Shown here piece after piece: positions 1 to 33,161 of a DNA stretch of 33,161 nucleotides. The position numbers and the translations under genes are program-made. The notes under the pieces were generated by a model, which was not told the origin of the DNA, did not search any database, and saw nothing but the letters and a program-made list of their open reading frames with translations. The stretch is from Lampropedia cohaerens (GTDB lineage Bacteria > Pseudomonadota > Gammaproteobacteria > Burkholderiales > Burkholderiaceae_C), in assembly GCF_001005215.1 (NCBI RefSeq), contig NZ_LBNQ01000010.1:1-33161 (forward strand), in the 5' to 3' direction. The stretch's first letter is position 1; every line of letters starts with the position of its first letter.

Positions 1-429
1 CGCATCGGCGACGCGCCGATGCTGCCTGAGCTGCTGACGCAGATCCCGGCGACTGAAGCCGTGGCGACGGTGAGCGGCGATGGTGCCTATGACACCAAGG
101 CCTGTCATGCCGCGATTGCGGCACGCGGAGCCGCCGCCGTGATCCCGACCCGCAAGAATGCGCAGACCTGGAAAGGCAGCAGCGCGGGCGTCGAGGCTCG
201 CAACGAAACCTTGCGATCAACCCGGCACCTGGGCCGGACGATCTGGAAGAAATGGAGTGGTTACCACCGGCGCAGCCTGGTGGAAACCAAGATGGGTTGC
301 TTCAAGTTGCTGGGCGAGCGGGTCATGGCCCGAGATTTCGACCGCCAGGTGACGCAGCTTCAGGTGCGCGCGGCGATCCTGAACCAGTTCACGCGCTTGG
401 GCACGCCACACACGATACGTGTGTCCTGA
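1..429 (+). CDS. IS5-family transposase, C-terminal part (5' end outside window)
   Basis: The frame is open from the first base, so the gene begins upstream of the window and only its last 142 codons are present. The visible part matches the DDE transposase core of the IS5 family (IS903-like group). GDGAYD carries the second catalytic Asp, a Cys-His-Ala/RGA/VIPTRKNA stretch follows, and GYHRRSLVETKMG carries the catalytic Glu of the DDE triad. The C-terminal helix (MARDFDRQVTQLQVRAAILN) is also typical. The reading frame is intact here, so the element could be active if its missing half is intact. It is the only supported gene on the plus strand and lies tail-to-tail with fdhE, which fits an insertion just behind the formate dehydrogenase operon. 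Confidence 0.85.
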   Translation, partial: RIGDAPMLPELLTQIPATEAVATVSGDGAYDTKACHAAIAARGAAAVIPTRKNAQTWKGSSAGVEARNETLRSTRHLGRTIWKKWSGYHRRSLVETKMGCFKLLGERVMARDFDRQVTQLQVRAAILNQFTRLGTPHTIRVS

Positions 430-464
430 GCAGACTGGGGAAAGGGGTAGCTGCGCTCAGTGGG

Positions 465-483
465 GCAATTGCGCAACAGCGCC
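465..483 (+). mobile_element. Possible right terminal inverted repeat of the IS5-family element
   Basis: The stretch TTGCGCAACAGCGCC resembles the right ends of IS903-group elements, which often read TTGTGCAACAAAGCCC. It lies about 35 bases after the transposase stop and 15 bases before the fdhE stop codon. The left end and the target duplication are outside the window, so the boundary is tentative. Confidence 0.3.
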
Positions 484-497
484 TCCGCAAACTGTGT

Positions 498-1364
498 CTA
501 CGCGCCGGGCAGCGCGAACGGGTTGAAGCCGCTGCGCCGAAAGCCTTCCGCCTGGGCAGCGTCATCGAGCACCAGCGTGGCCAGATCGTCGGCCACGGTT
601 TCGGCAGCAGGCTCGCGCTCCTGCGAGATGACCTTGAGATAGCTGGTGCAGGCGCCACAGGCTTCTGCGCGCACGGCCGCCTCGGCGGTATCGAAGCTGA
701 GGTAATCCAGGTCCCCTGCCTCGCCGCAGTTGGTGCACTTGGCGCGCACCATGTGCCACTCGCATTCGCACAGTGCGCAGTGCAGATAGCGCAGGCCCTG
801 CCGCTCGCCCGTGTGGATGCGGCTGGCCACCGGCGCGCAGCCGCACATGGGGCAGTGCGCCGTTTCGCCGTCGCGCATCTGCGGCAGTGGCACCCGTCGC
901 GCCAGCTGCGCCACTTCACAAGACAGGGCGGCCCACAGCAGTGGCGCAATGGCGGCATCGACGGCGGCGAACTCGCCTGCCAGTAGCTGCGCACCGGCTT
1001 GCCGACGCACAGCCAAGGGCATCGCCGCCAGCGCATCAAGATGAACTATTACCGGCTGCGGTGCACGCGGGCGCAGGTGCGCGCTCAAGGACTCCAACAG
1101 CACGGGCCAGCGCCCTTCGGCAGCAATCCGTGCCGTGTCCAGCGGAAGATCCGTGGCGACCTCCTCGCCCAGGCACAGCGCCTGCCCGTCCACGATGTCG
1201 GCGGCCAGACGCAGGTAGTCGGCCAGTTCGTGGCCTTCGGCGAGCTGGCGCAGGCGCGCGGCCCGCGTGGCGTAGCGCTCGGCCAGATCGGGCCGCAGAA
1301 TGGGCTCAAAGTGGCGCGTGGCTTCTTCCAGCGGGATGGGGCCGCGCAGCGGCGCCTCGCTCAT
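498..1364 (-). CDS. fdhE: FdhE, formate dehydrogenase accessory/maturation protein
   Basis: This 288-residue protein matches FdhE, a cytoplasmic rubredoxin-like factor needed to make active respiratory formate dehydrogenase, probably by acting on the catalytic subunit before Tat export. The evidence is four Cys-x-x-Cys pairs in the C-terminal half (C171/C174, C196/C199, C210/C213, C236/C239), expected to bind iron, and a helical N-terminal half beginning [13 protein letters not shown]. Its length is near that of E. coli FdhE (309). The ATG overlaps the stop of the cytochrome b subunit gene as ATGA, so it is the last, translationally coupled gene of the operon. An IS element sits immediately behind it, but the reading frame is complete. 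Confidence 0.92.
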
Positions 1365-2026
1365 GCCTTGCCCCCGCGGGCCTTGGCTTCCTTGGCCTCC
1401 AATTCATCGGCCCAGCGGTCGTGATGCTGGCGCACCCAGGCCCGCGAAACATAGCCCGTCACCATGCCAGTGATGGAGCCACGCACCCAGATCGCCAGAT
1501 AGATGTGGCCGAGGATCAGCAGGATCAGCCCGATGCCGGCAATCGAATGAGCCAGGATGGCCAGCCGCAGCACCGGTATCGAGAAGAACTCGGCAAAGTA
1601 GGCACGCCACATGATCAGCCCCGAGACCAGCAGGACCACGATGGACAGCATGATGAGCCAGAACAGCACCTTCTGACCGGCGTTGTACTTGCCGATCTTC
1701 AGCGGCTGCGCGTGGTTGTTGAGGATGACGCCCTTGACGTTGCGGAACCAGATGCCATCGGTCCTGGCTGGCAGGTTGTACTTGACGAAGCGCACGAACA
1801 TGAAGCACAGACCGACGAATACGGCAATGCCCAGGAACGGATGCAGCACGCGGGCCATCTGCGGCGTGCCCAGGAAGGCGCTCAACCACGAGAAGGTTGG
1901 GAAGAACCACGACAGGCCTGAGGTTGCCGCAAGAAAGAAGCAAAACACGATGGCCCAGTGGCACAGCCGCTCGGGCAGCTTGGTGCGCAGGATCTTGTCA
2001 CGGTTGGAAGAAGGAATCTGGCTCAT
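1361..2026 (-). CDS. fdoI: Formate dehydrogenase gamma subunit, cytochrome b556
   Basis: This is a 221-residue integral membrane subunit that passes electrons from the iron-sulfur subunit through two b hemes to the quinone pool. Four hydrophobic segments are visible (about residues 22-42, 58-80, 118-140 and 152-180). His23, His62, His160 and His174 keep exactly the spacing of the heme ligands His18, His57, His155 and His169 of E. coli FdnI, shifted by five. The N-terminal motif KLPERLCHW is typical. The start overlaps the fdoH stop (ATGA) and the stop overlaps the fdhE start. Assignment to FdoI rather than FdnI is by convention only; the sequence cannot tell the two paralogues apart. Confidence 0.93.
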
Positions 2027-2988
2027 GCTTGGCTCCCGGGTTCCGTCTGATTGTCCTCATCGGCCGTGCTGGCCTTGGCGGCTTCCTTGCGGCGAATGCC
2101 TTCCGGCGCACCACCGCCAGGGTGTGGACCTTCCTCGGTGGTGTTGGGGCCAACGCCGATGAAGTGCGCCGCCATTGCGCCCACTGCCACGGCGCCGACC
2201 ACGGCCGCTGCGGGCTTGAGCACGTCCTTCCAGCCCTCGACCACGGCGCTGATCTTGGGCTCCTTGGGCAGACCAGCATAGCGCTCAGGGTCATCCGCGT
2301 GCTGCAGCACGTACATCACATGGGTGCCGCCCACGCCCTGCGGGTCGTACAGGCCGGCATCCTCGAAGCCGCGCTCCTTGAGCTCGGCCACGCGCGAGGC
2401 GGCCAGATCCTTCATCTCCTCCTTGGAGCCAAAGGAGATCGCACCGGTCGGGCAGGTCTTGGCACAGGCCGGCGCCTGGCCAACGGCCAGCCGGTCCGAG
2501 CACAGCGTGCACTTGTAGGCCTTATTGTCTTTCTTGGAGATGCGCGGTACGTCAAACGGGCAACCAGCCACGCAGTAGCCGCAGCCCACGCACAGGTCGG
2601 ACTGGAAGTCCACCACGCCGTTGGCGTACTGCACGATCGCGCCGGGCACCGGGCAAGCCTTGAGGCAGCCGGGGTCCTCGCAATGCATGCAGCCATCCTT
2701 GCGGATCAGCCATTCGAAGACGCCGGTTTCCTCGTCCTCGTGTTCGGTAAAGCGCATCAGCGTCCAGCTATCGGGCGAGAGGTCACGCGGGTTGTCGTAG
2801 ACGCCCACGTTCTCCTCGATCTCGCCGCGCAGGTCGTTCCACTCGTTGCAGGCGACCTGGCAGGCCTTGCAGCCGATGCAGGTGGTCACGTCGATCAGCT
2901 TGGCGACCTCCATCTGGTGGTCGCGCACATGCGGCGCCGGTGTCAGCGCGTTGGTGGCCGAGCGGCGCACGATGTTTTGCGAATTCAT
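2023..2988 (-). CDS. fdoH: Formate dehydrogenase beta subunit, four [4Fe-4S] electron-transfer protein
   Basis: This 321-residue subunit carries electrons from the catalytic subunit to the membrane cytochrome. Ferredoxin-type cysteine clusters are clear: C37, C40, C43 and C47 ([11 protein letters not shown]), then [26 protein letters not shown] and CTLCSDRL...CAKTCP, enough for four clusters. A single transmembrane helix near residues 250-275 ([17 protein letters not shown]) anchors it, as in FdnH. The C-terminal tail after this helix is charged. The protein is slightly longer than E. coli FdnH (294). The ATG overlaps the fdoG stop and the stop overlaps the fdoI start, so the gene is coupled at both ends. 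Confidence 0.95.
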
Positions 2989-5900
2989 GCCAATGTTCCT
3001 TCCAGCTTCTCGACGTTGACCAAAAAGGCCTTGAATTCAGGCGTCTGCGAGTTCGCGTCCCCCACCCCCGGCGAGAGGGTGTTGGCCAGATAGCCCTTGC
3101 GCGTCGCGCCTTCGAAGCCCCAGTGGCAAGGAATACCGATCTGCTGCACCTGCTGCCCGGCGACATTGAGCGTGCGCATGCGCTTGGTCACCACCGCCTT
3201 GGCGGTGATGTAGCCGCGCTTGGTGGTGACCTTGACCGTGTCGCCATGGCGGATGCCTTTCTCGCTGGCCAGCTGCTCGCCGATCTCAATGAACTGCTCG
3301 GGCTGCAGCATGGCGTTGAGGTGGCTGTGCTTGGTCCAGTGCCTGAACAGCTCGGTGACCGAGTAGGTCGTCGCTACATAGGGGTAGTCGTGGCGGTTGC
3401 CCATGCGCTCGAGATCGTTCTGGAAGATGCGCGCGGTGGGGTTGTGCGTGACCTCTGCGTGCAGCGGATTCTTGGCAATGGGGCTTTCCACCGGCTCGTA
3501 GTGTTCGGGGAAGGGGCCGTCGTTCATGCCCTGCGCCGAGAACAGCCGCCCCATGCCTTCGGGCAGCATGATGAAGGGGGCCGCCGGCGCACCCGGGGGC
3601 ACCGTGGCCGGGAAATCCGGCACATCCGCGCCGCTCCAGCGCTTGCCGTCCCAGTGCAGGATCTGGCGGTCCGGGTCCCAGGGCTTGCCGTTGATGTCCA
3701 TCGAGGCGCGGTTGTAGAGAATGCGCCGGTTGGCCGGCCAGGCCCAGGCCCAGCCCGGGGTGTTGCCCAGGCCCGCATCGGTGTTGTCGCGGTTGGCCAT
3801 CTGGTTGCCGCGCTCGGTCCACGAGCCGGTAAAGACCCAGCAGAAGCTGGCCGTGGTGCCGTCATCGCGCAGCTGCGAGAAGTCGTCCAGCAGCTGGCCC
3901 TTGCGCAGAATCTGGTTGCCGGCTTCGTCGAACACGTCCTCCAGCGCATAGCCGTTGGCCTCCTTGGCCATCTCCTCGGGATGCGGGAAATACGGGTCGT
4001 GGTAGGTATCGTGGTCCCACGTCATGTGCAGCACCTGCTCGGGGCAGGCGCCGCCTTCTTCCTTATAGAGGCGACGCAGCTCCATCATGATGTCGCCCAG
4101 GATCTTCGGATCGTGGCGCGCCAGTCCCGGCGGCTCCTGCCCGGCAAAGTGCCACTGCAGCCAGCGGCCGGAGTTGACGATGGCGCCATCTTCCTCGGCA
4201 AAGCAGTTCGACGGCAGGCGGAACACCTCCGTCATGATCTCCTCGGTCGGCACGTCGTTGAAGCGGCCCTCGTTGCGCCAGAAGTTGGAGGTCTCGGTGG
4301 CCAGCGGGTCGATGACGACCAGGAACTTCAGCTTCGACAGCGCCTTGGAAGTCTTGTTCTTATCGGGCATCGCCGCCAGCGGGTTGAAGCCCTGGGCAAT
4401 GTAGCCGTTGACTTTGCCCTCGTACATCAGGTCAAAGTAGGCCAGCATGTCGTAGCTGCGGTCCCACTTGGGCAGCAGGTCGAAGGCGAAGTCGTTGTCC
4501 TTCGTGGCATGCTTGCCGTACAGGTTCTTGAGCAGCGAGATGAAGAACTTGGGGGTGTTCTTCCAGTAGTTGACCTGGCCGGGCAGCAGGTCCGATGGTG
4601 TGGTCTCCGCCAGATACTGCGCCAGCGTCTGCTGGTTCTCCGAGGGCAGGTTCATGTAGCCCGGCACGCGCAGCGACAGCAGCCCGAGGTCGGTATAGCC
4701 CTGGATGTTGGAGTGCCCACGCAGCGCATTGACGCCGCCACCGGACATGCCGATGTTGCCCAGCAGCAGCTGGATCATCGCCGCACCGCGGATGATCTGC
4801 GCGCCACCGGTGTGGTGCGTCCAGCCCAGCGCGTACAGCCAAGTCAGCGTCTTGTTCTTGGCCGAGCAGGAACCCATGATCTCCGCAATGCGCAGGAAGT
4901 CCGCCTTCTTGACACCGGTGATCTCCTCGACCATGTCCGGCGTATAGCGATCCACATGTTTTTTCAGCAGCTGCAACACGCAGCGCGGATGCGTCATCGT
5001 CGGATCGCGCAGCACCTGGCCATCGGCATCGCGCTCGTATGTCCAGGACGACTTGTCGTAGGTCTTGGTCTGCGGATCAAAGCCCGAGAACACGCCTTCG
5101 TCGAACCCGAAGTCCTCGCGCACGATCAGCGTGGCATTGGTGTAGTCGCGCACGTACTCGTGCTGGATCTGGTCGGTCTGCAGCAAATAGCGCACCACGC
5201 CCATCAGGAATGCCGCATCCGAGCCGGCTCGGATCGGCGAGAAGATGTCGGCCACTGCTGCCGTGCGGTTGAAGCGCGGATCGACCACGATCACCTTGGC
5301 CTTGTTCTTGGTCTTGGCCTCGATCACCCACTTGAAGCCCACCGGGTGCGCCTCGGCCGGGTTGCCCCCCATGACCACCACCACGTTGGCGTTCTTGATG
5401 TCCACCCAGTGGTTGGTCATCGCGCCGCGGCCAAAGCTCGGCGCCAGCGCCGCCACCGTCGGCGCATGGCACAGCCGCGCCTGACAGTCCAGCCCCAGAA
5501 TGCCCAGTGCCCGCGCGAACTTGAAGTCCAGCACGCCCGTCTCGTTGGAGGCCGCGGACGACGCCAGGAAACCTGTCGTCAGCCAGCGGTTGACGAGCTG
5601 GCCCTTCTCGTTGCGGGCGATGAAGTTGGCGTCACGGTCATCCTTGATCAGGCGGGCGATGCGCTTGGTCGCTTCCTCCCAGGAGATCTTCACCCACTCC
5701 TTGGCCCCGGGCGCGCGGTATTCCGGATGCGTCAGGCGGCTTTTCGAATGGATCATGTCCAGCAGCCCGGCGCCCTTGGGGCACAGCGAACCGCGACTGA
5801 CCGGGTGATCCGGATCACCCTCGATGTGGAAGATGCGTGGCTTGGCGTTCTTGGCGCCATCGCCCAGCGAATACATCAGGATGCCACAGCCCACCGAACA

Positions 5901-6077
5901 ATAGGTGCAGTTGTTGCGCGTCTCCTTGGCGCGCAGCAGCTTGAACGGGCGCACCGCCGCAGGCACCTGCGCCTCGGCCGTAGAAAGGCCCATTGCCGCA
6001 GCAGACAGGGCCGCCGCACCGGCGCCGAGGATCTTGAGGAACTGTCGGCGCCCAGGATTGAGTTTCGTACCAGACAT
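2985..6077 (-). CDS. fdoG: Formate dehydrogenase alpha subunit, molybdopterin catalytic subunit (Cys form)
   Basis: This is the catalytic subunit of respiratory formate dehydrogenase (formate to CO2 plus two electrons), acting in the periplasm. The ATG at 6077 is chosen because it is followed at once by a twin-arginine signal ([16 protein letters not shown]); an in-frame ATG at 6122 would put 15 extra residues before it. The [4Fe-4S] ligands are C57, C60, C64 and C99. The sequence is almost collinear with E. coli FdnG over 1,030 residues, for example [20 protein letters not shown] and [13 protein letters not shown]. At residue 203 (bases 5469-5471), where FdnG has selenocysteine, the codon is TGC: RLCHAPT against the RVUHGPT context in E. 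coli. No selenocysteine machinery is therefore needed. Upstream GGTGAAG is a modest ribosome site. Confidence 0.96.
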
Positions 6078-6181
6078 GGGAACTTCACCATCCCTTTGTT
6101 GATGCACGACAGGCGCGAACATCCATCCGCCGCCATGTCACGCACGGTCCATCGACCCCCCGGGACATCAAAGCAATTCCC

Positions 6182-6218
6182 ACAACAAAAACGGCGGGAT
6201 GCCTGGGGGCATGCCGCC
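6182..6218 (-). terminator. Intrinsic terminator or attenuator in the formate dehydrogenase leader
   Basis: Two 11-base arms at 6193-6203 and 6208-6218 pair with one mismatch around a 4-base loop. Read on the minus strand, the stem is followed directly by GTTTTTGTTGT, the layout of a rho-independent terminator. It lies 105 bases before the fdoG start and about 190 bases after the activator gene. It either ends the activator transcript or, if the operon promoter lies upstream of it, acts as an attenuator. Confidence 0.45.
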
Positions 6219-6221
6219 ATT

Positions 6222-6242
6222 CGTGGAACCTCTCATTCCACG
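6222..6242. promoter_or_regulatory. Perfect 7-base inverted repeat, candidate activator-binding site
   Basis: CGTGGAA (6222-6228) and TTCCACG (6236-6242) form a perfect dyad with centre-to-centre distance of 14 bases, suitable for a Fis-type helix-turn-helix dimer. It lies 145-165 bases before the fdoG start, a normal position for an enhancer of a sigma54-type activator such as the one encoded next door. Assignment is by position only. Confidence 0.35.
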
Positions 6243-6362
6243 GTCTGGTTCATTGATTTTTCATCGGGGGCGCATTTTTATTGTTTGCTGCCTGTGACGC
6301 ACGCACCACAGGTCAGACACGCCCGCAATTTTACCGTCCCAGGGCAAGTCCGTATTGGCACG

Positions 6363-6389
6363 AAACAAAGCCTGACAGGTATCGTCAGG
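6363..6389 (-). terminator. Weak intrinsic terminator behind the sigma54 activator gene
   Basis: CCTGAC/GTCAGG arms (6371-6376 and 6384-6389) with a 7-base loop are followed on the minus strand by CTTTGTTT. The hairpin starts 22 bases after the activator stop codon. The stem is short, so termination would be partial. Confidence 0.35.
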
Positions 6390-6411
6390 TAGCGTGATGG
6401 CGACGTGTCCG

Positions 6412-7827
6412 TCAGGGTGCGGAGCGGAGCGGGATCGGCGGCTCACCGTCGCTGATCTGGTAGCGGCGCATCTTCTCCCACAGCACCTTGCGGCTGATGC
6501 CCAGTGCGTCCGCCGTGGCCTGGCGGCGCCAGCCGTTGGCTTCGAGTTGCGCGATGATGTGGTTGCGCTCCTCCAGGTTCCAGTTCTGGCGGTCCGTTGC
6601 CGCTACCGCGTCCTCCTCCGGTGCCGCAGCAGAAGACGCTGTCGCCAGTGACGCGGCGGCGATGCGCTGCGCCTGCTCCAGGATACGCGTGGTGGCATTG
6701 TTGGCGTTCCAGTCACCGGTCTGGCGCACCGTCACGCCGATGCGCTCGGCCAGATTGCGCAGCTCGCGCACGTTGCCGGGAAAGACCATCTCCGCCACCG
6801 CGTCCATGATGAAGAACGGTGGCTCGCCCAGCTGGGCCAGGCGCTCCTCGCCGATGACCTGCTCCAGCATGCTGCGGAAAATCGCCAGCTTGTCGGCCTC
6901 GCCGCGCTCCTCCAGGCTGGGAATATGCAGTTCGATCACGGCCAGCCGGAAAAACAGATCGGCCCTGAACTGCCCTTGCTGCACCAGCTCGCGCAGAGAG
7001 CGGTTGGTTGCCGCCACCAGACGGAAATCCAGCCGCACCGGCGTGGTCGAGCCCAGCCGCGTGATGCAACGCTCCTCCAACACCCGCAACAGCTTGACCT
7101 GCTGGTATAGCGGCAAATCAGCGATCTCGTCCAGGAACAGCGTGCCGCCATTGGCCTGCTCGAAGTAGCCGCGATGCGCTGCCACCGCACCGGTGAACGA
7201 GCCCTTGGCGTGGCCAAAGAACAGCGACTCGAACAGCCCGTCGGGAATCGCGCCACAGTTGACCACCACGAACGGCCCCTGCCCGTAGCGGGAGTTGCGC
7301 TCGTGCAGGCGTTCGGCCACGCGCTCCTTGCCCACGCCCGTCTCGCCGGTGATGAGCACGCTGTGCTCACAGTCGGCAAAGGTATCGACCTCGCGCAGCA
7401 GGCGCTGCATGCTTTCGGAAACCGCGATGATGTCGCCCGAGCGGCTGGCCTCGCGCCGGCTGCCCTGCAGGCGCTGCAGGATGCGCACCAGCATCGCGCG
7501 CAGCTCGGCGCCCGTGAAGTCGAACGGCAGTACGTGCGAATACTCCATCGCATAGGTGCCGGGGCTTGCCTCGCGCGGATTGGCGCTGACCCACAGCACC
7601 GGCATGCCAAAGCGCCCCTCAATGCCCTGGCGCGTAAAACGCGCGCCTTCCAGCACCGTCACACTGACCACGGCAATCGCCATGCCCAGGTCGTCGCTGT
7701 CGGTCGTCAGGTTCAGCCCGTCCGCCCGCACCACGCCCACACCCAGGCTGGCCACGCAACGCTCGACGCGGTCGGCGATGTCGGCCTGGCCTTCCCAGAC
7801 GTAGATGACGAGTTCTTCGAGATTCAC
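6412..7827 (-). CDS. Sigma54-dependent transcriptional activator (AAA+ with Fis-type DNA-binding domain)
   Basis: This 471-residue protein is a bacterial enhancer-binding protein that uses ATP to open sigma54 promoters. Residues 1-120 have a receiver-like pattern but lack an Asp at the phosphorylation position ([12 protein letters not shown]), so this looks like a pseudo-receiver. The AAA+ domain has Walker A GETGVGKE (161-168), the sigma54-contacting loop as GSFTGA (209-214) instead of GAFTGA, and Walker B TLFLDE (229-234). The C-terminus has a Fis-type helix-turn-helix ([20 protein letters not shown]). The start is GTG, supported by AAAGGA eight bases upstream. It lies 45 bases behind tadG and one leader ahead of fdoG. 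The likely target is the formate dehydrogenase operon; control of tad genes is also possible. Neither is proven. Confidence 0.9.
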
Positions 7828-7872
7828 TGTGGGCGTCCTTTTTGCAAATCGAAATTCTCTTATTAAACTGGA

Positions 7873-10089
7873 TTAATAAACAATATGCGCATTATTGCAA
7901 CCAATGGATGTCACACGCACATCATTCACACCAAGCTCAACACCCAACAAATCCCCAAGAATCGGTCCCGCCAACAAGTTACCAATTGGGTTAAGAATAG
8001 CCTCCAAAACATCCAAAAGAGGGCTAAGCAATACCTGCAGGAAATTTGGCCGAGAATCTGGAGCTTCTAAAAGCGCCTCTTTAAGCTCTCTCTCAACGCA
8101 TCGATTGAAACGATCCACGTCCTCAGCAGTTCCCGCAGATCCAGCCGTCACCCAACCTTCAGGAGTACTGCCCCAACAAGCACGCCCCGAAAGTACATTT
8201 GCAGACTCAATATCCTTAGCCCACGCATCCCATTCATTGTTTTGCCAACAAAGAAAAGGCAACAGAAAACACGACTGGGTAGTGCGGTCAATATCGGCTT
8301 TCAAGCGATCACGAAGTAAAGAAACGTCATAAATCCCAACAGGACCGCGAATCAGCCCAAAGTCGAGACTCTGATTTTTTGGAATAGCACCGGCGGGATG
8401 CCCCGGAGAACTTTTGCCGAGATAGTAATCCGCCAATTTTGACGCCGACTCTTCATTCTCGGACTCCGACCATTCACCATTTGTTGGAGACCCAAGCAAC
8501 TCTCCGAGCAACCTCAGGAGTTCATCCACCAAATCCGAAACCGTATCACCCAAATTCAAACCATTCCCTGGCGAGCGCCAAGTCTCTCCCGCCCGCATAT
8601 CCGGAGAAAGGTAATCATCCTGCAAAGCATTTATGTTAATCCTATTATTAATCTTAACCAATCCTAAAACACTAACAAGCGTCTCGTTATCAAGCGACTC
8701 ACAAATAGGAGTACGCGTAGAGAAAGGATTCCCCGCTGCTCGACCAACACAAACATTGGCAACAGAAGAATCCAAACCTACTCTTACAGTACTATCACCT
8801 CCTGGCACCCTACAAGTCAAATCTTCGATAGTCCCCTTGGTACGAACAACATCAACAAAAATTGGGAGATGAATTCGCGTACCCAGAAGGTTCAACAAAC
8901 CACCAATTAAGTTAATTCCTGAATCAGTATTATAAGTATCCACATCTATATAGAGCCGGACCTGTGCATTATACGCAGTAGCCCCCACCCCACCAATGCC
9001 AATAGATGGCGGCTCAATAATACCAGCCTCAATCGTCAGCACATCAGGTAACAGGCCGGGCACTCCAACACGAGAAACATCCAAGCTTATTCCTCGCCCC
9101 GAAGTTCCAACACCTATTGCCGCTGTGACTATATCCAAAACGTTCACTTGAACATCCAGTGCAGATGCAGTCGTTCCATCTGGCGCATGAATGCTGGCGA
9201 AGATCCCCGGTCCATCCGGGCCTGCCCCAAGCGGTATCTCAATATTCAGCGCCTCAATACCCAGCCTAGCTTCAATAAGACTCAACAGCTCAGCATTCAA
9301 GCCAAGCAATTCTTCGTGCCCGCCTAATGTTAGAGCAGTATCCAAAAGGAACCCAAGAGAAACCTTCTCCGCCGCAAGCAAATTATTAACATCCACAACA
9401 GTCAAATCAGCTTCGAGTGGAAGTCCGAGTGCCTTGAGGAGACCACTCGCTGACACCTGCGCTCCCACCAACCCTTCGTACCCCCCAACGGTTACGCAAG
9501 GGTCTCCAACACCCACGACCCTCAGAAGCTGTACCAAGGGAGCCAATTGTTGATGACAGCCCACACTAACAAGAGTTGTTCCGACAGAGAAAACAGCCAG
9601 CGGATTCTCCCGTTTCGCAACAGCCTCAGCAACGACAACTCTGCCCCAAGGCCCTGGAATAATAATAGGAGAACTTCCTTGAACCCTGACATGTGCGGCA
9701 TTCAATAGATCCAAGTTCGTCGTCTCAATAAAATGTCTCTGCGGATCACTCGCATTGCTTACATCCCAATTACCACATTTAACAAACGTTTCGCTATTTT
9801 TGGCGATTGCAATCGGCCAATTGTTTTCAATCGACTCAAGCCCGCCATTTACACAATTCCCCAGAGGATCCCCCTTGCCGTAATCGATGTTCTGCACCGC
9901 CTCAATCGCCGCCAGGTCGGCAATGCGCTGCAAATCGCGCTTGGCGTAGTACATGTAGCCGATGTCCACGATGCCGAGGATGGTCACCAGCAGCGCCAGT
10001 ACCAGAGCAAACTGCACCAGGATGCTGCCACCTTGCCGTGGCACGACACGTACAGGTGCTGAACGCATGCGATCACTACTGGGGGTCAT
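7873..10089 (-). CDS. tadG: TadG-like Flp pilus assembly protein with a divergent AT-rich C-terminal domain
   Basis: This 738-residue protein starts at the ATG at 10089, which overlaps the stop of the preceding pseudopilin gene (ATGA); the frame is open further upstream but that would bury it in the neighbour. Residues 1-68 form the conserved TadG N-terminus: a basic stretch, RQGGSILVQFALVLALLVTI as a membrane segment, then YMYYAKRDLQRIADLAAIEA. Position +5 after the Gly is Gln rather than the Glu needed by prepilin peptidases, so it is probably not cleaved. The remaining 670 residues are predicted periplasmic, Leu/Gly/Ile-rich, and encoded by distinctly AT-rich DNA: bases 8641-8700 have 22 G or C of 60, against 38 of 60 at 3301-3360. 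TadG proteins are thought to act at the cell envelope in pilus assembly. It is the last gene of the tad cluster. Confidence 0.8.
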   Translation of the reverse strand: MTPSSDRMRSAPVRVVPRQGGSILVQFALVLALLVTILGIVDIGYMYYAKRDLQRIADLAAIEAVQNIDYGKGDPLGNCVNGGLESIENNWPIAIAKNSETFVKCGNWDVSNASDPQRHFIETTNLDLLNAAHVRVQGSSPIIIPGPWGRVVVAEAVAKRENPLAVFSVGTTLVSVGCHQQLAPLVQLLRVVGVGDPCVTVGGYEGLVGAQVSASGLLKALGLPLEADLTVVDVNNLLAAEKVSLGFLLDTALTLGGHEELLGLNAELLSLIEARLGIEALNIEIPLGAGPDGPGIFASIHAPDGTTASALDVQVNVLDIVTAAIGVGTSGRGISLDVSRVGVPGLLPDVLTIEAGIIEPPSIGIGGVGATAYNAQVRLYIDVDTYNTDSGINLIGGLLNLLGTRIHLPIFVDVVRTKGTIEDLTCRVPGGDSTVRVGLDSSVANVCVGRAAGNPFSTRTPICESLDNETLVSVLGLVKINNRININALQDDYLSPDMRAGETWRSPGNGLNLGDTVSDLVDELLRLLGELLGSPTNGEWSESENEESASKLADYYLGKSSPGHPAGAIPKNQSLDFGLIRGPVGIYDVSLLRDRLKADIDRTTQSCFLLPFLCWQNNEWDAWAKDIESANVLSGRACWGSTPEGWVTAGSAGTAEDVDRFNRCVERELKEALLEAPDSRPNFLQVLLSPLLDVLEAILNPIGNLLAGPILGDLLGVELGVNDVRVTSIGCNNAHIVY

Positions 10090-10589
10090 GGCGTCTCTCC
10101 TTGCGCAAGGCTGAACGCGATGCGCGCGCGCGATTGCAGGGTGGCCGGCTCGACCAGTGCCCATCCGCCCAGCCCGGCGGCGTTGGACGTTCCATCCGCG
10201 CTGCCACCGAGCAGCGCAGGCAGGCGGTAGGTCACGCGCAGCAGCGCCTCGCTCTCTCCCACGGTCAACGTGACGGAGGTGTCCTGCAACGGATTGCCGG
10301 GAATGCCGCTGCCCGCCAGGCTGCGCTGGACGACGGTGGCTGCGGCGGCCTCGATGGAAGCGGGGTCGGTGATGGCGTAATCCGGCAAAGCACCATAGAT
10401 CAGGTTCTGCACGATGCGCGCGCCATCACCTGTGGCACGGGTCACCGATTGCTGCGCCTGCAGCACACGCCAGTACACCAGCATGCCCAGCAATATCAGC
10501 ACCATCAGCGCGGCAATCATCGCAAATTCGATGGAGGCCACGCCCCGCTGTCGGTGCTTGCAGAGGGCTGAGAAGGTCACACCTGCCAT
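10086..10589 (-). CDS. tadF: TadE/TadF-type pseudopilin
   Basis: This is a 167-residue minor pilin-like protein of the Flp pilus system. A prepilin-peptidase-like site RQRG|VASIEFAMIAALM places Glu at +5, as in TadE/TadF substrates, followed by one hydrophobic helix (about residues 17-40) and a periplasmic domain. The ATG at 10589 is chosen over one at 10619 because GGAGGG lies seven bases before it and it starts one base after the upstream stop; the longer form would overlap that gene by about 30 bases. The stop overlaps the tadG start. TadE and TadF are hard to tell apart by sequence; the name TadF follows gene order only. Confidence 0.82.
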   Translation of the reverse strand: MAGVTFSALCKHRQRGVASIEFAMIAALMVLILLGMLVYWRVLQAQQSVTRATGDGARIVQNLIYGALPDYAITDPASIEAAAATVVQRSLAGSGIPGNPLQDTSVTLTVGESEALLRVTYRLPALLGGSADGTSNAAGLGGWALVEPATLQSRARIAFSLAQGETP

Positions 10590-10590
10590 G

Positions 10591-11112
10591 TCACAGCCCT
10601 CCGCGATCAACGAGCACACTGGCGCTGGCGTGCATGGTGTCAGGATGCAGCAGCTGCATGCCGAACATTTCCAGCCCCGGAGTCAGGGGCGCCGCGCCAT
10701 AGGGGACGGTGAAATCGACCTGCACCACGCAGCGCTCGGCGACAGTCATCCCGCAGGACTGCTGCGGCGAGCAGATGCCACTGCCAACCTGGCAGATCTG
10801 AATGCGGATCGCCTCCGGCGCGGGCTTGAGTGCTGCTGGCAGCCAGTCCAGACGCTCATTGAGGATCAGGTTGCGGGCATGCTCAAAGCGTGCTTCGAGT
10901 GTGGGCTGATAGCGCAGCACTGCTCTTGCCCCATCCTCGGCGGCCCACTGCATCGACTCGCGCACCAGAAACGTCAGGCCATAGCTGATGATGGCGTACA
11001 GCAGCATGAAGAACACCGGGAAGATGATCGCCCACTCCAGCGCATAGACGCCGCGCTGGCGGCTTCGGCCGGGCAGTGTGCGGAAGCGGTGCGGGAAGGG
11101 GCGGCGGGACAT
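10591..11112 (-). CDS. tadE: TadE-type pseudopilin
   Basis: This 173-residue protein has a TadE-like N-terminus. After a basic leader (about 20 residues) comes RQRG|VYALEWAIIFPVFFML with Glu at +5 after the Gly, then a hydrophobic helix and ESMQWAAEDGARAVL, matching the TadE pattern. A periplasmic domain follows with four cysteines (CQVGSGICSPQQSC and a further CVV) that could form disulfides. AGGAG lies about ten bases before the ATG. It is expected to be processed by the prepilin peptidase encoded at 20958-21503 and to help initiate Flp pilus assembly. Confidence 0.84.
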   Translation of the reverse strand: MSRRPFPHRFRTLPGRSRQRGVYALEWAIIFPVFFMLLYAIISYGLTFLVRESMQWAAEDGARAVLRYQPTLEARFEHARNLILNERLDWLPAALKPAPEAIRIQICQVGSGICSPQQSCGMTVAERCVVQVDFTVPYGAAPLTPGLEMFGMQLLHPDTMHASASVLVDRGGL

Positions 11113-11150
11113 GGGTCAGTGACTCCTGGTGCAATCAGGCGTAGCGATGC

Positions 11151-11555
11151 TCAGTCGCCCACACCGGTATCGATACCGGTCTCGAACTGCTCGGGAATCT
11201 CGGTCTCGAAGCTCTTGAGGTAGCGCGCATAACTGCGGCTGGCCTGCTCGCCATCGATGGGGCGCGGGTAGGCGCCTTCGCTGGCGCGCTGCAGCGCCAG
11301 CAGGTGGTCGGTGGCGCGGCCAATGTCCGTGCGCTCGGAGGGTGCGCGGCGCGTGATGGGCTGGCGCACACCGGCCGGGTAATCACGATCGCCAGCAGCC
11401 GGCCAGTGGGTCATGGCCGCCTCCGCAGCGGTGGTGGAGGGGTGGTCGGGATCCACGGCCTGGGCGTGCACCGCCGCGTGGCCGAGCACCATGAGGACGG
11501 TGCCGGCAAGACCGCCGCGCACTGCGGCAGGCAGGATGGAGTGGATGCGGGTCAT
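11151..11555 (-). CDS. DUF3613 domain protein of the tad locus
   Basis: This 134-residue protein has a likely signal peptide (residues 1-32, GLAGTVLMVLGHAAVHAQA), so it is probably periplasmic. The C-terminal block from about residue 75 (DIGRATDHLLALQRASEGA, then a Ser-Tyr-Ala-Arg-Tyr-Leu-Lys-Ser-Phe segment ending IPEQF) is the pattern I associate with DUF3613, a family seen in betaproteobacterial tad clusters. No function is known to me. The start overlaps the tadD stop (ATGA), so it is translated with the pilus genes. A role in Flp pilus assembly is inferred from position only. Confidence 0.75.
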   Translation of the reverse strand: MTRIHSILPAAVRGGLAGTVLMVLGHAAVHAQAVDPDHPSTTAAEAAMTHWPAAGDRDYPAGVRQPITRRAPSERTDIGRATDHLLALQRASEGAYPRPIDGEQASRSYARYLKSFETEIPEQFETGIDTGVGD

Positions 11556-12598
11556 GGCTGCTCTCCTAAATCGTCTGACAGGGCTGGGCCCGTGGGTACG
11601 GGCGGCAATGGGGGTGGCAGGGGCGGCAAGGGTGGCGGGCTGGCCTGCGGCATCGCCGATGCAGCGGCAGGCAACAGGGCGGCGGGTGGAGTCGGCTGCG
11701 CGGGCACCGCAGCCGGTGCCGGTGCAACCGGGGGCGGCAACGCAGGCAGCGGCTCGGCAGGCGCTATTGGCACAGTCGGTACGGTCGGCACTGGCGGTGC
11801 CACCTGTTGCGCCGCGCGCTGCGCCACGGCCTGCATCACCTGCGCGTGCTGCTGCTGCAGCGTCAGGATGGAGGCCTGGTCGATCAGCGGCTTGGCACCC
11901 TGGGTCTGCGGGGTCGAGAGGCGACGCAGCAGCGCGTTGGCCTGCGCGTTCTGGCCCGTGGCCAGCCAGTACAGTGCCAGATTGAGCTGCACACGCGCGT
12001 CATTGGGCGCCAGCTGCGCGGCTTGCAGCAGCGGCACGCGCGCGGCCTGCGGCTGCCCATCGAGCAGGTGCGCGTAGCCGATGTCGGCCAGCACCGTCGC
12101 ATCAATGGGGTTGAGCGCACGCGCCAGCTCCAGCTGCTCGATGGCGGCGCCATAGTGGCCTTCGGCGGCGTACAGCAGACCCAGGCCCCGGCGCGCGCGG
12201 GCGGTCGTGCCGCCCTCCAGCAGGGTCAGGTAGATGGCGCGGGCGGCCTCAAGCTGCCCCGTATTGCGCAGCGCATCGGCGCGCAGCAGGCGCGACTGCG
12301 GGCGGGCGCCGTGCTGCTGCTCGAACGCCTCGGCATGTGCGAGCGAGGCGTACCATTGGCCGTTTTCCTGCATCTGCGCGATCAGGTCCAGATAGGTCTG
12401 CACGGTATCGACCGTGGTGGCCTGCTCGGCGGCCTGCAACTGCTGCTGCGCCTGCGCGGCGGTGCTCTGCGCCGCCACACCGTAGCCTTGCGGCATGTTG
12501 GCCGCGCAACCAGCCAGCCCGGCTGCCAGCAGCAGGCCGCAAGACAGGCGCGCCGCGCGGCACGATCCCGTAACCAGATGAAGAAACCGTCGTCTCAT
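11552..12598 (-). CDS. tadD: TadD, TPR lipoprotein of Flp pilus assembly
   Basis: This 348-residue protein carries a lipoprotein signal with lipobox LAG-Cys31, so it should be lipidated and envelope-attached. Residues about 50-245 are tetratricopeptide-like helices (for example AAIEQLELARALNPIDATV, ADIGYAHLLDGQPQAARVPL and LNLALYWLATGQNAQANALL). In TadD proteins these support secretin assembly or stability. The last 80 residues are a Pro/Ala-rich low-complexity tail (VPTVPTVPIAPAEPLPALPP), longer than I would expect for the family. The ATG overlaps the tadC stop and is preceded by GGGAGG. It fits the canonical order tadA-B-C-D. Confidence 0.88.
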   Translation of the reverse strand: MRRRFLHLVTGSCRAARLSCGLLLAAGLAGCAANMPQGYGVAAQSTAAQAQQQLQAAEQATTVDTVQTYLDLIAQMQENGQWYASLAHAEAFEQQHGARPQSRLLRADALRNTGQLEAARAIYLTLLEGGTTARARRGLGLLYAAEGHYGAAIEQLELARALNPIDATVLADIGYAHLLDGQPQAARVPLLQAAQLAPNDARVQLNLALYWLATGQNAQANALLRRLSTPQTQGAKPLIDQASILTLQQQHAQVMQAVAQRAAQQVAPPVPTVPTVPIAPAEPLPALPPPVAPAPAAVPAQPTPPAALLPAAASAMPQASPPPLPPLPPPLPPVPTGPALSDDLGEQP

Positions 12599-13668
12599 CC
12601 ATTGCCTCCCATGCTCGATAGCGAGCGAATCACTGCCAGAAAGCCCGGCCCGGCGGTGATGACCAGCAGCGCAGGCAGCAGCGTCAGCACCATCACGCCG
12701 GTCATCTTCACCGTGATCTTGCCGATCTTTTCCTTAAACGAAGCCTGGCGCTTTTCGCGCAGGCGAACGCTGAACTGCGCCAGCGGCTCCTGCACGGCGC
12801 CGCCATGGCGGTCCACCTGCACCAGCAGCCCGACCACGGCGGCCATGTCGTCGTCGGCGCTCAGGTGCGTCAGGCGCTGAAAGGACGCTTCGCGGCTGCG
12901 GCCGCTGGCATACAGCTGGTTGGCCAGCATCAGCTCGCCGCTGAGGACGCGCAAAACGCTGCCGAACTCCGTCGCAAGAATCTGCAGGCTCTGGTCGATG
13001 CTCAGGCCCACCCCCTGCAGCAACCGCAGCAGATCGACAAACAGCGGCAGCTCCTCGACCACCTGCTGGCGCCGCTTGGCCGCGCGCGCCCGCACGTACC
13101 ACTTGGGTGCCATCAGTCCCAGGCCGAAGCCAAAGAAGCCCACCATCAGCAGTTTCAGGCCCTGCGGCTGCAGCAGCAGGATCGCCAGCACCGGCAGCGC
13201 CAGCGCCAGCAGTGCGCGGCTGAGGATGTACCAGGTGCTGCCGTCGCGCAGCGAGATGCCGGCCTGGTCGAGCAGGCGGCGGTCCTCATCGGCGAGCAAC
13301 GCCTTGGCAAAGCCCGTTTGCAGCCACGCCGGCGGCTGCAGGCGTGCGGCAAGCTCCTGCGGCGTCTGCGCTGCCGCGCTGGCGCTGCCCTGGCCAGCCA
13401 TGGCCAAGGGATTGAGCAGCTGGCTGTCGCGCCGCAGGTTCAGGCCCGCGCCCGGCCCGGCCTGCGCCGCCTGCGCACTGGCCATCCGCGGCGCATCGGC
13501 CAGGGTAGGCTCGACACGCGCTGCTGGCGGACGCGCCTGCAGCGCCTGCCCGACACGGCGGCTGGCGCGGTCGATGCGGCGGCTTTGCCACAGCATCACC
13601 AGCGCCCATAGCGCGATGCCCAGCGCACCGGTTGCAGCACTCAGGGTCAGCAGCGTTTGTGCGTTCAT
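12595..13668 (-). CDS. tadC: TadC, inner-membrane platform protein of Flp pilus assembly
   Basis: This 357-residue membrane protein carries a T2SSF (GspF-like) domain in its second half: FVDLLRLLQGVGLSIDQSLQ, a helical stretch with YASGRSREASFQRLTHL, then LREKRQASFKEKIGKITVKM leading to two C-terminal membrane helices. An N-terminal helix (residues 5-28) and two central ones (about 150-190) complete the topology. With TadB it should form the platform on which the TadA ATPase works. The start is supported by GAGGGAG a few bases upstream, ten bases after the tadB stop. The stop overlaps tadD. Confidence 0.9.
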   Translation of the reverse strand: MNAQTLLTLSAATGALGIALWALVMLWQSRRIDRASRRVGQALQARPPAARVEPTLADAPRMASAQAAQAGPGAGLNLRRDSQLLNPLAMAGQGSASAAAQTPQELAARLQPPAWLQTGFAKALLADEDRRLLDQAGISLRDGSTWYILSRALLALALPVLAILLLQPQGLKLLMVGFFGFGLGLMAPKWYVRARAAKRRQQVVEELPLFVDLLRLLQGVGLSIDQSLQILATEFGSVLRVLSGELMLANQLYASGRSREASFQRLTHLSADDDMAAVVGLLVQVDRHGGAVQEPLAQFSVRLREKRQASFKEKIGKITVKMTGVMVLTLLPALLVITAGPGFLAVIRSLSSMGGNG

Positions 13669-13678
13669 GCCGTCTCCC

Positions 13679-14656
13679 TCATTTCAGCCGCGCCAGGCGG
13701 TACAGCAGCAGCGCGCCAAACGCCTCCAGCCCCGCAGCCATGAAGATCATGTTGCGTCCGCTCGGGTCCTCCCACATGCGCAGGAAGTAGCCCGCGTTGA
13801 GCACCATGATGAGCGCGCCCACGCCGATCGGCAGCAGCGCCAGAATCCAGGCCGAGAGGCGGATCTCCGCCGACATCGCATGCAGTTCCATCTCGGCCGC
13901 CTGCCGGTCGCGGATATAGGCCGAGACGCGCTCAAGCACCAGATCGGCGCGACCACCGTAGCGCACACTCATGCGGAACACCGCCGCCAGCAGGCCGAAT
14001 TCGGGCAGGCCCCAGCGGCGCTCCAGCTGCGCCATGGCCTCGCCCATGTCGGGGTTGACGCTGACCATCGCCGCCGCCTGTTGCAGCGCATCGCCCAGCG
14101 GAGCCTCGAGGTTCTTGACCGCCAGCTGAAACGCCGCGTGCGGCGAGTTGCCAATGGAGATCAGCCGCACCATGTTGTCGAGAAAGCCCGGCAGCTGCTG
14201 CAGCACACGCGCGCGGCGCTTGGCCAGCCGGCGCCAGATGAAAAAGGCGCACACCATGGCATAGACGGCCAGCGCCAGCACGGCCAGCGCCAGGCCGCCC
14301 TGCATGCCGGCCACCACGGTCAGCAGCACGGCGCCCCCTGCCAGCAGGGCCAGCATCGCCGGCGCAATACCCCAGGCCTGCACGCCCAGCCAGCGATCAA
14401 GCGTGCGCAGCCAGGGCGTCTGCCACGCCGCGGAGGCAGGCAGCGCCGCGCCCGGCTGCGCGGCACCGGCCGCCTGAGGCGCTGCTGCGGCGCCCGGCAT
14501 CGCCATTGCCGGTTTCGCGCCAAGGTTGCGCTGCAGATGCTGCTGCACCGACTGCAGCTGCTCCTTGCGGCGCGCGCGGGCAAACAGCCACAGCGCCAGT
14601 GCCAGCAACAGGCAGGCCAGCGCGACCATGAACAGCACAAGGCCCAGCCGGCTCAT
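13679..14656 (-). CDS. tadB: TadB, inner-membrane platform protein of Flp pilus assembly
   Basis: This 325-residue protein is the first of the paired T2SSF platform proteins. It has an N-terminal helix (MSRLGLVLFMVALACLLLAL), a Pro/Ala linker, paired helices around residues 100-145, then the T2SSF core (QQLPGFLDNMVRLISIGNSP and a segment beginning GGRADLVLERVSAYIRDRQ) and two C-terminal helices. GGAGG lies six bases before the ATG. A 54-base gap separates it from tadA, the widest between platform and motor genes here; I see no hairpin strong enough to call a terminator in it. Confidence 0.9.
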   Translation of the reverse strand: MSRLGLVLFMVALACLLLALALWLFARARRKEQLQSVQQHLQRNLGAKPAMAMPGAAAAPQAAGAAQPGAALPASAAWQTPWLRTLDRWLGVQAWGIAPAMLALLAGGAVLLTVVAGMQGGLALAVLALAVYAMVCAFFIWRRLAKRRARVLQQLPGFLDNMVRLISIGNSPHAAFQLAVKNLEAPLGDALQQAAAMVSVNPDMGEAMAQLERRWGLPEFGLLAAVFRMSVRYGGRADLVLERVSAYIRDRQAAEMELHAMSAEIRLSAWILALLPIGVGALIMVLNAGYFLRMWEDPSGRNMIFMAAGLEAFGALLLYRLARLK

Positions 14657-14710
14657 GGCCTGCCTCCGGCAGTGTCAGTGCGGCATGGCGCCGCCATCGC
14701 GGATCTGCGC

Positions 14711-16039
14711 TCAGCCATTCCAGCCTCCTGCGGCGGCCTGCTGCTGTTGCATGCGCCACCATGCCTGCAGCTTGGGCGAGTGGGGCGAGATGCCCAGCGA
14801 CACCCAATGGTCATGTTCCTGCCCGTCGGCGCCCACGTACGGCTCGTAGCGGTACAGCTCCTGCATGGAGATCATGTTGTCGGTCATGCCGGTGACCTCG
14901 GTCAGCGACAGCAGCCGCCTGCGCCCGTTGGACAGGCGCCCGATCTGCACGATGAAGTCCACCGCATTGGCGATCTGGCGGCGCAGGCTGACCTCGCTGC
15001 CCTGAAAGCCTGCAAAGCCCGCCAGCATCTCGGCGCGATAGAGGCACTCGCGCGGGCTGCTGGCGTGAATGGTGCCCATCGAGCCGTCATGCCCGGTGTT
15101 CATGGCCTGCAGCAGCTCCAGCACCTCGCCGCCACGCACCTCGCCAACGATGATGCGGTCCGGCCGCATGCGCAGGCTGTTGCGCAGCAGGTCGCGGATG
15201 CTGACCATGCCGCCGCCATCGAAACCGCCGGGGCGGCTCTCCAGCCGCACCACGTGGTCATGGTTGAGCGAAAGCTCGGCCGTGTCCTCGATGGAGACGA
15301 TGCGCTCCGTATGCGGGATGAAACTCGCCAGCGCATTGAGCAGCGAGGTCTTGCCCGAGCTCGTGCCGCCGCTGACAAGAATGTTGCAGCGCGACTGCAC
15401 CGCCATCTCCAGGATGCGGCAGATGTCCTCGTTGAAGGTGCCCAGCGCCACCAGCTCCGGCGGCGTCAGCGGGTCCTTGCGGAACTTGCGGATCGATACC
15501 GAAGGCCCGTCGATGGCCAGCGGCGCAATGATGACGTTGATGCGCCCGCCATCGGGCAGGCGCGCATCGACCATCGGGCTGGATTCATCCAGCCGCCTGC
15601 CAATGGGCGCGAGGATGCGCCGCACGATGCGCAGCACGTGCTCGTCGTCGCGAAAGCGCACGTTCTCGCGCTGCAGCATGCCGCCGCGCGAAACATAGAC
15701 GTTGGCATGCCCGTTGATGAGAATATCCTCAACCTGCGGGTCCTCCAGCAAGTCCTGCAGCGGGCCAAGGCCTGTCAGCTCGCGCGTGAGCGCCCGCGCC
15801 ACCGTGAGTGCTTCCTGCTCGTTGACCGGCACCGAGTGCAGACGGATGAAGCTGTCGAGCTCCAGCAGCACGAACTGTGCAATGGCCGACTGCGACCAGC
15901 GCCCGAACTCCGCGCCCAACTCCTCGATGCGGGTAAGCAGGTGGTCATAGGCACGATCCTTGAGCTCGGCATACAGCTCGGTGGCTTCGAATGCGCTGGC
16001 CTGGCGCTCAGCAGGTACGTCAAAAGGTTCGGTCGTCAT
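14711..16039 (-). CDS. tadA: TadA/CpaF, hexameric ATPase of the Flp pilus
   Basis: This 442-residue secretion ATPase powers Flp pilus assembly at the cytoplasmic face. Motifs seen are Walker A GGTSSGKT (224-231), Asp box SIEDTAELSL (249-258), Walker B RIIVGEVRGGE (295-305) and His box TGHDGSMGTIHASSP (315-329). The helical N-terminal domain (residues 1-105) and the CpaF-type PQVEDILINGHANVYV stretch are typical, as is the length. The ATG lies seven bases after the tadZ stop, with GAGGAG upstream. No missing catalytic residue is apparent. Confidence 0.95.
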   Translation of the reverse strand: MTTEPFDVPAERQASAFEATELYAELKDRAYDHLLTRIEELGAEFGRWSQSAIAQFVLLELDSFIRLHSVPVNEQEALTVARALTRELTGLGPLQDLLEDPQVEDILINGHANVYVSRGGMLQRENVRFRDDEHVLRIVRRILAPIGRRLDESSPMVDARLPDGGRINVIIAPLAIDGPSVSIRKFRKDPLTPPELVALGTFNEDICRILEMAVQSRCNILVSGGTSSGKTSLLNALASFIPHTERIVSIEDTAELSLNHDHVVRLESRPGGFDGGGMVSIRDLLRNSLRMRPDRIIVGEVRGGEVLELLQAMNTGHDGSMGTIHASSPRECLYRAEMLAGFAGFQGSEVSLRRQIANAVDFIVQIGRLSNGRRRLLSLTEVTGMTDNMISMQELYRYEPYVGADGQEHDHWVSLGISPHSPKLQAWWRMQQQQAAAGGWNG

Positions 16040-16046
16040 GGGACGT

Positions 16047-17528
16047 TCAGCTCCTCAGGCTGGGGATCAATCGGCCCAGCAGACTGCGCTTGGCAGCCGG
16101 CGCAGCCAGTTCGGGATGGTGCGTGCGCAGCAGCTGGTCGGCCAGCTGCCCCACTGCCTGCACGTAGGGGTCGCGGTGCCGCTCGGGCGCCAGCAGCTGG
16201 CCCTGGTTGACTGCCTGCGTCAGCGCCAGCCGCCGCTCGGGAATCACCGCCAGCAGCGGCAGCTGCAGCTGGCGCGCGACCTGCTGGGCATCGAGCTCAA
16301 GCCGCTTGTCGAAGCGGCTGACGATCAGCTGAATCTTGCTGCGGTCGATCTTCTGCTCCAGCAGCTGGCGCACCAGATCGGCGGTGGAGACCACGCTGGC
16401 CACGCTCTGGTCACACACCACCCAGACGGTGCTGGCGCGCATGGCCACGCGGGCAGCCAGGCTGCTCTGCTGCACGGCGCCCAGGTCGGCCACGACATGG
16501 CGAAAGTACTGGCGCAGGCGCAGCACCAGCAGATCGGCATCGGCGTAGGAGACCTCGCGCAGCTCGCCGGTGCGCGGCGGCAGGCTCAACAGGCGCAGCC
16601 CGCTCGCATGGCGCAGCAAGGCGGTGGAGACCATGCGCCGGTCAAAGCGGCGCAGGTTCTGCACGGCCTCGATGAAATCAAAGCCGGTGCCGACATCCAG
16701 ATATAGCGAACCGTCACCACCGGGGCTGCCCAGATCGAGCAGCAGGGTCTGCAAGGCCTGTTCGTCATCCTGGCCCGTTGCCGGCCCCAGCAACGAGGCT
16801 GGCGCGTCATCGTCCTGCACCAGTCGCTGCTGCAGGTACCAGGCCAGATGCGCGGCCAGCAAGCTGGTGCCCAGCCCCGCGCGGGCCGACAGCACGGCCG
16901 TCAGCGGCGCACTGTCCTGCGCCTCGGGCGCTATGCCAGGACTGCGGCTGACCAGCTCGCGCACCAGCTTTTGCGCCACCTGCGGGGAGCCATCAAGGTC
17001 CAGGAAGTCCTGCACACCCGCGCGCAGCGCGCCGAGCGTGACTTCCGGATTCTTCATGCGGCCCACGGCGATCAGTGGCAGATGCGGGTGCGACACGCGC
17101 AGCTGCTGCACCAGCCGCTTGGCCAGCTCCAGCACCGGCAACTCGAAGTGGATGAACACGGCATGCGGCAGCAGCAGCTGCACCTGCTCATCCAGATTGT
17201 CCTGAAAGCGGGCGGTGTGCAGCCGCGCGCCATCGAGTACGCGGCGCATCCAGGTTTGCGCGAGCGCACTCTCCGGCGTGCCGGCATGCACCAGCAGCAA
17301 CTCCGCATCCAGATCGGCGCAGGCGGACTCGCGCGCCGGCATCGCCTGCAGTACTTCCATGGCTGCCGGCGTCTGCGCTGGCGCTGGTGGCTTCGCTGGC
17401 ACGGGCGCCGGGCGGGGCGCTGAAGCAGCCAGCAGCGCTTCCAGCGACGGCAGCGGCGAGGCCGCCGGCGCCGGGCTGGGCCGCGTATCGCCAAACGGCG
17501 CGTCGGCAGGGGCGAAGGGGTTGTTCAT
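16047..17528 (-). CDS. tadZ: TadZ/CpaE-like pilus localisation protein with atypical P-loop
   Basis: This 493-residue protein is the MinD/ParA-like factor that positions the Tad machine. The start at ATG 17528 is 26 bases after the secretin stop; the frame stays open upstream but would overlap cpaC. Residues 1-60 are a Pro/Ala-rich disordered region. Residues about 75-195 are a receiver-like domain (PLIAVGRMKNPEVTLGALRA, then GVQDFLDLDG). The ATPase-like domain begins near 208. Its Walker A position reads SARAGLGTS (214-222), lacking both lysines of the KGGxGKT motif, so ATP binding is doubtful. TadZ proteins with altered P-loops are known. No strong ribosome site is seen before the ATG. Confidence 0.85.
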   Translation of the reverse strand: MNNPFAPADAPFGDTRPSPAPAASPLPSLEALLAASAPRPAPVPAKPPAPAQTPAAMEVLQAMPARESACADLDAELLLVHAGTPESALAQTWMRRVLDGARLHTARFQDNLDEQVQLLLPHAVFIHFELPVLELAKRLVQQLRVSHPHLPLIAVGRMKNPEVTLGALRAGVQDFLDLDGSPQVAQKLVRELVSRSPGIAPEAQDSAPLTAVLSARAGLGTSLLAAHLAWYLQQRLVQDDDAPASLLGPATGQDDEQALQTLLLDLGSPGGDGSLYLDVGTGFDFIEAVQNLRRFDRRMVSTALLRHASGLRLLSLPPRTGELREVSYADADLLVLRLRQYFRHVVADLGAVQQSSLAARVAMRASTVWVVCDQSVASVVSTADLVRQLLEQKIDRSKIQLIVSRFDKRLELDAQQVARQLQLPLLAVIPERRLALTQAVNQGQLLAPERHRDPYVQAVGQLADQLLRTHHPELAAPAAKRSLLGRLIPSLRS

Positions 17529-17554
17529 GGCAGCGTTGCGTTTCAGGAAAAGCC

Positions 17555-19330
17555 TCAGTAAGAGAATCCGGGCAGCGCCGCATCCGGCTTGAGGCCGCCG
17601 GCGATGAACGGCTCCCACACCTGCGAGGCATAGGGCCGCTCCGACGTTGCACCCGGCAGCAGCGCCTGCAGGTCCGTGCCCGCCGCCAGCGGATGCACCA
17701 GATGCGGGGTCACCACGATGGCCAGTTCGGTCTCATCCTGTGAATAGGCCATGTTCTTGAAGAAGGTACCGATGATGGGCAAATCGCCCAATACCGGCAC
17801 CTTGTCCACATAGGAAGATGTTGTGCGGCTGACCAGCCCGCCGATGATGAAGCTTTCGCCATCAGCAAGCTCCACCATGGTGTCGGCACGCCGTGTGCGA
17901 ATCGCTGGAACCACAACGCCACTGACCGCAACGCCGTTGCTGAAGTCGAGGTCACTGGCTTCTGGCGCGACCTTGAGTGCTATGCGTTCGTTGGCAAGAA
18001 TGGTCGGCGTCAGCTGCAGCTTGACACCAAACTCCTTGTACTCAATGGCCACATTGCCGTCATTGCTTGGCACGGGAATGGGGATTTCTCCTCCAGCCAG
18101 GAAACTGGCACTCTGGCCGGTGTGCGCCAGCAGCGTAGGCCGCGCAAGCACGCGCGCAAGACCGTTGTTTTCCAGGAAGCCGAGCTGCACGCCTATGCCT
18201 GCACCACTGAAAGCGTTGCTGAAACCGAACACCAAATTCATAGCACTGGCAATCGACGCGGAAATGCTGCCGCTACCAGTGACGGCGGAGTTTGCGGCGC
18301 CATTTACCGCACTGCTGACCGCACTTCCGACTGCTCCGCCGATGGTTCCCGTTGCGCTGTTGCTGAAACCCGTGCTGCTGTTGTAGTTAGCGGTCGCAGA
18401 TCCTGAAGCATTCAGATTGCCGTTGACGCTATTGGAGAAATTGCTACTCAGGTTTTTGCCCGAACTATTACCTATGTTGAAGTTCGCCGAAGTCGTCGTC
18501 CCCGGAGTGAACACACCAAAACTAAAGCCGTGGTTGTTGGCTCCGCCACTGAAGATATTGATACCGGCCTGCTTCATCGCAGACTTCTTGAACTCGACAA
18601 CGTGCACTTCTACCTGCACGGTGTTGCTCTTGACCGCCACGGCCGAGCGGTCCACCAGCGGGGTGTCGGCCGGTGCGGTCAGCTGCAGCGCGGCCAGGGC
18701 CTGGGCATGTTCGGGCACGCTGCCAAGGCGCCGCTCCAGCATCAGCATCTGCGCGCGCACCTGCACCGGCCAGACCTGCGGCTGATCGCTGCCGCGCGGC
18801 CAGACCATCAGGCTGGTCGTGCCTGGCCCCTTGGCCGTCAGCAGCAGCTCGGCTGGCGGCGCGCTCTTGCCTTGCCCCTGGCTGGCGCGAAGCACCTTCA
18901 CGTCCAGCACCTGCGGATCGCCCACCGCCACGCGGGTCACCGATGTGCCCGGCTGCAACAGACGCTGCTGGCCCGCCGTCAGTCGCAGCGGCGTGACCGC
19001 CGATTCGGCAGCCAGCGGGTCGATGGCGACCTGCCAGCCTGGCGCATCCTGCGCGGCGTCGGCCTCCTGCACTGCGGCGGCCTGGGTGGCCGTGGATGCA
19101 CGGGCAGTGGGCTCCGCCACATTCACAGCCACCGTGCGGGCTGCTGCCGGCATCAGCGGCAGACTGGGCTCCTGCAGCGGCTGCAGCGGTTGCTCCGGCA
19201 CCTGCGCCTGCAACAGGGTCGGCGCGCTCAGCGCCAGCGCGGCACAGCCGTGGCAGAGCAGCTGCACGGCGCTGCGCAGCGCAGCATGGGATGGTGCTAG
19301 GGCCTGATGATGGCGGGGGGCGTGTGGCAT
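17555..19330 (-). CDS. cpaC: CpaC/RcpA secretin, outer-membrane pore of the Flp pilus
   Basis: This 591-residue secretin forms the outer-membrane channel. Two starts compete: ATG 19330 (GAGGGAA seven bases upstream, giving a usable signal peptide) and ATG 19369 (weaker GAGG, longer basic leader). I prefer 19330. An N-terminal pilus/BON-type domain is visible (RLTAGQQRLLQPGTSVTRVA, then GDPQVLDVKVL). The secretin core has QSASFLAGGEIPIPV, VRLQLTPT-like KLQLTPTILANERIAL, GESFIIGGLVSR, and the signature VPVLGDLPIIGTFFKN. Between about residues 260 and 365 (18236-18553) sits a Gly/Ser/Asn/Ala-rich low-complexity insert that makes it longer than usual CpaC. Confidence 0.92.
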   Translation of the reverse strand: MPHAPRHHQALAPSHAALRSAVQLLCHGCAALALSAPTLLQAQVPEQPLQPLQEPSLPLMPAAARTVAVNVAEPTARASTATQAAAVQEADAAQDAPGWQVAIDPLAAESAVTPLRLTAGQQRLLQPGTSVTRVAVGDPQVLDVKVLRASQGQGKSAPPAELLLTAKGPGTTSLMVWPRGSDQPQVWPVQVRAQMLMLERRLGSVPEHAQALAALQLTAPADTPLVDRSAVAVKSNTVQVEVHVVEFKKSAMKQAGINIFSGGANNHGFSFGVFTPGTTTSANFNIGNSSGKNLSSNFSNSVNGNLNASGSATANYNSSTGFSNSATGTIGGAVGSAVSSAVNGAANSAVTGSGSISASIASAMNLVFGFSNAFSGAGIGVQLGFLENNGLARVLARPTLLAHTGQSASFLAGGEIPIPVPSNDGNVAIEYKEFGVKLQLTPTILANERIALKVAPEASDLDFSNGVAVSGVVVPAIRTRRADTMVELADGESFIIGGLVSRTTSSYVDKVPVLGDLPIIGTFFKNMAYSQDETELAIVVTPHLVHPLAAGTDLQALLPGATSERPYASQVWEPFIAGGLKPDAALPGFSY

Positions 19331-19384
19331 GGGTCGGTTCCCTCGATGTTCGATTGCTTGGCGGGCCATGGCGCTGCCTCTGTC

Positions 19385-20458
19385 TCAATAGCGCACGGTC
19401 TGCACGTCACTGCCGACGTGCACCTGCACGTCGTAGGTGCGCGGCTGTGGTGGTGGCGGGCGCGGCACGGGCGGCGGCGGCAGCAATGGCGCAGCGGCGC
19501 GCTTGCGGTTCTTGCTGTCCCCACCTGTGGCCAACGCATCGAATTGCAGCCCGGCCACGGCGCGGTCCATGCCCTGCAGCACCTGCCCCTTGGCCAGGCG
19601 GGTGGCCACGGGCTGCAGTGCCGTCGGCAGCGCGGCAAACAGCGATGGGTCGGGCAATGCCTCGTCATCGGGGTGGCGCAACGCCAGGGTCAGCTGGCCG
19701 TATTTCTCGGCCAGCGTCAGGCGCTCCACATCCTCCAGCGGTACGGCCAGCACGGCAGTGCGGGCGTTCTCGGGGCGGGCGCTGGCATCCTCGCGTGCGG
19801 CGGCGCTGCTGCGCCGGCTGCTGCTGGTCACACCGGCGCTTGCCTCTTGCGCCTGGGCCTGCTGTTCGCGGCGCTGGGCATCGGTCAGCGGTGGGTTCTC
19901 GACACTGGCACCGCCGTAGGCCAGCACCCGGCTGCGCGCCAGCAGCAGGCGGGTCTGCGTATCCACCGGGGTCTGGCTGCTGCTGCCATCGAGCGTGAAA
20001 TACACATCGACGAAGTCGCCAGGGCGCACCCGGTGGCCAGCGGCCATGGCCTCGCTGACGGGTATGGAGACGGCGCGCTGGCCCGGCTCCAGCTGCAGGG
20101 CCAGACCCCGGATGAGGTGCTGCTCGAACAGCGGCGCCTGCGCCGGCAGTGCCAACGCCGTGGTCTGGCCCACCAGCACGTCGGCATCGGCAAAGCTGCC
20201 GGGCACCGGCGCGCCCATCTGGGCGACCTTCAGGTCCTCGGCGGTGATGCGGTGGCCAGCTGGCAGCGGCTGGGCCGTCACCACCACGTCATGCAACTGC
20301 ACCGGCTCAGGCGGTGCTGGCGCGGGGGCTGAGGCGGTGCTGGCGGTTGGCGGCGGTGCCACGGGCCGCTGCGGCTGGCGGCCCACCATCCAGGCCAGGA
20401 TGCCCAGCCCGATGGCCAGCACCACCAGCAGGCCGGCAAGAATCTTGGTGAGGGTCAT
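19385..20458 (-). CDS. cpaB: CpaB/RcpC, Flp pilus assembly protein with SAF domain
   Basis: This 357-residue protein is anchored by an N-terminal membrane helix (ILAGLLVVLAIGLGILAW) with the rest in the periplasm. It contains a SAF-type domain (VVVTAQPLPAGHRITAEDLK, about residues 58-78) and the CpaB core (SIPVSEAMAAGHRVRPGDFV, DVYF). The middle is charged and disordered and the C-terminus is Pro-rich (PLLPPPPVPRPPPPQP). The ATG at 20458 is chosen because the membrane helix follows at once and CGGAG lies seven bases upstream. CpaB is thought to act with the secretin. The cpaC gene follows closely. Confidence 0.9.
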   Translation of the reverse strand: MTLTKILAGLLVVLAIGLGILAWMVGRQPQRPVAPPPTASTASAPAPAPPEPVQLHDVVVTAQPLPAGHRITAEDLKVAQMGAPVPGSFADADVLVGQTTALALPAQAPLFEQHLIRGLALQLEPGQRAVSIPVSEAMAAGHRVRPGDFVDVYFTLDGSSSQTPVDTQTRLLLARSRVLAYGGASVENPPLTDAQRREQQAQAQEASAGVTSSSRRSSAAAREDASARPENARTAVLAVPLEDVERLTLAEKYGQLTLALRHPDDEALPDPSLFAALPTALQPVATRLAKGQVLQGMDRAVAGLQFDALATGGDSKNRKRAAAPLLPPPPVPRPPPPQPRTYDVQVHVGSDVQTVRY

Positions 20459-20524
20459 GTGTGATCTCCGGCGAAGTTCTGTTCCGAGAAAGGGTTGACG
20501 GGTTGCGCATGCACGGCCGCTGCG

Positions 20525-20580
20525 GCAGACGCTTTCCTGTGCAGGCCCGCAGCCCGGCACCGGCACAGGAAAGCATCTGC
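20525..20580 (-). repeat. Long inverted repeat between the 98-residue gene and cpaB
   Basis: Two 18-base arms (20525-20542 and 20563-20580) pair with a single mismatch around a 20-base GC-rich spacer. On the minus strand no T tract follows, so it is not a standard intrinsic terminator. In the mRNA it would fold into a strong stem about 67 bases before the cpaB start. It could be an RNA-stabilising or processing structure or an operator; the sequence alone does not say. Confidence 0.7.
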
Positions 20581-20612
20581 AGGCGGCCTGCGCCCGGCCA
20601 TTGCAGCGCGCT

Positions 20613-20909
20613 TCATGCGGCCGCCCTGGCAAGGGATGCGGCGCGGCCCCGCTCGCCCTGCGCCGTGGCAGCGGACGGGCGCAGCTCAATGCCGTGCTGC
20701 CGCATCAGCTGCGCGAGGCTGAGCATCTTGCGGTATTCGGTCACGAACGATGGCCTGAGGCCCAGCGCACGGCAGAAGTCCTTGGCGTCGGTGCCCGCGA
20801 GCTCGTCCGCATGCATCAGCACCTGCAGGTGCAGCGTGGCGATCTTCTTCTTGTCCGGCGCGGCCTTGCGCAGTTCATCCTCGATGCGTTCCTTGATCTG
20901 TTCCAACAT
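20613..20909 (-). CDS. Small unrecognised protein of the tad locus, possible helix-turn-helix
   Basis: This 98-residue cytoplasmic protein has no family I can name. It has a charged helical N-terminus (MLEQIKERIEDELRK), then AKDFCRALGLRPSFVTEYRK (about residues 43-62), whose spacing suits a helix-turn-helix or small helical bundle, and an Ala/Arg-rich tail. A ribosome site GGGAG lies five bases before the ATG, and codon use matches its neighbours, so it is a real gene. It sits between the prepilin peptidase and cpaB genes and 48 bases after the peptidase stop. A regulatory or assembly role in Flp pili is inferred from position only. Confidence 0.72.
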   Translation of the reverse strand: MLEQIKERIEDELRKAAPDKKKIATLHLQVLMHADELAGTDAKDFCRALGLRPSFVTEYRKMLSLAQLMRQHGIELRPSAATAQGERGRAASLARAAA

Positions 20910-20957
20910 GGTGTTCTCCCAGGCAGTGACAAAGGTTGAGCGGTTGGGGCCCGGCCA

Positions 20958-21503
20958 TCACAAGGTAGGCCCGGTGGTATAGGCGACCCAGATGGCGCAC
21001 AGCGCCATGTAGCCCGCATACGGAATGGAGCGCTGGCGGTGGCGGCTGGCAAAGCGCAGGTTCAATGCCTCACCGGGCGCTGCCGCGTGGCGCGCCAACA
21101 GTGGCACATGGGCCTGCAGCCACAGCCCGAGAGGCTGGCACTGCAAGACGCGCCAGCCGACTACCGCAATAGCATGGAGCCCCGCCAGCAGGCTGCCGCC
21201 CAGCCAGACCACCAACAAAGCTGGTGACAGGCCAAACCACAGCCCAACGACGGCGGCAAACTTGACGTCTCCGGCTCCCATCCACCCCAGCGCATAGAAC
21301 GGCAGCAGCGCAGCAAAGGCCACCGTCATGCCAAGCAGCCCACCCCAGGGCGAGACCTGGAATGGCTGCCCGCCGCTGAACAGTGCCACCAGACCTGCAG
21401 CGAGGCCCAGCAGCACCATCCAGTTGCGGACTTTGCGGATGTTTAAGTCTGTGGCGGCGATCACCACAAGCCAAAGGAGCCAGCAAGTCAAGTTCCACAG
21501 CAT
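20958..21503 (-). CDS. tadV: TadV/CpaA, type IVb prepilin peptidase
   Basis: This 181-residue membrane protease should cleave the Flp prepilin and the TadE/F pseudopilins. The two catalytic aspartates are visible: Asp19 in AATDLNIRKVRN and Asp79 in the GxGD motif (GAGDVKF). Several membrane helices flank them. It lacks the N-terminal methylase domain of PilD-type enzymes, as expected for a TadV. The C-terminus carries RHRQRSIPYAGYMALCAIW; this Ile-Pro-Tyr motif is typical of the family. It begins eight bases after the flp stop codon. Confidence 0.92.
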   Translation of the reverse strand: MLWNLTCWLLWLVVIAATDLNIRKVRNWMVLLGLAAGLVALFSGGQPFQVSPWGGLLGMTVAFAALLPFYALGWMGAGDVKFAAVVGLWFGLSPALLVVWLGGSLLAGLHAIAVVGWRVLQCQPLGLWLQAHVPLLARHAAAPGEALNLRFASRHRQRSIPYAGYMALCAIWVAYTTGPTL

Positions 21504-21511
21504 GGCTCAAA

Positions 21512-21691
21512 TTAGTTGGCAGCAGTACCGCCCAGAGCTGTCAAAATTTCGTTGAATTTCTCCTTGATCTGCGTTCCGAGCCCAGTAACAGCTCCAATGA
21601 TCACCACCGCAATCAACCCCGCAATCAACCCATACTCGATCGCCGTAGCGCCTTCTTCGTCTTTCCAGAAGTTCTTGATGATGTCGGTCAT
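21512..21691 (-). CDS. flp: Flp major pilin
   Basis: This 59-residue prepilin is the structural subunit of the Flp pilus. The leader MTDIIKNFWKDEEG is followed by the cleavage site and the mature N-terminus ATAIEYGLIAGLIAVVIIGA, with Glu at +5 and Tyr at +6 as required by TadV enzymes. The mature pilin would be 45 residues, ending TALGGTAAN. AAGGAAG lies shortly before the ATG. It is the first gene of the tad cluster and the only Flp gene in the window. It is short and lies in a different frame from a longer spurious reading frame over the same bases. Confidence 0.95.
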   Translation of the reverse strand: MTDIIKNFWKDEEGATAIEYGLIAGLIAVVIIGAVTGLGTQIKEKFNEILTALGGTAAN

Positions 21692-21717
21692 GGCATCTTC
21701 CTTTCGGTTTGCAAAAC

Positions 21718-21753
21718 GCCCATCGGGAGGAAAGGCAGCTGCTGACGATGGGC
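21718..21753 (-). terminator. Hairpin between the type I secretion operon and flp
   Basis: GCCCATCG and CGATGGGC form perfect 8-base arms (21718-21725 and 21746-21753) with a 20-base loop, followed on the minus strand by GTTTTG. It lies 27 bases before the flp start. It may partly terminate transcripts from the TolC-type gene or protect the 5' end of the flp mRNA. The T tract is short. Confidence 0.4.
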
Positions 21754-21781
21754 AAACCAGCTGCTGCAGAAAAAACTCGTG

Positions 21782-23308
21782 CTACCACCAGCCTGCGCGC
21801 TGTACGCCGTCCGCACCCGGGCTGCGTGCCAGCTGGCGCTCGGCGCGCAGCCGCATTGGCGGGCGCAGCGCCACATCAACAGGCGCGCTGACCAGCTGCT
21901 GTACAGGCTGACCCGGCGCGGCCTGCGGCATGCCGGGGGTAAAAAACAGCGCCGCCAGCCACTCGCCCTGCACGCCAAAGGGCAGCAATTGGCCGGTGGT
22001 ACGGGCCAGCTGCAGCTCGGCCAGCTGCAGGTCGTAAAGCGCGTCGGCCTGCTCCAGCAGCAGGTTCTGCAGATCAAGCTGGGCATCAAGCACCTGCGAG
22101 AGGTTGCCGCGCCCGGCCTCGTGCAGGCGCCGCCGGCCCTGGAAGGCCGCTTCAGCCTCGGCGACGGCGCTGGCCAGCTCGGCAGCGCGGGCGCGTCCGG
22201 CCTGCACGCGGCTGTAGCCGGCACTGGCAGCCTCCTGCACCTGGCGGCGCACGCCCTCCTGGGCCGACTGCTGCGACTGCAGCTCGGTCAAAGCCTTGCG
22301 CACGCGGTCGCGCAGCTCGAAGCCGTTGCCGAAGTTCCAGTTCAGCTCCACGCCATAGCGGGTGCCGTCGTTGCTGAGTACGCCCTCGGGGTCATACGCA
22401 TGGCTGACCACCGCCTGCACGGTGGGAAAGCGCTCGGCCTTGGCGCGGTCCACCTCGGCCTGGGCTGCGGCGATCACGCCATCGAGCTCGCGCAGCTCCG
22501 CGCTGTTGGCTTCGGCAGCCTGCTGGGCCTGGGCCTCATTGGCCGGCAGCCATTGGCTGGGCACCTGCAGCGCGGGCAGCCACTGCGGCTGTGGCGTGAA
22601 GCGGAAGTAACGCGCAAAACGCGCCTGCGCCTCCTGCCGCAGCGACTCCATGGCCAGCTGCTGCGCGCGCGCGCTGGCCTGGCGCGAGGCGGCCTGGCGC
22701 AGGTCATTGCGGCCCACCGCGCCCAGTTGCGCGCGGCGCTCCTCGATGCGGGCGAGCTGACCGACGATGTCGGCGGACTCTGCCGCAATGCCGGCCTTAC
22801 GTTCGTGGCGCTGCAGCTCCAGCAGCGCCGTGAGGGCTTCGAGCAGCACGTTCTGGCGCGTGCCATGCATGACCTGCAACTGCGCCTGCTCCGATGCTTC
22901 GGCCGAGCGAATGCCAGCGCTGATGGCACCGGCATCGAGCAGGTTCAGCCGGGCTTCGGCATTGAGGGCGTTGTAGCTTTCGCGCCCGCGCGGGGTCTCG
23001 ATGCTGCCGCTGTCCGTGCCGATCTGGAAGCTCGGCCAGCGCTCGCCCTTGGCGGTGTCGATGTCGTAGCCCGCGGCCTGCAGCGCGGCGCGCGCCTGCT
23101 GGATGTCGGGGTGCTGGTCCAGCATCTCACCGAGCGCGGCCAGCAACTGCCGGCGCGCAGCGTCATCCGCCAGGGACGTGACCGTCAGCCGCGTGGCCAG
23201 CTGCAGCGAAGGCGCTGCCTGCGCCTGCACGACACCGGCCGTCAGCGCCAGCGCCCCCACTACGGCGACTGCACGCATCTGTTCATGAAGCATTTTCGGC
23301 AGCAGCAT
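21782..23308 (-). CDS. TolC-type outer-membrane channel of a type I secretion system
   Basis: This 508-residue outer-membrane efflux protein has a signal peptide (MRAVAVVGALALTAGVVQAQA, about residues 11-30). Two repeated long helical halves typical of the TolC fold follow, for example LNLLDAGAISAGIRSAEASE and LEALTALLELQRHERKAG in the first half and RERV-like FELRDRVRKALTELQ with LDAQLDLQNLLLEQADALYD in the second. The ATG at 23308 is preferred: GGGAG lies seven bases upstream and it starts one base after the adaptor stop. Another ATG at 23293 is possible. It completes a three-gene export operon with the ABC transporter and HlyD-type adaptor. Confidence 0.88.
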   Translation of the reverse strand: MLLPKMLHEQMRAVAVVGALALTAGVVQAQAAPSLQLATRLTVTSLADDAARRQLLAALGEMLDQHPDIQQARAALQAAGYDIDTAKGERWPSFQIGTDSGSIETPRGRESYNALNAEARLNLLDAGAISAGIRSAEASEQAQLQVMHGTRQNVLLEALTALLELQRHERKAGIAAESADIVGQLARIEERRAQLGAVGRNDLRQAASRQASARAQQLAMESLRQEAQARFARYFRFTPQPQWLPALQVPSQWLPANEAQAQQAAEANSAELRELDGVIAAAQAEVDRAKAERFPTVQAVVSHAYDPEGVLSNDGTRYGVELNWNFGNGFELRDRVRKALTELQSQQSAQEGVRRQVQEAASAGYSRVQAGRARAAELASAVAEAEAAFQGRRRLHEAGRGNLSQVLDAQLDLQNLLLEQADALYDLQLAELQLARTTGQLLPFGVQGEWLAALFFTPGMPQAAPGQPVQQLVSAPVDVALRPPMRLRAERQLARSPGADGVQRAGWW

Positions 23309-23309
23309 G

Positions 23310-24650
23310 TCAGGGCTCCCGGAAGGCTTCGGCCCCGACGCGCAGCACGGGGCGCAGCAGGTACCAGATGAAGGGCTCGTGCCCCAGCAGCAGGTCGACT
23401 TCAGCCTGCATGCCGGTGGTGATGCGGTTGGCGGTATTGCCGACCCACGGCTGCGCGAGGCTGGCCTGGATGCGGAAGTACGATGGTGCACCCGGCTCGT
23501 CGGAGTCGCGGTCGGCGTCAGCCGCCACCAGCGTGACGGTACCGGGCACGCTGCCGTGGCGCAGGAAGTCGTAGGCGGTGATCTTGACCTTGACGGGCTG
23601 GCCTTCGCTGACCAAACCCCGATCAGAGGGGTTCAGCCGCGCCTCGACGATAACTTGGTCGTTGTCCGGCACGATGTCCAGAATCGGCTCGCCGGGGCGC
23701 ACCACCCAGCCGGCGCCGCCGCTGCGCAGCCCCTTGACGATGCCGCTGGTGGGCGCCAGCACGATGGTGCGGGTGCGCTGGCTGCGGGCGCGGGCCAGAT
23801 CCTCGCCGAGGGTTTGCAGCTCGCGCTCGACTTCGGCCAACGCGTCCGAAGCGCGGCTGCGGAATGCGCCCTGCGTCTCGACGATCTTGGCTTCGGCCAG
23901 CGCAACCTTGGCCTGGGCTGCGACCAGCGCCTCGCGCGCGGCGGCGAGCTGGCTGCGCACCTGTTCGAGCGCGCGTTCGTTCTCGATGACTTCCAGCTGG
24001 CCGATGAGCTGCTCGGCAGCCAGCTGGCGGGAAATCGTTGCCTCCTGCTCGTGCAGGCGCAAGCTGGTCTGCAGGCCGGCGATGCGTGCGCGCGTTTCCG
24101 CAACTTCGCCGCGCGCCTGGTGCAGCGTGGCGTTGGCGGCGGCCATGCTGCCCTGGTGCTCCAGCGCGCGGGCCGCAAAGGCGCCGAGCTCGGCCTGCAC
24201 CACCTGCCGATCCAGATCGGCGGGAAAGTCCTGCTCGCTGAGGGGGCGCCCCTGGCTTTCGGCCAGCAGGCGGGTCTTCATTGCCTGGGCCGTGGCATAG
24301 CGTGCGGTGAGCTGTTCCAGGTTGAGGCTGGCACCGCCGAGGTCAATTTCCAGCAGGGGCTGGCCTTCGACCACGGCCTGCCCTTCGCGCACATGCACGG
24401 CCGTGACGATGCCGCCTTCCAGATGCTGCACGGACTGCACGCGATCGGACGGGATGACCTGCCCAGCGGCAACGACGACGTTTTCGACCGGATAGAACAG
24501 GCCCACCGGCACAAGGATGCACAGCGCAACGACCAGCAGGCGACGCGGCGTGATGCGCCAGCGTCCGGCCGGCGCCGTCGCCACCTCGGGCTGCGCAGGC
24601 TGGCGCAGCACCTGGGGCAAATCCTTGCGGGAGGCAGCGAGCGTGCTCAT
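23310..24650 (-). CDS. HlyD-family membrane fusion protein of a type I secretion system
   Basis: This 446-residue adaptor has a cytoplasmic N-terminus, one membrane helix (RRLLVVALCILVPVGLFYPV, residues 36-55), then a lipoyl/barrel-sandwich half (GQVIPSDRVQSVQHLEGGIV). A long alpha-helical hairpin spans about residues 130-300, with many Ala/Glu/Arg heptads. The second lipoyl half follows (VLAPTSGIVKGLRSGGAG) and a beta domain with the HlyD signature-like region DRGLVSEGQPVKVKITAYDF. It should bridge the inner-membrane ABC transporter and the TolC-type channel. The start overlaps the ABC transporter stop (ATGA). Confidence 0.92.
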   Translation of the reverse strand: MSTLAASRKDLPQVLRQPAQPEVATAPAGRWRITPRRLLVVALCILVPVGLFYPVENVVVAAGQVIPSDRVQSVQHLEGGIVTAVHVREGQAVVEGQPLLEIDLGGASLNLEQLTARYATAQAMKTRLLAESQGRPLSEQDFPADLDRQVVQAELGAFAARALEHQGSMAAANATLHQARGEVAETRARIAGLQTSLRLHEQEATISRQLAAEQLIGQLEVIENERALEQVRSQLAAAREALVAAQAKVALAEAKIVETQGAFRSRASDALAEVERELQTLGEDLARARSQRTRTIVLAPTSGIVKGLRSGGAGWVVRPGEPILDIVPDNDQVIVEARLNPSDRGLVSEGQPVKVKITAYDFLRHGSVPGTVTLVAADADRDSDEPGAPSYFRIQASLAQPWVGNTANRITTGMQAEVDLLLGHEPFIWYLLRPVLRVGAEAFREP

Positions 24651-26455
24651 GCGGCCTTCTCCCGGGTTGTGGTGGCGGCTGCCACGCCCCTGCCATCCTG
24701 CACGGCAGCACCGAACAGGCGCGGCAGCAGCTGCTGCGGCGTGCCACGCTCGATGCTGCCGTCGCCCGGCAGGTGAATGATGTCGTCCGCTGCCGCAGTC
24801 ATGCGCGCCGAGTGCGTGATGACGATGACAGTGTGCTTGCGCGCGATCTGCCGCAGCGTGAGGATGAGCTGGCTCTCGCTGGCAAAGTCCAGGTCATTGC
24901 TGGGCTCGTCGAGCACCAGCACATTGGGGTTGCGCAGAAACAGCTGCGCCAGCGCGAGCTTGCGCAGCTCGCCCGCCGACAGGCCGGCGCCGCCGTCGGA
25001 CAGTTCGGTCTGGTAGCCCTGCGGCAGGCGGCTGATGAAGGCGTGTGCGCCGGCGAGCTGGCAGGCGGCGACGATGGTGGCATCGTCCGCATCCGGGCGC
25101 ACCATGCGCAGGCCCTCGATGAGCGGGCCGCTGAACCAGTAGACCTGCTGCGCCAGACAGCCAATCCACTGGCCGATGTCGGCACGGGGGAACTGGGCCA
25201 GATCGTATTCATCGAGGAATACGCGGCCGCTGTCGGGCCGGTACAGGCCGGCGAGCAGCTTGCCCAGCGTGGACTTGCCGGCACCGTTGTGGCCGACGAT
25301 GGCGTGCAGCCCACCGGGGCCAATGCTGAGGTCGGCCTCCTCCAGCGTAGTGCGCCCGCCTGGGTAGGTGAAGCTGACCTGTTCGAGCCGCAACACGCCG
25401 CGGGGGCGCGGCAATGCGACTTTGCCGGGTTCGGCCTCCACAGGCTCGTCGAGCACGGCCTGCAGGCGGCGCGTGGCCTCGTTGGCGCGCGCCAGCGCCC
25501 GCCAGCTGCCTGCCAGTTGCGCAATCGGCGCCAGCGCCTTGCTGGCCAGCAGGTTCACCGCCATCAGGCTGCCGATGGTCATCCACTGCGAGTGGATGGC
25601 CACCGCGCCGACGGTGATGACGGCAATGGAGAAAAAGGTCAGCAGCACGGTGGTGGTCTCGCGCGCGTTCTCGATCTCGCCGTTGCGGCTGAAGCTGGTA
25701 GCCAGCCAGTGGTCGTAGCCCGCCTGCCACTGCTGGCGCACGGCGCCGTCGTAACCCAGCACCTTGAGCGTGGCGCGGGCGTTGCAGACTTCGGCAGTGT
25801 GGCGGTCCAGGTCGCGCGCCTGCGCCAGCTCCTCGATGCGGCCGCTGCGCACTTCATCGGCCCACCACCAGGCCAGCACGCCCAGCACCACCATGGCCAC
25901 GAGGATTACGGGCAGCACCGGCAACGCGATGATGCCGATGACGATCAGCGCCAGCAGCGCCATCGGCATGTCCAGCACGGCCGACGCCAGCCCGCCCGAG
26001 AGTGTGCTGCGCATGGCGCCAACGTCGCGAAAGCATTGCAGCCACTGGCTGGCCGGACGCTGCTCCAGCACCAGCAGCGGGCGCCGCAGCATGGAGTGCA
26101 TCAGCGCCTGGGACGTGCCCCGGTCAATGGTGGCGCCAGCCTCGCGCAATGCGCGGGCACGCTGGCGGCGCAGCCACCACTCCAGGCCCAGGATGCAAAG
26201 CACGCCAGCCACCATGGCGATGAGCGTGGCCATGCCGCCGCGCATCAGCACTCGGTTATACACTTGTAACAAAAAGATCGACGGAATCAGACCGAACAGA
26301 CCGATCGGCAAGGACAGCCAGACCGCACGCAGCAGAAACGGATGCGCCTGCTGCGAAGCCGCACGAATCGCGCCAGAGTAAGGGCCGCGCGCCAGCGCAT
26401 CCGGCGTCTCGGTGGGAGACGTCAGCAATCGGCGGGGCAGCAGGTAGCGAATCAT
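24647..26455 (-). CDS. Type I secretion ABC transporter (membrane plus ATPase domains)
   Basis: This 602-residue half-transporter is of the PrtD/HasD kind. The membrane domain occupies about residues 42-320. The ATPase domain has Walker A GHNGAGKS (388-395), an altered signature LSAGE (492-496) in place of LSGGQ, Walker B VLVLDEPSND and switch His548 (VITHS). There is no N-terminal C39 peptidase or C39-like domain of usual size; only about 40 residues precede the first helix. It should export an unfolded protein with a C-terminal signal. The best candidate substrate in the window is the repeat protein at the right edge. A good promoter precedes the gene. Confidence 0.93.
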   Translation of the reverse strand: MIRYLLPRRLLTSPTETPDALARGPYSGAIRAASQQAHPFLLRAVWLSLPIGLFGLIPSIFLLQVYNRVLMRGGMATLIAMVAGVLCILGLEWWLRRQRARALREAGATIDRGTSQALMHSMLRRPLLVLEQRPASQWLQCFRDVGAMRSTLSGGLASAVLDMPMALLALIVIGIIALPVLPVILVAMVVLGVLAWWWADEVRSGRIEELAQARDLDRHTAEVCNARATLKVLGYDGAVRQQWQAGYDHWLATSFSRNGEIENARETTTVLLTFFSIAVITVGAVAIHSQWMTIGSLMAVNLLASKALAPIAQLAGSWRALARANEATRRLQAVLDEPVEAEPGKVALPRPRGVLRLEQVSFTYPGGRTTLEEADLSIGPGGLHAIVGHNGAGKSTLGKLLAGLYRPDSGRVFLDEYDLAQFPRADIGQWIGCLAQQVYWFSGPLIEGLRMVRPDADDATIVAACQLAGAHAFISRLPQGYQTELSDGGAGLSAGELRKLALAQLFLRNPNVLVLDEPSNDLDFASESQLILTLRQIARKHTVIVITHSARMTAAADDIIHLPGDGSIERGTPQQLLPRLFGAAVQDGRGVAAATTTREKAA

Positions 26456-26504
26456 GGGAGGCGTCCAAGCAAATTTCTGAATACTTGTGACATAAATGCA
26501 AGCA

Positions 26505-26533
26505 AATATATCAACTATTCTTCCAATTGTTAA
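26505..26533 (-). promoter_or_regulatory. Sigma70 promoter for the type I secretion operon
   Basis: On the minus strand a -35 element TTAACA (26528-26533) and a -10 element TATATT (26505-26510) are separated by exactly 17 bases; each differs from consensus at one position. The start of transcription should fall near 26498, giving a leader of about 43 bases to the transporter ATG. The surrounding 117-base gap is much more AT-rich than the genes on both sides. Confidence 0.65.
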
Positions 26534-26572
26534 AACATTGTCATCGGTCAGGTCTTTCCGGATGAATAATCG

Positions 26573-29494
26573 CTATTCCACGATACGGAAATGTTCCCGC
26601 AACGCCTGTATCACCAGTGCCTGACTCAGCCTGGCGCCGCCGACGATGAGCACGGTGTCGCCGCGCTGCAGCGTGCGCCGCAGCGACTCGCTGAGGTGGC
26701 CCAAATCCTCGTACCACTGGATACGGGCATCGCCACGCGCCATGGCCGTCAGCGGGCGCAACGGCTCGCCCCACAGCAGCACACGCCGCGCCTGCGCTGC
26801 GGCTGCCGCCCCCTCGCGCAACAGGGGCCCAACGAAGGATTCCTCGCCCGTTGCCGCGCACAGCACGATCAGCCTGCGCTGGGGCTGCGGCGCAATGGCC
26901 TGCAGTTGCGTCAGCGCGCAGCGCCAGGCCACGCAATGGCGGGCCTGACTGTGGTCCAGCAGCACGACGTCATCGTCCAGCCGCTCAGTCAGCCCCGCAC
27001 CTGGCATCGGCTGCCAGCTGCCGAGCCTGCGCGCTGCCGCAGCCAGATCGGCCTGCAGCGCCCAGACACCTGCCAGCGCCATGGCGGCGTTTTCCAGCAG
27101 GTGTGCGCCCCCCTGCGGCAGGCTGGCGAGGATGTCGCCCTCATGGCCAGGCACCCGCATACGCAGCGCCGCCTCGCCGACAGCGGCGGCCGACAGCGGC
27201 TGCCAGCACAGCTCGGCGGCCGCATCGGCCGCACAGGAAAGCAGGCGCAGGTGCCGCGCGGCGGCCAGCTGCCGCACCGCCGGTGAGGCCGCCACTCGCA
27301 GCGGCGCAATGACCGTGGCGCCGCGCTTGATCAGTCGCATCGCTCCCAGCAGTTCGTCACACAGGGGCGGTGCATCGTCGGCGCCATCGGCCGGGGCCAG
27401 ATGCGTGACGACCACCACGTCCGGGCTGACAAGGGCGATCTCCGCCGCCACGGCCGGGAGCGCCAGCTCCACCATCACGGCGCTGGCGTGGTCGCTGGCG
27501 TTGACCAGCTGCAGTGCGGCACTCTGGTGCAGCAGTGCGGCACGGCTTTCGTCCACATCCTGCCCCAGCAGGTGCTGCAGCATGTGGATGCAGGTACTTT
27601 TTCCCGCGCAGCCCATGACGGCGACAACGGGCGCGAGAATGCGCTGGCGCGCCGCCAGCGCCAGTTGCACCAAGGCCAGCGATACATCCGGCACCTGCAG
27701 TGTCGGGCGTGGATGCGATGGCGCCGGGCCGGCGGTATCCGACAACAAGGCCGCTGGCGGCGCTGCCAACTGCGCGTCGCTCTCCGGGCGGTCACCGCTG
27801 CGCAGCACTTGCGCCGCGCCCGGCCACGCGTGGGGACGATGGATGTGCACGCCGCGCACCTGCCGGTGGCCCCCCTGGCAATCCAGATGGCGCCAATGGC
27901 CACCGGTCAACTGCGCCAGGCTGTCCATGTCCCACGCCATCGGCGCGCTGGTGGGCGCCAAGGACGCCTCCATGGGCCGCGTGGGGGACTGCGCAGGCGA
28001 AGGCGCGTGGTCGCTGCGCAGCAGCTGCTGTGCCTGCACCCCTACCTGCCAGGCGATGCAAGCGTCGGCCCACCAGACGGCAGGACGCTCTACGCGCGCG
28101 TCTGGTGCGGCCGCCCCATCTGGCACGGCGAAAACAGCCTGCCTCGCTGCCGCACGCAGCGGCGGGGACAGGTAAACAACGTGTTCGGGCCAGGCGGCTG
28201 CAGCCTGCAACTGCAGGGCGCAGGCGCGTGCCACCTCCAGTTGCGCATCGCCTGCGCGCGACGCATTACGGTCACGCTCCTGGGGCTGGCTGGCGAGCCA
28301 GCGCAGGCATTCGCCCCAGCCCATGCGCAGGGCGAGCCCGACTGGCTGTTGCAATTGGTGAAATAGCGTCAAGTTCGCGCTGCGACGCATGAATGCGGCA
28401 ATGGCAGCGGGTGTCCGCGGCAGGGGCTCGGCGCTCAGGGTGTCCACCAGCGCTGCGGCAAGTGCGGCAACCAGCCGAGCGGCGCGCAGTTGCTGCCAGG
28501 ACTCGGCCGCGGCGTGGCTGGCCAGCGCGCGGCGCGCCCACTGCGCGGCCAGCACTCCGGCCTGATGGCGCAACGGCGCGGGCGCCGGCGAGCCGGATGC
28601 GGCCAGGCGCACCAGCAGCAGTGCAATGGCGCCCGCTGCCAACCTGTCGGTCGGCTGGGCAGCAACTGTGAGCTGCTGCACCCACTGACCAGCCTCGGCC
28701 AGCACATCCCGCGCCGGCAATACCTGCGCAGCGGCCAGCAGCCACTTTGTATACCAGCAGCCGACCTGCGCGGCCACCGGGCCCGGTCGCACCGGGGCCA
28801 TCAGGTGCGCGGCAGCCGCTGCCAGAGGGTGCCAGCCGCCGGTGGCCAAGGGCATTGCCAGTGCGGGCCTGGGCAGCGCCACAGGATGCGCGCCGGGCGT
28901 GCAGCACAGTCCGCGCAGGCGCAACTGCAGCCATGAATCCTGCGCACTGGCATCGGCAGCCGTCAGCGGGTTGTCCGATTCTGCCGCATCGGCACGGCGC
29001 CTGACCGACACCATCCGACCTGCCCGGGCCCAGCCCTCGCCGTGAAAATAGGGCCCGGCCAGCAGCACATGCGCAAAGCGCCGGTCGATCCAGGCGTGCC
29101 GCACGTCCTGCCCTGGCATGCGGACTGCCTCGGATGGTGCCAGCACATCTTCTACCCAATCGATGCGCAGCGTTACCGCGCTGGCCCGCTGACGCCACAC
29201 CCAGTGGCGCACACGCCGCGCACCGGCGCGCCAAGCCTGCGCCAGGCTGTCGCCACAGACATGAAAGACGTGGACTGCGCTGTCGTCTGTCGCCATGGAG
29301 AACACCAGAATGGCGGCCGGCAAGGGCTCGGGCAGTGGCGCCTGTGCATGCTGGCACAGCCACTGCCAGCAGCGCGCAAGCTGCCGCTCCAGCTCGGGCA
29401 GGCCGTTGTCCCCGTGCTCCGGCAGGATCGCCAGACGACTGTCAGCCTGCAAGGCGGGGCGGGTCACCATATCGGGCGTGCCGCGGCTGCGCAT
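26573..29494 (-). CDS. Fusion of an unknown N-terminal region with a MurF-like Mur ligase domain
   Basis: This is a 973-residue protein. Residues from about 520 to the end have the length and order of MurF: an N-terminal MurF-type module (DSLAQLTGGHWRH, then RGVHIHRPHAWPGA), P-loop VMGCAGKST (626-634), VELALPAVAAEI followed by SPDVVVVTHLAP, ENAAMALAGVWAL (801-813) and a Rossmann-like C-terminal domain. Key positions are altered. The P-loop is GCAGKST not G-T/S-N-G-K-T-T, the HN motif is EN, and the conserved DDSYNANP-like segment reads LDHSQARH. It is therefore unlikely to make peptidoglycan precursors. Residues 1-500 match no family I can name; parts are Ala-rich and helical (about 225-350). 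The gene follows the OmpA-type gene by four bases, with no clear ribosome site at ATG 29494; ATG 29470 is possible. Confidence 0.75.
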   Translation of the reverse strand: MRSRGTPDMVTRPALQADSRLAILPEHGDNGLPELERQLARCWQWLCQHAQAPLPEPLPAAILVFSMATDDSAVHVFHVCGDSLAQAWRAGARRVRHWVWRQRASAVTLRIDWVEDVLAPSEAVRMPGQDVRHAWIDRRFAHVLLAGPYFHGEGWARAGRMVSVRRRADAAESDNPLTAADASAQDSWLQLRLRGLCCTPGAHPVALPRPALAMPLATGGWHPLAAAAAHLMAPVRPGPVAAQVGCWYTKWLLAAAQVLPARDVLAEAGQWVQQLTVAAQPTDRLAAGAIALLLVRLAASGSPAPAPLRHQAGVLAAQWARRALASHAAAESWQQLRAARLVAALAAALVDTLSAEPLPRTPAAIAAFMRRSANLTLFHQLQQPVGLALRMGWGECLRWLASQPQERDRNASRAGDAQLEVARACALQLQAAAAWPEHVVYLSPPLRAAARQAVFAVPDGAAAPDARVERPAVWWADACIAWQVGVQAQQLLRSDHAPSPAQSPTRPMEASLAPTSAPMAWDMDSLAQLTGGHWRHLDCQGGHRQVRGVHIHRPHAWPGAAQVLRSGDRPESDAQLAAPPAALLSDTAGPAPSHPRPTLQVPDVSLALVQLALAARQRILAPVVAVMGCAGKSTCIHMLQHLLGQDVDESRAALLHQSAALQLVNASDHASAVMVELALPAVAAEIALVSPDVVVVTHLAPADGADDAPPLCDELLGAMRLIKRGATVIAPLRVAASPAVRQLAAARHLRLLSCAADAAAELCWQPLSAAAVGEAALRMRVPGHEGDILASLPQGGAHLLENAAMALAGVWALQADLAAAARRLGSWQPMPGAGLTERLDDDVVLLDHSQARHCVAWRCALTQLQAIAPQPQRRLIVLCAATGEESFVGPLLREGAAAAAQARRVLLWGEPLRPLTAMARGDARIQWYEDLGHLSESLRRTLQRGDTVLIVGGARLSQALVIQALREHFRIVE

Positions 29495-29498
29495 CGCG

Positions 29499-30017
29499 TC
29501 AGCGGTAATCGAACTCGACGCGCCGGTTACGCTGGTGGGCCTGCTCGGTCATGCCGGTGTCCAGCAGCCGCTCCTTGCCGTAGCTGACGGTCTCGATACG
29601 GGATGGCTGCACGCCCAGCATCTGCAAGGCCTGCGCTACCGACTGCGCCCGGCGATGGCCCAGCGCGAGGTTGTATTCCGAGCCGCCACGCACGTCGGTG
29701 TGGCCCTGCAGCACGACGCTGCGATCAGGGTTCTGCCGCATCCACTCGGCGTGCCCTTCGACGATGGGGCGCTCGCTGGGGCGGATGCGATCGTCGTCGT
29801 AATCGAAGTAGACGATGTGGGTCAGATGCTGCGGCCCCTGCCCGGGCTGAACGGCATCCACCGTCACCGGTGCCACTGTCTGGCCAGCCGGTTGCGGCTT
29901 CTGCCCAAAGGCATAGAAGTGCTCAGTCCTTGAAGAACTGCCTGGCGATGACGCGCACGCAACCAGCAGACCTGCCAGTGCGACGCTGCCAATCCAGCGG
30001 AAATGGGTCATGTTCAT
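29499..30017 (-). CDS. OmpA/Pal-like peptidoglycan-binding lipoprotein
   Basis: This 172-residue protein has a lipoprotein signal (SVALAGLLVAC, Cys21) and a C-terminal OmpA-like domain of about 110 residues. The domain shows VYFDYDDDRIRPSERPIVEG, then LQGHTDVRGGSEYNLALGHR and RAQSV, ending QAHQRNRRVEFDYR. The Asp and Arg that bind diaminopimelate in Pal (here within HTDVRG and NRRVEF) are present. It should sit in the outer membrane and hold peptidoglycan. The ATG at 30017 is chosen as the first that gives the lipoprotein signal; ATG 30011 would also do. It lies between the large repeat protein gene and the MurF-like gene, so it may anchor or support the surface protein. A typical Pal gene would sit in a tol-pal cluster, which is not the case here. 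Confidence 0.9.
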   Translation of the reverse strand: MNMTHFRWIGSVALAGLLVACASSPGSSSRTEHFYAFGQKPQPAGQTVAPVTVDAVQPGQGPQHLTHIVYFDYDDDRIRPSERPIVEGHAEWMRQNPDRSVVLQGHTDVRGGSEYNLALGHRRAQSVAQALQMLGVQPSRIETVSYGKERLLDTGMTEQAHQRNRRVEFDYR

Positions 30018-30099
30018 GGCGATGAGGAAAGAAGAAGGTTTCGGAAGGTGCCCGGCCGGCACGCCGCAGCTGCGACGCGACCGATCCGGGCAGCGGTGC

Positions 30100-33000
30100 T
30101 TACAGCCAGTGCTGGCTTTGTTGCTGCTGGGCAAACAGCGATGCCCCCGCAGCGTCTGCGGCACTGTCGTCCGCCTGACTGCTGACCGCCAGCGCCACCG
30201 GTTCGAAGCCAGCATCCGCAGCCGTGAACGCCGCAGCGCTGCCACCACCAAGCAGTCCGCCGAGCAGGCCACCGCCAGCGCCGCCGCCCAGTAGCCCCCC
30301 CACCAGACCGTTCTCGCCAAGCACGCCGTCGAGCAGCCCGCCCACCAGGCCATCCGAGCCCAGCAGACCGTCCAGCAGTCCGCCGTTGGATTGCCCTGCA
30401 TCTGCCGTGCCGTCGCCCAGCAGGCCAATGCCCAACAGGCCGCCAAGCAGGCCATCGTTGCCGATCAGGCCGCCCACCAGCCCGTCCGAGCCGGTGATCG
30501 GGCCCAGCAGGCCGCTATTGCCAGTCAGATCACCCAGCAGGCCGCCGTCGGCCAGGATCGGATCGAGCAGCCCGGCGTCTTCTCCACCACCGAGCAGGCC
30601 ACCACCCAGCAGACCACCCAGCAGCCCTTCCTCGCCGAGCAGACCGCCCAACAGGCCACCTTCCCCGCCGCCAAGCAGACCACCGACCAGGCCGTCCTGA
30701 CCCAGCAGACCATCGAGCAGCCCCGAGCCGCCTTCGCCATCGCTGACGCCATCACCCAGCAGGCCAATGCCCAGCAGACCGCCAAGCAGACCATCGTTGC
30801 CGATCAGGCCACCCACCAGCCCGTCCGAACCGGTGATCGGGCCCAGCAGGCCACTGTTGCCAGTCAGATCGCCCAGCAGGCCGCCGTCGGCCAGGATCGG
30901 ATCGAGCAGCCCGGCGTCTTCTCCGCCACCGAGCAGGCCGCCGCCCAGCAGACCACCCAACAGCCCTTCCTCGCCGAGCAGACCGCCCAACAGGCCGCCT
31001 TCTCCGCCGCCAAGCAGGCCACCACCCAGCAGACCACCGAGCAGACCGCCCAGCAAACCATCCTCACCCAGCAGGCCACCCAACAGCCCGTCGCCACCCA
31101 GCAGGCCGTCGAGCAGCCCGCCGCCGTTGCCGCCACCGAGCCCTCCGTCACCGCCGAGCAGGCCACCCAGCAGACCACCGAGCAGACCTTCGTCGCCAAG
31201 CAGCCCGGCGAGCAGGCCACCTTCGGTGAGGCCACCGAGCAGCCCGCCACCACCGAGCAGGCCACCCAGCAAGCCGTTCTCGCCCAGCAGGCCGTTCAGC
31301 AGGCCGGCAACCAGATTCTCATTGCCTGCACCGCCGAGCAGACCGCCCAGCAAACCGTTCTCGCCCAGCAAGCCACCCAGCAGGCCATCCTCACCCAGCA
31401 GGCCGTTCAGCAGTCCTCCTTCAGTCACGCCACCGAGACCGGACAGCAGCGAGGTCAACACGCCGCCCTCACCAATCAGGCCGACCAGCAGGCCACCGAT
31501 AAGGCCATCCTCACCCAGCAAGCCCTGCAGCAGGTCATCGCCAAGGGCGCCACCAAGCACGTCGGAGCCAAGCAGCCCCGTCAACAGGCCATCGGGGCCT
31601 GCCAGTGCGCCAAGCAGCTGACCGACCGGGCCATCACTGCCAAGCAGCGCACCGAGTGCCGCATCACCGATCAGGCCATCCTCGCCCAGCAGCGCGGTCA
31701 ACGCACCGTTCTCGCCCAGCAGACCGTCCAGAAGGCCGGAGACCAGGCCATCCTCACCCAACAATCCGTCCGTGAGTTGTTCCAGCTTGAGATCATTCAG
31801 CCCCAGTGCCGCACCAAGATCACCAACCAGCGGCTGCAGTACACCTTCTAGCGCGCCCAGCACACCACCCAACACACCCGAGGAGCCGAGCAGAATGCCC
31901 AGCAGACCGTTCTCATCAAGCAGCAGCGCGTTGGCGAGGCCATCCTTGCCCAGCAAACCACCCAGGCCACTTTCCGTCAGCGCCCCGCCCAGCAGTTGAC
32001 CGAGCAACGAATCGTCGGCCAGCAAAGCACCCAGCAAACCGTTGAGCGCGCTGCCTTCGGCAAGCAGGCCACCGACCAGGCCATCCTCGGCCAGCAGCTG
32101 ACCCACCAGACCGTTCTCGCTGAGGATTTGTCCCAGCGCACTGTCTTCGCTGAGCAACAGACCCGTCAGCAGGCCGTTTTCAGCCAGCAGCTGACCCAGC
32201 AGCGCATCCTCATTGAGCAGGTTGCCCAGGATGGCATCGAGCTGCCCCCCTTCGCCAAGCAGGTTCTCGAGGGTGTTGCCCAGCCCCAGACCGACCAGCA
32301 GACTGCCGACAAACCCTTCTGTCAGCGCATGCACGACCGCATCGGTCGCGAAGTCCACCTGCAGCCCCAGTGCCTGGCCGATCTCTTGCAGGGTACCTTC
32401 AGGCAGCAGCCCATTCAGTGCCGGCCCCAGTAGGCCAGTCAGGTTATCCACAACGCCTGCGACCGTGTCATCCAGCGCGTCCAGCCCGTTCGGATCGTTC
32501 GGATCGAACTCGGCGCCCAGCAGGGGGCTGAGTGCATCACTGAGAAGGTCGGTCAACGCTCCGGTGGTTCCGACGAGCGCCGTGAGCGCTCCCGCTTCAA
32601 GCCCCAGCGACTCTTCCAGACCTTTCAGCAGCGATTCTGCGGCCTGTTGCCCTGGATCCAACAGTTGCGCACCATCATCGTCGGAGTCTGCATCGGAGTC
32701 CGAATCGCTGTCCGAATCCGAGTCACTGTCGGAGTCCGAATCGCTGTCCGAATCCGAGTCACTGTCGGAGTCCGAATCGCTGTCCGAGTCCGAGTCGCTG
32801 TCCGAATCCGAGTCGCTGTCCGAATCCGAGTCGCTGTCCGAATCCGAGTCGCTGTCCGAATCCGAATCACTGTCCGAATCCGAATCACTGTCCGAATCCG
32901 AGTCACTGTCCGAATCCGAGTCACTGTCCGAGTCCGAATCGCTGTCCGAGTCCGAGTCGCTATCGGAGTCCGAGTCGCTGTCGGAGTCCGAGTCACTGTC

Positions 33001-33161
33001 GGAGTCCGAGTCGCTGTCGGAGTCCGAGTCGCTGTCCGAATCCGAGTCACTGTCGGAGTCCGAATCGCTGTCCGAATCCGAATCGCTGTCCGAATCCGAA
33101 TCGCTGTCCGAGTCCGAATCGCTGTCCGAATCGCTGTCCGAATCGCTGTCCGAATCGCTGT
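30100..33161 (-). CDS. Giant Ser-Asp/Leu-Gly repeat surface protein, C-terminal part (5' end outside window)
   Basis: The frame is open to the right edge, so the start is missing; 1,020 codons are visible including the stop. In order: a Ser-Asp stalk of about 160 residues, a linker ([17 protein letters not shown]), a helical non-repeat region of about 145 residues, then about 650 residues of short Leu/Gly repeats, and a 40-residue non-repeat end ([20 protein letters not shown], then [12 protein letters not shown]). The repeats are about ten residues, such as [20 protein letters not shown], decaying to GLLGGLLGG near the C-terminus. I see no classical RTX nonapeptides. It is probably the substrate of the adjacent type I system, exported by its C-terminal end. 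That is inferred from gene order and architecture. Confidence 0.8.
30241..32211 (-). repeat. Leu/Gly decapeptide repeat region
   Basis: The translated minus strand is built of a roughly ten-residue unit: acidic pair, Gly or Ser, two aliphatic residues, Gly, Gln or Gly, two leucines, small residue. The units are most regular at the N-terminal side (32211-31900) and become pure Gly-Leu runs toward 30241. The DNA is repetitive too, with CCCAGCAGGCC-like words, which explains long spurious open frames on the other strand. Confidence 0.85.
30411..31018 (-). repeat. Duplicated 270-base segment within the repeat protein gene
   Basis: Copy A (about 30411-30679) and copy B (about 30750-31018) are nearly identical at both DNA and protein level, offset by 339 bases or 113 residues. 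Each encodes a block including [20 protein letters not shown] and [19 protein letters not shown]. Few third-position differences separate them, which indicates a recent duplication or ongoing gene conversion. Confidence 0.85.
32674..33161 (-). repeat. Ser-Asp dipeptide array (microsatellite-like)
   Basis: About 160 residues of almost uninterrupted Ser-Asp are encoded by units of 6, 12 and 18 bases such as GACTCGGATAGC on the minus strand. Every triplet in this frame is TCG, TCC, AGC or AGT for Ser and GAC or GAT for Asp, apart from one Ala at the C-terminal end. The array continues past the window edge. Its last 45 visible bases are a perfect 12-base tandem repeat. Confidence 0.95.

Follow-up and report, generated by a model that had tools for sequence, protein, structure and literature searches.

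MurF is the UDP-MurNAc-tripeptide:D-Ala-D-Ala ligase, and a His (H198) and an Arg (R324) are essential in Mur ligases. Cyanophycin synthetase (CphA) uses a Mur-type module on Asp side chains, and PgsB/CapB and CapA belong to poly-gamma-glutamate systems. In Paracoccus denitrificans, the adhesin BapA, which is encoded with the bapBCD type I system, is made up mainly of an Asp dipeptide repeat (891 Asp-Ala) and is required for biofilm formation; in the available portion of that report, the authors stated that post-translational modification could not be excluded (PMC5588039). The term 'Mur ligase' has zero occurrences in its main text (PMC5588039), and the accessible part of the literature yielded no enzyme acting on Asp-Ala repeats. 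Staphylococcal Sdr proteins are served by the glycosyltransferases SdgA/SdgB and GtfC/GtfD, which act on Ser and, in the available portion of the source, are encoded next to SD-repeat surface proteins (PMC5230774).

The whole stretch of DNA analyzed here (the window; 33,161 nucleotides) is one entire contig and ends within a Ser-Asp repeat. The open frame that an earlier note on this DNA placed at 26573-29494 (973 aa) stands, and we add that it lies on the minus strand. Its product, P0001, represents a previously undescribed two-part enzyme, aa-Mur, in worn or rebuilt form. 'aa' is our label, coined in this analysis, for a widespread domain of ~570 aa without a Pfam family of its own. As we define the family, an aa domain precedes a MurF-like domain and the gene lies next to genes for secretion and for a D-repeat surface protein; P0001 has this domain order (hhalign 98.9%, E 2e-17) and these neighbors. 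The features of the window are as follows.

26573..29494, minus strand: aa-Mur gene (P0001), open frame, 973 aa
27950..29407, minus strand: N-terminal half, a shortened, eroded aa domain by alignment (residues 30-515; hhalign 98.9%, 37/164 columns kept)
26576..27937, minus strand: MurF-like half (residues 520-973; NCBIfam murF, PDB match, AlphaFold, Foldseek)
27593..27613, minus strand: P-loop GCAGKST (residues 628-634; sequence comparison with the subfamily)
26948..26959, minus strand: LDHS motif (residues 846-849) at the position of I-D-D-x-Y-N-A-N-P, invariant in 5/5 subfamily members
29499..30017, minus strand: OmpA/Pal-like lipoprotein (Pfam OmpA 1.7e-20; NCBIfam Pal 6.3e-36, just under its cut-off; lipobox LVAC)
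30100..33159, minus strand: surface protein, C-terminal ~1019 aa, N-terminus past the contig end
32683..33156, minus strand: (Ser-Asp)n repeat of 158 aa, truncated where the contig stops
24647..26455, minus strand: type I secretion ABC transporter (Pfam/NCBIfam; matches at E <1e-220 in 7/100 genomes searched, its own included)
23310..24650, minus strand: HlyD-type adaptor (TIGR01843 9.4e-91, over cut-off)
21782..23491, minus strand: TolC-type outer membrane channel (Pfam OEP 1.4e-49; the listed frame overlaps HlyD, and the true start is probably internal)
20958..21503, minus strand: prepilin peptidase, adjoining the Tad pilus cluster (Peptidase_A24 5.2e-16)
7873..20689, minus strand: Tad pilus cluster (CpaB, secretin, TadZ-like, TadA, TadB/C, TPR, TadE/G-like; Pfam, NCBIfam)
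6412..7827, minus strand: sigma-54 activator (Pfam Sigma54_activat 8.7e-64)

The ABC, HlyD, and TolC genes are all adjacent, one of the features by which we recognize a BapA-type system, and they lie beside an Asp-dipeptide-repeat surface protein, as BapA does in the available portion of its description (PMC5588039). Unlike BapA, the window adhesin carries SD and GLLGG-like repeats, and BapA_N has no match in its C-terminal ~1019 aa, the N-terminus being past the contig end. BapA_N was over its cut-off in all three alphaproteobacterial partner adhesins tested, and the Variovorax adhesin L053 had no match. Staphylococcal Sdr models match the (Ser-Asp)n repeat of the window, every one under its cut-off, and this proximity of a candidate modifying enzyme to an SD-repeat protein recalls the Sdr loci (PMC5230774, in part). 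In contrast to the Sdr glycosyltransferases, aa-Mur has a Mur-type half, and the Asp-Ala repeats found beside its relatives have no hydroxyl group.

The earlier note took residues ~520-973 to be MurF-like, and both the sequence models and the predicted fold led us to MurF. NCBIfam murF matched residues 591-952 at 4.8e-16 (58.7 bits, far under the curated cut-off of 288.6), the PDB MurF 1gg4 matched at 1.1e-6, and Pfam Mur_ligase_C gave 0.0017, under its cut-off. In the AlphaFold model of residues 521-970, the 10-residue pLDDT means were 65-95, with exceptions at 701-710 (46) and 881-890 (58), and the top eight Foldseek matches were MurF chains (best TMt 0.71). As modeled, the C-terminal half has the three-domain Mur fold of MurF type. 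It resembles MurF in domain order, predicted fold, P-loop, Glu, and Asp, and it differs in lacking the His, the Arg, D-D-x-Y-N-A-N-P, the GDMxELG and KGSR residues, and D37, R39, and F55, and in being fused to an aa domain. The true murF of the genome is separate (L002; 29% identity).

Other families were set aside. P0001 was not taken for a cyanophycin synthetase homologue, as it has no ATP-grasp match: Pfam at E 0.01 gives Mur_ligase_C only, and cyanophycin synthetase models had zero matches at E 0.01, although they weakly matched the relative P0004 (9e-5). Some aa relatives are aa-CapA(PGA_cap)-Mur fusions, which recalls PgsB/CapB with CapA, but P0001 has no Pfam PGA_cap match and its Mur half is MurF-like. 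Long-frame matches in L033 and L034 were ordinary MurE-MurF fusions by sequence. An anti-phage system was dropped, PADLOC models giving zero matches at E 1.

Eight residues, which we take to be Mur-ligase invariants (K119, S/T120, E168, H198, N290, N293, R324, D342), were all present in the 17/17 true MurFs compared. P0001 lacks H198, N290, and R324. These three are lost in all four members of the genus, which keep K119, S/T120, E168, and D342, and N293 in 3/4. The lost His became D/P/V/S and the lost Arg A/A/N/S, with no single consistent substitute. The P-loop, which had been called altered, in fact conforms to the Walker A pattern (GxxGK[ST]), and its GC-x-GK core is invariant in 5/5 members of the window subfamily. 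The HN motif had likewise been called changed to 'EN'; its His is kept (H798), its first Asn is lost (L799), and the Asn of 'EN' is the second one, N802, likewise retained. That first Asn is missing from 59/59 fusion Mur domains, with Met instead in 51. The reported replacement of D-D-x-Y-N-A-N-P by LDHSQARH was borne out by sequence comparison. The window subfamily, five species of two genera with pairwise C-half identity of 32-50%, keeps on the ATP side GC-x-GK-S/T, E676, H798, and D847, and 77/458 C-half residues are invariant. By sequence comparison, a true P-loop persists in the subfamily and LDHS is invariant, but residues for ligation are missing.

MurF being the closest Mur type, and a Pal-like gene adjoining in the OmpA-type loci, aa-Mur might make or bind a peptidoglycan-like precursor, by which the adhesin would be anchored via the neighboring OmpA/Pal lipoprotein. 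We consider this very unlikely: D37, R39, and F55 of the first domain, which we presume to act in UDP or UDP-MurNAc-peptide binding, are present in nearly all true MurFs compared, yet they are kept in 0/59 fusions and 0/4 genus members (P0001 keeps G52 and has all three changed), and OmpA had no match in the Pseudomonas and rhizobial aa-Mur loci examined, type I genes and D-repeats being present in many of them.

The N-terminal 500 residues, which the earlier note could assign to no family, have no Pfam family at E 0.01. They are nevertheless not private to P0001, but an eroded form of a domain that occurs in hundreds of proteins: hhalign aligned the N-terminal half with the aa family at 98.9% (E 2e-17). 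A scan of genome contigs with P0001 alone as the query found zero relatives. Among the 164 near-invariant aa columns (identical in at least 93% of 87 sequences), P0001 kept 37, P0002 107, and two staphylococcal aa proteins 114 and 115. The aa domain of P0001 thus appears shortened and eroded. We read this erosion from the sequence alignment, because the AlphaFold model of residues 209-516 is poor (pLDDT <50 nearly throughout). Foldseek listed 50 matches, all Mur ligases or plastid Mur-like proteins, and gave among them no fold for the aa domain. Weak matches to GH88, GH127, and GH76 occurred in 4, 4, and 3 of the 38 members, the strongest at 0.0013. There was also a weak GH76 mannanase match (0.025), P0002 weakly matched cellobiose 2-epimerase (0.026), and the model of the domain has a helical pattern. 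An alpha/alpha-barrel-like fold is a lead, since these GH and epimerase matches are weak. The best explanation is that P0001 descends from an aa-Mur enzyme composed of a putatively alpha/alpha-barrel-like domain and a MurF-type amide ligase. Weak matches in a viral library hint at an AMMECR1-like start of the aa domain.

We compared the locus with those of relatives. The stop codon of the OmpA/Pal-like gene is 4 bases from the aa-Mur start codon, and the order OmpA, aa-Mur, ABC, HlyD, TolC recurs in G003, G006, and G001 of the same genus, in G031, G025, and G682, and in most Variovorax loci examined. The repeat-bearing surface protein lies upstream wherever the contig suffices; that of G001 stops just upstream of OmpA. 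Most Variovorax loci also have, near the type I genes, a gene similar to the sigma-54 activator of the window. At the orthologous locus of L. hyalina, the transporter and surface protein are present, but OmpA and aa-Mur genes are missing from the interval between the two, so the aa-Mur protein is inessential for such a locus. This absence, that of the Mur half in related loci, and the rank of aa-Mur as the least conserved operon gene compared (~30-34% versus 71-76% for ABC, by best BLAST segment among same-genus relatives) would fit a gene under relaxed constraint that is heading for loss, its function dispensable in the clade. We regard this as improbable, since the five subfamily species keep uninterrupted frames of ~1000 codons, an identical gene order, and 120 invariant residues.

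The earlier note proposed looking for linkage of homologues to Asp-rich secreted proteins and type I genes, and such linkage is found in many Pseudomonadota loci. A D-repeat was present in 64/91 aa loci scanned. The scan loci were the best 80 of 563 aa relatives, 31/80 being Variovorax, and type I genes occurred in 63/80; since every ABC or HlyD match at 1e-5 was counted, a few of the 63 may have other transporters. With at least 6 kb of flank on both sides of the aa gene (48/80 loci), a D-repeat was found in 41/48, compared with 1/18 control type I loci (Fisher p 2e-9, kinship ignored). The 41 positive loci represent 12 genera, with 23 from Variovorax. An aa gene was later found at the edge of the one positive control, L171, which the test still treats as a control. 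L160 and L161, whose ABC genes are orthologous to that of the window or closer to it, did not enter the control set; neither has a D-repeat or an aa gene in the stretch examined. The search expression was self-chosen and misses other repeats: L030 gave no call despite the (PTE)n of its surface protein.

The repeats beside aa genes are long (Asp-Ala)n or (Ser-Asp)n in secreted proteins, whether a Mur half is present or not. Where a repeat accompanies a Mur half whose P-loop is intact, it is mainly Asp-Ala in 18/19 loci; Asp-Ala repeats also occur beside P-loop-less Mur and beside aa without Mur, so the repeat does not require an active ligase. The association recurs in staphylococci at Sdr loci: in S. 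simulans, a D(S/A)-repeat gene, an aa gene, and a Mur gene follow consecutively, placing aa and Mur next to an SD-type surface protein, and in S. epidermidis, a D(S/A) frame adjoins the aa gene. No D-repeat was found in 7/48 full-flank loci. In a Burkholderiaceae sample, 8/20 aa loci were without one (five aa-CapA-Mur, one aa-GT, one aa alone, one cut by the contig start), a count that omits Lampropedia-type copies, G682, and weak second matches. The earlier note would have been refuted by homologues scattered in unrelated contexts; most aa-Mur fusions are not, but several aa-CapA-Mur and aa-GT genes are without type I genes or repeats.

That aa-Mur travels with Asp-repeat adhesins suggests that an enzyme borrowed from cell-wall synthesis may modify the repeats chemically. 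The intact relatives would most likely be cytoplasmic and act on a secreted adhesin of Asp dipeptide repeats: the aa domain may grip either the repeat or a donor resembling a sugar, and the Mur domain may use ATP to activate Asp carboxylates and join an amine before export. The joining of a small molecule to a carboxylate, as the earlier note had it, fits these relatives, with the chemistry inferred, because Asp-Ala repeats offer no reactive side chain other than the Asp carboxylate; for P0001 itself it is the poorer fit. Asp side-chain modification is assumed by likeness to CphA, although the acceptor would here be a ribosomal, secreted protein. A bolder reading, which we rate below even odds, is that BapA-type and some Sdr-type Asp-dipeptide repeats carry an amide on their Asp side chains, made by an aa-guided Mur-type ligase as a secreted, genetically encoded cyanophycin analogue, and that in the window lineage this machinery was re-tooled or silenced with the repeat change from Asp-Ala to Ser-Asp or Thr-Asp/Glu-Pro. 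The aa family, large, without a Pfam entry of its own, and tied to Asp repeats in two phyla, offers a direct test of whether Asp repeats are modified.

In the window version, most near-invariant aa residues and the Mur transfer and acceptor residues appear lost, and the ATP-side residues and LDHS kept. The suggestion of a pseudo-enzyme that binds ATP fits P0001 better than active ligation, because the ligation residues are gone and the P-loop, Glu, and Asp are retained. We favor, at about an even chance, an ATP-binding pseudo-ligase that would serve the adhesin, binding it before export and passing it to, or keeping it ready for, the adjacent type I ABC transporter. The main rival is a re-tooled active enzyme, in which the Mur half would use ATP, with LDHS in a new active site, and modify the SD or Thr-Asp/Glu-Pro repeats of the partner. 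The P-loop with its invariant Cys, E676, H798, and LDHS are common to five members at 32-50% identity, and the partner repeats of the subfamily (SD in the window, PTE in G003, TDP/TNP in G006 and G682) depart from the usual Asp-Ala; however, the essential His and Arg are gone without one consistent replacement (D/P/V/S; A/A/N/S), and the aa domain too has lost most near-invariant residues. We rate this rival as less likely. As a separate observation against the pseudo-ligase, invariant GC-x-GK, LDHS, and other C-half residues are equally compatible with a re-tooled active site.

The aa-Mur kin form a natural series from an intact ligase through a conserved P-loop-less Mur half to an absent Mur half, useful for studying the conversion of a cell-wall ligase to a non-catalytic partner. 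The tree comprised 71 rows, with G025 and most Variovorax rows left out. The Walker Lys is gone in 33/59 fusion Mur domains (26 Variovorax, 5 Pseudacidovorax, Xenophilus, and G025). Hydrogenophaga and three Variovorax loci of the OmpA type yielded no Mur half. Judging from these alignments, several lineages that share the window's Comamonadaceae type of locus have lost the P-loop or have no Mur half. Across nine Variovorax loci, dN/dS was 0.099 for the P-loop-less Mur half, 0.179 for aa, and 0.145 for ABC. The P-loop-less Variovorax Mur half is a maintained Mur fold under purifying selection.

In the window, 4 bases separate the stop codon of an OmpA/Pal-like lipoprotein gene from the start of the aa-Mur gene, which encodes the 973-residue protein P0001:

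26573-29494, minus strand: aa-Mur gene, open frame of 973 aa
29499-30017, upstream of the aa-Mur gene: OmpA/Pal-like lipoprotein gene

The type I secretion genes (ABC, HlyD, and TolC) come after the aa-Mur gene, and a Tad pilus cluster lies downstream of this type I locus. Upstream of the OmpA/aa-Mur pair is a surface protein, present only as its C-terminal part, with a (Ser-Asp)n repeat leaving the contig; the window is the entire contig C10 of its genome. A formate dehydrogenase operon (FdhE, cytochrome b, Fe-S subunit, and molybdopterin subunit) occupies 498-6122. The murF model matched residues 591-952 of P0001 (4.8e-16, under the curated cut-off), and the PDB chains that best matched the predicted structure of the C-terminal half were MurF. 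The true murF of the genome is located at another site. The window's genome falls in the genus of Lampropedia hyalina: G002, assigned to that same genus, agreed with the record of L. hyalina DSM 16112 at 17,019 of 17,019 overlapping bases.

Among 100 genomes searched, long-frame relatives in the same gene order were found in three genomes of the window's genus (G001, G003, G006) and in G031 and G025. Comparison with the G031 protein (P0002) made the N-terminal half of P0001 recognisable as a separate domain, which we named aa; P0001 is a member of this family (hhalign 98.9%, E 2e-17, 246 columns) with a domain shortened relative to the others. The aa profile detected 563 relatives in species genomes, and the best 80 of the 563, which were taken further, came from Variovorax, Pseudomonas, Rhizobiales, Methylobacter, Magnetococcales, and others. 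No Pfam family specific to aa was found among the members scanned; weak sequence matches point to a resemblance to alpha/alpha-barrel glycan enzymes. In one protein (L094, 10001-13165; model m9c1a7431bba2), residues 1-210 gave weak viral-library matches to Memo/AMMECR1-like proteins, which might relate to the beginning of this domain.

The aa domain occurs alone, fused to a MurF-like half, fused to CapA (PGA_cap) and Mur, and, in the window's own genome (L044), fused to a GT2 glycosyltransferase; a GT4 gene adjoins aa in L049. The aa-CapA-Mur proteins of L045, L047, L214, and L221 are about 1600 aa long, have no D-repeat (Asp dipeptide repeat) within the stretch, and form a separate branch; an alpha/beta hydrolase match adjoins three of them (L045, L214, L221). 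Lampropedia hyalina encodes an aa-CapA-Mur protein of 2391 aa, possibly with a second Mur domain (L122, 10001-17176).

Of the 91 aa loci scanned for an Asp dipeptide repeat, 64 had one, including that of the window. In 48 of the 80 scan loci the aa gene was flanked by at least 6 kb on either side, and 41 of these 48 had the repeat. Among control type I loci the repeat was found in 1/18, and that control (G012) has aa at its edge. This Gram-negative genome carries the aa and Mur halves as two genes (L225, 8971-12095; an aa gene of 642 aa and a Mur-like frame of 536 aa) beside a 2048-aa D-repeat frame. ABC or HlyD matches were present in 63/80 scan loci. In a Burkholderiaceae sample, 12 of 20 aa loci had the repeat; five of the other eight were aa-CapA-Mur, and the rest comprised an aa-GT locus, a lone aa, and a locus truncated by a contig start. 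The three alphaproteobacterial partner proteins tested were all BapA-type adhesins above the curated cut-offs; the Variovorax partner of L053 was not. Immediately after an Sdr-type gene of Staphylococcus simulans, whose D(S/A) repeat spans 1204 aa, come an aa gene and a Mur gene; in S. epidermidis an aa gene adjoins a frame with a 756-aa repeat. One staphylococcal aa protein (L180, 14839-16455) is publicly annotated as poly(glycerol-phosphate) alpha-glucosyltransferase, a name that may be wrong because no Pfam match was obtained at 0.05.

We aligned 87 Mur domains and tabulated eight positions that we take to be invariant in Mur ligases. All eight residues were present in 17/17 true MurFs. The Walker Lys was kept in 26 of the 59 fusion Mur domains, 24 of which also had Y-N-A-N-P, the exceptions being P0002 and one Methylobacter protein. 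The first Asn of the HN motif was missing in all 59 (Met in 51). An intact P-loop and a repeat occurred together in 19 loci, and in 18 of them the repeat was predominantly Asp-Ala. In such repeats the carboxylate would be the sole group able to react, and a Mur ligase would activate a carboxylate. Intact aa-Mur proteins are best read as enzymes that would modify Asp-repeat adhesins ahead of export. Paracoccus denitrificans BapA is reported to have 891 Asp-Ala repeats, to use a type I system, and to be required for biofilm formation, and the authors left open whether it is modified (PMC5588039). Among open-licence papers retrieved for Mur ligases or Asp repeats together with such adhesins, no title or abstract opening described aa-Mur in connection with them. 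In Sulfitobacter, two condensation-domain genes immediately precede the aa-Mur gene (L182, 8899-11781) and might synthesise a donor, either amine or acyl.

The Walker Lys was gone in the other 33 fusions (26 Variovorax, 5 Pseudacidovorax, Xenophilus, and G025). The Mur half itself was absent from three Variovorax loci of the OmpA type and from two Hydrogenophaga loci. In an aa tree that left out G025, the eroded or Mur-less rows and P0002 clustered in a single group of 19 (moderate support, 85). Most P-loop-less Variovorax loci likewise had a mainly Asp-Ala repeat. Across nine of these loci the Mur half had a mean dN/dS of 0.099, lower than that of aa (0.179), ABC (0.145), HlyD (0.139), OmpA (0.236), and s54 (0.112); the P-loop-less Mur half is therefore maintained for a role other than ATP-driven ligation. 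In L053 and L058, low-complexity inserts of varying length replace the P-loop and the remainder is conserved. The aa-Mur and ABC frames of G025 (L036, 5105-10106) are both interrupted, by assembly error or decay.

The window's subfamily consists of four proteins of its genus and one of another genus (G682, L211). All five retain GC-x-GK[ST], E676, H798, and D847 and share an invariant LDHS, and the invariant residues number 77/458 in the C-terminal half and 43/515 in the N-terminal half. In the four members from the window's genus, H198, N290, and R324 are missing, together with the Y-N-A-N-P segment and the Lys of KGSR. Of 164 near-invariant aa residues they retain only 37-44; this loss exceeds the phylum-level distance, given that 114 and 115 are retained in staphylococcal aa. 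The partner repeats are SD in the window, PTE in G003, and TDP/TNP in G006 and G682; that of G001 lies outside its contig. The favoured reading of the window's protein is a putative ATP-binding pseudo-ligase that would help to export or stabilise its adhesin, the main rival being a re-tooled enzyme. The orthologous place in L. hyalina contains the transporter and a surface protein, and neither an OmpA nor an aa-Mur gene separates them. Elsewhere in the window's own genome, the aa-GT2 fusion (L044, 8193-12016; G000:C13) lies beside a D(S/A)-repeat frame leaving its contig, and it could supply the aa activity lost from the window's protein.
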